Positions 1 to 64,000 of a stretch of DNA of 64,000 nucleotides are shown in pieces. Position 1 is the stretch's first letter; each line of letters starts with the position of its first letter. The position numbers were made by a program, and so were the translations under genes. The notes under the pieces were generated by a model that saw only the letters and a program-made list of their open reading frames with translations, had not been told where the DNA came from and made no database searches. The stretch is from Streptomyces xanthophaeus (GTDB taxonomy: Bacteria > Actinomycetota > Actinomycetes > Streptomycetales > Streptomycetaceae). The stretch lies in assembly GCF_000725805.1 (NCBI RefSeq), contig NZ_JOFT01000017.1:348598-412597 (forward strand), written 5' to 3'.

Positions 1-50
1 CGCTGCTGGTAGTGTCGGAACCGATCGCGAGTCGTATCCGGGATCACCAA

Positions 51-94
51 GAGCGCCGGGTCCTAACCCCTCCTTCGGGAGGCGGCCGGCGCTC
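51..94 (+). terminator. Strong hairpin with UUCG loop
   Basis: A 9-bp outer stem (GAGCGCCGG at 51-59 with CCGGCGCTC at 86-94) encloses a 5-bp inner stem (69-73 with 78-82) closed by a TTCG tetraloop. TTTCT follows. It looks like a rho-independent terminator for a gene upstream of the window, or a structural end of the element. Confidence 0.5.
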
Positions 95-261
95 TTTCTC
101 ATGCCCGGGGCTGGCTGCCTCCGCCGCTATCCGGGCGGGGCGTCACCGTGCCGCCCTCGCCGGCCTAGCCGATGACGAGAAAGTTGTCGACCGGGGCCCA
201 GGTGAAGGCGGTTACGCGGAGCCGGAAGAGTCGGCCCTGACGCAGCCTTAGAGTCACCGCC

Positions 262-678
262 ATGGCGATAACCCTGTACCACTTCACCAAGCCCGAGCAC
301 TGGCCCGCGATCGAGGCCTCCAGCTCCCTGGAACCCCGCTGGGGCGCCGCGGGAGGGGATGTACCGAAGACCGTGCACCTCAGCGACTCGCAGGATCGCG
401 AACTCCTTCCGTGGGCGTTCCGGGCGGACTACCCCATCCGCTTCCAGGTGCAGATCCCGGAGGCGGACGCGCACGAGTGGCACCCCTGGGGAACGAAGCA
501 CGTTCCGATCAACGCCCACCAGTCACTCGGCATCCCTGTACGACGCCCTGACGGATGGCACCTGTCCCAGTGGAACCAGGGCAGTGCCCACTGGCGTGTG
601 GTCGAGCGCCTCATTCCGCGGTTGGAGTGGATCGAGGTCGTTGACCTGGAGCACAACACCGTCTTGTGGAAGGCCTGA
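262..678 (+). CDS. Conserved hypothetical protein, 138 aa
   Basis: I do not recognise a function. Codon use has the strong GC third-position bias of a real Streptomyces gene. The protein is soluble, rich in Trp and His, and has no signal peptide or membrane segment. Its N-terminus reads YHFT followed by a Trp and an Ile, which faintly recalls the YHxT-type start of DarT/ART-fold enzymes, but I see no further catalytic motif and make no assignment. The gene stands alone on the plus strand, with a terminator-like hairpin about 170 bases upstream and repeat-rich non-coding DNA downstream. The start is the only good ATG, and its ribosome binding site is weak. Confidence 0.6.
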   Translation: MAITLYHFTKPEHWPAIEASSSLEPRWGAAGGDVPKTVHLSDSQDRELLPWAFRADYPIRFQVQIPEADAHEWHPWGTKHVPINAHQSLGIPVRRPDGWHLSQWNQGSAHWRVVERLIPRLEWIEVVDLEHNTVLWKA

Positions 679-765
679 ACGTTTCTTGAGTGGCCAGCCG
701 CGGAGACGAGGGGCTGCTGACCGGTCGGCGCACCCATCCGACAAGGCGGACTCCCTGCCGCACCA

Positions 766-840
766 CCGGTGAGTTCCGGACGAGCTGTTCTCGGAAGCCC
801 TCGGACGGCCTCACCGGAACTCACCGGAACTCACCTGTTC
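766..840. repeat. 10-bp direct repeats with an inverted partner
   Basis: Two perfect copies of TCACCGGAAC (811-820, 821-830) are followed by a third partial copy, TCACCTGTTC (831-840). The reverse complement CCGGTGAGTTCCGG lies at 766-779, so the segment can fold back across about 35 bases. The arrangement suits a repressor operator or an origin-like site of the element. It is not part of a recognisable gene. Confidence 0.6.
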
Positions 841-940
841 CGGCTGGCTGATATGACCCCAAGCGACGTGAGGCTGCACTGGAGACATGCCAGACTCCCG
901 CCATGACCGCATCAAACCGGCCAACTTACGCTCCGACTAC

Positions 941-980
941 CTAGAGGTTCTTAGAGGCCTTTAGAGCCTGTTAGAGGCCA
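941..980. repeat. Four 10-bp iteron-like tandem repeats (TTAGAGGCCT type)
   Basis: Four consecutive 10-bp units occupy 941-980: CTAGAGGTTC, TTAGAGGCCT, TTAGAGCCTG, TTAGAGGCCA. One-helical-turn spacing would place a bound protein on one face of the DNA, as at iterons or operators. The array lies upstream of the 48-aa gene at 1159 within otherwise non-coding DNA (679-1158). A 25-codon open frame from ATG 889 ends inside the array. I give it no weight. Confidence 0.6.
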
Positions 981-1158
981 CTCCCCTAAAACAGCTGGTG
1001 GACACCGTTCGCCCCCTGGTGGCCACGAGGAGACACGGTTCCTGGCGGGATTCGCCGCGGATAGTCGCCAGCCTCGTCCGCCGCTCCCAACCTCCAGTCA
1101 GTCCCGGGTTTCGGGAAATGCAGACCCTCAACACACATGCACCGAAGGAGACTTCGCC

Positions 1159-1305
1159 ATGTCCAAAAGCACCTCATCAACCGAGAAATCCGGCCTCCTT
1201 CGCCAGCTCCTGCGCGACGCCGCTCCCTACGCACTGCGCGGAGCCGCGTTCAAGCTCGGCGCCGCAGCAGTGACGCTGCTGATCCTCTGGATACAGGCGA
1301 TGTAG
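1159..1305 (+). CDS. Small membrane protein, 48 aa
   Basis: This is a short gene with a strong ribosome binding site (GAAGGAGA, about 8 bases before the ATG). The product begins with a polar Ser/Thr/Lys-rich stretch of about 15 residues. A basic amphipathic part and a hydrophobic C-terminal segment (AAAVTLLILWIQAM) follow, so it is probably a single-pass or tail-anchored membrane protein. Small membrane proteins are common near the maintenance and spread genes of actinomycete elements, but I do not recognise this one. It lies downstream of the 10-bp iterons, which may control it. Confidence 0.55.
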   Translation: MSKSTSSTEKSGLLRQLLRDAAPYALRGAAFKLGAAAVTLLILWIQAM

Positions 1306-1780
1306 CTGCGGACAGCCCTTGTGGAAGACGCCAGGTCCATGAACTGCGCCGGCTGGGCGACGCGATCGTCTACCCAGCTGGGCACGAGACGACCTGTCGG
1401 CCAATCCAGCAGACCTTGGGCCGCGGGCTCTGCCGGGTGCGCTCCGGCAGGGTCTCCGCACCCATCGTGCCGGAATACCCGTCCTCGTGGCGTCCGAGCA
1501 GCTGCGGAGACCGTTCTCATGCTTCAGCGGCTCCCCGACGCGTACGCGGGGGAAGTCCCCTGCGGGTACTGACGGAAGCGCCAGATCTTCAGGACGTGAT
1601 CCCTCCGGTCCCAGTAGTCATCCGGGACCAGCTTGGCAAGAAGCGCTGGCTCGGGCTCCTCTCGCAGCGCCCCGTGGGCCATGTGTGGGCCACAGGCAGG
1701 GGCTGCACTCCCGATCTGGACGTCAGCGCAGGTCAGCGCGATGTGGCGTCCTGAAGCACGGCGGTCCAGGTCTTAGCCGT
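1306..1780. other. Gap with no convincing gene
   Basis: No ORF here looks like a confident gene. The best candidate is a minus-strand frame 1524-1682 (52 codons from ATG 1682) with fairly GC-biased third positions and a readable core (LVPDDYWDRRDH), but it has no family match that I know. The plus-strand frame 1137-1754 overlaps the 48-aa gene and looks random. Confidence 0.4.
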
Positions 1781-2809
1781 TCAGCCCGTCGGAGTCGACT
1801 TAAAGCCCGCGCAGGGATGGAGGCATCGGTGGCACGAGACGTCACGGCCGTTGGGATTCCCTCCCAAGGTGCGGGCTAGAAGGCCAGGATTGAGTTCGAG
1901 TTTTGAAATGCGGGCCAGCGGGTCTCTGGGCCTGCGCACCAAAGTCACTTCATGGATTCTAAATTCATCCATCACTGGGTGTGGGTAAACCCGTGCAATT
2001 TCACCATCGCCATGCAAGCAATTAGGGCGCCCGCAGGCACTACATGTCCCATCGGGGCTACGCTCGACCCGAACTTCATAAGAAGTGTCGAGTAGGTGCG
2101 GGCATAAGTCGATATCTTCTCTACACAGGGAGCATCGCCGCGCCGCTGTGAATCCGGCAGACATTCCCACCCTTTTATGCATCAGCGAGAGCCGACAGGT
2201 GTCCCAATAGCTACCTTCGCTATACTCGATGCGGCATCCGAAGATTCCGCAGACCAGCGCTGCCACCCCATGGGCATGCTGATGAGCCAGTTCGGACAGG
2301 TCTGTATCCTCCAGGAAATTGAATGCATCGACAGCCCGCACGAGGGACTCCCGCGCCGTTCTTTCCAAGGCCTGCCAAGGATCAACGTGCCCCTGTTCGC
2401 GCGCATTCAAATCGAGCCCTTCCGCCATCACTTCGTAATGTCGGACGTCAAATTTTTTGGCGCGCAGGGCGGGGAGTTCAATATTGAGCGGAGAGGCATT
2501 TGCCCGCCTGCTAATTTCACGGCGAAGCTGCTTTCGCGCAGGCGACCACACCTTGACGAGGAATTGCTTTTGAGATTCCATCGATCGTAAGCCATTGCGC
2601 TGAATTGACTTGGTAGTGGCTTCCCACGAAGGAAGCTTCGAATGCCCCAACCCCCAGGTTTGCGTCACGCTACGGCAGCATTCCCCATACAGGCGCGCGG
2701 ACTCCCGTAGCGCCTCCACGCCGTCCTGGCGTAGCATCGCCAAGCGTGCCGGACCTGATGCCGGAGGAAGGGGAACGCCGGTGCGAACTATGTAACCCGA
2801 AAACCTCAT
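1781..2809 (-). CDS. Unrecognised Cys/His-rich cargo protein, 342 aa
   Basis: The function is unknown. The ATG at 2809 overlaps the TGA of the upstream gene (ATGA), so translation is coupled, and this decides the start. The C-terminal half carries closely spaced cysteine and histidine pairs (CSLC...DLCPHLL, then CSACGRPNCLHGDG), suggesting one or two bound zinc ions, and the last 20 residues hold CHRCLHPC. The middle is basic and helical. Codon use is clearly less GC-biased than in neighbouring chromosomal genes, which marks recent acquisition. A short stretch (about 20 codons, LSELAHQHAHGVAALVCGI) recurs in altered form on the opposite strand at 3561-3625. Possible roles include anti-phage or toxin-type cargo, but that is inference only. 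Confidence 0.6.
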   Translation of the reverse strand: MRFSGYIVRTGVPLPPASGPARLAMLRQDGVEALRESARLYGECCRSVTQTWGLGHSKLPSWEATTKSIQRNGLRSMESQKQFLVKVWSPARKQLRREISRRANASPLNIELPALRAKKFDVRHYEVMAEGLDLNAREQGHVDPWQALERTARESLVRAVDAFNFLEDTDLSELAHQHAHGVAALVCGIFGCRIEYSEGSYWDTCRLSLMHKRVGMSAGFTAARRCSLCREDIDLCPHLLDTSYEVRVERSPDGTCSACGRPNCLHGDGEIARVYPHPVMDEFRIHEVTLVRRPRDPLARISKLELNPGLLARTLGGNPNGRDVSCHRCLHPCAGFKSTPTG

Positions 2810-3384
2810 TCGGGTGCGTCTTCCGAAGGGGCAGAGCTCGGGCTTCCAGAAGATAGTTCTGTCGGATGGCGGTCAGAAAGTGCGCCGCGCAGGAGATTTT
2901 CAATGTCTGCCACAGGGCTGGTGATCTCCAGGCCGCGAATTACAGTCTCTTGATCACTCCTTACGATCTCCGCGATCCTGACTGTCACATACGCGGACTC
3001 GACTTCCTCTCCAGGAGAAGCGGACCCGATCACGGAACGCGCACGTTGCCATGCTGTCCGAGCAATGCTCTTGATGACATCGCCAGTATAGTTCCCTGCC
3101 ACTGCAAGCGCGATCACCGCCACCACCTCACCGGCGGCGCCGTATTCACTGAGGTACCGCCGGTCTTCCCTGACCGAGGCGAAATCAATATCCACGCCGT
3201 TGTGCCTCAGTGTTTTTACGAGGCCGGCCACATCGTCCCGATAGATTCCAACCCCATCGATCGTCTTGTCGGGCAACAGGAACAAGCGGCCGTCCATCGC
3301 TGCGGTCAAGACTTGCTTGGGAAGGTTCTCTTGAGGAACATCCCAACGCGTCACAAGTTCCTGCGAGGGGTTAGCATCCGTCAT
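2806..3384 (-). CDS. Unrecognised cargo protein, 192 aa, partner of the 342-aa protein
   Basis: No family is recognised. The frame is open from 3402, but GGAGGT lies about 11 bases before the ATG at 3384, so I place the start there (MTDANPSQ). The middle holds a short hydrophobic segment (VVAVIALAVAG) followed by a helical basic stretch. The C-terminal 20 residues are Ser/Pro/Glu-rich and probably disordered. The gene is translationally coupled to the Cys/His-rich protein downstream, so the two likely act together. GC content is lower than in the flanking chromosome. Confidence 0.6.
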   Translation of the reverse strand: MTDANPSQELVTRWDVPQENLPKQVLTAAMDGRLFLLPDKTIDGVGIYRDDVAGLVKTLRHNGVDIDFASVREDRRYLSEYGAAGEVVAVIALAVAGNYTGDVIKSIARTAWQRARSVIGSASPGEEVESAYVTVRIAEIVRSDQETVIRGLEITSPVADIENLLRGALSDRHPTELSSGSPSSAPSEDAPE

Positions 3385-3560
3385 CGCCGAACCCACCTCC
3401 ATTTAAGCGGCCAGCAGTACCTTTGAAGACTAGCGCCAAGCGTGCGGTCGCAGTCAGTTTCGGGGCTTTTAGTCCTGTGAGCCCCGCCCGCGTGGGCAGC
3501 CCTCGGTCCAAGGCGACCGACAGTCGTCTCCCCCTGCATCTGCCGTTAGTACCTGAAGGC

Positions 3561-3625
3561 GTAAATCTGTCCGAACTGGCTCATCGTCATGCCCGCAGGG
3601 TGGCAGCGTTGGTGTGCGGCATCGA
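3561..3625 (+). pseudogene. Relic of a paralogue of the 342-aa cargo gene, inverted
   Basis: The plus-strand sequence here reads LSELAHRHARRVAALVCGI. It matches the minus-strand gene at about 2242-2310 (LSELAHQHAHGVAALVCGI) at both protein and nucleotide level; for example, CTGTCCGAACTGGCTCATC is identical. Nothing else in 3385-3867 forms a convincing gene, so I read it as the remains of a second, oppositely oriented copy broken by rearrangement. Confidence 0.55.
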
Positions 3626-3867
3626 CAGAACAGTGGCGCCGCCAGCTTCTCGCATCGTGGCCCATGCGTGGACACGAGCAGCCTCATCGCGTTCTGTGTC
3701 TTCGTCGCGGTGCTGCACCGGACTCGAAGCGGGCAGGGCGAGCCGTTGAGGTGCTGCGCGAGCTGCTGCGCTTCCTCAAGCCGTTCTCGCGCATCTAAGC
3801 GCAGTCACCCGCACCGGCCTGTTCGCGCGATTCGATGTGACGTTCGCGAGCGGGCCGGAGCAGGCAG

Positions 3868-5991
3868 TCAGGTCGTCGTTCCGAGGATGTGCTGCGGAAC
3901 GTGGTCGCAGGCGTCCACCTTGGCCTTGCGGGCGTCGCGAACGCGGTTCTTGACGGTGCCGATCGAGACCTTGAAGTCCGCGGCAATCTGCTCGTACGTC
4001 TCCCCGGCAAGCGCAAGCTTGACGATCGCGGCGTCCTGCTGCGGAGTGGTGGACGGCTTCCGGCCACCTCCGACTCCGCGGCCGACGCCCTTGCGCTTCT
4101 TCGACTCCGGCTGATTCGTCGGCGCCTCCGCAGGCAGCAGCTCCGAACGTTCCGCGGAGGGCGCGGGGACGACCTCGCCGCGTAGTGTCAGCTCCTCCTG
4201 GGCACAGCCGGTGCAGATGCCGGTGTCCATGCCGACCTCGGTCACGCCGCAGTGGCACAGGCCGCTCCGGGTGCGGCCGGTGCGCGACGCGACGAGGACT
4301 TCGGTGGCGATCCGTTCCAGGCGGGCGAGGTGCTCCTGCTCGCGCCGCTCCGCCTTCGTGGCGACGCGGGTGGCGTTCGGCTCGGGGGTGCGGGAGTTCG
4401 ATTTCGAGCGGTTGGCTGGGGCGTCTTCGACTTCTTGTTCTTGGCCTTCATCTTCACCAACAGAAACTTCGCTACCAGTTCCCGGTTCCGGTCCGCCCCT
4501 AGAGGGGGCGGGACCGGTGGGACCGGTGGACCGGTTGGACTCTGGCCCGGCTCCGGGACCGGTTGGGAACCGGTTCGGAACCGGTTGGTCGATGTCCTGC
4601 TCGAAAATGTTGGACGCCCCGTCCTGCTCGACGTCGTCCTGGTCGCCGGTCTGCCAAGGCGTGTCAACGAACGACTTGGTGAAGGTGTGGAGGTGGGACT
4701 GCCCCTTGATCTCCCGCTCCACAAAACCCTCGTTCACGAGGATGTCGAGCGCCCGCAGCACGTTCTCCTTCCGGCACTTGATCCCCTTGGACTTGATCCG
4801 CTCGAAGATGGCGTTCGACGCCAACGGTGCCGGCGTGGGGCTGGCCTTGAATTCCTCCAACACTTCGGAAGCCATCTGCATGAGGTAGGTCGGCCGCTCG
4901 GGTCCGCTCTTCTCCTCGCTCGGCTCCTTCGGCGGGACGAGTGCGACGGCGAGGCCGAGGCCCTGGGTGGGGTCGACGGAGAACGTTCCGAGGACGTCGC
5001 GCCCTTCCTCTTCGACGCACAGGGCGAGGACTTCACCCACGCGGTCCTTCTCCACGGTGATGACGGACCAGCCCTTTCGGGCCGGGCTGGACTTCTTCAC
5101 CAGGCGAACGCCGAACTGGATGCCGGTGAGACCGCCGAGCTTGTAGCCCGCGCCGACGGCCCAGCGCCCGCGGGTTGCCGGGTCCTTGGCCACGTGGTCG
5201 TTGACGCTGACCGCGGGGCCACCGAGGCCGTCCAGGCATCGAATGCGGCACAAGGCGCCAATGAACTCGCGGGCGAAGGTCGCGGCGTCGTCGTTGTCGT
5301 TGGTCTTCATCCCGAACAGACTGAGCGCGGCCGTCATCGAGTCGATGTTGACCAGGGTGGAGAGTTCGGCGTACCGCTTGATCACTTGCCAGGCGCTCTC
5401 TCCGGGCTTCCGGTCCGGAGAGAAGAAGTGGAGCCGGTGGAGGATGGCGTCGTTGTCGACGCCCATCCGCTGGAGGCGGTCCACGTAGAGGCCCAGGCCG
5501 TCCTCCAAGTCGATGACGACGACGTGGTTGCCCTTGTTCAGCTCTACGCGGGCGTTGTGCTGCTGGAACCAGCTCTTCATGCCGTTCGGCTCGCCCGAGA
5601 AGGAGTGGCTGCGTTGCCGGTAGAGCAGCGGTTCACCGTCGCTCCGTTCGCCCACAGTCGGCTTCTCGGGGGTGTACGTGCCATCGAGGTAGGGCCCGGG
5701 GTCCTGGCGAACCCAGCCCCCTTCCGCGGCTTCCGCATCTTGCTGGCGGACCCGCTCCTTCTCCTCCTCGACCGCGCGTCGCCGACGTTCAACAAGGTCC
5801 TGGTCATACTGCGGGTCGTCGTCTCCGACTTGCTCGGCTACGCGCTCCGGGCCGGCGGCGGAGTCATTTTCTGTGCCGAGGAGTCCTACCTGCTGCATCA
5901 GCTCCCGGACCTCGGGGACGTGCCGACGGTGGGGGGCGTCGGCATCACCGACGGCGCGGTCGAACGCGGCCCATGTCGTGTCGGTGGTCAT
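3868..5991 (-). CDS. RecA-like (AAA) ATPase with C-terminal HTH, replication module
   Basis: This is probably the helicase/ATPase partner of the element's primase. The N-terminal 120 residues are charged and partly coiled. A degenerate Walker A, GEPNGMKS, sits at about residues 133-140, followed by a Walker B-like strand (VVVIDLEDG, near 157-165) and LVNIDSM further on. This pattern is typical of RepA/DnaB-like plasmid ATPases. A winged-helix-like segment lies in the middle, then a Pro/Gly/Glu-rich linker. The last 50 residues contain a homeodomain-like HTH (YEQIAADFKVSIGTVKNRV). A CHCG...CTGC pair could bind zinc. The start at 5991 overlaps the stop of the Prim-Pol gene (ATGA), so the two are coupled. 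707 aa. Confidence 0.7.
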   Translation of the reverse strand: MTTDTTWAAFDRAVGDADAPHRRHVPEVRELMQQVGLLGTENDSAAGPERVAEQVGDDDPQYDQDLVERRRRAVEEEKERVRQQDAEAAEGGWVRQDPGPYLDGTYTPEKPTVGERSDGEPLLYRQRSHSFSGEPNGMKSWFQQHNARVELNKGNHVVVIDLEDGLGLYVDRLQRMGVDNDAILHRLHFFSPDRKPGESAWQVIKRYAELSTLVNIDSMTAALSLFGMKTNDNDDAATFAREFIGALCRIRCLDGLGGPAVSVNDHVAKDPATRGRWAVGAGYKLGGLTGIQFGVRLVKKSSPARKGWSVITVEKDRVGEVLALCVEEEGRDVLGTFSVDPTQGLGLAVALVPPKEPSEEKSGPERPTYLMQMASEVLEEFKASPTPAPLASNAIFERIKSKGIKCRKENVLRALDILVNEGFVEREIKGQSHLHTFTKSFVDTPWQTGDQDDVEQDGASNIFEQDIDQPVPNRFPTGPGAGPESNRSTGPTGPAPSRGGPEPGTGSEVSVGEDEGQEQEVEDAPANRSKSNSRTPEPNATRVATKAERREQEHLARLERIATEVLVASRTGRTRSGLCHCGVTEVGMDTGICTGCAQEELTLRGEVVPAPSAERSELLPAEAPTNQPESKKRKGVGRGVGGGRKPSTTPQQDAAIVKLALAGETYEQIAADFKVSIGTVKNRVRDARKAKVDACDHVPQHILGTTT

Positions 5992-6926
5992 GCCGCCACC
6001 TGCCGGGCGACAGTACGAACGGCGCGGGTGAGGGCGTTGCGGGCCTCCCAGGCGGTAAGCCCGAGCCGTTCCGCGCACACGCCGAGGACGCCGCGGACAG
6101 CAGTCTCATCGACCCCGTCCAGCACAGCCTCAGCGCAACGGCAGGCTGCCCACCACAACAGGTTGTTGCGGTTCCCCTCGTCCTGGTCCCGGAGCTTCGC
6201 GAGGACGCCCACCAGGTCCGAGGCGTCTACCGGATCCTCTCCCCGGCGGCGGCGCGGGCTGAGCGGGGTGGCTCGCAGCAGAGACGCGATCCACCCGGGC
6301 AGCGGGATGATGTCGGCGTCCCAGTCGCAGGCGGTGTAGACCGCGTTCGTCTCGTGGCGGGAGCCGGGGGCGATAACGTAGCCGCCGTGTTCGGAGGTGG
6401 CGGTGGCGCCGCCCCGGATGTCGAAGCCGCGGCCGGTGAGCGCGCCGAGACCGTTGCCCAGCGGGGTCTCGGGATCTGGCTGGAGGAAATAGTGGTGGCG
6501 GCGGCCGGCCCGGGTCCCGACCGTGAAGGTCTTGGGCATCTCGCGGTCGTGGTCGGCGCACAGGTCGGCGAGGGCGGTTCCGGTGTCGTCGTCCAGGACC
6601 AGGAGGCCAGAAGGCGCGCACGCGATCCCGATGTTGCGGGGGGTACCCGTGTACCAGCGTGCCGCGGTCGACGGGTCGTTCGCAGCCGCCGAGGACCACC
6701 GCAGTGTGGGGTGCTTACCGCGCGGGTGGAGCGTTCCCTTGGCCCGTTCGGCGCGGATCTGTTCGGGGTGGTGCATCCGCAAGCAGGCGGGTTCGGGGAG
6801 ATGCGGGTGGTCGGCCGGGAACAGGTAGAGGCCCATGCGGTGCAGGCGCTCGGCGGAGTCCCCCAGGCGGGTGCATTCCGAGCTAAGCGATTGCTTAAAA
6901 TCGGACGTTTCGGGGTAAGCTGTCAT
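5988..6926 (-). CDS. Bifunctional DNA primase/polymerase (Prim-Pol, RepPP-like)
   Basis: The protein is 312 aa. It shows the archaeo-eukaryotic primase fold signatures of the Prim-Pol family: an acidic metal-binding motif LVLDDD (about 109-114), a following basic/His motif GRRHHYF, and the late motif YVIAPGSRH. It would make primers and DNA for replication of the excised element. An AGGAG site about 11 bases ahead supports the ATG at 6926; the longer frame to 7100 lacks one. It is coupled by ATGA overlap to the ATPase downstream. In actinomycete elements, Prim-Pol initiators define the RepPP group. Confidence 0.8.
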   Translation of the reverse strand: MTAYPETSDFKQSLSSECTRLGDSAERLHRMGLYLFPADHPHLPEPACLRMHHPEQIRAERAKGTLHPRGKHPTLRWSSAAANDPSTAARWYTGTPRNIGIACAPSGLLVLDDDTGTALADLCADHDREMPKTFTVGTRAGRRHHYFLQPDPETPLGNGLGALTGRGFDIRGGATATSEHGGYVIAPGSRHETNAVYTACDWDADIIPLPGWIASLLRATPLSPRRRRGEDPVDASDLVGVLAKLRDQDEGNRNNLLWWAACRCAEAVLDGVDETAVRGVLGVCAERLGLTAWEARNALTRAVRTVARQVAA

Positions 6927-7021
6927 TGGTGATTGCGCTCCTGTCGGGTGGATGTCATCAGCGGCTTCCATGGGTTGGCGCCGCGTTGGGATGTGATCGA
7001 GGCCCCCACGCGGGGCCTCCG

Positions 7022-7465
7022 TCATGTGCGACCCCGTACGCGCGGTGTCGCGTGCGCCATCGGCCGCCACTGCTCGCCGTGACGGTGGAGCGGCACCCAC
7101 CAGCCCAACGCCCAGCTGCCGACCGGGCCGCCGAGCTGGCGCAGGTGGTGCGCGAGGTGAAGCCGCCGCGGACCGTCGTCAAGCACGTTGCCCTCGTGGC
7201 TGAGGTAGCGCACCCGCACGTCCATACAGGGGCGGCGCTCACCCTGGACAACACCGAGGCGCTGGAGGGCCACCAGGCGACCGCTGTAGGACGTCGGACG
7301 CATCAACGGCACCAGGTCGCCACCGGCACGCGGAAGAGATCCAGGACGGGCCGTCAGCAGCTTCACGGCCCGTGCGACGGTCATTCCGTCGGGGAGGTGG
7401 GGCGAGTCGCGTACCGGTGCGGCAGCTGGGGGGCGGATAGTGGGTGCTGACACAAAATGCTCCAT
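7022..7465 (-). CDS. Small basic hypothetical protein of the element, 147 aa
   Basis: It has a clear AGGAGG ribosome binding site before the ATG at 7465. The protein is rich in Arg, His and Leu with no membrane segment, and its C-terminus is strongly basic. It sits between the Xre regulator and the replication genes and reads in the same direction, so it probably belongs to the same transcript. Such short basic proteins upstream of Rep genes are common in AICEs, but I cannot name a family. Confidence 0.6.
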   Translation of the reverse strand: MEHFVSAPTIRPPAAAPVRDSPHLPDGMTVARAVKLLTARPGSLPRAGGDLVPLMRPTSYSGRLVALQRLGVVQGERRPCMDVRVRYLSHEGNVLDDGPRRLHLAHHLRQLGGPVGSWALGWWVPLHRHGEQWRPMAHATPRVRGRT

Positions 7466-7518
7466 TCGAGTTCCTCCTCAGCGCCGGTGCAGGCCGGGGC
7501 TGTTGGCGTTTCCGGGGG

Positions 7519-7854
7519 TCAGACAGCGATCGGGGCGGCCGCGGGGCGACGGGCCCACCGTCGTTGCAGCGGGGGCGCCGCAGTCTCGTCGCGGCCGTGC
7601 TGCGCTTCGAGAAGGTGGAGTTCGGTGAGCGCCCGCAGGACGGGGTCCGTCGGGTCGGGCTCGTAGAGGTCGACGGCGCTGATCCCGAGGCCCTGCGCGA
7701 TCAGCCCGACGACATGGTTGGGCGGGATCGCCTTGTTGTTCTCGTAGGTCCACACCGCGGAGGTCGTCCGCTCGATGAGCGCGGCGAGTTGGGGTTGACT
7801 GAGTCCGGCTTGAATACGTGCGGCAAGCAGACGGTGCGGCGAGAAGGTGGGCAT
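7519..7854 (-). CDS. Xre-family helix-turn-helix regulator, 111 aa
   Basis: The N-terminal 60 residues form a Cro/CI-type HTH (LLAARIQAGLSQPQLAALIE ... VWTYENNKAIPPNHVVGLIA), and the rest is a short tail. I place the start at ATG 7854, because the longer frame to 7905 adds only residues that do not belong to the fold. The gene is divergent from xis-int across a 340-bp region, so it likely represses excision, replication or both, as in other AICEs. Confidence 0.75.
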   Translation of the reverse strand: MPTFSPHRLLAARIQAGLSQPQLAALIERTTSAVWTYENNKAIPPNHVVGLIAQGLGISAVDLYEPDPTDPVLRALTELHLLEAQHGRDETAAPPLQRRWARRPAAAPIAV

Positions 7855-8194
7855 GGTGAGGCTCCCGATTCGTTCGAGTGTGGCGAACCGGCACCAATCA
7901 ACCATTCATGATTTTTGGAGCATAAATGCCTGTAGGTAATTAACTCAGACGGCGTAGTTCGCGCGCGAGAGCCGCCGCAGGAGGGCATACAGGCAGTGGC
8001 AGGGCCACGCTCTGAGGAGTCCGTGCGAAGAGGCCCGGCGTGTCCCGCAGCGTCCCGGTCGACGCGAGTGGTTGGATTGCTCTCGCATCAGCGCAACCGG
8101 TATCAATCTCGAAGGACTCCACTCCGCGTTCAAGAAGCTAGTTCTAGGGCACCTCGATGCCCTTCACTGCTCCTTGATACGTTGGAGTATTTTT
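7855..8194. promoter_or_regulatory. Divergent control region between repressor and xis-int
   Basis: About 340 bases without a gene separate the Xre regulator from the excisionase. The part around 7900-7945 is AT-rich for this genome and is the likely promoter zone. GGAG at 8184-8187 is the ribosome binding site of xis. I see no long inverted repeat that would define the operator. Confidence 0.45.
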
Positions 8195-8452
8195 ATGCGC
8201 CCAAGCGCCGCCAGCGCGTCCAGCTGTGTAACTGACCGGCTGTGGACGACCGCGGAGGCCGCCGACTATCTCGGCTTGGCCGCCAAGACCTTGCGCAACA
8301 AGAGGTCAGCGGGACAGGGTCCGGCGTACGTAATGCTCCCGGGACATCGCTGGGCCTACTACCAGCCCTCCGACGTCAAGGCGTGGCAGAAGAAGAACAC
8401 CCGGGTGATCAACCCAGAGACGAAAACCAACACGAGGAGGCGCGCGCGCTAA
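8195..8452 (+). CDS. xis: Excisionase (Xis), MerR-like winged HTH
   Basis: This 85-aa protein contains the typical excisionase motif LWTTAEAADYLGLAAKTLRNKR, then the GHRWAYY wing and a basic tail. It bends attachment-site DNA and directs the integrase towards excision. The ATG at 8195 is preceded by GGAG at ideal spacing, which favours it over the longer frame from 8072. Its TAA overlaps the integrase ATG by one base (TAATG), so the two are co-translated, as is usual in AICEs. Confidence 0.8.
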   Translation: MRPSAASASSCVTDRLWTTAEAADYLGLAAKTLRNKRSAGQGPAYVMLPGHRWAYYQPSDVKAWQKKNTRVINPETKTNTRRRAR

Positions 8453-9789
8453 TGGCGACGTATGACGACCGGTGGCACAAGAACCGGCCGAAGCCGGAAG
8501 ACGAGCCATGCGGGTGCGGGACGGCGAGGACGCCGAAGTACCCGACCGCGGAGCACGGTATGACGATCAAGCGTCACCGCGTCCGCTACCGGGACCCCGA
8601 CGGCCGTCAGTGTGCGCCGTGCTTCAAGACCAAGTCGCAGGCCCTGGCGCATAAGACCGACATAGAGAACCGGCTGCGATCGGGAACGTACTTGGTACCG
8701 GAGTCGAAGGAGGTGACGGTGGAGACGTACGGGGCGCGCTGGCTGGATAAGAAGGGCGACGTCGGCACCCTGGCCCAGTACGAGCGGCATCTGCGGCTGC
8801 ATGTGAACCCGATCCTCGGGGACCGGGTGGTGGCGAGACTGAACGCGAAGGACATCCGGGATTTCGTGAAGTGCCTGGACGCCGGCTCGACCTACGGGGA
8901 GTCGATCTTCACGACGCTGGCGACGATGCTGACCGCGGCGGTGGACGACGGCCTGCTGGGCACGAATCCGTGCTGGGCGGATTCGGTGCAGCCGGTCAAG
9001 CCGCGCGCCCGGAGGGGCTCCCCCGTCTCCCGCCGCGTGCACGTGTGGACGGACGAGAAGACGTCGGCTGTGATCCGGGCTCTCCCCAAGCGGTACCGGG
9101 CGAAGGGCGCGGTGGGCGTCGGTTCCGGCCTGCGTCCCGCGGAACTGATCGGCGTCTCCCCTGACGATCTCGACCCGGAGGGCGGCTGGGTGAACGTGGT
9201 CCGTCAGGTGCAGTGGGTACCGGGGCACGGGTGGTGCTTCAAGCTGCCGAAGGGGGGCAAGGTGCGCCGCTCGCCCCTGTCTGACGGGCTGGTCGATGTG
9301 CTGGCCCTGCACGCGGAGGAGTTCCCGCCGGCGGAGGTGGTGCTGCCCTGGTACGACCCGGACGCGCGCGCGGACCGGCAGTTCCGCAAGCGGTCGGTGC
9401 GGCTGATGTTCACCACGCCGCAGATGCGGGTGGTCAGCTCCAAGGTCTTCAATGCCGACGTCTGGAAGCCCGCCCTGGTCCAGGCAGGGGTGATGCCGGA
9501 CACCCCGGGCCCCGGCGCCACCAAGTATGCCGCGTCGCCGGAGAACGGGGTCCGGATGCTGCGGCACATCTTCGCGACACGCCAGATCGAGGCGGGTGAG
9601 TCGCCAGTCGACGTGGCGGATTGGCTGGGCCACCAGGACCCGCAGATCACGTTCGATCGGTACGTCCACGGCCGGAACGATGCGGGTGATCGCGGGTCCC
9701 GCGCCGTAGACGCCTTCCTCTCCGCTACGCTACGTGTGCCAACTCCGCGTAACAGAAACGGAAGTGACCACAGTGTGCTCAGCTACTGA
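8452..9789 (+). CDS. int: Site-specific tyrosine integrase
   Basis: The protein is 445 aa. An N-terminal region with a CGCG motif is followed by a SAM-like core-binding domain (about residues 95-180) and a C-terminal catalytic domain. Visible catalytic elements are the first Arg (GSGLRPAELIGV), the Lys hairpin (PKGGKVRRSPL), the second box (RMLRHIFATRQ), the GH box (WLGHQDPQ) and the nucleophile in ITFDRY. The position normally occupied by His in HxLRH is Arg here. It integrates and, with Xis, excises the element. Its 3' end is 8 bases from the chromosomal thioesterase gene, so the attachment site is expected there. Confidence 0.9.
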   Translation: MATYDDRWHKNRPKPEDEPCGCGTARTPKYPTAEHGMTIKRHRVRYRDPDGRQCAPCFKTKSQALAHKTDIENRLRSGTYLVPESKEVTVETYGARWLDKKGDVGTLAQYERHLRLHVNPILGDRVVARLNAKDIRDFVKCLDAGSTYGESIFTTLATMLTAAVDDGLLGTNPCWADSVQPVKPRARRGSPVSRRVHVWTDEKTSAVIRALPKRYRAKGAVGVGSGLRPAELIGVSPDDLDPEGGWVNVVRQVQWVPGHGWCFKLPKGGKVRRSPLSDGLVDVLALHAEEFPPAEVVLPWYDPDARADRQFRKRSVRLMFTTPQMRVVSSKVFNADVWKPALVQAGVMPDTPGPGATKYAASPENGVRMLRHIFATRQIEAGESPVDVADWLGHQDPQITFDRYVHGRNDAGDRGSRAVDAFLSATLRVPTPRNRNGSDHSVLSY

Positions 9790-9797
9790 GCTTCGGG

Positions 9798-10259
9798 TCA
9801 TTTCCCCTGGTCATTGGGCCTCAAGGTCCACACCACGGTCATCTCGCCCGTCACGGCCTCGTCCTCGCGCTGGATGGCGATGGTGACCGGGAACTCGGGG
9901 CGGCCGCCCGCGTCGAGTTCGGCCACGACCTCCGCCGCGGGGCGGCCGAGCGTGGCGGTGGCGGTCACGACACCCTTGGCCAGCTTCTTGTAGCCGATCT
10001 CGGCCTTGACGGCCAGCGGCACGGCGCGCGAGAGCTGGTCGCCGAAGGCGGCCAGGACGATCGCGCCGCTCGCGGACTCGGCGAGGGTGAACATGGCGCC
10101 CGCGTGCGGGCCGCCGACGTGGTTGTGGAAGTCGGGCTGGTCCGGCAGCCGGACGACCGCACGCTCGGGAGTGGTCTCCAGGAACTGGAGGTTCAGGGTC
10201 CGGGCCATCGGCACGGTCGCGGCGAGCAGTTCGCCCACGTTCATCTGGTCTGCGCTCAT
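9798..10259 (-). CDS. Hotdog-fold thioesterase-like protein (DUF4442)
   Basis: The protein is 153 aa. The pattern HNHVGGPHAGAMFTLAESASG is that of the DUF4442/PaaI-like hotdog family, with the long central helix after the His/Gly motif. Family members hydrolyse or bind acyl-CoA; the substrate here is unknown. The ATG at 10259 fits the family start, and the upstream frame adds unrelated residues. It is the first chromosomal gene beside the integrase, and its 3' end may contain the attachment site. Confidence 0.75.
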   Translation of the reverse strand: MSADQMNVGELLAATVPMARTLNLQFLETTPERAVVRLPDQPDFHNHVGGPHAGAMFTLAESASGAIVLAAFGDQLSRAVPLAVKAEIGYKKLAKGVVTATATLGRPAAEVVAELDAGGRPEFPVTIAIQREDEAVTGEMTVVWTLRPNDQGK

Positions 10260-10355
10260 GACGCGCGATGTTACCCGCGAGTAGAGCACCTTGGCCAGAC
10301 TCCAGCCGGGGGTGGCCGTGGCTCCGCCGCTGCGCTCCCACTATCGTTACCGGCC

Positions 10356-11405
10356 ATGTGGCCAGGACAGCAGCAGCCGCCCGGGGGCGAACCCGACCCC
10401 CAGGACGCGCAGAAGAACCCGTACCAGCAGCAGCCGGGACAGCCGGGGCAGCCGAACCCGTACCAGCAGCAGCCGGGACACGGCGAGCAGCAGCCCGGTT
10501 ACGGGTACCCGCAGCAGCCGGGATACCAGCAGCCCCCGACCGTTCCCGTGCAGTCCTGGGGCCAGCCCCAGGCACCCCAGGCACCCCAGGGCGGCGGCGG
10601 AAGCCCGTTCTCGACCAAGACCGTGGCCATCGTGGCGGCCTCGGCGGTCGTCGTGACGGCCGCCGCCACCGGCGCCTTCGTGCTGACCCGGGACGACGAC
10701 AAGAAGATCGAGGCGAACGACAAGCCCCCGGCCTCCTCCTCCGCGCCGCCCACCAGTGCGGCGCCCGCCCCCGCCGGCAGCAGCGCGAACCCGCGCGCCG
10801 GTGAGGACATCAAGCCCGTGATCCCGGGCTGGAAGGTCGTCATCAATCCGAAGTACGGCACGGCCTTCGACGTCCCGCCCGAGTGGAACGTCGCCGGCTC
10901 GGGCGTCATCACCGGCTTCTCGGACGAGACGAAGAACGACGGCACCCCGTTCGTCAGCATGTCGGCACCGGCCTACCTCAAGGAGGACTGGTGCAAGTTC
11001 GACTCCGACAAGAACGGCAGTGAGGAGACCTACGGCCTGGCCGGCACCGGCACCAAGGGCGCCCAGGGCGCCAAGGACACGGGCGAGGCCTCCCGCAACG
11101 CGGCCGCCAGCTGGGTCGTCGGCGCCTACGCCCAGAAGGCTCCGAAGGAGTCCATCAAGGTCTCCGAGGCCAAGGAGTTCACCTCCTCCTCGGGTCTGAA
11201 GGGGCACGTGGCCACGGCGACCGCGAGCGGGCTGCCGAAGGAGAACAAGTGCTCCTCCGACGGCCGCTCCATGGCCTTCAGCTTCAAGACCACCAACGGT
11301 GACTTCTCCAGCTGGATCCTGCACAGCCGGGTGGGCGTCCAGGGCGAGGTCACCCAGGAGACCTACGACAAGATCGCGAGCTCGGTCCGCCTCACCACTG
11401 GCTGA
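10356..11405 (+). CDS. Single-pass membrane protein with Pro/Gln-rich N-terminus
   Basis: The protein is 349 aa. Residues 1-85 are a cytoplasmic Pro/Gln/Tyr/Gly repeat region (PYQQQPGQ, QQPGYGYPQQ units). One membrane helix follows at about 88-110 (TVAIVAASAVVVTAAATGAFVL). A Ser/Ala/Pro linker then leads to an extracytoplasmic domain of about 200 residues with two Cys. The outer domain resembles the secreted domain of many Streptomyces proteins of unknown role. The gene is divergent from the thioesterase gene and is followed by a GC-rich hairpin. Confidence 0.7.
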   Translation: MWPGQQQPPGGEPDPQDAQKNPYQQQPGQPGQPNPYQQQPGHGEQQPGYGYPQQPGYQQPPTVPVQSWGQPQAPQAPQGGGGSPFSTKTVAIVAASAVVVTAAATGAFVLTRDDDKKIEANDKPPASSSAPPTSAAPAPAGSSANPRAGEDIKPVIPGWKVVINPKYGTAFDVPPEWNVAGSGVITGFSDETKNDGTPFVSMSAPAYLKEDWCKFDSDKNGSEETYGLAGTGTKGAQGAKDTGEASRNAAASWVVGAYAQKAPKESIKVSEAKEFTSSSGLKGHVATATASGLPKENKCSSDGRSMAFSFKTTNGDFSSWILHSRVGVQGEVTQETYDKIASSVRLTTG

Positions 11406-11423
11406 TCCCCTCCTCGCCACTCC

Positions 11424-11459
11424 CCCGGGCCGGAAATTCGTTTGGATTCCCGGCCCGGG
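11424..11459 (+). terminator. Probable hairpin terminator
   Basis: CCCGGGCCGG (11424-11433) pairs with CCGGCCCGGG (11450-11459), and the pairing extends into GGAA/TTCC with one bulge. It lies 19 bases after the stop of the membrane-protein gene and just before the next MFS gene. Confidence 0.5.
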
Positions 11460-11473
11460 CCGGACAGAGTCCG

Positions 11474-12811
11474 GTGGTGAGCTCTCCACCCGCACCCCCT
11501 CCCCTCAAGCCGGCGCCGCGCACGCCCGCACCCCGCCGCCGACGGCCCGACTGGGCGGGCCGCAACTACAGCCTGCTGACGGGCGCGGCTGTCGTCACGA
11601 ACCTCGGCAGCCACGGAGCGCACATCGCGGCCTCCTTCGCCGTCCTGGAGGCGGGCGGGTCCGTCGGCGACGTCGGCCTGGTGGCCGCCGCCCGTACGCT
11701 CCCGCTGGTCCTCTTCCTCCTCGTCGGCGGTGCGATCGCCGACCGGCTCCCGCGCCATCACGTGATGGTGGCCGCCAACGTCCTGAACTGCGTCTCGCAG
11801 GCGGCCTTCGCCCTGCTCGTCCTCACCGGGGACCCGCAGTTGTGGCAGATGATGCTGCTCACCGCGCTCTGTGGCACCGGCACGGCCTTCTTCAACCCGG
11901 CGGCCGAGGGCATGCTGCTGGCCACCGTCTCCGGCGAACACGCCAACCGCGCCTTCGCGTTGTTCCGCATGGCGATGAACGGCGCCGCGCTCGGCGGCGC
12001 GGCCCTCGGCGGGGCGATGATCGCGGCGATCGGGCCGGGCTGGGTCCTGGCCGTGGACGCGGCGGCCTTCGCGGTCGCGGGGGCCCTGCGGGCCTTCCTC
12101 CGGGTCGGCCGCATCCCCGAACGGGCTCCGGGCGGCGGGCTGCTGGCCGATCTGCGCGAGGGCTGGGTGGAGTTCCGCACCCGGCCGTGGCTGTGGAGCA
12201 TCGTGCTCCAGTTCTCCGTCGTGGTCGCCGTGGTGGGCGCCGCCGAAGCGGTCTACGGTCCCGTCGTCGCCCGGGACCAGCTGGGCGGACCCGCCCCGTG
12301 GGGCATCGCCCTGGCCTTCTTCGGGGTCGGCACCATGGCCGGAGCCGTCCTGATGATGGTGTGGAAGCCCCGCCGGCTGCTGCTGGTCGGCACCGTGTGC
12401 GTGTTCCCGCTGGCGCTGCCCTCCGCGGGGCTGGCGGTGCCCCTGCCGGTGTGGGGGCTGTGCGCGGTGATGTTCGTCAGCGGGGTCACGCTCGAGGTGT
12501 TCGGCGTGAACTGGATGACGACCATGCACCAGGAGATCCCGGAGGACAAGTTCTCCCGGGTCTCCGCCTACGACTGGTTCGGCTCGGTGTCGATGCTCCC
12601 CCTGGCCACCGCCCTGGCGGGTCCGGCCGAATCGGCCTTCGGCCGCTCCGAGGCCCTGTGGGGCTGCGCGGTCCTGGTCCTCGTGGTCACCGCGCTGGTC
12701 CTGCTCGTGCCCGACGTCCGCCGGGTGACCCGCAAGGAGCCGGCCCCGGCCGGAGCAGCCACACCGGCCGCACCGGCCGGAGCAGCCCGGGACGCCGTCA
12801 GTCCAGGCTGA
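11474..12811 (+). CDS. MFS transporter (EntS/DHA3-like)
   Basis: The protein is 445 aa with about twelve hydrophobic helices. The loop between helices 2 and 3 carries GGAIADRLPRHHVM, the MFS signature. The overall look is that of the DHA3 drug/siderophore exporters. Its Pro/Ala-rich ends are probably cytoplasmic. A GTG start is used (11474 or the adjacent 11477). Its 3' end overlaps the convergent spermidine-synthase-like gene by 14 bases. The substrate cannot be predicted. Confidence 0.8.
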   Translation: MVSSPPAPPPLKPAPRTPAPRRRRPDWAGRNYSLLTGAAVVTNLGSHGAHIAASFAVLEAGGSVGDVGLVAAARTLPLVLFLLVGGAIADRLPRHHVMVAANVLNCVSQAAFALLVLTGDPQLWQMMLLTALCGTGTAFFNPAAEGMLLATVSGEHANRAFALFRMAMNGAALGGAALGGAMIAAIGPGWVLAVDAAAFAVAGALRAFLRVGRIPERAPGGGLLADLREGWVEFRTRPWLWSIVLQFSVVVAVVGAAEAVYGPVVARDQLGGPAPWGIALAFFGVGTMAGAVLMMVWKPRRLLLVGTVCVFPLALPSAGLAVPLPVWGLCAVMFVSGVTLEVFGVNWMTTMHQEIPEDKFSRVSAYDWFGSVSMLPLATALAGPAESAFGRSEALWGCAVLVLVVTALVLLVPDVRRVTRKEPAPAGAATPAAPAGAARDAVSPG

Positions 12812-13646
12812 AGGCACCCTGCGGCGGCTCCGGGGAGGCCACGGCGTCCGCGTCCGCCACCGGCAGGGCCCCGCGCATGAGGCGGTCCAGCGGGGCCCCG
12901 GACTCCACCCGGGCCGCGAAGGCGTCGGCAGCGCAGCGGCGGGCCAGCGCGGCGACTTCCAGCGGGGCGTCGGAGGCCAGGAGCACCGCGTTGCCGAAGC
13001 GCCGGCCGCGCAGCACCGACGGCTCCGCGATCAGCGCGAGCTCGCCGAAGACCTCGCCGAAGTTGGCCAGCTGCGACCGCAGGAAGGCGAACGGGGCCCC
13101 GTCGGCCAGGTTCGCCGCGTACAGCCCTCCGGGCCGCAGGACCCGCGCCGCCTCGCGGGCGTACTCCACCGAGGTCAGCTGGGCGGGTACCCGTGCGCCG
13201 CCGAACACGTCGGCCACCAGCACGTCCGCGCTCCCCGCTGGCGCCGTCTCCAGCCAGGTCCGGGCATCGGCGGCGTGCACCGTGACCCCGGAGTCCTCGG
13301 GCAGCGGCAGGTGCTCCGCGACCAGGTCCACCAGGGCCGCGTCGAACTCCACGACGGTCTGGCGGGAACCGGGCCGGGTCGCCGCCGCGTAGCGGGGCAG
13401 GGTCAGCGCGCCGCCGCCGAGGTGCAGCAGGTCCAGGGCGAGCCCGGGCCCGGCGGCGCAGTCCAGGACGTGGGCGAGGCGGCGTACGTACTCGAACTCC
13501 AGGTGCTCGGGCTCGTCCAGGTCCACGTACGACTGCGGAGCGCCGTTCACGGTCAGCAGCCAGGCCCGGTCCCGGTCCACGTCCGGCATCAGCTTGGCTG
13601 TGCCCTGGCCCACGTCCCGGATCACCGGGATCTGTTCGTCGCTCAC
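12798..13646 (-). CDS. Spermidine synthase-like methyltransferase-fold protein
   Basis: The protein is 282 aa with a Rossmann-type core: LDLLHLGGGALTLPRY (nucleotide-binding glycine loop), VVEFDAALVDLV (acidic residue), and DVLVADVFGG. These match the spermidine/spermine synthase family, but such lone actinobacterial members often lack proven polyamine activity. The start is a GTG at 13646. It is on the same strand as, and close behind, the patatin and tuf3 genes. Confidence 0.7.
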   Translation of the reverse strand: MSDEQIPVIRDVGQGTAKLMPDVDRDRAWLLTVNGAPQSYVDLDEPEHLEFEYVRRLAHVLDCAAGPGLALDLLHLGGGALTLPRYAAATRPGSRQTVVEFDAALVDLVAEHLPLPEDSGVTVHAADARTWLETAPAGSADVLVADVFGGARVPAQLTSVEYAREAARVLRPGGLYAANLADGAPFAFLRSQLANFGEVFGELALIAEPSVLRGRRFGNAVLLASDAPLEVAALARRCAADAFAARVESGAPLDRLMRGALPVADADAVASPEPPQGAFSLD

Positions 13647-13667
13647 CCCACCATTGTCGGGCCGGGC

Positions 13668-14516
13668 TCAGCCCGACCAGACGGCGGCCGCTTCGGCGGC
13701 GTGCGCGGCGGCCTGCGCCAGGCCCGCCCGGGCGGCCGGGTCCCGGCGGGCCGGGTCGAGGACGTTGCGGCCGAAGGCCTTGCGGGCCGCGGCCGACGGG
13801 GTGATCACCAGCACCCGGGCGCCCGCGGCGCGCAGTCGGGCGGCCTGGGCGGCGGGCGAGGGGACGAGCCCGGAGCCGAGCGCGATCGGGGCGAGGACCA
13901 CCACCCGGGCGTAGCCGGCGGCCAGGTCGGCATTGGTGGCGGAGCGGACGCCTCCGTCGATGAACCGGCGCCCGCCGACGGTCACCGGCGGCCACACCCC
14001 GGGGACCGCGCAGCTCGCGGACACGGCGTCGACCAGCCCGGCCTCGCCGGCCCGGTCGAAGTCGGCCGGTTCGCCGGTGTGCGCGTCCACGGCGGTGACG
14101 ACGAGCCGCCGCTCGGGCCAGGTGTGCGAGACCAGGCGGGCGGCCAGTACCTCGCGCCGCTCGGCCTCCTCGGCGGCCGTGCGGGCGGCCAGTGCCATGG
14201 CGCCGACCCGCTGCCGGTAGGCCTTCGGGTTCCGCGAGCGCGCCATGGCGAGGGCGTACCGGGCGATCACGGCGGCCCCCAGCTTCGCCCTGCTCTCCCC
14301 GGTGGCGTCGCCGAGCTGGCGCTCGTACAGCTCCTGCGGGGTGAGCAGTCCGGAGGTCAGCTGGGCGCCGACCACCGAACCGGCCGAGGTGCCGACGACG
14401 AGGTCGGCGGCGGTGAGGTCGACGCCCGCGCGCGCGAGTCCGTAGAGGATCCCGCACTCCCAGCCGATGCCGGTCAGTCCGCCGCCGCCCAGTACCAGTG
14501 CCGTCTCGCCGCTCAT
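13668..14516 (-). CDS. Patatin-like phospholipase
   Basis: The protein is 282 aa. It has the oxyanion loop GGGGLTGIGWE near the N-terminus, the nucleophile elbow GTSAG, and the catalytic Asp in IDGG. These form the Ser-Asp dyad of patatin-like lipid acyl hydrolases. The protein is presumably intracellular, since no signal peptide is seen. The ATG at 14516 starts directly before the first beta strand (MSGETALVLGGG); the longer frame to 14582 is unlikely. Confidence 0.85.
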   Translation of the reverse strand: MSGETALVLGGGGLTGIGWECGILYGLARAGVDLTAADLVVGTSAGSVVGAQLTSGLLTPQELYERQLGDATGESRAKLGAAVIARYALAMARSRNPKAYRQRVGAMALAARTAAEEAERREVLAARLVSHTWPERRLVVTAVDAHTGEPADFDRAGEAGLVDAVSASCAVPGVWPPVTVGGRRFIDGGVRSATNADLAAGYARVVVLAPIALGSGLVPSPAAQAARLRAAGARVLVITPSAAARKAFGRNVLDPARRDPAARAGLAQAAAHAAEAAAVWSG

Positions 14517-14595
14517 CCCGGCCCGCCCTCCGTGTCCGCCCGTGGTGACGGCAGTCTGACGCAGCCACGCCGCCGCCACCACAGAGGGGTCCGGA

Positions 14596-15780
14596 TCAGC
14601 CGAGCACGGTGGTCACCGTGCCCGCGCCGACGGTCCGGCCGCCCTCACGGATCGCGAAGCCGAGCCCGGCCTCCAGGGGCACGTCCCGTCCGAGCTCGAC
14701 GGTCATGGTGACCGTCTCCCCGGGCCGGGCCACCCCGGCCGCGCCCAGGTCCACCTCCGCGACCACGTCGGCGGTCCGGATGTAGAACTGCGGCCGGTAC
14801 CCGCTGGCCACCGGGGTGCTGCGGCCTCCCTCGCGGGCGGAGAGCACGTACACCTGCGCGGTGAAGCGCCGCTTGGGGCTCACGCTGCCGGGGGCGGCCA
14901 CCACGTCCCCGCGGCGCACCTGGTGGCGCTGGACCCCGCGCAGCAGCAGCGCGACGTTGTCCCCGGCCTCCGCGGACTCCATCGGCTTGCCGAAGGTCTC
15001 CAGCCCGGTGACGACCACCGTCTGGTCGGAGCCCTCGTCGCCGCCGTGCAGGGTCACGCGGTCGCCGAGGCGTACGCTGCCCCGCTCGACGGCGCCGGTC
15101 ACGACGGTCCCGCGCCCGGTGATGGTCAGGACGTTCTCCACCGGCAGCAGGAAGGGCGCGTCCGTGTACCGCACCGGCGTCGGCACGTACGTGTCGACCG
15201 CGTCCAGCAGCGCCTCGACCGCCCCGGTCCAGCGCGGGTCGCCCTCCAGCGCCGCGAGTCCGGAGACCCGGACGACCGGCGCGCCGTCCCCGCCGTAGCC
15301 GTGGGCGGTGAGCAGCTCGCGGACCTCCAGCTCGACGAGGTCGGCCAGCTCGGGGTCCGCGGCGTCCGCCTTGTTGAGCGCGACCACGATGTGGTCGACG
15401 CCGACCTGGCGGGCGAGGAGCACGTGCTCGGCGGTTTGTGGCATGACCCCGTCGAGGGCGGAGACGACGAGGATCGCCCCGTCGAGCTGCGCGGCGCCGG
15501 TGACCATGTTCTTCACGTAGTCCGCGTGGCCCGGCATGTCCACGTGGGCGTAGTGCCGGGTGCCGGTCTCGTACTCGACGTGCGTGAGGTTGATGGTGAT
15601 CCCGCGCCGGGCCTCCTCGGGGGCCCGGTCGATCCGGTCGAACGGCACGAAGGAGGCACCGCCGCGCTCGGCGAGGACCTTGGTGATGGCGGCGGTGAGG
15701 GTGGTCTTGCCGTGGTCGACGTGACCCATGGTGCCGATGTTGAGGTGCGGCTTGGTCCGCACGAAGGCCGTCTTGGCCAT
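14596..15780 (-). CDS. tuf3: Divergent elongation factor Tu (EF-Tu3 type)
   Basis: This is a complete 394-aa EF-Tu with all three domains. GTPase motifs are GHVDHGKT (19-26), [18 protein letters not shown] and VSGLAAL. Three differ from the usual EF-Tu forms DCPGHADY, NKCD and SALKAL. Domain 2 ([13 protein letters not shown]) and domain 3 (TAQVYVL) are conserved. Streptomycetes often carry such a second, weakly expressed EF-Tu, known as tuf3, in addition to tuf1 in the str operon. No rpsL, rpsG or fusA is nearby, which confirms this is not the main gene. The ATG at 15780 is preceded by only a weak GGGAAA site. Confidence 0.9.
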
Positions 15781-16214
15781 GATGATTTCCCGTAGCTCGA
15801 AGCCTGGACGGGACCCCTGAACCGAACCGACCCTCCCCCTGCGGGGTCCGCCGGACGATCCGGGAAGGGTCAGCTTCGTGCGCCGCCGGTTGCGGCGAAG
15901 GCGGGTGCGCCTGCGAATTCCGTTGCGGCAGCCTTCGGCGCGTCCGCGACTGCGGACGGCGCTGCGGGGAAGGCGTACCGGGACATGTCCCCGATCCTGC
16001 CGGACGGCCTGCGGGCCGTCGACCGAATTTCCTTGTCCCCGGCAGCTCTTGGGCGAGCCCCCCGCTGCCGCGGAGCGCCGCGGGCGCCGGGGGCGCGCCC
16101 GCCGGGGCCCATGGTGACGCGGGTCACCGTGCGGAGCCCGGGCGTCGCCGGGGGTTCTCCCGGGTGAGGCACAGATTACGGCGCGACGCCGTACGGGTCG
16201 GTTACGCTCCCGGA
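15781..16214. other. Upstream region of tuf3, with a possible 38-codon ORF
   Basis: These 434 bases separate divergent genes. A minus-strand frame 15870-15986 (38 codons, [11 protein letters not shown]...) ends 90 bases before tuf3 and could be a leader peptide, but its ribosome binding site is poor. I see no other gene and no convincing riboswitch. Confidence 0.35.
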
Positions 16215-16943
16215 ATGTCCCTCCTCCTCGCGCCGCGCGTCCGGCTGTCGCTGCTCGTCGTGCTCCTCGCGGCAGCGGGGGCGGGCGTGCTGCTGTTCGA
16301 GCCCCAGCGCTTCCTGTCGGAGGGCTGGCCCGTGGGGCTGCCGGTCGGTGCGGCGGTCGTACTGTTCGCGGTCGCGTACGGCGTGTGCGCGGCGGCCTTC
16401 GTCCCCCGCCCCCTGCTGAACCTGGCGGCGGGCGCCCTCTTCGGGGCGCAGTTCGGGCTGGTGGCCGCGGTGGGCGGCTCGGTGCTGGGTGCGGGCATCA
16501 CCTTCGGCCTGGGCCGGGTCCTGGGCCAGGAGGCCTTGCGTCCGCTGCTGCGGGGCCGCTGGCTGGAGGCGGCCGACGGCCAGCTCAGCCGGCACGGCTT
16601 CCGCTCGGTCCTCGCGCTGCGGCTCTTCCCCGGCGTGCCCTTCGTGGTGGGCAACTACTGCGCGGCGGTGTCGCGCTGCGGCTGGGCCCCCTTCCTCCTT
16701 GCCACGGGGCTGGGCGTGGTCCCGAACACCACCGCCTACGTGATCGCCGGAGCCAGTGCTTCCACCCCCGGTTCCCCCGCTTTCCTGATCTCCTTCGGCT
16801 TCATCGCGCTCTCCATGACGGCCGGTGCGGCCGTCGCCTGGCGCAAGCGGCACCGGCTGGCAGCGCCTCGAACGCCCGTATCGGCGTACGAACTGGTGCC
16901 CCAGCACCCCCCTGTGGTCAGCGGCGCCTCGCACGGGCCCTAG
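16215..16943 (+). CDS. TVP38/TMEM64 (DedA-like) membrane protein
   Basis: The protein is 242 aa and strongly hydrophobic, with six or so membrane segments. The motif [20 protein letters not shown] and the later [17 protein letters not shown] pair are the two re-entrant signatures of the VTT (SNARE-associated) domain. DedA/VTT proteins are implicated in lipid scrambling and membrane homeostasis. It precedes uppP in the same direction, and both families have been linked to undecaprenyl phosphate recycling. The start is ATG 16215. Confidence 0.8.
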
Positions 16944-16991
16944 CATCGGACGCGAACTGCCCGACGATCACAAGGACGAGCGCACCCCGAC

Positions 16992-17870
16992 ATGAGCTGG
17001 TTCGAATCCCTAATCCTCGGTCTCGTCCAGGGGCTTACGGAGTTCCTCCCGATCTCCTCCAGCGCCCACCTGCGGCTGACCGCGGCGTTCGCCGGCTGGC
17101 ACGATCCCGGAGCGGCCTTCACCGCGATCACCCAGATCGGCACCGAGGCCGCCGTGCTGATCTACTTCCGCAAGGACATCGCGCGGATCGTCTCCACCTG
17201 GTTCCGGTCCCTCTACACCAAGGCCCTGCGCTCCGAACAGGACGCGAAGATGGGCTGGCTGGTGATCGTCGGCTCGATCCCGATCGGTGTCCTGGGCCTG
17301 GTGTTCAAGGACGCGATCGTGGGTCCGGCGCGTGACCTGCGGCTGACGGCCACCACCCTGATCGTCATGGGCATCGTGCTGGGCGTCGCCGACCGGCTGG
17401 CCGCGCGCGACGAGGAGGGCGGCCGGCACCGCGCCGTCCGCGAGCGCAAGACGCTGGGCGAGCTGGGCGTCAAGGACGGTCTGGTCTTCGGTCTCTGCCA
17501 GGCGATGGCCCTGATCCCGGGCGTCTCCCGCTCCGGCGCGACGATCTCCGGCGGTCTGCTGCTGGGCTTCACCCGCGAGGCCGCGGCGCGCTACTCCTTC
17601 CTCCTCGCCATCCCGGCCGTGCTGGCCTCGGGAGCGTTCGAGATCAAGGACGTGGTGGAGAACCCCGGGCACATCTCCTGGGGGCCGACGGTCTTCGCGA
17701 CGGTCATCGCCTTCTTCGTGGGCTACGCCGTGATCGCCTGGTTCATGAAGTTCATCTCGACCAAGAGCTTCATGCCGTTCGTGATCTACCGGATCGCCCT
17801 GGGCATCCTGCTGTTCGCGCTGATCGGCACGGACGTCCTGAGCCCCCACGCGGGTGAGTCCGGCTCGTAG
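16992..17870 (+). CDS. uppP: Undecaprenyl-diphosphatase
   Basis: The protein is 292 aa. It converts undecaprenyl pyrophosphate to the monophosphate that carries cell-wall precursors, and confers basal bacitracin tolerance. The N-terminal motif QGLTEFLPISSSAHL and the PGVSRSGATI motif, both active-site signatures of UppP/BacA, are intact. About eight membrane helices are visible. The start ATG matches the family. A long perfect hairpin follows the gene. Confidence 0.95.
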   Translation: MSWFESLILGLVQGLTEFLPISSSAHLRLTAAFAGWHDPGAAFTAITQIGTEAAVLIYFRKDIARIVSTWFRSLYTKALRSEQDAKMGWLVIVGSIPIGVLGLVFKDAIVGPARDLRLTATTLIVMGIVLGVADRLAARDEEGGRHRAVRERKTLGELGVKDGLVFGLCQAMALIPGVSRSGATISGGLLLGFTREAAARYSFLLAIPAVLASGAFEIKDVVENPGHISWGPTVFATVIAFFVGYAVIAWFMKFISTKSFMPFVIYRIALGILLFALIGTDVLSPHAGESGS

Positions 17871-17900
17871 CACGACCCCGCACCACCACTTCGCGTGAAC

Positions 17901-17936
17901 CGCAGGCCGCCCGGGAACGTTCCCGGGCGGCCTGCG
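17901..17936 (+). terminator. Perfect 17-bp palindromic hairpin after uppP
   Basis: CGCAGGCCGCCCGGGAA (17901-17917) and TTCCCGGGCGGCCTGCG (17920-17936) pair perfectly around a two-base centre. It lies 30 bases after the uppP stop. No U-tract follows, which is normal in Streptomyces. Confidence 0.7.
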
Positions 17937-17984
17937 CGTCGTTGACCCACAGAGACCTGAAGGCAAGCAGCAGGGGGTGTCCCA

Positions 17985-18161
17985 ATGGGTCGAGTGGTGC
18001 TGGAGCGTTTTCCGGCCGGAAGTCCGAGGGGGAGCTGGCCCGCCGAGGAGTACGCGGCGCAGCGGATGCGCGAGGGCGTGCCGGCCGAGGTGGTCATGGA
18101 CCTGGACAGCGACGCGTTCCTCGTCGTGGTCCGGCAGCGGGAGGTGCGTTCCGGCCGCTGA
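17985..18161 (+). CDS. Small conserved protein, 58 aa
   Basis: A short reading frame starts at ATG 17985 with GGGGGTGT upstream. The product has a charged, helical middle (WPAEEYAAQRMREGVPAEVVMDL) and a beta-like end (FLVVVRQREV). GC-biased third positions and placement between two genes of the same strand support expression. Proteins of this size and look occur in Streptomyces, but I know no function. Confidence 0.6.
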   Translation: MGRVVLERFPAGSPRGSWPAEEYAAQRMREGVPAEVVMDLDSDAFLVVVRQREVRSGR

Positions 18162-18241
18162 CGGGCCCGCGGAGCCGTTTTCGGCGAGCCCGTCGGGAAC
18201 AGACCCTTGGCGTCGGGCGCCCGCAGCCCCACACTGACCCG

Positions 18242-18709
18242 ATGACGCAGCGTGTGGACCTCGCGACCGTAATGGACCGGCTGGCCGTCGACGAGGTGGT
18301 CACGGGGTACGCGGTGGCCGTGGACGACGGCGACTGGGCGGCGTACCGCGCCCTGTTCACCGCCGGTGGCCGGGCCGACTACAGCTCGGCGGGCGGCATC
18401 GAGGGGCCCGCCGGGGAGGTGGCCGACTGGCTCGCGGAGACCATGAAGCTGTTCCCCGTGCGCCAGCACCTCGTCGTCAACCGGCTGGTGCGGCTGGAGG
18501 ACCTGGGCGGTTCGCCCGGGGACCGCGCCGAGGTGCAGGCGGACTTCCTCAATCCGATGCGGCTGGCCGGGCCGGAGGAGGCCGCGGGCCCCACCGCGCC
18601 CAATTTCGTCGCCGCCGGGCGCTACACCTTCCTCCTGGAGCGCACTGCGGACGGCTGGCGGCTGAGCCGGGTGACGGTGCACGAGAAGTGGCGCCACCTC
18701 TCCGTGTGA
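18242..18709 (+). CDS. SnoaL-like / NTF2-fold protein
   Basis: The protein is 155 aa. The fold pattern (VTGYAVAVDDGDWAAYRALFT ... HLVVNRLVRLE ... WRLSRVTVHEKWR) is that of the SnoaL-like_4 NTF2 superfamily, which includes dehydratases and ring-hydroxylating dioxygenase small subunits. The catalytic residues cannot be assigned. The ATG at 18242 lies directly before the family N-terminus. Confidence 0.7.
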   Translation: MTQRVDLATVMDRLAVDEVVTGYAVAVDDGDWAAYRALFTAGGRADYSSAGGIEGPAGEVADWLAETMKLFPVRQHLVVNRLVRLEDLGGSPGDRAEVQADFLNPMRLAGPEEAAGPTAPNFVAAGRYTFLLERTADGWRLSRVTVHEKWRHLSV

Positions 18710-18761
18710 CCGGCCCTGCCCGGGCCGCCCGACACTGCCACACTGGATACGGAGGCGCGCC

Positions 18762-20336
18762 ATGGTCCCGGTTCACAACGGATGGTCACCGAGGTGGCGC
18801 CCGGCGGCCGCGCTCGTCTGCGGCGCCCTTCCCGCCCTCGCCTTCCCCGCTCCCGCCCTCTGGTGGTTCGCCTACGTCGCCCTCGTGCCCTGGATGCTGC
18901 TGCTGAGGTCGGCCGCCACGGGGCGGCGCGCGGCCCTGGAGGGCTGGCTCGGCGGCGCCGCGTTCATCGTGGCGGTACACCACTGGCTCCTGCCCAGCCT
19001 GCACGTGTTCCTGGTGCCCGTGGCCGCGCTGCTGGGCCTGCTCTGGATCCCCTGGGCCCTGCTGGTACGGGAGTTGCTCCAGGGGGTCCCGGGGGCCCGG
19101 CGGGCGGCGGCCGCGCTGGTCCTCGTACCGGCGGGCTGGCTGCTGTCGGAGCTGGTCCGGTCCTGGCAGGGCCTGGGCGGGCCCTGGGGGCTGCTGGGGG
19201 CCAGCCAGTGGCAGGTCCCGCCCGCGCTGCGGCTGGCTTCGGTGGGCGGCGTGTGGCTGGTGAGCCTGCTGGTGGTGGCGGTGAACTGCGCGCTGGTCCT
19301 GCTGCTGGCGGTACCGGGGGCGCGGGCCCCCGCGGTGGCCGGGGTGACGGGGTGCGTGGTGCTGACGGGCGTCGTGTGGCTGTGGGCGCCCCGGCCCGAG
19401 GTCACGGGCGCGCTGCGCGTGGCCGTCGTCCAGCCGGGCCCGGTGGGCGGGCCGGACAGCGTGGAACGCCGGTTCGACGCGGGGGAACGCCTGACCCGGT
19501 CCCTGGCCGGGGGCGGGACCGGAGCCGGGGGCGGGACCGGGCCGCCGGTGGACCTGGTGGTGTGGGGCGAGAGCAGCGTCGGCGCGGACCTGACGGCGCG
19601 CCCCGACCTGGCGCGCCGGCTGGCCGCGCTGTCCGCGGAGGTCGGGGCCCCGCTGCTGGTGAACGTCGACGCGCGGGGCCCGGACCGGCCGGGGATCTAC
19701 AAGAGCTCGGTGCTCGTCGGCCCGGGCGGTCCCGTCGGGGAGCGGTACGACAAGATGCGGCTGGTCCCCTTCGGGGAGTACGTGCCGGCCCGCGCCCTGT
19801 TCGGCTGGGCCACCTCCGTCGGCAAGGCCGCGGGCGAGGACCGTGTGCGCGGCTCCGCACCCGTGGTCATGGACCTCCCCGGAGGCGTCCGTCTCGGTCC
19901 GCTGGTCTGCTTCGAGTCGGCCTTCCCCGACATGGGCCGGCACCTGACGCGCACGGGGGCCGGCCTGCTCGTCGCCCAGTCGGCGACCTCCAGCTTCCAG
20001 GACAGCTGGGCCCCGGCCCAGCACGCCTCGCTGGCCGCCCTGCGGGCCGCCGAGAGCGGCCGCCCGATGGTGCACGCCACCTTGACCGGCATCAGTGCGG
20101 TGCACGGCCCGTCCGGGGAGCGGATCGGTTCGGCCCTGCCCACCTCGGCGAGCACCGCGGCCGTGTACGAGGTCCCGCTGGCCCGCGGCACGACCCCGTA
20201 CGTCCGGTTCGGGGACTGGCCGGTGGCCGCGGCGCTGGCGGCCCTGGCGGCCTACTGCGCGGCCGAGGGGGCCCGCGTGCTCAGGAGGCCTGGCCGAGAG
20301 CCGAGCTCACCACCCGCTCGCAGAGTTCGTGGGTGA
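18762..20336 (+). CDS. lnt: Apolipoprotein N-acyltransferase
   Basis: The protein is 524 aa. The N-terminal third has six or so membrane helices, and the C-terminal part is a nitrilase domain. The catalytic Glu-Lys-Cys triad is visible in WGESS, YDKMRLVPFGEYVP and LVCFESAFP. Lnt N-acylates the N-terminal Cys of lipoproteins. In high-GC Gram-positives Lnt is known, though not always essential. GGAGG lies 7 bases before the ATG. The 3' end overlaps the convergent oxidoreductase gene by 56 bases. Confidence 0.9.
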   Translation: MVPVHNGWSPRWRPAAALVCGALPALAFPAPALWWFAYVALVPWMLLLRSAATGRRAALEGWLGGAAFIVAVHHWLLPSLHVFLVPVAALLGLLWIPWALLVRELLQGVPGARRAAAALVLVPAGWLLSELVRSWQGLGGPWGLLGASQWQVPPALRLASVGGVWLVSLLVVAVNCALVLLLAVPGARAPAVAGVTGCVVLTGVVWLWAPRPEVTGALRVAVVQPGPVGGPDSVERRFDAGERLTRSLAGGGTGAGGGTGPPVDLVVWGESSVGADLTARPDLARRLAALSAEVGAPLLVNVDARGPDRPGIYKSSVLVGPGGPVGERYDKMRLVPFGEYVPARALFGWATSVGKAAGEDRVRGSAPVVMDLPGGVRLGPLVCFESAFPDMGRHLTRTGAGLLVAQSATSSFQDSWAPAQHASLAALRAAESGRPMVHATLTGISAVHGPSGERIGSALPTSASTAAVYEVPLARGTTPYVRFGDWPVAAALAALAAYCAAEGARVLRRPGREPSSPPARRVRG

Positions 20337-21186
20337 GCAGTGCGTCCCTGGCGCTGAGGGTCTTCCCGGCCGCGACGGCCTCCAGGAAGGCGTCCACGAC
20401 CTGTTCGATGCCGCGCTGGCGGGCGACCGTCACCCAGTCCCCGCGGCGCCGCACGGTCGGCTGGCCCTTGTGGTCGATGATCTCCGCGAGGTTGACGACC
20501 TGGCGCTTGGTGTCCTGGCCGGAGACCTCCAGGATCTCCTCGGTGGAACCGGACAGCCGGTTCATGATGCCGAGCGCGGTGAAACCGTCACCGGACAGCT
20601 GGAGCACCACCTGGTGCATCAGTCCCTCGCGCACCACGGCGCGGACGTCGATGTGGTCCGGCTCCCCCGGCAGGAGGAAGCGCAGGGTGTCGACGACGTG
20701 GATGAAGTCGTCCAGCACGAGCGTGCGCGGGTCCTCGGGGAGACCGACCCGGTTCTTCTGCATGACGATCAGTTCGCGCGGGTGCTCGGCGCACTGCACG
20801 TATCCGGGCGCGTGACGCCGGTTGAAGCCGACGGCCAGCGACACCCCGCGCTCCTCGGCCAGTTCCACCAGCCGCTGTGAGTCGGCGAGGTCGTAGGCGA
20901 GGGGCTTGTCCACGTACGTCGCCACCCCGGCCTCCAGCAGCCGCGTGACGATCTCCGGGTGCGCGGGGGTCGGCGCGTGCACGAACGCCGCGTCGATCCC
21001 TTCGGCGAGCAGGGAGTCGAGATCGGTGTGGCGGCGCTCGCCCGGGATGTGGTGGAGGGCGCCGATCCGCTCCAGTGTCGCGGGGGTACGGGTCTGCAGG
21101 TGCAGCTCGACTCCCGGGCGGGTGGTGAGGACGGGCAGGTACGCCTTCTGCGCGATGTCGCCGAGTCCGATGCAGCCGACCTTCAC
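20281..21186 (-). CDS. Gfo/Idh/MocA family oxidoreductase
   Basis: The protein is 301 aa. An N-terminal Rossmann fold (VGCIGLGDIAQKAYLPVL) is followed by the family motif DKPLA (usually EKP) and the C-terminal beta-sheet domain. It probably oxidises or reduces a sugar-like substrate with NAD(P). The GTG start has AGGAGG upstream. It stands alone on the minus strand, so the substrate is not indicated. Confidence 0.85.
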   Translation of the reverse strand: MKVGCIGLGDIAQKAYLPVLTTRPGVELHLQTRTPATLERIGALHHIPGERRHTDLDSLLAEGIDAAFVHAPTPAHPEIVTRLLEAGVATYVDKPLAYDLADSQRLVELAEERGVSLAVGFNRRHAPGYVQCAEHPRELIVMQKNRVGLPEDPRTLVLDDFIHVVDTLRFLLPGEPDHIDVRAVVREGLMHQVVLQLSGDGFTALGIMNRLSGSTEEILEVSGQDTKRQVVNLAEIIDHKGQPTVRRRGDWVTVARQRGIEQVVDAFLEAVAAGKTLSARDALLTHELCERVVSSALGQAS

Positions 21187-21273
21187 CGGGGGCCTCCTGG
21201 TGGGTTGCGTGTGCGTTCCTTGTGGGACGCCAGCAGCTTAATCCCTGGTGGGAGGGGCCGGGGTTCACCGAGT

Positions 21274-21807
21274 ATGGGCGGCATGACCACCAGTGACGGA
21301 TCCCATCGCACCGAACCCTCCACCACCGCCGACGAGCGCGAGATGCTGGACGGCTGGCTCGACTACCACCGTGCCACCCTCGCCTGGAAGTGCGAGGGCC
21401 TCGGCGACGAGCAGCTGCGCCGCACTTCCCTCGCCCCTTCGGAACTCAGTCTGCTGGGCCTCGTACGGCACTTGGCGGAGGTGGAGCGGTACTGGTTCCG
21501 GGAGATCATCCAGGGCGAGGAGCTCCCCGAGCTGTACTGCACGAGCGAGGAGCCGGACGGAGACTTCCACTTCACCGACACGGACACCTGGGCCGAGGCC
21601 GAGCAGGTGTGGCAGACGGAGGTGGAGCTGGCCCGGCAGGCCGTCAAGGGCCTTTCGCTGGACGCCCGGTCGGACCCGGCGAGCCACCACCGCGGTGAGG
21701 AGTTCAGCCTGCGCTGGGTGTACACCCACATGATCGAGGAGTACGCGCGCCACAACGGCCACGCCGATCTGCTGCGCGAGCAGATAGACGGGGCCACGGG
21801 CGAGTAG
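21274..21807 (+). CDS. DinB-family protein (DUF664)
   Basis: The protein is 177 aa. The four-helix DinB pattern is visible: LLGLVRHLAEVERYWF carries the first metal-binding His, and WVYTHMIEEYARHNGHADLLRE the later pair. These proteins form bacillithiol/mycothiol-dependent enzymes or have unknown roles. The start is ATG 21274; the in-frame ATG at 21283 is an alternative. Divergent from the oxidoreductase gene. Confidence 0.85.
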   Translation: MGGMTTSDGSHRTEPSTTADEREMLDGWLDYHRATLAWKCEGLGDEQLRRTSLAPSELSLLGLVRHLAEVERYWFREIIQGEELPELYCTSEEPDGDFHFTDTDTWAEAEQVWQTEVELARQAVKGLSLDARSDPASHHRGEEFSLRWVYTHMIEEYARHNGHADLLREQIDGATGE

Positions 21808-21935
21808 CACCGCGCCGCGGGAGCCCGGTCCGCCGCAGACCGATCCGCCGGACACCGCCGTGCGCGTCACCCGTGCGGGGTGAATATCGGCTGCGGGTTT
21901 TCGCAACGGGGTGTTCACACAGCAGAGTTGCGCGG

Positions 21936-22475
21936 GTGCATCCAACCCGAACCACGACAACGCTGTTGCTCGGAGTCGCCTGTGCCGTTTCGGCCGTCTC
22001 CGGCTGTGTGAATGTGAGCCCCGGTCCCGGGCATCCCGCGGGCGCCCCGGCCTCGGGGGTGCCGCCGCACCACGAGCCGCGCGTCGGCCCGGGCAGCCTG
22101 CCGGTGGTCGTCCAGGCACCTGCCCTGGAGGCCTTGAAGGCGGCTCCGGCCCGGCCCGCCCGGCCGGACGCCTCTGCCCCCGCCCCCGCCGGCCCGGTCT
22201 CCCGGAACGCGGCGCGGGAGGCGCCCGTACGGCCCGCGGAGGCGGCGCCGCCGCCCCTCCCCTCGGCCGCCCGGCCCGCACGGCCCGCCGAGCGCACCGC
22301 GCAGCACCCGGGCGGCCGGCCGCAGCGCGCCGGGAAGGACGTGGAGGTGCCGCGCGAGCTGATGCGGGAGCTGCCGGTGCGCCCCTCGGACGTGTGCGCG
22401 CTGGGCCGCCGGCACGGCCACTGGCACCCGGACAGCCCGGAGGCCCGGATCTGCGCCGGTGTCCGCGACGGCTGA
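21936..22475 (+). CDS. Pro/Ala-rich secreted lipoprotein
   Basis: The protein is 179 aa. A GTG start at 21936 gives a lipoprotein signal: HPTRTTT, a hydrophobic core (LLLGVACAVSA) and the lipobox VSGC. The upstream ATG at 21873 would bury it, so I prefer the GTG. The mature part is a low-complexity Pro/Ala/Arg region followed by a C-terminal segment of about 35 residues with two Cys (VCALGRRHGHWHP...ICAG), which looks conserved. The function is unknown. Confidence 0.65.
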   Translation: MHPTRTTTTLLLGVACAVSAVSGCVNVSPGPGHPAGAPASGVPPHHEPRVGPGSLPVVVQAPALEALKAAPARPARPDASAPAPAGPVSRNAAREAPVRPAEAAPPPLPSAARPARPAERTAQHPGGRPQRAGKDVEVPRELMRELPVRPSDVCALGRRHGHWHPDSPEARICAGVRDG

Positions 22476-22530
22476 CGCGGCGGCTCTCTGAACACCCTCG
22501 GAACGGGCTCGGGCGGCCCTCAGAGGGCGC

Positions 22531-23025
22531 TCAGGGGGACTGTTCGGGGAAGGGGCGGTGGTTGCGGGGACCGCCGTCCGGTTCGGTGGCCAGGCGCCGC
22601 TCCAACCGGGCGATGGCGGCCCGTACGCCGTTCCCGTACCCGTCGTCGGACAGGGCTCCGGTGGCCGCCCGGGCCCGGGCCAGGTGGACCCGGGCGGCCT
22701 CGGGCCGCTTGAGCTTGACGTAGTCGGCGGCCAGGCTGAGGTGCAGGGACGGGTAGAAGACCCGCACGGCGAGGTGCGGCTCCGGTTCCGTCTCCTTCGA
22801 GAGGGTGTCGTACCGGAGCCCGTCGGCGGCGGTCAGGGCGCGCAGGTCCCAGGCCAGTTCGTCGGCGGGGTCGTCCTGGGCGTCGGCCAGGTAGTGCGCG
22901 AGCGTGCACCGGTGGAGGGAATCGCCCTCCTCGCCGATCTCGGACCAGAGCTCGCCGAGCCGGTTGCGGGCCTCCTCGCGGTCCCCGGCGTGCAGCAGGA
23001 TGACGGCCTGGCCGATCCTGGTCAT
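22531..23025 (-). CDS. Tetratricopeptide-like helical protein
   Basis: The protein is 164 aa and almost entirely alpha-helical, with alternating Ala/Leu/Arg pairs (AVILLHAGDREEARNRLGEL, ...LSLAADYVKLKRPEAARVHLARA) as in TPR proteins. The ATG at 23025 has GGAGG 8 bases ahead and is preferred to the TTG at 23061. It is annotated as TPR-containing in many streptomycetes, and its role is unknown. Confidence 0.7.
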   Translation of the reverse strand: MTRIGQAVILLHAGDREEARNRLGELWSEIGEEGDSLHRCTLAHYLADAQDDPADELAWDLRALTAADGLRYDTLSKETEPEPHLAVRVFYPSLHLSLAADYVKLKRPEAARVHLARARAATGALSDDGYGNGVRAAIARLERRLATEPDGGPRNHRPFPEQSP

Positions 23026-23156
23026 GACGGCGTCCTCCGACGCCTCCTGCTGCTCCGTCAAGGCGGCCTCCGGCTGGCTCTGCCGGACCTGCTCCGGTCC
23101 GATCGTCTAGAAGCTAGCCGGAGGCACCGGCAATGGCGCCGAGGCGCGGTGGGAGG

Positions 23157-23834
23157 TCAGCCGAGGTCCGGGATCCGCCAGTCGATCGGCTCATGCCCCT
23201 GGGCCGCGACGGCCTCGTCGATCTGGGTGAAGGGCCGGGAGCCGAAGAACTTCTTGGCCGACAGCGGGGAGGGGTGGGCGCCCTTGACGACGACGTGCCG
23301 CTCCTCGTCGATCAGGGGGAGCTTCTTCTGGGCGTAGGCGCCCCACAGGACGAAGACGGCCGGGTCGGGGCGCTCGGACACGGCGCGGATCACCGCGTCG
23401 GTGAACTTCTCCCAGCCCTTGCCCTTGTGCGAATTGGGCTCGGCCTCACGGACGGTGAGCACCGCGTTCAGCAGGAGGACGCCCTGGCGGGCCCACGGCA
23501 TCAGGTACCCGTTGTCCGGGACGGGGAGGCCGAGCTCCTCCTTCATCTCCTTGTAGATGTTGCGCAGCGAGGGCGGGGTCTTGACCCCGGGCTGCACGGA
23601 GAAGCACAGGCCGTGGCCCTGGCCGGCGCCGTGGTAGGGGTCCTGGCCGAGGACGAGGACCTTCACCTGGTCGAAGGGCGTGGCCTCCAGGGCGGCGAAG
23701 ACCTGGTCGCGGGGCGGGTAGACCGGCCCGTTCGCCCGCTCCTTCTCGACGAACTCGGTGAGTTCCCTGAAGTAGGGCTGGTCCAGCTCCCCGCCGAGGA
23801 CGGGGAGCCAGGACTCGGGCAGCATCTGGGTCAC
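23157..23834 (-). CDS. ung: Uracil-DNA glycosylase
   Basis: The protein is 225 aa, family 1. The water-activating motif GQDPYHG, the uracil-binding LCFSV and the DNA-intercalation motif HPSPLS are all intact. It removes uracil from DNA. The GTG at 23834 has GGAGG at 8-base spacing, which decides the start against the frame from 23864. Confidence 0.95.
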   Translation of the reverse strand: MTQMLPESWLPVLGGELDQPYFRELTEFVEKERANGPVYPPRDQVFAALEATPFDQVKVLVLGQDPYHGAGQGHGLCFSVQPGVKTPPSLRNIYKEMKEELGLPVPDNGYLMPWARQGVLLLNAVLTVREAEPNSHKGKGWEKFTDAVIRAVSERPDPAVFVLWGAYAQKKLPLIDEERHVVVKGAHPSPLSAKKFFGSRPFTQIDEAVAAQGHEPIDWRIPDLG

Positions 23835-23924
23835 GGCGACAACCTCCGGTACAAGTTCGTGCAACTGCTCAGAACCTACCGGTGGCCACTGACAACGCCT
23901 CCCCCGCCCGTGCCGCCGCGGCGG

Positions 23925-25508
23925 CTACCAGCTGGTCTTGCGGTACAGCTCCCACATCTGCATGGCGGTCTGCGGGTCCAGCGCCCGCTCGGCGCCCGCG
24001 ATGTCCTCGCGTGCGGCGACGTAGAGCTTGCCCTGCCACAGGGGCAGCAGCCGGACGTCCTGGGCGAAGGTCTGCTGGGCCGCCTCGAACTCGCGGACAC
24101 CGGCCGACCGGTCACTCTCGCGGCGGGACTTGGGCAGCAGGTCGTTCAGGATGTCGGTGGGCTCGTACGGGGTGCCGACCGCGTTCTCCTTGCCGACGAA
24201 CGGCGCGATGAAGTTGTCCGGGTCCGGGAAGTCGGGGAACCAGCCGCGGCCGAAGATCGGGTACTCGCCGTTCTTGTAGCCCTCCTGGAAGGCCTTCCAG
24301 GGCTGGCTGCGCAGGGTGATCCTGAAGAGCCCGCTCTCGTCCAGCTGGCGCTTGAGCTCGGTGAACTCGTCGGCCGTCGAGGAGCCGTAGCGGTCGGTGG
24401 TGTACCAGAAGGTCAGGTCCACCGGCTGGTTGATCCCGGCGGCCTTGAGGATCTTCTTGGCCTTGTCGACGTCCGCGTGCCCGTACAGGTCGTAGAAGGG
24501 CGTCTTGTGGCCGACGACGCCCTTGGGGACCATCGAGTACAGGGGCTCGGCGGTGCCCTGGTAGACCTTGGAGACGAGGGCCCCGCGGTCGATGATCTGC
24601 GCGATCGCCTGGCGGACCGGGAGCTTGTTGACCGCCGGGTCCTTGGGGTTGAAGACGAGGTAGCGGATCTCCGCGCCGACGTTCTCGACGACCTGGACGC
24701 CCGCCGCGTGCGAGTCGGGGCTCTGGAGGTCGCGGATCTCGGGGGCGGACAGGCCTCGGTAGGTGGCGTCGATGTCCTTGGACTTGAGGGCCGAGACCAT
24801 CTTCGTGGAGTCCGTGAAGTAGCGGATGGTCACCGCGTTGTTACGCCGGTTGGCGAAGCCCGTGTAGCTGTCGTTGCGGCTGAGGACCGACTCGGCGCCT
24901 TCCTTGTACGAGTCGAGGACGTACGGGCCGGAGCCGGTGACCTTGCCGTCCTGGCGGACCTTGTCCGCGGGGTACTCCTTGGGCGCGACCAGGGAGGCGG
25001 CGGGCGAGCCGAGGACGTACGGGAAGGTGGCGTCGGCGGTGTTCAGGTGGAAGACCACCGTGAGCGCGTCGGGGGTCTCGATCTTCTCCAGGCTGCCGAA
25101 GAGGTCCTTCGGGCCGACCTTGGAACCGATGGTCTTGATGCGGTCCAGGGAATGCTTGACGGCCTTGGAGTCGAGGGGCTCCCCGTTGGAGAACTTCATG
25201 CCCTTGCGCAGCGTGCACCGGTACGCCTGGTTCGCGGTGTCCGTGAATTCGCAGTTCTGGGCGGCGTCGGGCTGGGGCTTGGTGGAGCCCGTGGGGAACG
25301 CCAGCAGGGTCTGGTAGACGTTCCGGTACAGCTCCCAGGAGCCGTCCCACGCAGCCGCCGGGTCGAGGGTGCTGGGTGCGCTGGTCGTGCCCACGACGAT
25401 GCGCTTGGCCTCGTCGTCTCCGTCATCCGAGAGCAGGCCGCATCCGGCGAGCAGGGATATGGACGCAAGGGCCGCAGTGATCTGCAGGCATCTGGTCCGG
25501 TTGAACAC
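23925..25508 (-). CDS. ABC transporter substrate-binding lipoprotein (family 5, peptide type)
   Basis: The protein is 527 aa. A signal peptide with lipobox LLAGC directs it to the membrane as a lipoprotein. The rest matches family 5 solute-binding proteins (DppA/OppA): RKGMKFSNGEPLDSKAVKHSLDRI near 110-140, then the two-lobed body. It binds peptides or similar solutes. No permease or ATPase gene is adjacent, so it is an orphan. The GTG at 25508 is better spaced from GGAG than the one at 25514. Confidence 0.9.
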   Translation of the reverse strand: MFNRTRCLQITAALASISLLAGCGLLSDDGDDEAKRIVVGTTSAPSTLDPAAAWDGSWELYRNVYQTLLAFPTGSTKPQPDAAQNCEFTDTANQAYRCTLRKGMKFSNGEPLDSKAVKHSLDRIKTIGSKVGPKDLFGSLEKIETPDALTVVFHLNTADATFPYVLGSPAASLVAPKEYPADKVRQDGKVTGSGPYVLDSYKEGAESVLSRNDSYTGFANRRNNAVTIRYFTDSTKMVSALKSKDIDATYRGLSAPEIRDLQSPDSHAAGVQVVENVGAEIRYLVFNPKDPAVNKLPVRQAIAQIIDRGALVSKVYQGTAEPLYSMVPKGVVGHKTPFYDLYGHADVDKAKKILKAAGINQPVDLTFWYTTDRYGSSTADEFTELKRQLDESGLFRITLRSQPWKAFQEGYKNGEYPIFGRGWFPDFPDPDNFIAPFVGKENAVGTPYEPTDILNDLLPKSRRESDRSAGVREFEAAQQTFAQDVRLLPLWQGKLYVAAREDIAGAERALDPQTAMQMWELYRKTSW

Positions 25509-25661
25509 GTGCACGCTCCTCGATCAGCCAGGGGTGCGGCAGACCCTACCGCAGTGCCCCACGAATCCAATGGGGGAGGTTTCGTGAGGCACTTGACCGG
25601 TTCCGTGCATATTCGGTATGCATTTACCTCCCCTTGTGAGGGAAATGCGTCCGATTATCGG

Positions 25662-26423
25662 TCAGTGGACTCCGGCATTGAGGAACATTCCTCCGTCAAC
25701 GACCAGAGTTTGCCCAGTGATCCATTCCGCTTGTGCGGAAGTAAGGAATGCCGCGGCCCCGCCGATGTCCTCCGGCACCCCCAGCCGGCCCAGCGGGTAG
25801 GCGGCCGCGGCCTCCTGCTCGCGGCCTTCGTAGAGCGCCTGCGCGAACTTCGTCTTGACCACGGCGGGGGCGATCGCGTTCACCCGGACCCCGGGAGCCA
25901 TCTCGTGGGCGAGCTGGAGGGTCAGGTTCACCATGGCGGCCTTGCTCATCCCGTAGGCGCCGATGAAGGGCGAGGCGGAGACCCCGGCGATCGACGCGAT
26001 GTTCACGATCGCACCGCCGTTGTCCTTCTGCCACGCGTGCCAGGTCCGCTGGGCGAAACCGAGCGCCGAGATCACGTTCGTCTCGAAGACCTTGCGTGCC
26101 ACCCCGAGGTCCAGGTCCGCGATCGGACCGAAGACCGGATTGGTGCCGGCGTTGTTCACCAGGAAGTCGACGCGGCCGAAGGCCTCCATCGTGCGCTCCA
26201 CGGCGACGGCCTGGTGGGCCTCGTCGTGCGCCTTGCCCGCCACCCCGATCACCCGGTCGGCGCCGAGGCGCTCGACGGCCTCCTTGAGGGCCTCCTCGTT
26301 GCGCCCGGTGATGCAGAGCCGGTCACCGCGGGCGACCAGCGCCTCGGCGATCCCGTAGCCGATGCCCCGGCTCGCGCCGGTGATCAGTGCGACCTTGCCG
26401 CTGTCGATACCGTCGTACGTCAT
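25662..26423 (-). CDS. SDR family oxidoreductase
   Basis: The protein is 253 aa, a classical short-chain dehydrogenase. The cofactor loop is TGASRGIG, NNAG follows, and the catalytic Ser-Tyr-Lys is seen in IASIAG...YGMSK. The C-terminal VDGG motif is present. It is FabG-like, and its substrate is probably a 3-oxoacyl thioester or alcohol. It is 28 bases downstream of a second FabG-like gene on the same strand, so the two may form a pair. Confidence 0.85.
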   Translation of the reverse strand: MTYDGIDSGKVALITGASRGIGYGIAEALVARGDRLCITGRNEEALKEAVERLGADRVIGVAGKAHDEAHQAVAVERTMEAFGRVDFLVNNAGTNPVFGPIADLDLGVARKVFETNVISALGFAQRTWHAWQKDNGGAIVNIASIAGVSASPFIGAYGMSKAAMVNLTLQLAHEMAPGVRVNAIAPAVVKTKFAQALYEGREQEAAAAYPLGRLGVPEDIGGAAAFLTSAQAEWITGQTLVVDGGMFLNAGVH

Positions 26424-26451
26424 TGCCTGCGACCTGCCTCTCGGGAACGCG

Positions 26452-27213
26452 TCAGTTGAGCGGGCCGCCGGCCACGTACATGACCTGGCCGGAGACGAAG
26501 CCGGCGGCTTCGCCGGTGAAGAAGGCGATGGCGTTGGCGATGTCGTCGGGGCGGCCGACGCGCTGCACGGGGATCTGGGTGGCCGCGGCCGCCTGGAAGT
26601 CCTCGAAGCCCATGCCGACGCGGGCCGCCGTCTGGGCGGTCATCTCGGTGACGATGAAACCGGGCGCGACGGCGTTGGCGGTGACGCCGAACTTGCCGAG
26701 CTCGATGGCCAGGGTCTTGGTGAAGCCCTGGAGGCCGGCCTTCGCGGCCGCGTAGTTGGCCTGGCCGCGGTTGCCGAGGGCGGAGCTGCTGGAGAGGTTC
26801 ACGATGCGGCCGAACTTGGCCTCCACCATGTACTTCTGACAGGCCTTCGACATCAGGAAGGCACCGCGCAGGTGCACGTTCATGACCGTGTCCCAGTCGG
26901 TCTCGCTCATCTTGAACAGCAGGTTGTCGCGGAGCACGCCCGCGTTGTTGACGAGGACGGTCGGAGCGCCGAGCTCGCCGGCGACGCGCGCGACGGCCGC
27001 CTCCACCTGTGCGGCGTCCGAGACGTCGCAGCCGACCGCCAGGGCCTTGCCGCCCGCCGCGGTGATCGCCTCCACGGTGTCCTTGCAGGCCGCCTCGTCG
27101 AGGTCGAGCACGGCGACCGCACGGCCCTCTGCGGCCAGGCGCACGGCGGTGGCCGCGCCGATGCCCCGGGCCGCCCCGGTCACGATCGCGACGCGCTGCT
27201 CGGTGGTGGACAT
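26452..27213 (-). CDS. fabG: 3-oxoacyl-ACP reductase-like SDR (FabG-like)
   Basis: The protein is 253 aa. It shows TGAARGIG, the NNAGV loop, a catalytic Ser (LSSSSALG) with YAAAK, and the FabG-like PGFIVTEM. It reduces 3-oxoacyl thioesters with NADPH, here most likely in fatty-acid or beta-oxidation-related metabolism. The ATG at 27213 has GGAG upstream; the frame from 27303 is an over-extension. It ends in GGPLN, not the usual VDGG. Confidence 0.85.
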   Translation of the reverse strand: MSTTEQRVAIVTGAARGIGAATAVRLAAEGRAVAVLDLDEAACKDTVEAITAAGGKALAVGCDVSDAAQVEAAVARVAGELGAPTVLVNNAGVLRDNLLFKMSETDWDTVMNVHLRGAFLMSKACQKYMVEAKFGRIVNLSSSSALGNRGQANYAAAKAGLQGFTKTLAIELGKFGVTANAVAPGFIVTEMTAQTAARVGMGFEDFQAAAATQIPVQRVGRPDDIANAIAFFTGEAAGFVSGQVMYVAGGPLN

Positions 27214-27349
27214 GCTGGATCTCCTCGCCCTTGAGAGACGGCCGCCCGGAGGTGAGCAACCGCTTAGTAGCTTCAGCTGAGGAGACGCTAGGAGCCCTGG
27301 CACCCGGTGTCAACGGCACCGGGTCCCAGGGCTCGGGGATGTACTGCGC

Positions 27350-27733
27350 TCAGCGGACCAGCAGGTCGAGCAGGCGGTCGATCTCGGCCGCCGGGTCGGC
27401 GGTCAGGCCGGTGTGCACCGGGCCCGGCTGGACCACCGTGCTGCGCGGGGCGATCAGCCAGCGGAACCGGCGGCCCGCGTCGTCACCCGCCGCCTGGCCG
27501 GCTTGCTCACCGCCTCCGCACACGCCCTCGACACCGCGCAGGGCGGCCCGGACGCCGGCCACGTCGGCCTTCGGGTCCAGGGCGAGGAGCTTGGCCTCGT
27601 CGAGGTGGGTGCGGGCGGCGACGTAGGAATGCGCCCGGCAGTAGACGATCACGCCCGCGTTGAAACACTCGCCGCGTTCCATCCGGGGCACCACGCGCAC
27701 CAGCGCGTACTCGAACACGTCCCGCTTGATCAC
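27350..27733 (-). CDS. DUF3037 protein paired with a HipA-like kinase
   Basis: The protein is 127 aa. Its start, KRDVFEYALVRVVPRMERGECFNAGVI, is the DUF3037 signature. The GTG at 27733 overlaps the TGA of the HipA-like gene (GTGA), so the two are translationally coupled. DUF3037 proteins occur widely next to such kinases. Their role is unknown; they may regulate or be modified by the kinase. Confidence 0.8.
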   Translation of the reverse strand: MIKRDVFEYALVRVVPRMERGECFNAGVIVYCRAHSYVAARTHLDEAKLLALDPKADVAGVRAALRGVEGVCGGGEQAGQAAGDDAGRRFRWLIAPRSTVVQPGPVHTGLTADPAAEIDRLLDLLVR

Positions 27734-28569
27734 TCGCTGTCGCTCTTCTTCCGGTGGGGCTGGGGGGCGAGGCGCTCGGCGAGCCAGCCGGGGGGTCCGG
27801 ACCGCGGCTTCACCTCGGCCTGCATCGAGATCCTCTCGTGGATCGTGGCCGCGCGCGGCAGCAGGACCTCCACGTAGGCGCGGCGCAGCGCGTCGGTCGA
27901 GTCGAAGCCGGGTTCGTCGACCAGCCACTCGTCGGGCACGTCGGCCGTCACCTCGGTGAGCAGTTCCTCGGTGACCAGCGGTGCGAGCGCGGCGGCAGCG
28001 GCCGCGACGTCCGGACCGACGGGGGCCAGGACGTGGTCGGAGGCGTTGTACGGCTTGGCGGCCGCGGCCTGGGCCGTGGGCCAGTTGTGGTGCCAGATCA
28101 TCGTGGCGCCGTGGTCGATGAGCCAGGCGTCCCCGTGCCAGACGAGCATGTTGGGGTTGCGCCAGGACCGGTCGACGTTGTTGATCAGGGCATCGAACCA
28201 GACGACCCGCCCCGCCTCGACCGGGTCCACCTGGTAGGCGAGCGGGTCGAAGCCGATCGAGCCCGGCAGGTAGTCCATGCCCAGGTTCAGCCCGCCGCTG
28301 GCCTTGAGCAGCTCCTGGACCTCCTGGTCGGGCTCGCCGAGCCCGATGACGGGGTCGAGCTGCATCTGCACCAGCCGCGGGACCCGCAGGCCCAGCCGCT
28401 GGGCCAGGCGGCCGCAGATGACCTCGGCGACCAGGGTCTTGCGGCCCTGGCCGGCTCCGGTGAACTTCATGACGTAGGTACCGAGGTCGTCGGCCTCGAC
28501 GATTCCCGGGAGCGAGCCGCCCTCACGCAGGGGCGTGACGTAGCGGGTCGCGATCACTTCGGACAGCAT
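27730..28569 (-). CDS. HipA-family kinase-like protein
   Basis: The protein is 279 aa and matches the HipA-like (PI3/4-kinase-fold) family. It shows YVMKFTGAGQGRKTLVAEVI (nucleotide-binding beta hairpin with Lys), the catalytic loop NNVDRSWRNPNMLV and the metal-binding LIDHG. It lacks the N-terminal HipA subdomain and the HipB antitoxin. It is coupled to DUF3037 by a 4-base overlap. A toxin-like or signalling kinase function is inference. Confidence 0.8.
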   Translation of the reverse strand: MLSEVIATRYVTPLREGGSLPGIVEADDLGTYVMKFTGAGQGRKTLVAEVICGRLAQRLGLRVPRLVQMQLDPVIGLGEPDQEVQELLKASGGLNLGMDYLPGSIGFDPLAYQVDPVEAGRVVWFDALINNVDRSWRNPNMLVWHGDAWLIDHGATMIWHHNWPTAQAAAAKPYNASDHVLAPVGPDVAAAAAALAPLVTEELLTEVTADVPDEWLVDEPGFDSTDALRRAYVEVLLPRAATIHERISMQAEVKPRSGPPGWLAERLAPQPHRKKSDSE

Positions 28570-28628
28570 CCGCCCAGGCTAACGGGCGATCGGGCCGAAC
28601 CTTCAACGATATGTCCCGGCCCGGCCCC

Positions 28629-29915
28629 TCAGGCGGCGAGTTCCGCGAGGGAGGTGCGCAGGGTCTCCCACAGGCGGCCCATCTGCTCCGCGCCGTAGGT
28701 CCAGCCGTCGTACTCGTTCTGGATGAGCAGGCGCCCGCCGAAGCCGGCGACGGCGATCTTCGGGGGCATGCCCGGCGCGTTCGCGGCGCCTCCCGAGCGC
28801 AGCAGGCGCACGCCCTCGGGGACGGGGTGTCCCGGGATCCGTCCCGCGTTGGAGATGTCATAGCTGACGGCCGGGACCGGGAGCACCGCGCCGCGGGAGG
28901 CGGCCCGGAGCGAGGCGAGCAGGTACCGCTCGGGGTCGCGGCGGCCCAGGGCGCAGGTGAACTGGTCGGCGACCTCGGCCCCGATGAGGTCGGGGTGGTC
29001 GCCGTGCGAGACCTTCACCGGGGTCAGGAGTCCGGTGGTGCAGTTGAGCACGGTGTCCAGCGGCAGTTCGGGGGTCAGGCGGGTGCGCAGGTCGACGCCG
29101 TGGCCGCACACCATCGCCAGCGGTCCCGTGGCGGGGCTGAGCTGGGCGCGTACGGCGGTGAGCAGCAGGCCGGTGACCATGCTGTTGACGGTGGCGCCGC
29201 GGTCGCGGGCGGCCGTGACGAAGGCTTCGGTGGCCTCCGGTCCGAACTCCAGGCGGTCCACGACGAACCGGCGGGCGGCCGGGGGGCGGCCGGGGCCGTC
29301 CGCGGCCTCGGGGACGAGGCCCGCGGGCGGGTGGACCTGCTCCTCGGCCGCCGCGGCCAGGTTCTCGGCGAGGACGCCGATCTCGCGGTCCGGGAAGGTG
29401 CCGGCCAGCCGGACGTCGACGGCCTCGGGGAGTTCGTCGCGCCGCTCGGGCGTCGGGCGGGCCCCGGCCGCGAGGGCGGTGTAGGTCCGCCAGAACTCGG
29501 CCAGCAGGGCGAAGGCGGACCGGCCGTCGGCCACGCCGTGGTGCACGCCGAGTACGACCCGGTGGTGGTCGCCGTCGCTGAGCAGCCAGGCGTGCAGCAT
29601 GCTCTCGGTCCAGTCGGGCCGGGAGCTGATCAGTTCGGCGAAGGCATCGCCCGCGCCGTCGAGGACCGTGAGCGGCGGCTGGACCCGGTCGCGTACGCGC
29701 AGCAGGAGCCCCGTGTCACCGTCGGCGACCTCGGACCGCAGCATCGGATGACGGGCGGTCAGCATGCCGAGCGCGCGGGACACCAGGGCCGGGTCCATGG
29801 GACCGCGGACCTCGGATTCGACGTAGGCGGGCATGTCGTACAACGGGAGGGCGGCGGCCCCCAGGTCGAGGAAGTAGGGGCTCTCGAAGGGCGAGATGAG
29901 GCGCTGGCTCGTCAT
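28629..29915 (-). CDS. Condensation-domain acyltransferase (PapA-like)
   Basis: The protein is 428 aa. The catalytic motif HHGVADG (HHxxxDG, residues 125-131) identifies the condensation/PapA superfamily, which moves acyl groups from carrier thioesters to hydroxyls or amines. Overall it resembles PapA5 more than an NRPS domain, since no adenylation or carrier domain is attached. The ATG at 29915 fits the family start. It lies 4.5 kb before the PKS cluster; a role in acylating that product is possible but unproven. Confidence 0.75.
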   Translation of the reverse strand: MTSQRLISPFESPYFLDLGAAALPLYDMPAYVESEVRGPMDPALVSRALGMLTARHPMLRSEVADGDTGLLLRVRDRVQPPLTVLDGAGDAFAELISSRPDWTESMLHAWLLSDGDHHRVVLGVHHGVADGRSAFALLAEFWRTYTALAAGARPTPERRDELPEAVDVRLAGTFPDREIGVLAENLAAAAEEQVHPPAGLVPEAADGPGRPPAARRFVVDRLEFGPEATEAFVTAARDRGATVNSMVTGLLLTAVRAQLSPATGPLAMVCGHGVDLRTRLTPELPLDTVLNCTTGLLTPVKVSHGDHPDLIGAEVADQFTCALGRRDPERYLLASLRAASRGAVLPVPAVSYDISNAGRIPGHPVPEGVRLLRSGGAANAPGMPPKIAVAGFGGRLLIQNEYDGWTYGAEQMGRLWETLRTSLAELAA

Positions 29916-30097
29916 GGCGTCCGGGTCTCCCGTGTACGTGGTGAGCGGGCCGGCGGTCCTGGCACCGCGGCGGCCCCTGCCACCCCAGTACGCCGGGGCG
30001 CACTTGAGGAGCCCTGTAATGCGACTCCAGACGGCTCGGCGCAGCCCGCCGGGGAGCTGACGGCTGACGAGGCCGCCTCCGCGAAGGCCTGCCGCAC

Positions 30098-30149
30098 GGG
30101 CTCGGCGGCCGGGCTCGGCGGCCGGGCTCGGCGGCCGGGCTCGGCGGCC
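30098..30149. repeat. Four tandem 13-bp repeats (GGGCTCGGCGGCC)
   Basis: The unit GGGCTCGGCGGCC occurs four times without change in 52 bases, between the PapA-like gene and the CGNR gene. It probably arose by replication slippage. It can also form GC-rich hairpins. Confidence 0.8.
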
Positions 30150-30153
30150 GGAG

Positions 30154-30768
30154 TCAGGCCCGCTTCGGGGTCCGGCCCGCGACCCGGCCGTGGTCGGCGT
30201 AGTGGCGGGCGGCCCGGACCCGGTTGCCGCAGCGGTCCGAGCACCACCGCCGGGCGGCGTGCGCCCGGATGAACAGCCGGGTACAGCCCCGGGCCCCGCA
30301 CGCCGAGAGCTTGGCCGCGGCGGGCCCGGTGAGCAGCTCGCAGGCGTCCTCGGCCAGCAGGGTGAGCGCCACGTCGATCCGCGCACCGGCCCGCTGGCGC
30401 ACCGTCAGCGCCGGTCCCGCGCCGCTCCAGGCGAGTTCGCGCACGCCCGGCGCCGCCGCCAGGGCGCCGTTGAACCGTTCCAGGGCCTCCGGGGCCGGAC
30501 GTCCGCCCGCGATGTGGGCGCTGAACACCTCTCGGAAGGCCTCGCGCAGGAGGCGCAGCCTCCGCAGTTCCTCCGCGTCGATCCCCGCGCCGCGGGCGGG
30601 CAGCAGGCCGCGCCCGCGCAGCCATTCCCGTGCGGCAGCCGCGTCGGGCAGCCCGTCGTACGGGCCGCCCGGCAGCTCGAACTCCGTGTTGACCAGGGCG
30701 AGCGAGTCGTGACCGGCCTCGCCCGGGGCCGATCCCTGTACCGAGGGCACCTGTTCGGCAGCATCCAT
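30154..30768 (-). CDS. CGNR zinc-finger / ABATE-domain protein
   Basis: The protein is 204 aa. An N-terminal ABATE domain (SLALVNTEFELPGG ... LRRLRLLREAFREVF) is joined to a C-terminal CGNR finger (CGARGCTRLFI ... RRWCSDRCGNRVRAARHY) with four Cys. These are probable stress-related transcriptional regulators. The gene is divergent from the MFS gene at 30905 and could control it. Confidence 0.85.
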   Translation of the reverse strand: MDAAEQVPSVQGSAPGEAGHDSLALVNTEFELPGGPYDGLPDAAAAREWLRGRGLLPARGAGIDAEELRRLRLLREAFREVFSAHIAGGRPAPEALERFNGALAAAPGVRELAWSGAGPALTVRQRAGARIDVALTLLAEDACELLTGPAAAKLSACGARGCTRLFIRAHAARRWCSDRCGNRVRAARHYADHGRVAGRTPKRA

Positions 30769-30904
30769 GGCCCTAACGGTATCACTTGAGATTTTCCGTG
30801 ACGCAGCGTACGGTCACGATCGGCCATAACGGCAAATGGATGCACCTTCCGTTAGGAACCGAGGACACGGGTCCCAGGCGAGGGCATCGACCGAGGAAGG
30901 ATCC
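30769..30904. promoter_or_regulatory. Divergent promoter region with inverted repeats
   Basis: CGTGAC (30797-30802) and GTCACG (30813-30818) form an inverted repeat with 10 bases between. CTAACGG near 30773 and CCGTTAG near 30849 form a second pair. AGGAAGGA before 30905 is the MFS ribosome binding site. The CGNR protein or another regulator may bind here. Confidence 0.4.
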
Positions 30905-32146
30905 ATGACTACAACGGACAAGCGACTCAACCTGCGGTTCGTCGCGCTCGCCATCGGCATGTTCGCCATCGGCACGGACAGCTTCGTGGTGGCCGGCATC
31001 CTGCCGAGCATCGCCGAGGACCTGAACACGGACGTCCCGACCAGCGCCGAGCTCATCACCGCCTACGCCCTGGCCTACGCGATCCTGTCGCCGGTCGTGG
31101 CCACGGTCGCCGCCCAGGTCTCCCGCAAGGTGCTGCTGATCGGCGGACTGGCCGTCTTCATCGCCGGCAACATCGGCACCGGGCTGGCGCCCACCTTCGA
31201 GGTGGCGATGGTCTTCCGCGTGGTCGCCGCGCTCGGCGGCGCGATGTTCACCCCCACCTCCGCGGGCGCGGTCGTCGCACTGGCCGGCCCCGAGAAGCGG
31301 GCGACCGCCCTGTCGATCCTCTTCGGCGGACTGAGCGCGGCCACCGCCCTCGGCTCCCCGATCGGCACCGCCATCAGCGGGGTCACCGACTGGCGCGGCA
31401 CGATGATGTTCGTGGCCGCGGTCGGCGCGCTCGCCGCCGTGGCGGTCATGATCGGCCTGCCCGCCATCCCCAAGCCGCCCGCGGTCTCGTTCAAGCAGCG
31501 GCTCTCCCCGCTCGCCGACGCCCGGATCACGCTCACCCTGCTGCTCCTGCTCGTGGCCTACACCGGCCTGTTCGTCCTGTACACCTACGTGAGCCAGGCC
31601 TTCGGCGCCGCCACGGACGACAACGGGACGACCCTGGCCTGGCTGCTCTTCGCCTGGGGCGCCGCCGCCGTGGTGGGCAACATGTTCGCCGGGCGGCTCA
31701 CCGACAAGTTCGGGAACCGGGTGGTGATCAACACCGCCGGCGTCACGGCCGTCGTCGTCTTCGCCACGACCCCCTGGACCAGCCAGCACCTCGTGACGGC
31801 CTTCGTCGCCGTGATGATCTGGGGCGCCTGCGGCTGGGCCATGCTCGTCCCCATCCAGCACCGGCTGGTCGGCGTGAATCCTGCGGCCGCGCAGCTCTCG
31901 ATCTCCCTGAGCTCCTCGGCCAACTACATCGGCGTCTCGCTCGCCCCGGTCGTCGGAGGCTTCCTCCTCGACCACGTGGTGTCCGCGAAGCACCTCGGCT
32001 ACCCGGCGGCCGCCATCATCGCGGCCGGGCTGCTGATCGGCGAGCTGAGCCACCTGCTGATCCGGCGCAGGGCGCGGGCCGAAGGCTCCGCACCCGCTCC
32101 CGGTTCCTCCCCGACCGCGGCTGTGCCGCTCGCCGAACGCCGCTGA
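30905..32146 (+). CDS. MFS drug exporter (DHA1, Cmx-like)
   Basis: The protein is 413 aa with twelve membrane helices. It opens LRFVALAIGMFAIGTDSFVVAGILPSI, the DHA1 motif (GxxDxxV), followed by the usual helix 4-5 antiporter features. It resembles chloramphenicol/arabinose-type exporters. A good AGGAAGG site precedes ATG 30905. It is separated from the cluster by a regulator and a nitrobindin gene, so export of the cluster product cannot be claimed. Confidence 0.85.
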   Translation: MTTTDKRLNLRFVALAIGMFAIGTDSFVVAGILPSIAEDLNTDVPTSAELITAYALAYAILSPVVATVAAQVSRKVLLIGGLAVFIAGNIGTGLAPTFEVAMVFRVVAALGGAMFTPTSAGAVVALAGPEKRATALSILFGGLSAATALGSPIGTAISGVTDWRGTMMFVAAVGALAAVAVMIGLPAIPKPPAVSFKQRLSPLADARITLTLLLLLVAYTGLFVLYTYVSQAFGAATDDNGTTLAWLLFAWGAAAVVGNMFAGRLTDKFGNRVVINTAGVTAVVVFATTPWTSQHLVTAFVAVMIWGACGWAMLVPIQHRLVGVNPAAAQLSISLSSSANYIGVSLAPVVGGFLLDHVVSAKHLGYPAAAIIAAGLLIGELSHLLIRRRARAEGSAPAPGSSPTAAVPLAERR

Positions 32147-32160
32147 CCCCCGCAGCGGCG

Positions 32161-32205
32161 CCGGCCGCCCCGTACCGCAGCAGACCGGCGGTACGGGGCG
32201 GCCGG
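32161..32205. terminator. Bidirectional hairpin terminator
   Basis: CCGGCCGCCCCGTACCGC (32161-32178) pairs perfectly with the sequence at 32188-32205 around a 9-base loop. It lies between the convergent MFS and IclR-type genes and can serve both. Confidence 0.8.
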
Positions 32206-32223
32206 GCACCGGTCGTCGCGGAG

Positions 32224-33132
32224 CTACCCCCCCTTGGCCATCAGGTGGTGCTCCGCGTACAGCTCCGAATCGGGGTCGCCGACCAGCCTGCGCAGGTCGG
32301 CGGCAGCGTCCTTGACGGCCCTGACGTACGCGTCGCACCGCAAGGGCACGGCGTTCGCGGGCTTGAGCACCAGGACGGCGCCGAGGACGCTGTCGTCCCA
32401 GATCACCGGCGCCGCATAGGAGTTCCAGCCGGGCACGCACTCCTGGAGGCCCACCGCGTAGCCCCTGACCCGGATCTGGGCGAGCGAGGCGATGAGCTGC
32501 TCCCGGTCGTGGTACGCCCCCGGGCCCGCCCCGTGCGGGAGCGGCTCCGCGATGACCCGGCGCCGCAACGGCTCGGGCAGATGGGCGAGGATCACCCGGC
32601 CGGCCGCGCCGACCCGCAGGGAACGGTTCACGGTGAGCACGTCCCGCAGGCTGGCACCGAGCTCGGACAGGTCCGAGTTGCCCACCGACATCTCGATGCA
32701 CTGCCGCTGCACGCGGCCGAAGTGGTTCAGCCCGAACAGGAAGGCCAGGCCGCCGTGGGTCTCCCGGTGGAGCCGGTCCAGCCGCGTCGAAAGGTCCTGC
32801 GGTCCCGTCGAGTTCATCAGCGCGTGGGTGCCGAGCCGGGCCGCCGACGGGCCGAGCCGGTAGCGGCCGCGCCCGACCTGGAGGAAGGCTCCGCGGTCGA
32901 CGCCCGAGCGAAGTATTCGGTAGACCGCCGAATCGTCCACTCCCGATGCCCTGGCCAGTTCGGCCAGCCCGTGCACCTCGCCTCCCAGCTGGGTGAAGGC
33001 GTGCTGGACCTTGAAGACGCGCTCGGCGTGGCTGGTTCCTCCGGACCGGGTGATCGAGGTGGTTCTCGGCGCGGGCCGACGGGTGAGGAATCCGGACTGC
33101 GCGGACCCGGTGGCCTGAGTGGGGATGGACAT
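32224..33132 (-). CDS. IclR-family transcriptional regulator
   Basis: The protein is 302 aa. An N-terminal winged HTH (ELARASGVDDSAVYRILRSGVDRGAF) is followed by an IclR effector domain of about 180 residues, with the VLVLKPANA core. The ATG at 33132 is preceded by GGAGGTAAA. IclR-type regulators often control catabolic or secondary-metabolite genes. Its position 1.2 kb before the cluster makes it a candidate cluster regulator. The 377-bp gap to the next gene (33133-33509) holds its promoter and a long hairpin. Confidence 0.8.
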   Translation of the reverse strand: MSIPTQATGSAQSGFLTRRPAPRTTSITRSGGTSHAERVFKVQHAFTQLGGEVHGLAELARASGVDDSAVYRILRSGVDRGAFLQVGRGRYRLGPSAARLGTHALMNSTGPQDLSTRLDRLHRETHGGLAFLFGLNHFGRVQRQCIEMSVGNSDLSELGASLRDVLTVNRSLRVGAAGRVILAHLPEPLRRRVIAEPLPHGAGPGAYHDREQLIASLAQIRVRGYAVGLQECVPGWNSYAAPVIWDDSVLGAVLVLKPANAVPLRCDAYVRAVKDAAADLRRLVGDPDSELYAEHHLMAKGG

Positions 33133-33435
33133 CTTTTTACCTCCGCAAGACGTAAATGGGGGGTGGGATGCCGCTGCTCGCCGGTGTCGCGGAGGATGGT
33201 TCGCCGTCGCGGGCACGATGACGACGCACGGCCCACGGTCTCCCCCCGTGACGGCCAATGGGCCGCACGTAACACGAATCCTCCCCCTCCTACGGCCAGT
33301 TGACCGCCTCGTACGCCGAAGCCACCGCGGTGGGGCGGGCACTTCGGCGCGTGCGAAAAGTTCTACTGGAAACGCAGCTCGAATGACGTTATACCCGCCC
33401 CGGGTGCGACGCTATGGCAGCCCTCACAGCACCGA

Positions 33436-33485
33436 ACGACGACGGCCCGCCCCTCCTGCGTCCAGGAGGGGCGGGCCGTCGTCGT
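33436..33485 (-). terminator. Perfect 23-bp hairpin terminator
   Basis: Arms 33436-33458 and 33463-33485 pair without mismatch around a 4-base loop (CGTC). It lies just after the nitrobindin-like gene on the minus strand and insulates it from the IclR-type gene's promoter. Confidence 0.85.
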
Positions 33486-33509
33486 GCCGCCGGGCGGCGA
33501 GGGGTGGCG

Positions 33510-34055
33510 CTACAGGGTCGGCACCGCCCGCAGACGCGCCGTCAGATGGCGCTGCATGGGCTGCCCCACCGCCGCCATGAACTGGGTCACCGTCAGGTCG
33601 CCGTCCCGTACGGCGTAGTGCCGGCGGGTCCCCGTGACCTCCTTCGCGAGGGGGGTCCGCGCCACGCCCTCGGTCTCCATCTCGCATTCCGCGCCCGCGG
33701 CCCGTCCGACGTACGTCTCGACGATGCCGGTGGGATGGGCGAGCAGGACCTCCAGGGTGGCGTCGGGGGTCACCCGCCACCATCCGCTCTCGCGCCCCGA
33801 GGGGCGCACCGCGGCGCCGGACTCGTCGATCAGCCAGGCCCGCGCCTCGTAGCAGAGGAAGGGCCTGCCGTCGTGACTGAAAGTGATCTCCTGCCGGTAG
33901 CGGAAACCCTGTTCGAGGGTGGCGTACTCACCACGCCCCTCACCCTGCCACCGGCCCAGCAGGGGCAGTACGGGATCCAGCCACGGGTGCGGTCGGGGGC
34001 CCTCGCCGAGGACTCGGCTGTCCGGGAACGGATTCTCCTGCGCCGCTTCGTGCAC
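33510..34055 (-). CDS. Nitrobindin-like heme-binding beta-barrel (FABP-like)
   Basis: The protein is 181 aa. Near the N-terminus LLGRWQGEGRGEY matches the GxWxGxG motif of nitrobindins, which fold as a ten-stranded barrel. The usual C-terminal heme-ligand His is probably in MQRHLTARL. The GTG at 34055 has AAAGGAG about 8 bases ahead, and the long frame to 34286 is not real. It is divergent from the FAD oxidoreductase and shares its operator region. Confidence 0.8.
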   Translation of the reverse strand: MHEAAQENPFPDSRVLGEGPRPHPWLDPVLPLLGRWQGEGRGEYATLEQGFRYRQEITFSHDGRPFLCYEARAWLIDESGAAVRPSGRESGWWRVTPDATLEVLLAHPTGIVETYVGRAAGAECEMETEGVARTPLAKEVTGTRRHYAVRDGDLTVTQFMAAVGQPMQRHLTARLRAVPTL

Positions 34056-34150
34056 GCTGCGCACTCCTTTCGTGATTATCCCCCCACTCTTTCGGATCCT
34101 AACGCCGGAGAGGGCGCGATCCGATACCGCCCCAAGAGTCTCAGGATGCT

Positions 34151-34244
34151 TTCTCGGCTGGCGAGAAAGTATCCCGCCGACCGCCGCGCGACCACCGCTC
34201 TTCTCATTCGACGAGAAATGCATGGCTTTCTCATGGAGCGAGAA
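34151..34244. promoter_or_regulatory. Three TTCTC-N7-GAGAA palindromes (operator candidates)
   Basis: The palindrome TTCTC-N7-GAGAA occurs at 34151-34167, 34201-34217 and 34228-34244. The first is embedded in a longer perfect pair, CTTTCTCG/CGAGAAAG (34149-34169). Spacer length is exactly seven in all three while spacer sequence differs, which argues for selection on a dimer-binding site. The region (34056-34374) divides the nitrobindin-like gene from the PKS operon, so one regulator may control both. AT content is raised around 34260-34300, the probable promoter. Confidence 0.75.
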
Positions 34245-34374
34245 GCCGCAGGTCCGAGGCCTCTTCAATATAAATTGACAGGCCAAGTTGATTTGTTATG
34301 GTGCTGACACCGGATTCGATCCGGGGCGTTTTCGTTCACATTCACGTTACATTCACGGCCAACGGGGGGCCTTC

Positions 34375-35742
34375 GTGTATGACGCCATTGTCGTCGGCGC
34401 GCGCATTTCCGGCGCATCCGTGGCGATGCTGCTGGCGCGTCTCGGACACCGTGTCCTGCTGGTCGACCGGGCCCGCTTCCCGAGCCCCACCTCGTCGTCC
34501 ACCAACCTGATCCACCCGCCGGGCGTCCAACGGCTGCAGGAGTGGGGGGTCCTGGACCGGCTGAGCGGCCACACGATCCCCCGCATCACCAGCTACCGGC
34601 TGCAGAGCGGCCCCGTGGGCATGGAGGCCCGGCTGCCGCGGGTCAAGGACGTCGACTACGCGCTGTCACCTCCGCGGCTGGCCCTCGACGAGGCTCTCGT
34701 ACGGTGCGCGGTCGACGCCGGCGCGGAACTGCGCGAGGAGACCTCCGTGCAGGACCTGCTGCGCGACGACGACGGCACCGTCGTCGGGGTCCGCGGCACG
34801 ACCAAGGGATCGGGGCCCTTCGAGGAGCGCGCCGCCGTCGTCATCGGGGCCGACGGCAAGAACTCCAAGGTGGCGCAGCTGGTCTCCGCGGCCAAGTACC
34901 GCGACCAGCCGGTGCTGAGCAAGAGCCTGTGGACGTACTGGGACGGGCTGCCGCAGCCCTCCCTCGTCCGTACGTACCGCAAGAACCGGCGGCACCCCTT
35001 CACCTGGCCCACCCATGACGGTCTGACCATCGTGGGCGTCGCGTGGCCGACGGAGGACTTCCCCTCCCCCGGCTCGGACGAGGCCACGGACAAGGCCGTG
35101 ACCGACGCCCTGGCCGACGTCGACCCGGAGTTCGCGGAGCAGATGCGGGACAACCGGCGCGCCGACCGCTGGCTCACGGGTGCCGTTCCCAACTTCCTTC
35201 GCACGCCGGCCGGTCCCGGATGGGCCCTGGCCGGTGACGCCACGGCCACCCGGGACCCCATCACGGCCTCCGGCATCACCTACGCCGTGCTGGGCGCCGA
35301 ACTCCTGGCGGCCGCCGTGGACAAGGGCCTCACCGGCCGCGTCCCGATGCGCCGGGCCCTGGCCGGCTACGCCCGGGAGCGGGAGCAACTGGTCACCGGC
35401 CACTACGACTACACGCTCGACTACGCGCGCATCGCCGACCACGGTCCGGAGGAGCGCGCGCTCATCGAGGCGATGGGGCGCAGCCCCTGGCACGCACGCG
35501 ACATGATCGGCCTCTTCGCCACCGTCGTGCCGCCCTGCGACTTCTACTCCCGCGCCAACTTCCGCGCGCTCTTCGACTATCTCGACGACGAGAACGGCCT
35601 GCCGCCCAAGATCCGGATGCTGCGCTGGCTCCTGCACGGCGTGCCGGGCCTGCCCGCGGCCCCCGCCAGACTCGCCGACCGGCTCGTCGCCGCCAATCTC
35701 GGCCCGATGGGTGACCTGCTGCTGCGCAGCGCCAGGCCCTGA
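34375..35742 (+). CDS. FAD-dependent monooxygenase/oxidoreductase
   Basis: The protein is 455 aa. The N-terminal FAD-binding fold (VVGARISGASVAMLLARLG) is of the GARxxG type. It is followed by VVIGADGKNS (DG motif) and WALAGDATATRDPITASGI (GD motif), so it belongs to the PHBH-like flavin monooxygenases. It probably hydroxylates or epoxidises a cluster intermediate. A GTG at 34375 starts exactly at the first strand (VYDAIVVGA) with a G-rich site ahead; ATG 34288 is an alternative. It is the first gene of the PKS operon. Confidence 0.85.
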   Translation: MYDAIVVGARISGASVAMLLARLGHRVLLVDRARFPSPTSSSTNLIHPPGVQRLQEWGVLDRLSGHTIPRITSYRLQSGPVGMEARLPRVKDVDYALSPPRLALDEALVRCAVDAGAELREETSVQDLLRDDDGTVVGVRGTTKGSGPFEERAAVVIGADGKNSKVAQLVSAAKYRDQPVLSKSLWTYWDGLPQPSLVRTYRKNRRHPFTWPTHDGLTIVGVAWPTEDFPSPGSDEATDKAVTDALADVDPEFAEQMRDNRRADRWLTGAVPNFLRTPAGPGWALAGDATATRDPITASGITYAVLGAELLAAAVDKGLTGRVPMRRALAGYAREREQLVTGHYDYTLDYARIADHGPEERALIEAMGRSPWHARDMIGLFATVVPPCDFYSRANFRALFDYLDDENGLPPKIRMLRWLLHGVPGLPAAPARLADRLVAANLGPMGDLLLRSARP

Positions 35743-35856
35743 GCCGCGCCTCATCCGCGCGCTCGACCCGTCCCACCACTGCTCACCGCCGATGGCGTGC
35801 CGAGGCTGCCCCGAGGGGCCGCCCGTGCAACGCCGCGTTCCGAGGGGATCCCCAAG

Positions 35857-38800
35857 ATGTCCAGCACTCCGCCCGCCTCCGGGCCCGTACTCCTCTTTCC
35901 CGGCCAAGGCGGCTTCGACGGCGCCGCGTTCAGCCGTGCCGTCGCCGGACACCCGCAGTTGCGCGCGGTGTTCGAGTGCATCGACCCGGTGACGGAGGAG
36001 GCCTACGGACGGCGGCTGACGGACACCCTGTTCCAGGACGCGCCGCTGGAACTCGCCCAGCTGCTCCGGGACGAGGCGTGGGTCTCCCAGCTCGCCATCT
36101 ACGGCACCGGCCTGGCCGCGTACCGCATCCTGACCGACAACGGGGTCCGGCCGTCGGTGCTCGTGGGCCACAGCCTCGGCGAGATCACCGCGCTCGTCGC
36201 CGCGGGCGCGTACTCGCTCGAGGACGGCGCACGGATCGTCCTGCGGCGTACGAGCGCCATCGCCGGGCGGGACACGGGCAGCGGGGCGATGGTCGCCCTG
36301 TCCGCTTCGCCGGAACGCAGCGCGGGCATGGTCGCCCTCGTCGGGGACCCCGCACTGGCCGTCGCCACGGAGAACCACGACGCCCAGACCGTGCTGAGCG
36401 GTCCGGGCGCGGCGATCGCCAAGGTCAAGGCCGTCGCGGAGCAGCTGGGCATCGGCTTCGCCCAGCTGGACGCCTCCTTCGCCTTCCACAACCCCACCCT
36501 CGCGGGGGCGGCCCCCGGTTTCGCCGCGGACGTCCGCGGACTGCGGCAGCGCCCGCTGGCCGTACCGGTCTACTCGCCGATCCTGCAGCGGTTCTACGAG
36601 GACGACGAGAGCCTCGGCGACCGTCTGGCCGACCACTTCACCCAGCCGGTCCGCTTCTCCGCCGCCGTCCGGTTCCTGCACGAGCGCGGTGAGCGCACCT
36701 TCGTCGAGGCGGGCGGCCGGGCCACCCTGGCTTCGCTGGTCCCCAAGGCCCTGCTCGGGGTCGCGGCCGAGGACCTCACCGTGCTGTCCACCCTGTCGGT
36801 CGGCCGGGGCAACGCGCTGCGGCTGCCGGACACCCTGGAGACCCTGCGGGAGGCCGGGCTGGCCTCGCGGCCCGGCGGCCTGGACGCGGTGCGCCTGCAC
36901 CTGGCGCCCGGTCTGTCGGAGGACGAGTTCACCGCCTTCTGGGCGCAGTCGGGGCGCGAGGTCGCGGACCTGGTGGCCCGACGGCTGACCGTGTTCCGGG
37001 ACACGGCCGGCGCGATCGGCACCGCCGTGGCGTCCGCGGCACCCGCGGCACCCGCACCGGCTCCGGCTCCGGCTCCGGCCGTGGAGGAGTCGCGGCCGTC
37101 CGCCGCGGCCGCCCCCGCCGACCGGCCGGGACGCGAGGAGGTCTTCGCCGTGCTCCGCACCCTGTACGCGCAGGCCCTGGAGTACCCCGAGGAGGTCTTC
37201 ACCCCCGGCGCACTGCTCGAAGCGGAGCTCGGCGTGGACTCCGTCAAGCAGGTCGAGCTCCTCTCCCGCGCCTCCACCCACTACGGACTCCCCGCACGCG
37301 CCTCGGACTTCCGCCTCGGCGACTACGCGGGCCCCGCAGAGCCCGCGCCCGCGCCCGTACCCGCGCCCGCGCCCGCCGCGGCACCCGCCGCCTCCGCACC
37401 CGCGGAGGAGGAGGTCTTCGCCGTGCTCCGCACCCTGTACGCGCAGGCCCTGGAGTACCCCGAGGAGGTCTTCACCCCCGACGCGCTCCTCGAAGCGGAA
37501 CTCGGCGTGGACTCCGTCAAGCAGGTCGAGCTCCTCTCCCGCGCCTCCACCCACTACGGACTCCCCGCACGCGCCTCGGACTTCCGCCTCGGCGACTACA
37601 GCGGGCGAACCGGAGGAAAGACCCCCATGAACGACCTGAACGACCTGAGCGGCAAGATCGCCCTCGTCACCGGCGGTGCCCGCAACGTGGGCAAGGCCAT
37701 CTCCACCGCCCTGGCCGCGCGCGGGGCACACGTACTGATCAACTACTTCCACTCCCACGAGCAGGCCAAGCAGACGCAGGATGAACTGCGGGCCCTCGGC
37801 GCCGAGGTCGACCTGCTGCGTGCGTCGGTGGCGCGGCCCGAGCAGGTCACCAAGATGTTCTCGGAGATCGAGCGCCGCTTCGGACGGCTCGACATCCTCG
37901 TCAACAACGCGGCCAACGGGGCGCTCGTCCCGGGGCCGGAGGTCACCGACGAACTGCTCGACAAGGCCCTCGACACCAATCTCAAGGGCGGTCTGCGCTG
38001 TGCCCGCGCCGCCGCGCCGCTGATGGCGCGCGGGGGCGGCGGCTCCGTCGTCAACGTGTCCGCGCTCGGCGGTTCCCAGATGGTCATGGCCAACTACCTG
38101 GCCTGCGCCCCGGCGAAGGCCGCCGTCGAGGCGGCCGCGCGGTACCTGGCCGTGGAGTTCGCCCCCCAGAACATCCGGGTCAACACCGCGTCCGCCGCGA
38201 TGCTCACCAGCGAGGTCGCGGACGCTTTCCCCGACGCCGAGGCCATGCAGGCCGCGATCGTGGCGGGCACCCCGCTGGGACGGCTGGGCCGGCCCGAGGA
38301 GTTCGCCGAGCTGGTGGCCTTCCTCGCCTCGGACCGGTCCTCCTGGATCACCGGGCAGCTGATCCTCGCCGACGGCGGCCTGACCCTGGGCGCCCCGCTG
38401 CTGTCACCCCCGGCCCGGACCGCGGAGGCCCCCGCGGCGGCCCCGGAGCCCGTCGAGGAAGTGCACGAGGAGACGTCCGCCGAGGCACAGGCCGAGCCAC
38501 GGCCCGGCTCTCCCGCCGAGGCGCAGATCGACGCACCCGCCGAAGCGCAGGCCGAGGGACACGACGACGCGTACGACGCGTACGCCGACCACGACATCGC
38601 CGTCGTCGGCATGGGCCTGGCCGTCAGCGGAGCCAGCTCCCCCGAGGAGTTCTGGCAGCTGCGCACCACGGGCCGCGAACTCTTCGTCGAGGTGCCCGAG
38701 GACCGCTGGGAACGGGCGAACTTCTCGTCGCGCGAGCGCACCGACGAGGACAAGTCGTACCAGGACACCTGCGTGTTCATCACCGACTTCCACCCCGAGC

Positions 38801-41800
38801 GCGCCGCGCTCGACGGCCTCACGGACACCCCCGACGAGACCGAGCTGACCACGCTGTGGCTGCGCCACTCGCTCGTCCAGGCCCTCGACGGGGTCCGCCA
38901 CGCCCCGTCCGACCGGTTCTCCTTCCACGTCGGCTACACCGCCGACGGCAGCCAGCACCTGGAGGAGGCGGGGGTCCTCGCCGCCGCCCGCCACCTGACG
39001 TCCGAGGTGGCCGCGGACATCGACCTGCCCGCGGACTCCCGCGCGAACCTGCTGGGCCGCGTGGACAAGGTCCTCTCCGGCCGCTACCACCGCGGCGCCA
39101 CGGCCACCCCCCGCTTCCTGCCCCACCAGGTGGGCCGCCAGGCCATGGCCGGCGTGCTGCCGGACCACACCCAGATGCAGATGGTCGACACCGCCTGCTC
39201 CTCCTCCCTCTATGCCATCGACATCGGCATCAAGGGCCTGCTCATGGGCAAGCAGGACATCGCCGTGTGCGGCGGGGCCTTCGCCCTGGCGCCCCGTGGC
39301 ACGGTGCTGTTCTCCAAGCTCAAGGGCCTGTCCCAGCGGGGCGCCGTGCACGCGCTCGACGCCGAGGCGGACGGGGTGATCTTCGCCGACGGTGCGGGGG
39401 TCGTCGTCCTCAAGCGCATGAGCCGCGCCAAGGCCGACGGGGACCGCGTCCTCGGGGTGCTGAAGGCCTTCGGGTCCTCGTCCGACGGCAAGGGGAAGGC
39501 GATCTACGCGCCGAGCTCGACCGGGCAGAACCTGGCCGTCCAGCGGGCGCTGGAAGCCGGTGGCCTGGAGGGTTCGGACGTGGACTGGGTCAACGCCCAC
39601 GCCACCGGCACGCCCGCCGGCGACCTCGCCGAGTTCACCACGCTGCGCCAGCACTACGGCCTCGCCCGGACCACCGCGGTGACCTCGAACAAGTCCCTGA
39701 TCGGGCACACCGGCTGGGCCGCGGGCGTGGTCTCGCTCATCGAGTCGATCCTGGCCATGCGGGAGGAGACCATCCCCGGCCAGTACCGCTTCTCCTCCGC
39801 CCCCGGCTCGTTCGAGCTGGACTCCTCCCGCCTGGACATCTCCAGCAGCGCCCGCCCGTGGCCCGCCGTACCGGGACGGACCCGTGCGGCGGCGATCTCC
39901 GGCTTCGGCTTCGGCGGCACCAACGCCCACCTCATCCTCACCGAGCAGGGCGGGACCGGGCACGGCGGCGCGGAGCAGCGCGCTGCCGTGCGGAGCGCGC
40001 GGACCGGGGCCGGTACGTCCGGGCCCATCCCCGGCACGGACCGCATCGCCGTCGTCGGCTGGTCGGCGAAGCTCCCGGGGGTGGACGAACGCGCCCAGGT
40101 GCTCGACTGGCTGGCGGGCTCGCGCGAGGTGGAGAACGGGTTCGGCGAGAAGTACCCGACTCCCCCGTTCCAGCAGGTCCGGATGCCTCCCGCGACCGTC
40201 CGCACCATCGACCGGTGCCAGCTGATGATCCTGGCCTGCGCCCACGACCTGCGGGACCAGCTCCCGGAGTTCTGGCAGCGCCACGCCAAGCGCACCGGCG
40301 TCGTCATCGGGCACATGGGACCCACCCGCGCCGCGATGCTCTACGCGAACCGCTGCTACCTCGACGACATCGAGCGCGGCCTGCGCGAGGACGGCGAGCT
40401 CGCGTCGGCAGCCGGGCTCACCCCGCTGCTCGACGGGCTGCGCGAGCGGGTCCGCTCGATGGTGCCGGCCTCGAACGAGGACTCCTTCCCCGGGATGATG
40501 CCGAACGTCATCTCCGCACGGGTGGCGAACTACTTCGACCTCAACGGCCCCAACATCACGCTCGACGCGGGGCTCGCGTCGACCGTGTCGGCCTTCGCGA
40601 CCGCCGCCCGCTACCTCCACAGCGGCGAACTGGACTTCGTCCTCGCCGGCGGCATCAACGGCAACAGCCTGCCCGAGTACGGCGACCTGCTCGGCGAGGT
40701 CTTCGAGCAGCCGGTGGACCTGGCCGAGGGCGCCTTCCTCTTCGGCCTCACCACCGAGCGTGCCGCCAAGGAGGCGGGCCTGCAGATCCTCGGCTACGTC
40801 GACGAGGCCGACGCCGGTGCGACGGCCCGCCGCGACGACGCGGGCCGCACCGTCCTCGACTGCGGCTCCCGCGGGGAGTCCGGCCGCTACCTCGGCGCCT
40901 CGGGCGCGGTGGAGATCCTGCGCGCGCTCCAGCGCGGCGCGGGCCCCACGGAGATCCGCTGCCGTGAGAACGGCCACGACGTGGCGACGCGTCTGCTGGT
41001 GACCGGCCCGCAGGAGGAACGGCAGGAACAGCAGCCTCAGGAGGAACAGCAGGAGCAGGAGCCGCAGGGCGCTGCCACCGGGCTCCGGTCCGGCGCGCCT
41101 GCGGAGGTCACCGGCACCGTCGAGCGCTACGCGTCCACCCTGCGGCCCGAGCCCGCGGCTCCGCGCGGAGCCGCGGCGGCAGCCGTCCCCGACGGCGCGC
41201 TCGTCCTCACGGACCGGCCCGAGCTGGCCGCGCGCCTCGTGGGCGGGGCCACCGGCTGTGTGGTGCTGAGCACCACCGGGGAGGCGGCCGAGCGCCTCGG
41301 GGTGATCCACGTGCGCCCCACGCCCGAGGCCGTCACCGAGGCGCTGCGCGCCGTCCCCCACCCGCTGCGCCACGTCGTCCTGGTGAGCGACCTGTCCGCC
41401 TCCGCGCCGCCCTCCTCCGCCCTCACGGCGCAGCACCCGGGCCTGACCGCCCTGCACGACCTGGCCTTCCTGGTGGTGCAGCAGCGGTACGAGGAACTGG
41501 GCCACGCTTCGGCGTCCGTGGTGTTCGCCCTGCTCGGCGCCGTGCCGGACGGGGTGGCGCACCCGCTGGTCGGACTGTTCACCGGTCTGGTCAAGTGCGT
41601 GCGCCTGGAACTGGCCGACGCACAGGCCTTCGCCCTCGTCATGGCCACGGCCGACGCGGACGGGGCGGCCGCGCTGATCGGCACCGAGCGGGTCAGCGAG
41701 CGCGCCTTCCCGGTGGTCCACCACGACGGGACCCGCCGGCTCGTCCCGGCGCTGGTCCCGCAGAGCTCCACGGCGCCCGCCGTCGCGGGCACCACGGGGG

Positions 41801-43689
41801 CTCGGCCGCTGGAGCGGGAGTCCGTCGTGGTCGCACTGGGCGGTGCCCGGGGCATCACGGCCGAACTGCTCGTGGCCCTCGCCGAGCGGCACGGCAGCCG
41901 GATCTACGCACTGGGCAGCAACCCGGTCGACTCGTACCCGCCGGAGGTGTTCCGGGGCACGGACGAGGAGTTCGCGGCCACCCGCGCCGCCTACATCAAG
42001 GAACGGCTGAAGGCCGGCGGGCAGACCGTCGCCGAGATCAGCAGGTCCTTCGACCGGATGGCCGACGCCCGCACCGCCCGCGCGAACCTCGAACGGATGG
42101 AGCGGCACAGCGGCGCGGGCCGGGTCACGTACCTGACGTGCGACGCCCGTGACGAGGCCTCGGTCCGCGCGGCCTTCGACACCGTCCACGCCGAGCAGGG
42201 CCGCGTCGACCTGGTGATCAACGCACCGGGGCTGAACCGGTCCGGGCTGATCCGGGACAAGGACTTCGGCGAGTTCCGCAGCATCCGCGACCTGAAGGTG
42301 TCGGCGCACCGCAACCTGCACCGGGCGCTGGCCGGACGGCCGCCGCGGATGTGGTGCGACTTCGGTTCGCTGCTCGGGTTCTTCGGGCAGCGCGGGGAGG
42401 CCGACTACGCCTCCGGGAACGACTACCTGGCGACGGCCGCGGGGTACGCGGCCCGGGCCACCGGCACCGACGAGTTCGTCGTGGGGTGGACCCTGTGGGA
42501 CGAGGTCGGCATGGGCGCCGACGAACTGACCCGCGAGTACTTCAAGCGGGCCGGCTCGTACACGCACATGCCGGTCGCCGAGGGGGTGCGGCACTTCCTG
42601 GCGGAGCTCACCACCCCGCACCGGGTGCCCTCGCACGTGCACCTCGGTACGGCCGAGCGCGCCACGGTGGAGTCGTTCTACCCCGGCTACCTCGACGGTC
42701 CGGACGCGGCCGCGGCGGCGCCCTCCGACCGGCGCGGCCGGTTCTACCTGCGCCGGACCGCCGGGGAAGAAGCCGGGACGGTCCGCTTCGAGTGCCCCTT
42801 CGACCTGGACACCGACGCGTACCTCCACGGGCACCTGGTCCGCGGTGTACCCACCCTCCCCGGCACGTTCGTCACCGAGGTCGCGGCCGAGGCCGCGCTC
42901 GCCCTGGTGCCGGGCGGCTCGGTCGTCGCCTTCGAGGACGTGCGCTTCCTGCACTTCCTCCAGGTCCGCGAGGGGGTGGCCCAGGGCCCGAAGAAGATCA
43001 CCGCCACCCTGGCGGAGCGGGTCGGCGACGTGACGGCGGTGGACGTGTCCATCACCCACGACGTGGTGGCCCCTTCGGGTGTGCTGCTGGTGGCCGACAA
43101 GCCGCACTTCACGGCCCGCGTCCTGGTCAGTGACGCCTTCCCGGCCGCGCCCACCTGGCAGGCCTGGGACGACGAGGGCGGCTTCCCCGTCGCCGACCCG
43201 TACCACGCGGCCTCGGCGCCGGTGCTGCTCAGCGGTGACTTCGAGGTCACGACCGGGACGCGCAGGTACCCCGAGGGGTCCCGGTCGCTGTACCGGCCGT
43301 CCTTCGGTACGGCGTCCGGCCCCTGGAAGGACTTCCTGATGCCGGCCGTCCTGCTCGACGCGATGGCCCGTACCGGGGTGCTCGACCCGGTCGACGGTCT
43401 CGTGCCGGTGGCCGCGCCGCTGTCCATCCGCCGGATCGACCTGTACCAGAGCGCCAACGACCTCGAACTCAGCGAGCGGCACGGGCCCTTGGATCTGTAC
43501 GTGACCAACCCCGGGTTCTCCGGGGAGCGGCAGGAGGGGAACCGCTTCGTCGCCGTGGCCCCCGGCGGCCGGGTGGTGGCGCAGATGAAGGACCTGGACG
43601 CGACCGTGATCGGGCACCTGGACCCGCAGACCGGTGTGGTGCACCCGCCCGCACCCGTGGCGGCCGGCCGGCAGGCGGCATCGGCATGA
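35857..43689 (+). CDS. Iterative megasynthase AT-ACP-ACP-ER-KS-CLF-KR-DH
   Basis: The protein is 2610 aa. Domains in order: AT (GHSLGE, Ser106; FAFH at 208-211 suggests malonyl); two ACPs (GVDSVK, Ser462 and Ser553); an SDR domain (591-840) with GGARNVG and Tyr747-x6-Lys754, the FabL/FabI-type enoyl reductase motif; KS (910-1370, DTACSSS with Cys1114, plus HATGT and GHTGWAAG); a KS-like CLF (1396-1680) with Leu1573 in place of Cys; a KR (Ser2171, Tyr2184) with a structural half; and a DH with HxxxGxxxxP (His2326). The KS-CLF and KR/DH set recalls PUFA synthases, but the N-terminal AT and SDR-type ER differ. An ATG at 35857 with GAGGGG upstream is chosen over 35797. It stops in the ATGA of the next gene. 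Confidence 0.9.
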   Translation: MSSTPPASGPVLLFPGQGGFDGAAFSRAVAGHPQLRAVFECIDPVTEEAYGRRLTDTLFQDAPLELAQLLRDEAWVSQLAIYGTGLAAYRILTDNGVRPSVLVGHSLGEITALVAAGAYSLEDGARIVLRRTSAIAGRDTGSGAMVALSASPERSAGMVALVGDPALAVATENHDAQTVLSGPGAAIAKVKAVAEQLGIGFAQLDASFAFHNPTLAGAAPGFAADVRGLRQRPLAVPVYSPILQRFYEDDESLGDRLADHFTQPVRFSAAVRFLHERGERTFVEAGGRATLASLVPKALLGVAAEDLTVLSTLSVGRGNALRLPDTLETLREAGLASRPGGLDAVRLHLAPGLSEDEFTAFWAQSGREVADLVARRLTVFRDTAGAIGTAVASAAPAAPAPAPAPAPAVEESRPSAAAAPADRPGREEVFAVLRTLYAQALEYPEEVFTPGALLEAELGVDSVKQVELLSRASTHYGLPARASDFRLGDYAGPAEPAPAPVPAPAPAAAPAASAPAEEEVFAVLRTLYAQALEYPEEVFTPDALLEAELGVDSVKQVELLSRASTHYGLPARASDFRLGDYSGRTGGKTPMNDLNDLSGKIALVTGGARNVGKAISTALAARGAHVLINYFHSHEQAKQTQDELRALGAEVDLLRASVARPEQVTKMFSEIERRFGRLDILVNNAANGALVPGPEVTDELLDKALDTNLKGGLRCARAAAPLMARGGGGSVVNVSALGGSQMVMANYLACAPAKAAVEAAARYLAVEFAPQNIRVNTASAAMLTSEVADAFPDAEAMQAAIVAGTPLGRLGRPEEFAELVAFLASDRSSWITGQLILADGGLTLGAPLLSPPARTAEAPAAAPEPVEEVHEETSAEAQAEPRPGSPAEAQIDAPAEAQAEGHDDAYDAYADHDIAVVGMGLAVSGASSPEEFWQLRTTGRELFVEVPEDRWERANFSSRERTDEDKSYQDTCVFITDFHPERAALDGLTDTPDETELTTLWLRHSLVQALDGVRHAPSDRFSFHVGYTADGSQHLEEAGVLAAARHLTSEVAADIDLPADSRANLLGRVDKVLSGRYHRGATATPRFLPHQVGRQAMAGVLPDHTQMQMVDTACSSSLYAIDIGIKGLLMGKQDIAVCGGAFALAPRGTVLFSKLKGLSQRGAVHALDAEADGVIFADGAGVVVLKRMSRAKADGDRVLGVLKAFGSSSDGKGKAIYAPSSTGQNLAVQRALEAGGLEGSDVDWVNAHATGTPAGDLAEFTTLRQHYGLARTTAVTSNKSLIGHTGWAAGVVSLIESILAMREETIPGQYRFSSAPGSFELDSSRLDISSSARPWPAVPGRTRAAAISGFGFGGTNAHLILTEQGGTGHGGAEQRAAVRSARTGAGTSGPIPGTDRIAVVGWSAKLPGVDERAQVLDWLAGSREVENGFGEKYPTPPFQQVRMPPATVRTIDRCQLMILACAHDLRDQLPEFWQRHAKRTGVVIGHMGPTRAAMLYANRCYLDDIERGLREDGELASAAGLTPLLDGLRERVRSMVPASNEDSFPGMMPNVISARVANYFDLNGPNITLDAGLASTVSAFATAARYLHSGELDFVLAGGINGNSLPEYGDLLGEVFEQPVDLAEGAFLFGLTTERAAKEAGLQILGYVDEADAGATARRDDAGRTVLDCGSRGESGRYLGASGAVEILRALQRGAGPTEIRCRENGHDVATRLLVTGPQEERQEQQPQEEQQEQEPQGAATGLRSGAPAEVTGTVERYASTLRPEPAAPRGAAAAAVPDGALVLTDRPELAARLVGGATGCVVLSTTGEAAERLGVIHVRPTPEAVTEALRAVPHPLRHVVLVSDLSASAPPSSALTAQHPGLTALHDLAFLVVQQRYEELGHASASVVFALLGAVPDGVAHPLVGLFTGLVKCVRLELADAQAFALVMATADADGAAALIGTERVSERAFPVVHHDGTRRLVPALVPQSSTAPAVAGTTGARPLERESVVVALGGARGITAELLVALAERHGSRIYALGSNPVDSYPPEVFRGTDEEFAATRAAYIKERLKAGGQTVAEISRSFDRMADARTARANLERMERHSGAGRVTYLTCDARDEASVRAAFDTVHAEQGRVDLVINAPGLNRSGLIRDKDFGEFRSIRDLKVSAHRNLHRALAGRPPRMWCDFGSLLGFFGQRGEADYASGNDYLATAAGYAARATGTDEFVVGWTLWDEVGMGADELTREYFKRAGSYTHMPVAEGVRHFLAELTTPHRVPSHVHLGTAERATVESFYPGYLDGPDAAAAAPSDRRGRFYLRRTAGEEAGTVRFECPFDLDTDAYLHGHLVRGVPTLPGTFVTEVAAEAALALVPGGSVVAFEDVRFLHFLQVREGVAQGPKKITATLAERVGDVTAVDVSITHDVVAPSGVLLVADKPHFTARVLVSDAFPAAPTWQAWDDEGGFPVADPYHAASAPVLLSGDFEVTTGTRRYPEGSRSLYRPSFGTASGPWKDFLMPAVLLDAMARTGVLDPVDGLVPVAAPLSIRRIDLYQSANDLELSERHGPLDLYVTNPGFSGERQEGNRFVAVAPGGRVVAQMKDLDATVIGHLDPQTGVVHPPAPVAAGRQAASA
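37135..37599 (+). repeat. Near-identical tandem ACP-coding repeats
   Basis: Segments 37135-37326 and 37408-37599 (192 bp each) differ at about four bases by eye, including synonymous changes. They encode the two ACPs and are separated by an Ala/Pro-rich linker. The near-identity indicates a recent duplication or ongoing gene conversion. Confidence 0.9.
37612..37629 (+). promoter_or_regulatory. Internal Shine-Dalgarno and ATG at the start of the ER domain
   Basis: GGAGGA (37612-37617) is followed after 9 bases by an in-frame ATG (37627) that begins the enoyl-reductase domain (MNDLNDLSGKIALVTGG). This is exactly what a separate gene would have. It may be a scar of gene fusion or a working internal start. 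Confidence 0.6.
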
Positions 43690-46226
43690 CCGTACTGACC
43701 GAGGCCGCGACCGCGGCTGCCATCGCGACCGCGACCGCCGAGGGCTCTGCGGGGGCCGTCACCGCGGCTGCCTCCGATCCCACGACCCGTCCCGTGCAGC
43801 GCATGGTCTGGCGGCTGGCCACGGCCCCCGCTCAGGAGCCCGCCCGGTCCCTCGCCGGCCGCCGGATCACGGTGGTGGGCGGCGATGCGGCGACCGCCGG
43901 CAAGGTACGGGAGGCCCTGCGGCTCCAGGGTGCGACGGTCGCACCGGCGGGCCGGCCGGCGGCCGGGACGGCGGGTCCGGCCCCCGACACGGTCGTGGAC
44001 CTGACCCTGGCCGAGCGCTTCGTCCCCGGCGTGCCCGGGCAGTGGCGCGAGGCACTGCTGCGCACCTTCGGGATGCTGCGGGACTGCTACGAGGAGTGGA
44101 GCCGGGAGACGGCGGCCGACCGCCTGACCTACCTCGCCGTCACCTACCACGGCGGCGGGATGGGATACCACCCCGCCGACGATCTCGCCCAGCCGCTGGG
44201 CGGCCTGTGGGCGGGCCTGGCCAAGACCCTGCACCGGGAGCTCCCCAACTGCCGGGCCCGGGTGCTGGACACGGCCCTCGCCGACCTGGACGCCCTCCCC
44301 GGGCGGATCGTCTCGGAGCTGGTGCGCCCCGGGCTCAGCGAGATCGGCCACCGGGACGGCAAGCGCTGGACGCTCGCCCCCGACCGAGTGCCGCCGGGCC
44401 GCCCCGCCCTGCGGTGGACCGCGGCCGACACCGTGCTGGTCAGCGGCGGCGGACGGGGCATCGGGATGGCCTTCGCACGGCAGCTGTGCTCCGAGTTCGG
44501 CCTGCGCGCCGTGGTCACCGGCCGCGCCGAACTGCCGCCCGAGGACACCTGGGACGGCTACACGGCCGAGGCCCTCGCGGAGCGCCGCGGCGCGCTGTGG
44601 GCGACCCACCGGGAGGGCCGCGCCGTGTCCCGGATCCGCCAGGACATCGCCCGCGCGGAGAGCACCTGGGAGCTGGTCGCCAACCTCCGCTCGGCCCGTG
44701 CCGAGGGACTGCGGCTGGACTACCGGCCGTGCGACTTCACCGACGGCGAGCAGGTCCGAGCCCTGGTGGCCGGGCTCCCCGGGCTGACGGCCGTCGTCCA
44801 CAACGCGGGCGTGGACCGGCCGACCCGGCTGCCGAACAAGACGGACGAGGACATCGCCGCCGTGGTGTCCACGAAGGTCGACGCCTTCGTCCATCTGGTG
44901 GCGGCGGTGCGCGGCCTCGACCTGAAGGTGCTGTGCACGGTCGGCTCGCTGACCGGCAGGCTGGGCGGCATGGTCGGCCAGTTCGACTACGCCGCCGCCA
45001 ACGAGTGCCTGGCCCGGCTGGGCATGTGGGCCGAACGGCAGGTCTCCTTCCCGGTGATGACGCTGGCCTGGCCGACCTGGGCCAGGCTCGGGCTGATCGC
45101 CAACTTCGAGGCGAGCCTGCGGTACATGACGGCCATGGACGTCACGGAGGGCCTGGCGCACTGGCGGGCCGAGCTGCTGGCCGGCAGCCGCGGCGAGGTG
45201 TCCTTCGTCGGACCCCTCGGCCGCGCCCTGGACCCCGTACAGGCCCTGGGCTATCCGATGACCCCGTCGCTGCCCGGCTACGCCGAGACCTATCCGAAGG
45301 TGTTCCACGTCGGCCGGCCCGAGGTGTTCGAGACCCATGAACGCCTGTGCTCGGTCGTCGAGTTCGACCCGTCGACGAGTCCGGCCGTGGGTGACTTCAC
45401 CGTGCAGGGCGCACCCGCCCTGCCGGTCGGGCTGCTGCTGGAGAGCGCCGTGCGCGGCGCGGAATGGGTCGTGCCGCAGGACCTGCCGGAGCAGACCCTG
45501 CACGCGGTCGAGGACGTACGGGTGCCGTGGCCGCTGCTGCGCTGCCCGGCGGACGGTCCGCTGCGGCTGCGCCGTGACGTGCGGGCGGCCGGCCTCGTGG
45601 ACGGACGGTGGACCGTACAGGTCACCTTCCGCCCGGTGGACGCGACGGACGCGACGGACGCCCCCGCGACGGCCCCGGACACGGACGGGGACACGGCGCG
45701 GATGCGCCTGGTCTTCGCCGAGGCGCCGGCACCCGGGGCCGCGGACGCCGCCGACTCCGCGGCCGTCGCTGCGGACGCGGACCTCCCGCCCGCCGCCCCG
45801 CTGCCCGCGGCCCGCACCGGCAGCCGGTCCGGCGCAGCGGTGACCACCGTGTTCACCGACGCGCCGGTACTGGGCTGGCGGGGCCTCGTGGTCCCGCTGG
45901 GCACGTGGCGGCCGGCCGGCCGGCACGGGATCACCGTCGAGGTGGGCCGCTGCCACCCCCACGACCTGTGGGCGGTTCCGCAGCCCCCCACCTGCACGCT
46001 GCCGGTGGCCGCGGTCGAGAACCTCGTCCGCGCGGTCACCGAACGCACCCCGGGGCTGTACTCCACCCCGGACCCCCTGGTCGTCCAGCAGCTGACGCTG
46101 CACGGGGCGGCCCCCGAGCGGGTCCGCCTGACCGGCGACCCCGCCCTCGGTGTCTGGCGTCTCGACGACGCCGCCACCGGACGCACCGTGGCCCGCGTCC
46201 GCGGGCTCGCGGCCCATCGCATCTGA
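43686..46226 (+). CDS. KR-DH-like polyketide synthase subunit
   Basis: The protein is 846 aa. The N-terminal third is Ala-rich and contains a KR structural subdomain (PLGGLWAGLAKTLHREL). The catalytic KR follows (GGGRGIG at 254-260, Ser421, Tyr435 in DYAAAN). The C-terminal half is a double-hotdog DH-like region, but where the first DH has His in HxxxGxxxxP this one has Phe571 (FTVQGAPALP), so it is probably not catalytic. The ATG overlaps the megasynthase stop (ATGA), which suggests that the two subunits are made in equal amounts and work together. Confidence 0.8.
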   Translation: MTVLTEAATAAAIATATAEGSAGAVTAAASDPTTRPVQRMVWRLATAPAQEPARSLAGRRITVVGGDAATAGKVREALRLQGATVAPAGRPAAGTAGPAPDTVVDLTLAERFVPGVPGQWREALLRTFGMLRDCYEEWSRETAADRLTYLAVTYHGGGMGYHPADDLAQPLGGLWAGLAKTLHRELPNCRARVLDTALADLDALPGRIVSELVRPGLSEIGHRDGKRWTLAPDRVPPGRPALRWTAADTVLVSGGGRGIGMAFARQLCSEFGLRAVVTGRAELPPEDTWDGYTAEALAERRGALWATHREGRAVSRIRQDIARAESTWELVANLRSARAEGLRLDYRPCDFTDGEQVRALVAGLPGLTAVVHNAGVDRPTRLPNKTDEDIAAVVSTKVDAFVHLVAAVRGLDLKVLCTVGSLTGRLGGMVGQFDYAAANECLARLGMWAERQVSFPVMTLAWPTWARLGLIANFEASLRYMTAMDVTEGLAHWRAELLAGSRGEVSFVGPLGRALDPVQALGYPMTPSLPGYAETYPKVFHVGRPEVFETHERLCSVVEFDPSTSPAVGDFTVQGAPALPVGLLLESAVRGAEWVVPQDLPEQTLHAVEDVRVPWPLLRCPADGPLRLRRDVRAAGLVDGRWTVQVTFRPVDATDATDAPATAPDTDGDTARMRLVFAEAPAPGAADAADSAAVAADADLPPAAPLPAARTGSRSGAAVTTVFTDAPVLGWRGLVVPLGTWRPAGRHGITVEVGRCHPHDLWAVPQPPTCTLPVAAVENLVRAVTERTPGLYSTPDPLVVQQLTLHGAAPERVRLTGDPALGVWRLDDAATGRTVARVRGLAAHRI

Positions 46227-46254
46227 CCCTTCCCCACCCCAGAGGAGAACCACC

Positions 46255-46689
46255 GTGACCACGACCGAGACCACCCAGGTCAGCGCCAACCGCCGGGTCC
46301 TGGAGCACTACTACGAGGAGTGCCTGAACAAGGGCAACCTCGACGCCGTCTACGACAAGGCGATCCCGGGGCACATCAGCCACGGCACGCGTGCGGACGG
46401 CTTCGAGGGCGTCGAGCACCTGCGCGAGTGGGTCCGCATCCAGCGCGCCTCCTTCCCCGACCTCCACGTGGTCGTCGACGAGTGGATCGAGGAGGGCGAG
46501 AAGGTCGTCCAGCGGTTCACCGCGCGCGGCACCCACTCCGGCGACGACTACTACGGCGTCCCCGCCACCGGCCGGAAGATCGAGATCTCCGGCATCGTCA
46601 TCGACCACTTCGTCGACGGAAAGATCGTCGAGAGCTGGTTCTCGATGGACGGCATGGAGATCGCCCAGCAGCTCGGCATGCTCGGCTGA
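46255..46689 (+). CDS. SnoaL-like polyketide cyclase / ester cyclase family
   Basis: The protein is 144 aa with an NTF2 fold. It shows VLEHYYEECLNKGNLDAVYD at the start, then ISHG, VVVDEWIEEGEKVVQRFTARGTH (core of the cyclase family) and the closing VESWFSMDG. Family members catalyse aldol ring closure or hydrations in polyketide pathways, and the exact reaction cannot be predicted. GAGGAGAA precedes the GTG at 46255. It sits in the PKS operon. Confidence 0.8.
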   Translation: MTTTETTQVSANRRVLEHYYEECLNKGNLDAVYDKAIPGHISHGTRADGFEGVEHLREWVRIQRASFPDLHVVVDEWIEEGEKVVQRFTARGTHSGDDYYGVPATGRKIEISGIVIDHFVDGKIVESWFSMDGMEIAQQLGMLG

Positions 46690-46821
46690 CCCCTCCGGCG
46701 GGGCCCCGGCCCCGCCCCCCGGACCCGGACCGCCGAGGGCACGAACTTTTCGTCGATGCCGTGTCCCGGCGGTCCGTCACCACCCCATCACCAGGCACTA
46801 CGGACAGGAAGGGCAGACGCG

Positions 46822-47682
46822 ATGACTCAGGCGCCGACCGCTCTCGTCACCGGTTGTTCGTCGGGTATCGGCCGTGCCACCGCGCTGCGGCTGCACGCCG
46901 CCGGGTACACGGTGTACGCCACCGCGCGCAAGCCCGAGACCCTCACCGCACTCACCGCCCTCGGCATGCACGCGCTCGCACTGGACGTCACCGACCCCGC
47001 CTCCGCCCGGGCCGCCGTGGAGCGGATCGAGTCGGAGCACGGCTCGGTGGACGTGCTCGTCAACAACGCGGGCTACGGGCTCTCCGGCACCTTCGAGGAG
47101 ACCGGACTCGACCAGGTACGGGAGCAGTTCGAGACCAATGTCTTCGGCCTGGTCGGGCTGACCCAGCTGGTGCTGCCCGGCATGCGCCGGCGCGGCCGCG
47201 GCACCGTCGTCAACGTGTCCTCGATCTTCGGCAAGTACGCGGTGCCCGGCGGGGGTTACTACCACGCCAGCAAGCACGCCGTCGAAGCCCTCAGCGACGC
47301 GCTGCGCCTGGAAGTGGCCGGCTTCGGCATCCGGGTCGTGGTCGTCGAACCAGGCCCGGTCCGCACCCCCTGGGGGCAGACCTTCCTGGACCGCATCCCC
47401 GACGGCCGCAGCCGCGCGGACTCCCCGTACGCCCGGTTCCACGAACGCGCCGCCGCGTACTACGACGCGATCTACAACGGCACGCGCAGGACGCTCGCCG
47501 GAACCTTCGCCATCGAGGCCGAGCAGGTGGCCGAGGCCATCGAGAAGGCCGTACGGCGGCGCCGGCCGCGGGCCCGGTACCCGGTCGGGTTCCTGGCCGC
47601 CAGCACGATCGCACTGCGCCGCGTGGCCCCGGACCGGATCTTCGACAGCGCCTTCATCAGGCGCCAGTTCCCCGTCCCGTGA
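46822..47682 (+). CDS. SDR family oxidoreductase
   Basis: The protein is 286 aa. The cofactor loop is TGCSSGIG; NNAGYGLSGTFEE follows; catalytic Ser and YHASKHA are intact. It resembles the SDRs with a retinol/DltE-like C-terminal extension, a group that often acts on lipid-like ketones or alcohols. The ATG at 46822 is preceded by GGAAGG. It is in the PKS operon and could act on the acyl product. Confidence 0.85.
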   Translation: MTQAPTALVTGCSSGIGRATALRLHAAGYTVYATARKPETLTALTALGMHALALDVTDPASARAAVERIESEHGSVDVLVNNAGYGLSGTFEETGLDQVREQFETNVFGLVGLTQLVLPGMRRRGRGTVVNVSSIFGKYAVPGGGYYHASKHAVEALSDALRLEVAGFGIRVVVVEPGPVRTPWGQTFLDRIPDGRSRADSPYARFHERAAAYYDAIYNGTRRTLAGTFAIEAEQVAEAIEKAVRRRRPRARYPVGFLAASTIALRRVAPDRIFDSAFIRRQFPVP

Positions 47683-47739
47683 CCCACGGGTGCGGGCGCG
47701 GCAGCAGTCTTCCAGGCGAATCTACGAGGTGACGAGACG

Positions 47740-49134
47740 ATGACCACGACGGCGCCGACCCCGGCGACCACGGCACGCGGGAAGACCGCGACCGGACCAC
47801 GAGGCGTTCCCGTCCTCGGCAACCTGCCCCAGTGGAAGGGCGACACGGCGGAGTTCCTGCTGCGCGCGCAGCGCGACCACGGGGAGGTCTCCCGGCTGCG
47901 CCTGGGGCCGTACACGGTCCACCTCGTGACCGAACCCGACGCGGTGAGCCGCGTCCTGAGGGAGAACAGCGGCAACTACGTCCGCGGGGCGCTGTACGAG
48001 CAGTTCCGCACGGTCATGGGCGAAGGGCTGCTGACCACCGACGGCGACTACTGGAAGGCCCACCGGCGGGCCGTCCAGCCCGTGTTCCTGCGCAAGGCGG
48101 TCACGGCCGTCGAGCCCAACGTCGTCCGGGCGACGAACGAGATGCTCGACGAGTGGGAGGTCAAGGCCCGCCGCGGCGAGCCCGTGGACCTGGTCGCCGA
48201 GACCCTGCGCCTGACCCTCGTCACCCTGAGCCGGGCCCTGTTCGGCTACGACATCCGGCCCGCCACCCCCGTGCTCAAGGACGTGGTGAACAACGTCATC
48301 GAGGTGATGTTCAAGCACGGCTCCGTCGGCGAGATGCTGCCCTCGTGGATGCCGACCCGCCGCAACCGGCTCATCGCCCGCGACCGCAGGATCTTCACCC
48401 GGCTCGTCACGGAGATCAGGGACCACCACGCGTCCACCGGCGAAGGCCCCCTGATGGAACTCATCGAAGCGGCCACCGACCCGGTCACCGGGGCGCGGTG
48501 GAGCGACGAGGAGATCCGCGACGAGATGCTCACCATCTACCTCGCCGGGCACGAGACGACGGCCGTGTCCCTGCTGTGGACGCTCGTCTCGATCGCCAAC
48601 CACCCCGGTGTGGCCGAGGAGCTGGACGAGGAGCTCACCCGGGAGCTCGGCGGGGCCGTCCCGACCGCCCAGGACGTGGAACGGCTGCGCTACACGCAGC
48701 AGGTGGTCGACGAGAGCCTGCGCATGTACCCGCCGATCTGGATCTACCCGCGCGACGCCGTCGCCGACGACGAGCTCGCCGGCTTCCACATCCCCGGCGG
48801 GTCCTCCGTGCTGCTGTCCCCGCTGGTCTCCCACCGCAACCCGCGCTTCTGGGACAACCCCGAGGCCTTCGACCCGCACCGCTTCGACCCCGACCGGGTC
48901 AAGGAGCGCCCGCGGATGGCGTACTTCCCGTTCGGCGCGGGCGCCCGGATGTGCATCGGCAACTTCATGGCGCTGCTGGAGCTGCGGATGATCGTGGCGA
49001 TGATCCACCAGCGGTTCCGGCTCAGCCTCGTGCCCGGGGACTTCCTGCGCTACGGGGACACCGCGATCTCGCTGCGCCCGCGCTCCAAGGTCATGGTCCT
49101 GCCCCAGCCGCGCGAGCGGGGGACCCGGCCGTGA
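47740..49134 (+). CDS. Cytochrome P450, CYP4/CYP102-like
   Basis: The protein is 464 aa. It shows the I-helix AGHETT, the ExxR (ESLRMYPPIWIYPR) and the heme loop FPFGAGARMCIGNFMALLE with the Cys ligand. The sequence style (PRGVPVLGNLPQW at the N-terminus) is close to the fatty-acid-hydroxylase and CYP4-type P450s rather than to the typical class I bacterial forms. It probably hydroxylates the acyl chain. It is coupled to the aldehyde dehydrogenase by a GTGA overlap, so an alcohol-to-aldehyde-to-acid oxidation is a plausible joint task. Confidence 0.9.
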   Translation: MTTTAPTPATTARGKTATGPRGVPVLGNLPQWKGDTAEFLLRAQRDHGEVSRLRLGPYTVHLVTEPDAVSRVLRENSGNYVRGALYEQFRTVMGEGLLTTDGDYWKAHRRAVQPVFLRKAVTAVEPNVVRATNEMLDEWEVKARRGEPVDLVAETLRLTLVTLSRALFGYDIRPATPVLKDVVNNVIEVMFKHGSVGEMLPSWMPTRRNRLIARDRRIFTRLVTEIRDHHASTGEGPLMELIEAATDPVTGARWSDEEIRDEMLTIYLAGHETTAVSLLWTLVSIANHPGVAEELDEELTRELGGAVPTAQDVERLRYTQQVVDESLRMYPPIWIYPRDAVADDELAGFHIPGGSSVLLSPLVSHRNPRFWDNPEAFDPHRFDPDRVKERPRMAYFPFGAGARMCIGNFMALLELRMIVAMIHQRFRLSLVPGDFLRYGDTAISLRPRSKVMVLPQPRERGTRP

Positions 49135-50642
49135 CCGCCGTGATCCCCGACCACCGCCCGGGCTCCGGGACGGCGTCCGGACCGGCGGCGGTCGCCGGGG
49201 CCGTGGACGGCGCGCGCCGCGCCCAGCCGGACTGGGAGGCGCTGGGCTTCTCCGGCCGTAAGAAGGCCCTCGACGCCTGGCGGGTGCTGATCCTGCGCCG
49301 TACGGAGGAGCTGGTCGCCCTGATCCGCGAGGAGACCGGCAAGACCGCCGACGACGCCCGTCTCGAAGTGGTCCTCGTCGCCGACCACCTGCGCTGGGCC
49401 GCCGCCCACGCGGGGCGGGTGCTCGGCCGCCGCAGGGTCTCCTCCGGCCTGCTCATGTTCAACCAGTCGGCCACCGTGGAGTACCGGCCGCTGGGCGTGG
49501 TCGGGGTCATCGGCCCGTGGAACTACCCGGCGTTCATCCCCATCGGTCCGGTCGCCGCCGCGCTCGCCGCGGGCAACACGGTCGTCCTCAAACCGAGCGA
49601 GCTGACCCCGCGCGTCGGCGCATGGCTCGCCGCAACGCTTGCGGAGGCCGCCCCCGGGCCCGAGGTGCTGCGCATCGTGACGGGCGACGGGGACACCGGT
49701 GCGGCGCTGTGCCGGGCCGCCGTGGACAAGGTCTCCTTCACCGGCTCCAGCGCCACGGGACGGCGGGTCATGGCGGCCTGCGCCGAGAACCTGACCCCCG
49801 TGGTGATCGAGGGCGGCGGCAAGGACGCCATGATCGTCGCCGCGGACGCCGATCTGGAGGCCGCGGCCGACGCCGCGGTGTGGGCCGCCATGTCCAATGC
49901 CGGCCAGACCTGCGTGGGCCTGGAACGGGTGTACGTGGTGGACGGGGTGGCCGACCGCTTCCTGGACCTGGTCACCGAGCGGGCGGCCGCCCTGCGCACG
50001 GGAGAGCGGCCCGACGCCGACCTCGGACGGATCGTCCTCCCCCGGCAGGTCGAGGTCATCCGGTCCCACGTGCAGGACGCGGTGGCGCGCGGCGCCCGCG
50101 TCCTCCTGGGCGGTCCGCGGTCCATCTCCGCACCGTACGTGGCCCCGGTCGTGCTGGCCGAGGTGCCCGAGGACTCCACCGCCCTCACCGAGGAGACCTT
50201 CGGCCCGGTGCTCGTCGTCAACCGGGTGTCCGGCGTCGACGAGGCGGTCGCCCGCACCAACGCCAGCGCCTACGGGCTGGGGGCCTCGGTGTACACCCGT
50301 GACCGCGCCCAGGGGCGGCGCATCGCGGCCCGGCTGCGCACCGGCATGGTGTCGGTCAACGCCGTGATCGCCTTCGCGGGCATCCCCGCCCTGCCCTTCG
50401 GCGGGACCGGCGACTCGGGCTTCGGCCGGGTCCACGGGCCGGACGGACTGCGCGAGTTCAGCCGCAGCCAGGCCGTCACCACCCAGCGGTTCCGCCCGCT
50501 CATGCAGCCCAATTCCTTCGGCCGGCACCCGGACACCATGCGGACCCTGGTCCGGATGGTGCGGGCCCTGCACGGCCGCCGGGCCCTGTCCGGTGGACCG
50601 TCGCCGCGCCGCGGCCTTCCCCATGGAGAACGGACAACGTGA
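49131..50642 (+). CDS. Aldehyde dehydrogenase
   Basis: The protein is 503 aa. It contains GPWNYP (NAD site), the catalytic Glu in VIEGGGKDA, the nucleophilic Cys in NAGQTCVG, and the C-terminal PFGGTGDSGFGR. The fold is that of the class 3/coniferyl-type ALDH group with fatty or aromatic aldehydes as substrates. It overlaps both neighbours by 4 bases (GTGA). The final 40 residues (Arg-rich) are unusual for the family. Confidence 0.9.
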   Translation: MTAVIPDHRPGSGTASGPAAVAGAVDGARRAQPDWEALGFSGRKKALDAWRVLILRRTEELVALIREETGKTADDARLEVVLVADHLRWAAAHAGRVLGRRRVSSGLLMFNQSATVEYRPLGVVGVIGPWNYPAFIPIGPVAAALAAGNTVVLKPSELTPRVGAWLAATLAEAAPGPEVLRIVTGDGDTGAALCRAAVDKVSFTGSSATGRRVMAACAENLTPVVIEGGGKDAMIVAADADLEAAADAAVWAAMSNAGQTCVGLERVYVVDGVADRFLDLVTERAAALRTGERPDADLGRIVLPRQVEVIRSHVQDAVARGARVLLGGPRSISAPYVAPVVLAEVPEDSTALTEETFGPVLVVNRVSGVDEAVARTNASAYGLGASVYTRDRAQGRRIAARLRTGMVSVNAVIAFAGIPALPFGGTGDSGFGRVHGPDGLREFSRSQAVTTQRFRPLMQPNSFGRHPDTMRTLVRMVRALHGRRALSGGPSPRRGLPHGERTT

Positions 50643-51895
50643 CCACATCCCTGTCGCCCGACCTGGCCCGCCTCGCGGACCCCGCCGTCCGGCCCGATCC
50701 GTACGAGGTCCTGCGCGCGCTGCGCGAGGCCTCCCCGTACGCCGACCCGGCCAGCGGGATCGTCGTCGTGGGACGGCGCGCGGACTGCGAGAGCGTCCTG
50801 CGCAGCCCCAAGGTCAGCAGTGACCGCCGGGGGGCCGGCGTGACCAAGGTGCCCCAGATGCCCAACCTGATGAACCTGGACGCGCCCGACCACACGCGGC
50901 TGCGCAAGCTGGCCGGGAAGGCCTTCAAGCCACGCCTGATCGAGCAGTGGCGGCCCCGTATCGAGGAGATCGTCCAGGAGCTCCTCGCGGAGATCGCGGC
51001 CGGCGGGGACTGCGCCGACATCGTGTCCGCCTTCGCCTACCCGCTGCCGGTGCGCGTCATCTGCGAGATGCTCGGCGTGCCCCGGGAGGACCATCCGGTC
51101 TTCGAGACGTGGGCCCGTTCCATCGCCTACACCGTCGACCCCCAGCTGGTTCCCGGCGAGCTCTCCACCGAGGTGGCGGCGGAGGTCGAGGAAGCCCGGA
51201 CCGGGTTCATCGGCTACTTCCGCCGGCTGATAGCCGAACGGAAGGCGGACCCCCGCGACGACGTCCTCTCCGAACTGATCGCGGCCGAGGAGGCGGGCGA
51301 CCAGCTCACCGAGACCGAGCTGATCATCACCTGCGTCCTGCTGCTCGTCGCCGGGCACGAGACCACCGCCAATCTGATCCTCAACGGGATCCTGGGCCTG
51401 CTGCGCCACCCGGAGCAGCTGCGCCTGCTGCGCGAGCGGCCGGAACTGGCCGGGGCCGCGGTGGAGGAGGTCCTGCGCTACGACGCCCCCGCCCAGATGA
51501 TCACCCGCATCGCGCGCGAGCCGTTCACGCTCGGGGAGCTGGAGGTGACCCCCGGGACCCCGCTGCTGGTGCTGCTCGCCGCGGCGAACCGCGATCCGCA
51601 GGTGCACCGGGACCCGGACACCTTCGACATCACCCGCGGGGACCCCGGGCACCTCGGGTTCGCGGCGGGACCCCACTTCTGCCTGGGTTCCGTACTGGCC
51701 CGGCTGGAGGGCGGCATCGCCCTGAACGCCTTCGCCCAGGCCTTCGTCGAGCCGCGTCTGGACACCGCCGGCCTGCGCTACCGGCCGCACGTGTCGGTCC
51801 GCGGACCGGACCGGATGCCGGTCTCGTTCGAGGAGATCCGCCTCGGGGCCGTCCCCGCCGCGGGCTCCGGGCAGGGGACGGGGGCCGGCCGGTGA
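50639..51895 (+). CDS. Cytochrome P450, class I bacterial type
   Basis: The protein is 418 aa. It shows AGHETTANLILNG (I-helix), EEVLRYDAP (ExxR) and the heme loop GFAAGPHFCLGSVLARLE with Cys. It is of the CYP105/107-like style that uses ferredoxin electrons, and the ferredoxin gene overlaps its stop (GTGA). Substrate and position of oxidation are unknown. The GTG start overlaps the ALDH stop. Confidence 0.9.
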   Translation: MTTSLSPDLARLADPAVRPDPYEVLRALREASPYADPASGIVVVGRRADCESVLRSPKVSSDRRGAGVTKVPQMPNLMNLDAPDHTRLRKLAGKAFKPRLIEQWRPRIEEIVQELLAEIAAGGDCADIVSAFAYPLPVRVICEMLGVPREDHPVFETWARSIAYTVDPQLVPGELSTEVAAEVEEARTGFIGYFRRLIAERKADPRDDVLSELIAAEEAGDQLTETELIITCVLLLVAGHETTANLILNGILGLLRHPEQLRLLRERPELAGAAVEEVLRYDAPAQMITRIAREPFTLGELEVTPGTPLLVLLAAANRDPQVHRDPDTFDITRGDPGHLGFAAGPHFCLGSVLARLEGGIALNAFAQAFVEPRLDTAGLRYRPHVSVRGPDRMPVSFEEIRLGAVPAAGSGQGTGAGR

Positions 51896-52122
51896 GCGAC
51901 CAGCTGTGGGAGCTGTCCGTCGAGCGGAGCCACTGCCAGGGATCGGGGGTGTGCGTGTCGATCGCCCCCGGCCACTTCGGGCTGCGGGACGGCCGCGCCC
52001 ACCCGCTGAGGCCCGTCGTCAGCGCCGAGGAGACGGTGCTGGAGGCGGCGGAGACCTGCCCGATGGAGGCGGTCTTCGTCCGCGAGTCCGGGTCGGGCAG
52101 ACTGCTGGCCCCGCCGGAATGA
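51892..52122 (+). CDS. [3Fe-4S]-type ferredoxin
   Basis: The protein is 76 aa. The motif CQGSGVC and the later TCPMEA give three cluster cysteines, with Ser/Gly where a fourth would sit; this is the single-cluster ferredoxin common beside Streptomyces P450s. It passes electrons to one or both P450s. It overlaps the upstream P450 (GTGA) and the next gene (ATGA). No ferredoxin reductase is in the window. Confidence 0.9.
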   Translation: MSDQLWELSVERSHCQGSGVCVSIAPGHFGLRDGRAHPLRPVVSAEETVLEAAETCPMEAVFVRESGSGRLLAPPE

Positions 52123-52493
52123 CCGGCGACGCAGCGGCGGGACAGGGCGATGCGGTCGTCGTCACCCACCCCGCCCATCCCTTCCGGGGCCGGCGGCTGC
52201 GCGTGCGGGCCGTACGCGGCCACGGGCCGGCCGAGGTCCTCGTCTGCGCGGGCCCGGACGGCGCCCCGATGACCGTGCTGCGGTCCTGGACGGACCGTGC
52301 GGCGCCCCCGGCCGCGGAGTGCGCGGCCGGGGGCGGCCGGGCCGCCCGTCGGCCCCTCCCGTACGACGAGGGGGGCCGCCCGTTCCGGGTCTCCGAGGCC
52401 GCGCTGCGCAGCCTGCGGAGCTCCGTCGAGGAGACGGTCGGCCGGCTCGCGGGCATCGAGGCCCCCGCCGGACGGCCCTCCCCGTGCGCGTGA
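52119..52493 (+). CDS. DUF5372-like protein
   Basis: The protein is 124 aa. Its N-terminus (VVVTHPAHPFRGRRLRV, then SWTDRAAPP and RPFRVSEAALRSL) matches the pattern I know from DUF5372 proteins. Those are usually found next to transposase genes. Here it is coupled by ATGA overlap to the ferredoxin gene with no transposase in sight, so it may be a domesticated copy. Function unknown. Confidence 0.6.
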   Translation: MTGDAAAGQGDAVVVTHPAHPFRGRRLRVRAVRGHGPAEVLVCAGPDGAPMTVLRSWTDRAAPPAAECAAGGGRAARRPLPYDEGGRPFRVSEAALRSLRSSVEETVGRLAGIEAPAGRPSPCA

Positions 52494-52528
52494 GCCCCGG
52501 CGGCCGTCGCGCTGCCGGGGCCCGCGCG

Positions 52529-55439
<2,911 letters not shown>

Positions 55440-55440
55440 A

Positions 55441-56712
55441 ATGACACAGCAGGAAAAGGCGCCCGAGGTGCTCTTCGTCGGAGGAGCCGGACCGGCCCCC
55501 TTGAGCATCGACGTGGTCGCCACGGCCCTTGCACAGGCGCAGGCGCGCGGGCTGGCCACCAGGCTCCTGAGCCATGCGGCGGACCTGCCCCGCACGCAAC
55601 GGGCCGTCGCTCTCGCCGACGCGGCCGACGCGGTCGAGTTCACCGACGCCGACGCCATGGTGGCGTGGGCCGCGGAGCGTTCCGTGGGTGACCCCCGGCC
55701 CCGTGTGGTGTTCACCGGCCGGGAGCCCGCCCTGGGTCCGGCCGCGCGGATGGCGCAGGAACTGGGCGTCGCGGGCAATCCCCCGTGGTCGGTGGAGACC
55801 GTCCGGAACAAGGACGCCTGCCGGGAGTTCCTCGCCCGGGCCGGTTTCCGCCAGCCGCAGGTACGCCTGTGCCACGGCCGCGAGGAGGCCGAGCGGGCCC
55901 TGCGGGAGACGCGCGGCCCCTGGGTGGTCAAGCCGCGGGTCGGCGGCGGGAGCCTCGGGGTGAGCAAGGTGACGGATCCCGCGGAGCTGCCCCGGGCCCT
56001 GGACCTGCTGCCCGGTCAGGAGCCGTTTCTGGTGGAGGAGTTCGTCGAGGGCGAGGAGTACAGCGCCGAGGGCCTGTTCCTGGACGGCTCCCCGCACGTG
56101 CTGGCCGTCACGGCCAAGCGCAAGCTGCCGCCGCCGCACTTCGTGGAGGTGGGCCACTCCCTGCCCGCTCCGCTCCCCGCGGCGGTTTCGGCCGAGGTCG
56201 CGCACACGGTCACCGAGGCGCTGCGGGCACTGAAGCTCCGGTTCGGCCTGTTCCACGTCGAGTTCTGGCTGACGGCCGAGGGCATCGTCCTGGGAGAGGT
56301 GCACGCCCGGCTCGCGGGCGGCTACATCCACCGCATGCTCGCGCACGCCGTACCCGGTCTGGAGATGTTCGGAGCGGTCTTCGACGACGCCCTGGGCCGG
56401 CCCCCGGCCGCCTCCGCCCTGGCCTGCACGCGCGCGGGGGCCTCGCGCTTCTTCACGCCGCCCGCGGGCCGGCTCCTCGCCGTGGAGGGCTGGGAGGAGG
56501 CCGCGGGGCACCCGTCGGTGCTGGCGGCGGAACTGCGGGTCGCCCCGGGTGACCTCATCGCCCCGTACACGCACGCGGAGGAGCGGGTCGGGGCGCTGGC
56601 CGTCGGCGCCGACACGGTGGGCGAGGCGGAGGAACTGGCAGGCCGTCTGGTGGCGTCGGTGCGGTTCCGGGTGGAGCCGGTCGCGGGGCCCGCAGCGGAG
56701 CCCGCCTCATGA
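55441..56712 (+). CDS. ATP-grasp carboxylate-amine ligase
   Basis: The protein is 423 aa. The ATP-grasp fold is visible: PWVVKPRVGGGSLGVSKV (glycine-rich loop with Lys), FLVEEFVEGEEYSAEG (nucleotide/adenine part), and FGLFHVEFWLTAEGIVLGEVHAR (Mg-binding Glu and Asn-equivalent). It resembles L-amino acid ligases and the biosynthetic BtrJ-like enzymes that join amino acids to carrier- or free acids. It likely couples the polyketide acid, or an amino acid, to an amine. Next-gene overlap is ATGA. The C-terminal 100 residues are a typical lid/extension. Confidence 0.8.
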   Translation: MTQQEKAPEVLFVGGAGPAPLSIDVVATALAQAQARGLATRLLSHAADLPRTQRAVALADAADAVEFTDADAMVAWAAERSVGDPRPRVVFTGREPALGPAARMAQELGVAGNPPWSVETVRNKDACREFLARAGFRQPQVRLCHGREEAERALRETRGPWVVKPRVGGGSLGVSKVTDPAELPRALDLLPGQEPFLVEEFVEGEEYSAEGLFLDGSPHVLAVTAKRKLPPPHFVEVGHSLPAPLPAAVSAEVAHTVTEALRALKLRFGLFHVEFWLTAEGIVLGEVHARLAGGYIHRMLAHAVPGLEMFGAVFDDALGRPPAASALACTRAGASRFFTPPAGRLLAVEGWEEAAGHPSVLAAELRVAPGDLIAPYTHAEERVGALAVGADTVGEAEELAGRLVASVRFRVEPVAGPAAEPAS

Positions 56713-57434
56713 AGCGCTCCCCCGCCGCCGGCGGCCTCCTGGCCCCCGCCCTCCCCCGCCCGTACCGGCCCGGCGCCGTGCCGGGCCGCTGGCGGGACGG
56801 GGGTCCGCAGCTGTGGCTCGTCGACAGTCGCGGGCCCGCCGCCCCGGCCGCCGGGTCCGAGGCGGTCCTGGACCCCTCGGAACGGGCCCGGGCGGACGCC
56901 TACCGGCTGGAGGCGCACCGCAGGATCTACGTCGCCACGCACGTGGCCCTGCGCTTGCTGCTGGGCTCCTACCTGGAGCAGGACCCGGCCGCCCTGCGCC
57001 TGGTACGGGAGCGCTGCCCGGGCTGCGGCGGTCCGCACGGGCGGCCCGCCGCGGCCGGATCGCCCGTGCACTTCTCCGTCTCGCACAGCGCGGGCGTGGC
57101 GCTGCTCGCCTTCGCCGGGACCCCGGTCGGCGTCGACCTGGAGAAGCCCCCGACCCAGGAGGCCCTCGGCCATCTCGCACCGTCCCTGCACGTGCGCGAA
57201 CGGGCCGAACTCGACGCCCTGGCGCCCGAGGAGCGGCCCACCGCCTTCGCCGCCTGCTGGACGCGCAAGGAGGCCTACCTCAAGGGGACCGGTCTGGGCC
57301 TGGCCAGGGGTCTGCACCTCGACTACGTGGGCGTCGGGGCCGGCGCCGCGTCCCCGCCGGGCTGGACCCTGACGGGCGTCACCGCACCCCCCGGGTTCGC
57401 CGCCGCCTGCGCCGTCCGCCACCGGACTCCCTGA
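56709..57434 (+). CDS. 4'-phosphopantetheinyl transferase (Sfp-type)
   Basis: The protein is 241 aa. The two Sfp-type signatures are present: GVDLEKP and CWTRKEAYLKGTG (Mg-binding acids and Lys). A Cys pair (RCPGCGGPH) in the middle is an oddity. It would arm the two ACPs of the megasynthase with phosphopantetheine. It overlaps the ligase by 4 bases and ends the operon before a hairpin. Confidence 0.85.
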   Translation: MKRSPAAGGLLAPALPRPYRPGAVPGRWRDGGPQLWLVDSRGPAAPAAGSEAVLDPSERARADAYRLEAHRRIYVATHVALRLLLGSYLEQDPAALRLVRERCPGCGGPHGRPAAAGSPVHFSVSHSAGVALLAFAGTPVGVDLEKPPTQEALGHLAPSLHVRERAELDALAPEERPTAFAACWTRKEAYLKGTGLGLARGLHLDYVGVGAGAASPPGWTLTGVTAPPGFAAACAVRHRTP

Positions 57435-57445
57435 GGTACGGCACG

Positions 57446-57489
57446 GCCCCGGGGCGCAACCTCACCTCAGGTGGGATGCGCCCCGGGGC
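57446..57489. terminator. Hairpin between convergent operons
   Basis: GCCCCGGGGCGCA (57446-57458) pairs with TGCGCCCCGGGGC (57477-57489), with a small inner CACCT/AGGTG stem. It separates the PPTase gene from the convergent mtnC gene. Confidence 0.75.
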
Positions 57490-57510
57490 TGCCGGGTGCC
57501 GGGCGCCGGA

Positions 57511-58230
57511 TCAGGCGGCCGCGGGGGCCGGCACGATGGCGGCGAACGAATCCGTGCAGGGATGGCCGTCGGCGGGCTCGTCGGCGTACGGCTCGCCCGC
57601 GCGCCGGAGTCCTGCCGTCAGCCATCCGGCGGCGCGGGCCGCGGTCAGCTCCGCGGTGCGGTCGCTGAGGAAGAGGATCCGCTCCGCGGGGACGCCGAGG
57701 GAGCGGGCGATGGCCCGGTAGGAGTCGGGCTGTTGCTTCGGCCCCGCGTTCTCGGTGTCGAACATCTCCCCGACCAGGGGCAGCAGGTCGCCTTCCGGGC
57801 TGTGGCCGAACCAGGCGCGCTGGGCGGCCACCGATCCCGAGGAGTAGACGTGCAGTCCCACCCCGGCGCCGTGCCAGCGCCGCAGGGCCGGCAGGACATC
57901 GGCGTAGAAGTGGGAGACCAGCTCACCGGTGGCGAATCCCTGCGCCCACACGATTCCCTGGAGCGTCTTGAGGGGGGTGGCCTTGCGGTCCTCGTCGAGC
58001 CAGGAGTTCAGGACCTCCTCCACCCGGGCCGCGTCCGCGTCCGGTTCCCCGATGAGTTCGCGGACGCGGGCGACGGCGTCCCGTACGGCGGGTTCACCGG
58101 CGCGCTCGGTCAGGAGTGCGCCGAACGCCGCCCGGGAGTAGGGGTAGAGCACGTCGACGACGAAGCCCGTGGAACTCGTCGTGCCCTCGATGTCCAGGAC
58201 CACGCAGTCGGCGTCGAAGCGCAGGCTCAC
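57511..58230 (-). CDS. mtnC: Enolase-phosphatase E1 (2,3-diketo-5-methylthiopentyl-1-phosphate)
   Basis: The protein is 239 aa, HAD family. The nucleophile motif is [22 protein letters not shown], typical of MtnC; motif II is SSGSVAAQ, with motifs III and IV in GPKQQPDSY and [13 protein letters not shown]. It enolises and dephosphorylates diketomethylthiopentyl-1-phosphate in methionine salvage. The GTG start overlaps the mtnD stop (GTGA), so the two are coupled, as befits consecutive steps. Confidence 0.9.
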
Positions 58231-58820
58231 GCCGGCTGCCCGGTGTGCTCGGCGTGGATCCGGTCGAAGTCGGGGAAGCGCGAGGCGATGTCGCTGCCGG
58301 TGAAGTTCCCGATCCACCCGTCCTCCTCGTGGAAGAAGCGGATGGCCGTGAAGGAGGGCGAAGTGCCCATGTCGAACCAGTGCGTGGTCCCCCGGGGCAC
58401 GCCCAGGAGATCGCCCTTCTCGCAGTAGACGGCGTGGATCTCGCCGTTCACGTGCAGGTAGAAGATTCCCGCGCCGGCGACGAAGAACCGTACCTCGTCG
58501 TCATCGTCGTGGGTGTGTTCCCGGAGGAACTTCTCACGCGCCGCCTTTGCCGTCTGCGGCCATTCCGGGGATTGCGTCGGATGGAGCGACACCACGTCCA
58601 CCGTGGTGAAGTCCTCTTCGTCGTTGAGCTTGTCGATCTGTTCGCGGTACGCGGCGAATACGGTCTCGGCCGGAGCCCCTGCGGGAACGTCGTCGCGGAC
58701 CGGCCACTGTTCGTACCGCACCCCGATCGGGGATAGCGCATCGGCGATCTCGGTGGGGTCCGTGGTGCGGCGCACGGTGGTATCCGGACCCGATTCCGGC
58801 CATGTGATCAGCAGTGTCAT
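58227..58820 (-). CDS. mtnD: Acireductone dioxygenase
   Basis: The protein is 197 aa, a cupin. The metal ligands are visible: two His and Glu in [12 protein letters not shown] and the last His in TTHWFDMG. It converts acireductone and oxygen to 2-keto-4-methylthiobutyrate and formate (Fe form), or to the off-pathway products methylthiopropionate and CO (Ni form). AGGGGG upstream of ATG 58820 supports the start. It is 53 bases behind the LuxR-type gene, so they probably share a transcript. Confidence 0.9.
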
Positions 58821-58873
58821 TTCAATCCCCCTGATGAATTATTGCGGGTGAGTGTGATATTTTCGTGAACAGT

Positions 58874-59233
58874 TCAGCCCGCGGCGCATGTACGGGAATA
58901 CGGGGCTGCCTTGCGCGTGTAGGACTGCGCCACGAGACCGGCCTGGAGCCGTGACTCGAGCTGGAGCTTGGCCAGGACACGCGTCACGTGCGCCTTGACG
59001 GTGCGCTCCGTGACGAGCAGGAGGCGGGAGATGGCCTGGTTCGACAGGCCCCGTCCGAGCAGGATGAACACGTCGAACTCCCGCTCCGTGAGTTCACGGA
59101 TGCGGCGCGCGGAGGTCTCGAGCCAATCGGCCTCCGCGTCTGCGATCAGCGAATTTATCCGATTCCACACGTCGTCAGGTGTCGTCACCCCTCCTTCTGC
59201 CCCATGGGTGGGTCCACGTTGCACGGTGATCAT
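58874..59233 (-). CDS. Short LuxR-type HTH regulator
   Basis: The protein is 119 aa. The C-terminal 65 residues form a LuxR/GerE-type HTH (LTEREFDVFILLGRGLSNQAISRLLLVTERTVKAHVTRVLAKL). The N-terminal 50 residues are a short helical segment without a receiver or ligand domain. A GGGGGAG site supports ATG 59233. It is inserted in the salvage genes between the aminotransferase and mtnD, so a role in controlling them is likely. Confidence 0.8.
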   Translation of the reverse strand: MITVQRGPTHGAEGGVTTPDDVWNRINSLIADAEADWLETSARRIRELTEREFDVFILLGRGLSNQAISRLLLVTERTVKAHVTRVLAKLQLESRLQAGLVAQSYTRKAAPYSRTCAAG

Positions 59234-59601
59234 GCTCCCCCTGCCGGCCCTCGGGCGCATCACGTGGTGCGCCCTGCCAGGCAGCCTCCGGGCAGCCCCC
59301 GACGAGGTCGGGGCGCAGCCCGCACTCTGAACTGGAGAACGGCTGCCGGGTTCGAGAGGCCTATGTCGATTGGTTCGGCGACTTGTTGCGGGCATGGCGG
59401 ACACGCATCGCGGGGCGCGGTCGGGTTACGGACACCGCCCGGACCCCCTCAGGGTCGGCCGGGCACCGGCCACGGCATCACCGCGTACGCCCGCCATTCT
59501 CGGCCAGACGAATTCCTGACCGCTTCATTGACCGCCAGCCTAACAGAAAGAACCACCCACGGGATTGACCAATTACCTGGGCCCGTGCGAGCCGGTCGCG
59601 G
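59234..59601. other. Intergenic region between the two salvage operons
   Basis: No gene is seen. A GGCCGG/CCGGCC hairpin lies at 59457-59471. The part near 59510-59580 is less GC-rich and contains TTGACC elements that could be the promoter for the LuxR-mtnDC transcript or an end signal for the upstream operon. Confidence 0.4.
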
Positions 59602-60780
59602 CTATGCGCCGAGCACGCCGAGACGCCGTACCGCCTCTTCCAGAACCGAAGTGCGCTTGCAGAAGGCGAACCGAACAAAGGGGACAGGTCGGTCCGGAGC
59701 GTCATAGAAAGCACTGTTCGGAATCGCCACGACTCCCGCCCGACCCGGCAGCTCTCGGCAGAAGGAGAATCCGTCCGTCGCACCCATTGGCCTGATATCG
59801 ACGGTGACGAAATACGTTCCCGCCGGTTCGTACACCCCGAATCCCGCCGACTCCAGGCCCGCGACGAGCAGGTCCCGCTTCGCCCGCAGGTCGTCGCGGA
59901 ATGACGCGAAATAGCTGTCGGGCATGCGGAGCGCCTCGGCCACCGCGTACTGGAAGGGACCGGAGGAGACGTAGGTCAGGTACTGCTTCGCACTGCGCAC
60001 CGCCGCCACCAGTTCCGGTCGCGCCGTGACCCAGCCCACCTTCCACCCGGTGAAGGAGAAGGTCTTGCCGGCCGACCCGATGGAGACGGTGCGCTCGCGC
60101 ATCCCCGGAAGTGTGGCCATCGGCACATGCGCGCCGTCGAAGACCAGGTGCTCGTACACCTCGTCCATCACCACCAGCAGGTCGCGCTCGACGGCGAGTT
60201 CGGCGATGGCGGTCAGCTCCGCGCGGGTGAGCACGGTTCCGGTGGGGTTGTGGGGGGTGTTGAGGAGCAGCAGCCGGGTGCGTGGGGTGACCGCGTCGCG
60301 CAGCTCGTCGAGGTCCAGCCGGAACGCTCCCTCGTGCGGCCGCAGGGTCACGGGCACCCTGGTCCCACCCGCCAGTTCCACGCAGGCGGCGTAGGAGTCG
60401 TAGTACGGCTCCAGCGCGATCACCTCGTCGCCGGGGCGGACCAGGGCGAGCAAGGTGGCGGCGATCGCCTCCGTCGCGCCCGCCGTCACCAGCACTTCCG
60501 TGTCGGGGTCGTACGTCAGGCCGTACCAGCGGCTCTGGTGCTCCGCCACCGCCGTGCGCAGTTCGGGGACGCCGGCTCCCGGCGGGTACTGGTTGCCGCG
60601 GCCGTCCCGCAGCGCGCGCACCGCGGCTTCCCGGATCTCCTCGGGCCCGTCGGTGTCGGGGAACCCCTGGCCGAGGTTGACGGCCCCGGTGCGGGCGGCC
60701 AGTTCGGACATCTCGGCGAAGACGGTGGTGCCGAAGCCGCTCAGGCGGTGTTCGACCGGGCTCCCCCGGTGTGCCGTCAC
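59602..60780 (-). CDS. Class I aminotransferase, probably methionine-forming
   Basis: The protein is 392 aa. It shows NLGQGFPDTDGP at the start, TPHNPTGT, MDEVYEHLVF and the PLP Lys in SIGSAGKTFSFTGWK. This pattern is that of the KAT/YbdL-like family, which includes the enzymes that turn ketomethylthiobutyrate into methionine. Placement directly in the salvage operon supports that role (the mtnE step). The GTG at 60780 overlaps the mtnP stop (GTGA), so the long frame to 61368 is rejected. Confidence 0.8.
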   Translation of the reverse strand: MTAHRGSPVEHRLSGFGTTVFAEMSELAARTGAVNLGQGFPDTDGPEEIREAAVRALRDGRGNQYPPGAGVPELRTAVAEHQSRWYGLTYDPDTEVLVTAGATEAIAATLLALVRPGDEVIALEPYYDSYAACVELAGGTRVPVTLRPHEGAFRLDLDELRDAVTPRTRLLLLNTPHNPTGTVLTRAELTAIAELAVERDLLVVMDEVYEHLVFDGAHVPMATLPGMRERTVSIGSAGKTFSFTGWKVGWVTARPELVAAVRSAKQYLTYVSSGPFQYAVAEALRMPDSYFASFRDDLRAKRDLLVAGLESAGFGVYEPAGTYFVTVDIRPMGATDGFSFCRELPGRAGVVAIPNSAFYDAPDRPVPFVRFAFCKRTSVLEEAVRRLGVLGA

Positions 60781-61598
60781 GGCAGGTCCAGCGGGACGCT
60801 CATGCCGTCGAGGACCTGGGAGCAGCCGCAGCCGCGCTCGGCCGGGAGCTCCCGGATGGTCTCCAGGACGACCTTCCGCAGCTGCTGGACGTTCTGCGCG
60901 AACACCTTGAAGACCTCCTCCTGCGAGACGCTCTCCTCGGCGCTGATCCCGGCGTCGAGGTCGGTGACGAGGGCCACCGAGGTGTAGCAGAGGGCGAGTT
61001 CGCGGGCGAGGACGGCCTCCGGGTGGCCGGTCATGTTCACCAGGGACCAGCCGGCCGAGGCGTACCACTGCGACTCCGCGCGGGTGGAGAAGCGCGGTCC
61101 GTCGATGACGACCATCGCGCCCCCGTCGGTGGCCACGGTGCCCGCGGCGGCGGCGCCCTTGAGGGCCGCGGTCCTCCCGTGCGGGCAGTACGGGTCGGCG
61201 AAGGAGACGTGGACGGCGCCCTGGTCGTAGAAGGTCTGGATGCGCCCGGTGGTGCGGTCGACGATCTGGTCGGGGACGACCACCGAGCCCGGGCCGAGCT
61301 CGCGGCGCAGCGATCCGACGGCGCAGGGCGCGAGGATCTGCCGTACGCCGAGGGAGCGCAGGGCCCACAGGTTCGCACGGTAGTTGATCTTGTGGGCGGG
61401 GTGCTGGTGGCCCTTGCCGTGCCGGGGCAGGAAGGCGACGGCGCGGCCGCCGACCGTGCCCACGGTGATCGTGTCCGACGGCGCACCGTAGGGCGTGTCC
61501 ACCTCGATCCGCTCGGCTTCCTCCAGCAGCTCGTAGAAGCCGCTGCCGCCGATGACGGCGATCTCTGCCTGGACTGCCTGCACTGCCGGCTCTGCCAT
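60777..61598 (-). CDS. mtnP: 5'-methylthioadenosine phosphorylase
   Basis: The protein is 273 aa, PNP/MTAP family. It shows IAVIGGSGFYEL, LPRHGKGHQHPAHKINYRANL (phosphate and ribose sites), and NMTGHPEAVLARELALCY (base/MTA site). It splits methylthioadenosine into adenine and methylthioribose-1-phosphate, the first salvage step. A PNP activity on other nucleosides cannot be excluded by eye. AGGAGG precedes ATG 61598. Confidence 0.85.
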   Translation of the reverse strand: MAEPAVQAVQAEIAVIGGSGFYELLEEAERIEVDTPYGAPSDTITVGTVGGRAVAFLPRHGKGHQHPAHKINYRANLWALRSLGVRQILAPCAVGSLRRELGPGSVVVPDQIVDRTTGRIQTFYDQGAVHVSFADPYCPHGRTAALKGAAAAGTVATDGGAMVVIDGPRFSTRAESQWYASAGWSLVNMTGHPEAVLARELALCYTSVALVTDLDAGISAEESVSQEEVFKVFAQNVQQLRKVVLETIRELPAERGCGCSQVLDGMSVPLDLP

Positions 61599-61645
61599 GG
61601 GGTTCCTCCTGAAGACGTGTGACGGGGTTGCGGACGGCGCGGCGG

Positions 61646-62299
61646 TCAGTCCACGCCGAGGGTGAGCAGCTGGCAGATCGCCTCGAAGCACTCCAGGCGG
61701 TTGCGCGCCTGGGCGAGGTCGCTCCCCCAGACGGTGATGCCGTGGTCGGCGATCAGCAGTCCGGGCGGACACCGCTCGGCGCGGCCGAGGTGGCCGGCCA
61801 CCTCGGCCGCGATCCGCGGTACGTCGGGCCAGTTGGGGAAGACGGGGACCTCGGTGCGCTCCGCAGCGTCCAGCCCCAGGCCCTTCAGGAGCTCGAACCG
61901 GGTGAGTTCCAGCGAGGTGGCGTGCTCGCGGGCACCGGCCCGGCACGCGGCGACCGTGGCGTACGGGGAGTGGACGTGGATGACGGCTCCCGCGTCCGTG
62001 GTCCGGTAGACCGCCGCGTGGATGGAGGTCTCCGCCGAGGCGCGCAGGGGGCCGGGGTGCAGCACCTCGCCGCTCCCGGCCCGGACGGCGACCATGTCGT
62101 GCGCCGTGAGTTCGCCCTTGGCCCGGCCGCTGGCCGTGATGAGCGCGGTGTCCGCCTCAGCCCCGGGGAGCCGCACCGAGAGGTTGCCCGAGGTGCCGGG
62201 CATCCAGCCCCGCTCGTAGAACATGCGGGAATAGCGGGCCAGTTCGGCTCCCACGGCCTCGTGCCCGGCGGGCGCGCCGGTGTCCGGGACGGCCGTCAT
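61646..62299 (-). CDS. mtnB: Methylthioribulose-1-phosphate dehydratase
   Basis: The protein is 217 aa, class II aldolase fold. It shows RGWMPGTSGNLSVRLP (family start), a metal site with two His (HVHSPYAT) and a third His (ADHGITVWG). It dehydrates methylthioribulose-1-phosphate. The fold is shared with the aldolases of the DHAP shunt, but mtnC and mtnD nearby favour the full salvage route. ATG 62299 overlaps the upstream stop (ATGA). Confidence 0.85.
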   Translation of the reverse strand: MTAVPDTGAPAGHEAVGAELARYSRMFYERGWMPGTSGNLSVRLPGAEADTALITASGRAKGELTAHDMVAVRAGSGEVLHPGPLRASAETSIHAAVYRTTDAGAVIHVHSPYATVAACRAGAREHATSLELTRFELLKGLGLDAAERTEVPVFPNWPDVPRIAAEVAGHLGRAERCPPGLLIADHGITVWGSDLAQARNRLECFEAICQLLTLGVD

Positions 62300-63869
62300 A
62301 CCGGCACCTCGCACAGGGCCGTGACGGGGTGCTCGGCCAGGGCCTCGCGGCCGCCGAGCCCGGTCAGTTCGACGAGGACCACGAGCCCCGCGACCTTCGC
62401 CCCGCAGGCCTGGGCGAGCCGGGCCGTCGCGCCGAGGGTGCCCCCGGTGGCCAGGACGTCGTCGACGCACAGCACCCGTTCGCCGGGGGCGAGGGCGTCG
62501 GTACGGATCTCCAGGCGGTCCTCTCCGTACTCCAGCGCGTACGCCGCCGAGTGCACGGCGCCGGGCAGCTTCCCGGGCTTGCGGACCAGGGTGAGCGGCA
62601 GCCCGGCGCGGGCCGCCACGGCCGCGCCGAGCACGAAGCCCCGGGACTCCACGGCCAGGACCCGGTCGTACGCTCCGCCGAACTCGGCGACCACCTGGGC
62701 GGCGAGGGCGGCGAGCAGGCCCGGCTCGGCGTAGACGCGGGACAGGTCCCGGAAGACCACGCCGGGGGTGGGGTGGTCGGGGAACTCCTCCAGCAGCCCG
62801 GCTATCCGCTCCGACGGAGCCGGAGACAGGGACGGCGCGCTGCCGGGGACGGCCCGGCCCCCGTCGAACACCCGGTGCTCGGTGACGACGGCGGTGATCA
62901 GCTCGGCGGGCGTGACGTCGAAGGCGGGGTTGAACACGGCGGCGCCCTCGGGCGCGGTGGGGACCCCGGCGAAGCCGGTCACCTCGTGCGGGGAGCGCTC
63001 CTCGACGACGATCTGCGAGCCGTGCGCCAGCCGTTCGTCCCAGGTGGATTCGGGAGCGACCACGATGAACGGGATCCCGTGCCGGGCGGCGGCCACCGCC
63101 AGGCCGTAGGTGCCGATCTTGTTCGCGGTGTCGCCGTTCGCCGTGATGCGGTCGGCGCCGACGAGCACGCAGTCCACCAGCCCCTGGGCCATCGCCGCGG
63201 CGGCCGCCGAGTCCACGCACAGCCGGTACGGCACGTCCGCCTCGCCCAGCTCCCAGGCGGTCAGCCGGGCCCCTTGCAGGAGCGGGCGGGTCTCGTCGAC
63301 GAGCACGTCGGCGACCCGGCCCCGGCGGGCGAGTTCGATGATCGTGCCGAGCGCCGTGCCGACCGCGGCCGTGGCCAGCCGGCCGGTGTTGCAGTGGGTG
63401 AGCAGGCGCAGCGGCCGGTCCGGGGCCAGCGACTCGACGAGGGCGGCGGCCCGCTGCACCATGGCGGTGTTGACGGCCACGTCCTCGGCCAGCAGGGCGA
63501 GCCCCTCGGCGAGCACCGCATCGGCTCCCCCGTCCAGGCGGGTCAGGACGCGGCCGACCGCCCAGGCCAGGTTCACCGCGGTGGGGCGGGCCGCGGCCAG
63601 TCGCTCGGCGTCGGCCCGTACCTTCGCCTCGTCGAGCGTGCCGCCGTGCGTGTGGGCGTAGGCGCTGAGCGCGACGCCGAGCGCGCCGGCCAGGCCGATC
63701 GCGGGAGCTCCGCGTACGGCCAGGGTGGTGATGGCGTCGACGACCTGGTCGACCTCGGTCAGGCGCAGGGTCCGGTGCTCGCGCGGCAGGGCGCGCTGGT
63801 CGAGCGTGACGATCGCCCCGTCCTCCCAGGCGAGGGAGACCGCCGGGGCCGTTCCGGTGGGCCGCTCGC

Positions 63870-63873
<4 letters not shown>
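62296..63873 (-). CDS. mtnA: MtnA-Apt fusion: MTR-1-P isomerase and adenine phosphoribosyltransferase
   Basis: The protein is 525 aa. Residues 1-350 are methylthioribose-1-phosphate isomerase: RGAPAIG, the catalytic Cys161 (LTHCNTG) and Asp241 (GADRI), and [11 protein letters not shown]. Residues about 360-525 form a type I phosphoribosyltransferase with the PRPP site [13 protein letters not shown] and the hood region of Apt. MtnP yields adenine plus methylthioribose-1-phosphate, so the fusion takes both products at once. ATG 63873 overlaps the metK stop (ATGA). Confidence 0.9.

Positions 63874-64000
<127 letters not shown>

Follow-up and report, generated by a model that had tools for sequence, protein, structure and literature searches.

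A conserved operon for a probable reducing acyl-chain synthase with a proposed FabL-type enoyl reductase in Streptomyces xanthophaeus and its relatives

The locus, its domains and their distribution

The stretch of DNA analysed here (the window, 64,000 nucleotides, GC content 71.7%) belongs to an 8.6-Mb draft genome of Streptomyces xanthophaeus in 162 contigs. An ORF scan finds a main ORF at 35797-43689 on the forward strand, open throughout and with a likely start at ATG 35857, followed on the same strand by a partner ORF (43686-46226) whose start overlaps the stop of the main ORF (ATGA). According to Pfam, the main ORF carries, in this order, AT, PP-binding, SDR, ketosynthase N and C, KR and PKS_DH_N domains, and the partner ORF carries a KR to which KR1 of the main ORF is homologous. 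A first-pass annotation had proposed a single AT-ACP-ACP-ER-KS-CLF-KR-DH megasynthase. The listed domains are present; the continuity of the chain with the AT in first place is, in contrast, doubtful for reasons given below. The genes and domains are as follows:

34288-35742 (+), FAD oxidoreductase of the geranylgeranyl-reductase-like superfamily, upstream tailoring gene
35893-36795 (+), AT (acyltransferase; PF00698), with the motifs GHSLGE and FAFH
37138-37326 (+), ACP1, short after DFRLGDY in the assembly (alignment against intact S. xanthophaeus proteins)
37408-37599 (+), ACP2 (PF00550, alignment), short at the same repeat point, its frame continuing into the next gene
37600-37626 (+), junction; GGAGGA precedes ATG 37627, where the separate core gene of relatives starts
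37627-38418 (+), FabL-type SDR, proposed ER; N118, S145, Y157 and K164 counted from 37627
38599-39960 (+), KS (Pfam, catalytic residues, tree)
40060-41043 (+), CLF, KS-like without the catalytic Cys, about 330 aa
41101-42504 (+), KR1 with its structural half (Pfam KR); catalytic part 41839-42504
42718-43686 (+), DH1 (PF21089), catalytic His and Asp present
43758-45296 (+), KR2 of the partner, structural and catalytic halves
45303-46223 (+), pseudo-DH of the partner, predicted double hot-dog without the His, Glu778 kept
46150-46689 (+), ORF with a SnoaL-like domain (PF07366); its 5' part overlaps the partner and the true start is probably later
46756-47682 (+), SDR, tailoring
47740-49134 (+), P450 of the conserved operon (PF00067)
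49140-50642 (+), aldehyde dehydrogenase domain (PF00171), start position approximate
50639-51895 (+), second P450 (PF00067)
56709-57434 (+), phosphopantetheinyl transferase (PF01648) near the operon, membership of which is not implied

The core of this locus, from SDR to DH1, defines a large family: a database search returned 4090 proteins at E <= 0.001 among 7981 candidates scored. Most of the 120 family proteins listed measure about 1,850-2,150 aa, and the sources mostly name them 'SDR family oxidoreductase'. A scan of one genome per species yielded 129 relatives, the best 80 of which were studied. Across these, the Cys/His/His triad of the KS is complete in 80 of 80, and the site Cys of the CLF is found in none of the 79 with letters at that position. 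The Lys, Ser, Tyr and Asn of KR1 are kept in all 77 with letters (78 aligned), as are the His and Asp of DH1 (77/77 with letters). The AT retains its Ser in the GHS motif (76/76) and Phe at the third place of xxFH (74/76); the window's GHSLGE and FAFH motifs we take to denote a malonyl-type AT. Conservation of catalytic residues is thus far beyond chance.

The best 80 relatives fall mostly in Actinomycetota; other hosts are Burkholderia, Paraburkholderia, Methylocapsa, Paenibacillus, Tumebacillus, a Symbiobacteriaceae MAG, two Chloroflexota and an Archangium MAG. The family is patchily distributed. Among 61 related genomes, our own included, the clearest further SDR matches are 76% (G024) and 56% (G027) identical, and the next ones, at 46% and 43%, lie in ORFs of about 2,000 aa; by the strict test of an exact DNA pattern of one conserved motif, only the window's own genome out of 296 genomes of the phylum is a match. 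From sequence comparison, the locus is best read as one instance of a conserved operon, AT-ACP / ER-KS-CLF-KR-DH / P450 / KR-pseudoDH, present in Actinomycetota, Burkholderiaceae, Bacillota, Chloroflexota and others.

Several relatives have surroundings of their own. Six Burkholderia loci (L030, L031, L051, L061, L066, L078) carry genes for a peptidase-C39 ABC transporter and HlyD upstream of the core, which suggest export of the product. The AT-ACP, core and P450-partner genes of L133 are plasmid-borne, with an integrase and IS elements in their vicinity. A distant KS-CLF relative on plasmid p4 of Azospirillum argentinense (L130) sits in a cluster with PPTase and SDR genes and two fatty acid desaturases. 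Downstream of the operon, L013, L014, L022, L027, L028, L055 and others of S. violaceusniger type carry genes for squalene/phytoene synthase and polyprenyl synthase; these probably form a neighbouring hopanoid-type cluster and were set aside.

The partner protein, the P450 and neighbouring genes

What does the partner contribute? The first-pass annotation had given it a second KR and a DH-like half. The KR stands, while the half turns out, in a structural model, to be a whole double hot-dog. Its HxxxGxxxxP motif has lost the catalytic His in 65 of 65 proteins, with Phe (48), Val (14) or, once each, Leu, Tyr and Thr in its place, which is how we come to call it a pseudo-DH. Conceivably, this domain is not a dead dehydratase at all, but represents another catalytic kind such as a thioesterase that depends on Glu and sets the chain free. 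There are hot-dog thioesterases whose helix carries an Asp or Glu, and while the His is gone throughout, the acid is invariably Glu (64/64 with letters) and Trp731 is kept in 65 of 65; the model puts Glu778 in the second hot-dog helix, and, among the genes scanned, no other domain for chain release was evident. The conservation of Glu and Trp may, however, be structural, and 10 of 72 loci do without the partner, so that the chain must end by another route there. We regard a catalytic role as a reasonable possibility but not as the better bet, and continue to treat the partner as a KR-pseudoDH protein.

The partner and the P450 travel together. Counted over the 72 loci with at least 6 kb of sequence downstream, the partner occurs in 62 and a P450 like the window's in 60, all 60 having both. 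The two exceptions with a partner and no such P450 are L060 and L081; the 10 loci that lack the partner have no such P450 downstream, one of them (L069) having one upstream. Gene order varies, with the P450 first in 42 loci and the partner first in 18, and fusions occur, the P450 being encoded in one ORF with the core (3 loci) or with the partner (11 loci). The layout with the partner is recognisable in a plasmid record too, where a 4,035-base gene named cytochrome P450 directly follows the core gene on the Paraburkholderia ginsengisoli plasmid NZ_CP066077.1 (L133), an arrangement that corresponds to P450-partner. This linkage, together with the ORFs shared with the core or the partner, suggests that the P450 may act within the complex.

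Further genes differ between branches of the family. The FAD enzyme, the SnoaL-like protein, the SDR and the P450 are common to the window and its close relatives, and an aldehyde dehydrogenase is shared with L006-L009, L041 and L046 at 66-84% identity. Terminal oxidation of the chain to a carboxylate would fit the combination of P450, SDR and aldehyde dehydrogenase. Among the partner-less loci, AfsA is found in L040 and L042 and, by gene cluster, in L062; L068 has acyl-CoA-oxidase-like and wax-ester synthase genes, L059 an RPE65-family gene and L076 a PKS module. In addition, a biotin carboxylase/carboxyltransferase protein adjoins L018, and its gene cluster recurs in L029 and L049. Neighbours of these kinds, from AfsA to the acyl-CoA carboxylase-like protein, are what one would expect beside a supplier of acyl chains.

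The ACP repeat and the apparent AT-core fusion

Is the AT really part of the same polypeptide as the KS? In the alignment, both ACPs of the window stop right after DFRLGDY, which is the same point of the tandem repeat; ACP1 is thereby short by 17 residues and ACP2 by 24 together with the end of the gene. S. xanthophaeus itself supplies the closest AT-ACP proteins: four protein clusters of 611-619 aa, 97-98% identical in the alignment, in which AT-ACP-ACP is a separate protein with both ACPs complete. More generally, the AT-ACP part and the core are both present in 76 of 80 loci, and in 75 of those 76 the AT, SDR and KS do not lie in one ORF. The sole exception is a locus of S. bicolor (L007), where again both ACPs end at one shared point of the repeat, different from that of the window, and where the second ACP copy continues into an SDR without its start. 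The missing SDR start is present in the S. bicolor protein P0004, the only one with an AT Pfam domain among the 120 family proteins listed, whose ACP region seems to be out of frame. In two drafts, then, both repeat copies are broken at a single point and a 'fusion' results, which argues for mis-assembly of tandem ACPs. The one-chain AT-ACP-ACP-ER-KS-CLF-KR-DH arrangement in the contig is, judged from these alignments, probably an assembly artefact in the ACP repeat.

Alternatively, deletions in the source strain may have joined the two genes while an internal start was kept. Such a true fusion would agree with the uninterrupted frame from 35797 to 43689 and with the GGAGGA retained before ATG 37627. 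It would also account for the failure of a second copy of the missing ACP piece to turn up elsewhere in the assembly of the genome, other contigs included. It would, however, require two deletions at the same place of both ACP repeats, each losing an ACP end, in a species whose near-identical proteins are separate; and the one-ORF form recurs in 1 of 76 loci, there too with a shared cut point in the two ACPs and an SDR that lacks its start. On balance, we find this scenario unlikely and regard AT-ACP and core as two genes.

Two sets of candidates for a fusion elsewhere were set aside. The S. bicolor locus was rejected as independent support for the reasons just given, both of its ACPs being cut at one point and the SDR lacking its start. 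Ten other loci initially listed as having an AT ORF that continues into the SDR proved to contain short overlaps, leaving L007 as the only one with AT, SDR and KS in one ORF. A corollary is that tandem ACP repeats can produce false gene fusions in draft genomes, which calls for caution in reading such architectures.

The FabL-type SDR and the relation to known synthases

The SDR segment opens the core gene. Its best match among solved structures is FabL of Bacillus subtilis (PDB 3oic) with 183.8 bits, 40 bits ahead of the next, a FabG (143.9); the FabL alignment is gapless across Tyr-x6-Lys, whereas that with FabG has a three-residue gap there. BsFabL bears the signature Asn-Xn-Ser-Xn-Tyr-X6-Lys (PMC9260719). 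All four signature residues are present in the window, and across the relatives Y-x6-K is kept in 79 of 80, the Asn in 78 and the Ser in 77. A tree built from 47 SDRs places the family with FabL and with other Y-x6-K proteins (97.6/100), apart from the Y-x3-K ones; that these others are without assigned function is a point against the enoyl-reductase reading. The NCBIfam FabL model NF005975 tops the listed SDR models with 224.9 bits and yet stays below its cut-off of 328. Taken together, the segment is a FabL-type SDR by sequence and a proposed enoyl reductase, in keeping with the in-line SDR-type ER of the first-pass annotation; a plain FabG-type KR, which would have spoken against it, is rejected by signature, best solved match and tree. 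In contrast to the free-standing type II enzyme of B. subtilis, the SDR here is the N-terminal domain of a megasynthase. L062 (Blastococcus mobilis) is the only one of the 80 loci whose SDR lacks the Tyr and Lys, with Gln at both places; located beside an AfsA-family gene, it is perhaps a natural ER-dead variant.

Might the segment nevertheless be a third ketoreductase, or some other SDR? FabL is a relative of FabG, the segment is well matched by FabG models too, and the FabL site itself has been called a hybrid of FabI and FabG (PMC9260719). Against this stand the near-invariant Y-x6-K, Asn and Ser, the FabL match and grouping, and the two other KRs already present in the system, so that we hold the idea to be quite unlikely and retain the assignment as a proposed enoyl reductase.

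How does the family relate to synthases already described? Pfa systems consist of PfaA (KS-MAT-ACPn-KR), PfaC (KS-CLF-DH2) and the enoyl reductase PfaD (PMC3098273), which is a TIM-barrel FMN enzyme (PMC13311796). The likeness to PUFA synthases drawn by the first-pass annotation holds for the KS-CLF pair, the KR and the DH, and the two are likely to share the logic of using malonyl units iteratively. PfaA-like order is absent, AT-ACP being a separate gene in relatives; no PfaD-type TIM-barrel FMN enzyme was seen among the window genes scanned, and a FabL-type SDR stands in line as the ER segment. On the PfaA model TIGR02813 the window scores 414.9 bits, well below the cut-off of 1010.1 (the Persicobacter PfaA control scores 2529.7), and on NCBIfam PKS_plus_SDR (NF045894) it scores 499.7 against a cut-off of 1740. 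The KS tree was built with Persicobacter PfaA, the KS downstream of it taken as PfaC, SgcE and own-genome sequences as references; the PfaC reference (the L135 protein) was identified by its position and its second KS-like domain. In this tree the family and the distant relatives L130 and L131 make up one clade (100/100), apart from PfaA plus SgcE (joined at 67.1/83), from PfaC and from modular KSs, with few references and a weak deep order. In this small tree with its weak deep branches, the KS does not go with PfaA, PfaC or the enediyne KS. Of five Pfa features compared, one is found here and three are not; for the fifth, the position of the KS, the tree puts the family outside both Pfa branches, with few references and weak deep branches. 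'PUFA-synthase-like' may thus describe a possible working mode but not membership.

That the family is a PUFA (Pfa) or heterocyst-glycolipid-type synthase proper whose domains have been rearranged, as the KS-CLF pair, the KR and DH and the place of PfaA as next-best NCBIfam model might suggest, is improbable given the sub-threshold score, the SDR in place of a TIM-barrel ER and a KS outside the PfaA and PfaC branches, in a tree of few references, weak deep order and no HglE.

Other comparisons are looser. SgcE is an iterative type I synthase that contains a KS, as the family appears to be; the KS of the S. globisporus C-1027 enzyme (L129) is 25.8% identical and lies in another branch, which does not agree with a PKSE grouping. 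The pfa-like catalogue of Shulse and Allen, a collection of such clusters, includes actinobacterial types L and M, type L being KS-CLF-DH2-AT with PfaD (PMC3098273); the family may overlap with type M, the available text giving no domain order for that type. Hybrid PKS-NRPS-PUFA-like clusters likewise recruit PUFA-like machinery for specialised lipids; those described in the available part of that report are of Pfa type, and the window's family is not among them (PMC13291983). Full-text literature, with subscription papers thinly covered, gave neither a description of this domain order, including the partial orders ER-KS-CLF, KS-CLF-KR and CLF-KR-DH, nor a product for the family. The statement that no described enzyme has this order accordingly holds for the literature covered, where no close homologue of known product with this order was found; uncharacterised homologues are many.

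How might the operon build its chain? The AT would load malonyl units onto the ACPs, the KS with the CLF would condense them, KR1 would reduce and DH1 then dehydrate, and the FabL-type SDR would use NADPH to reduce the enoyl group, either in every cycle or in some of them. We envision the partner and the P450 as an accessory unit by which oxygen functions on the chain are retained or introduced, and that in the window's clade the SDR, aldehyde dehydrogenase, FAD enzyme, SnoaL-like protein and, in some members, a second P450 might act further on it. The full reductive set with intact residues argues for an iterative reducing synthase, and we consider it rather probable that the operon encodes one, with AT-ACP in gene 1 and ER-KS-CLF-KR-DH in gene 2, together with the P450 and the KR-pseudoDH partner. 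Domain identity, catalytic residues, operon conservation, the P450-partner linkage with its fusions and the separate AT-ACP and core genes of relatives can be read from the sequences directly, while ER activity, iteration, chain length, the action of the P450 on bound chains and the order of the steps are what we infer.

More tentatively, the family might constitute a separate, so far undescribed class of iterative megasynthase spread over several phyla, in which a FabL-type ER is built in, the P450, as an integral subunit, oxidises the chain on its carrier, and the invariant Glu of the partner's hot-dog finishes or releases it; on the comparisons above, this combination is possible rather than likely. 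According to PMC13311796, enoyl reductases come from three superfamilies, SDR, TIM-barrel and MDR: most bacterial fatty-acid enzymes have the SDR fold, while PUFA synthases, FabK and certain PKSs use the TIM barrel. A FabL-type SDR within a KS-CLF synthase would, if true, be another ER solution, and one in a large family. The linkage to a P450 and, elsewhere, to AfsA, wax-ester synthase, RPE65-family and PKS-module genes points to a reusable supplier of lipid chains.

The same genome contains a second PUFA-like locus outside the window (L134; G000:C7:315504-323160), whose two KS-bearing ORFs reach 600.3 and 350.5 bits on TIGR02813, below the cut-off. Within the window, the ORF at 52529-54907 (reverse strand) encodes a SufS-type cysteine desulfurase whose N-terminal part is long, and it partially matches a family 2A encapsulin cargo model (546.9 against a cut-off of 800). 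Another reverse-strand ORF, at 62296-63873, matches S-methyl-5-thioribose-1-phosphate isomerase (residues 13-336) and adenine phosphoribosyltransferase (355-522), possibly a fusion of two salvage enzymes.
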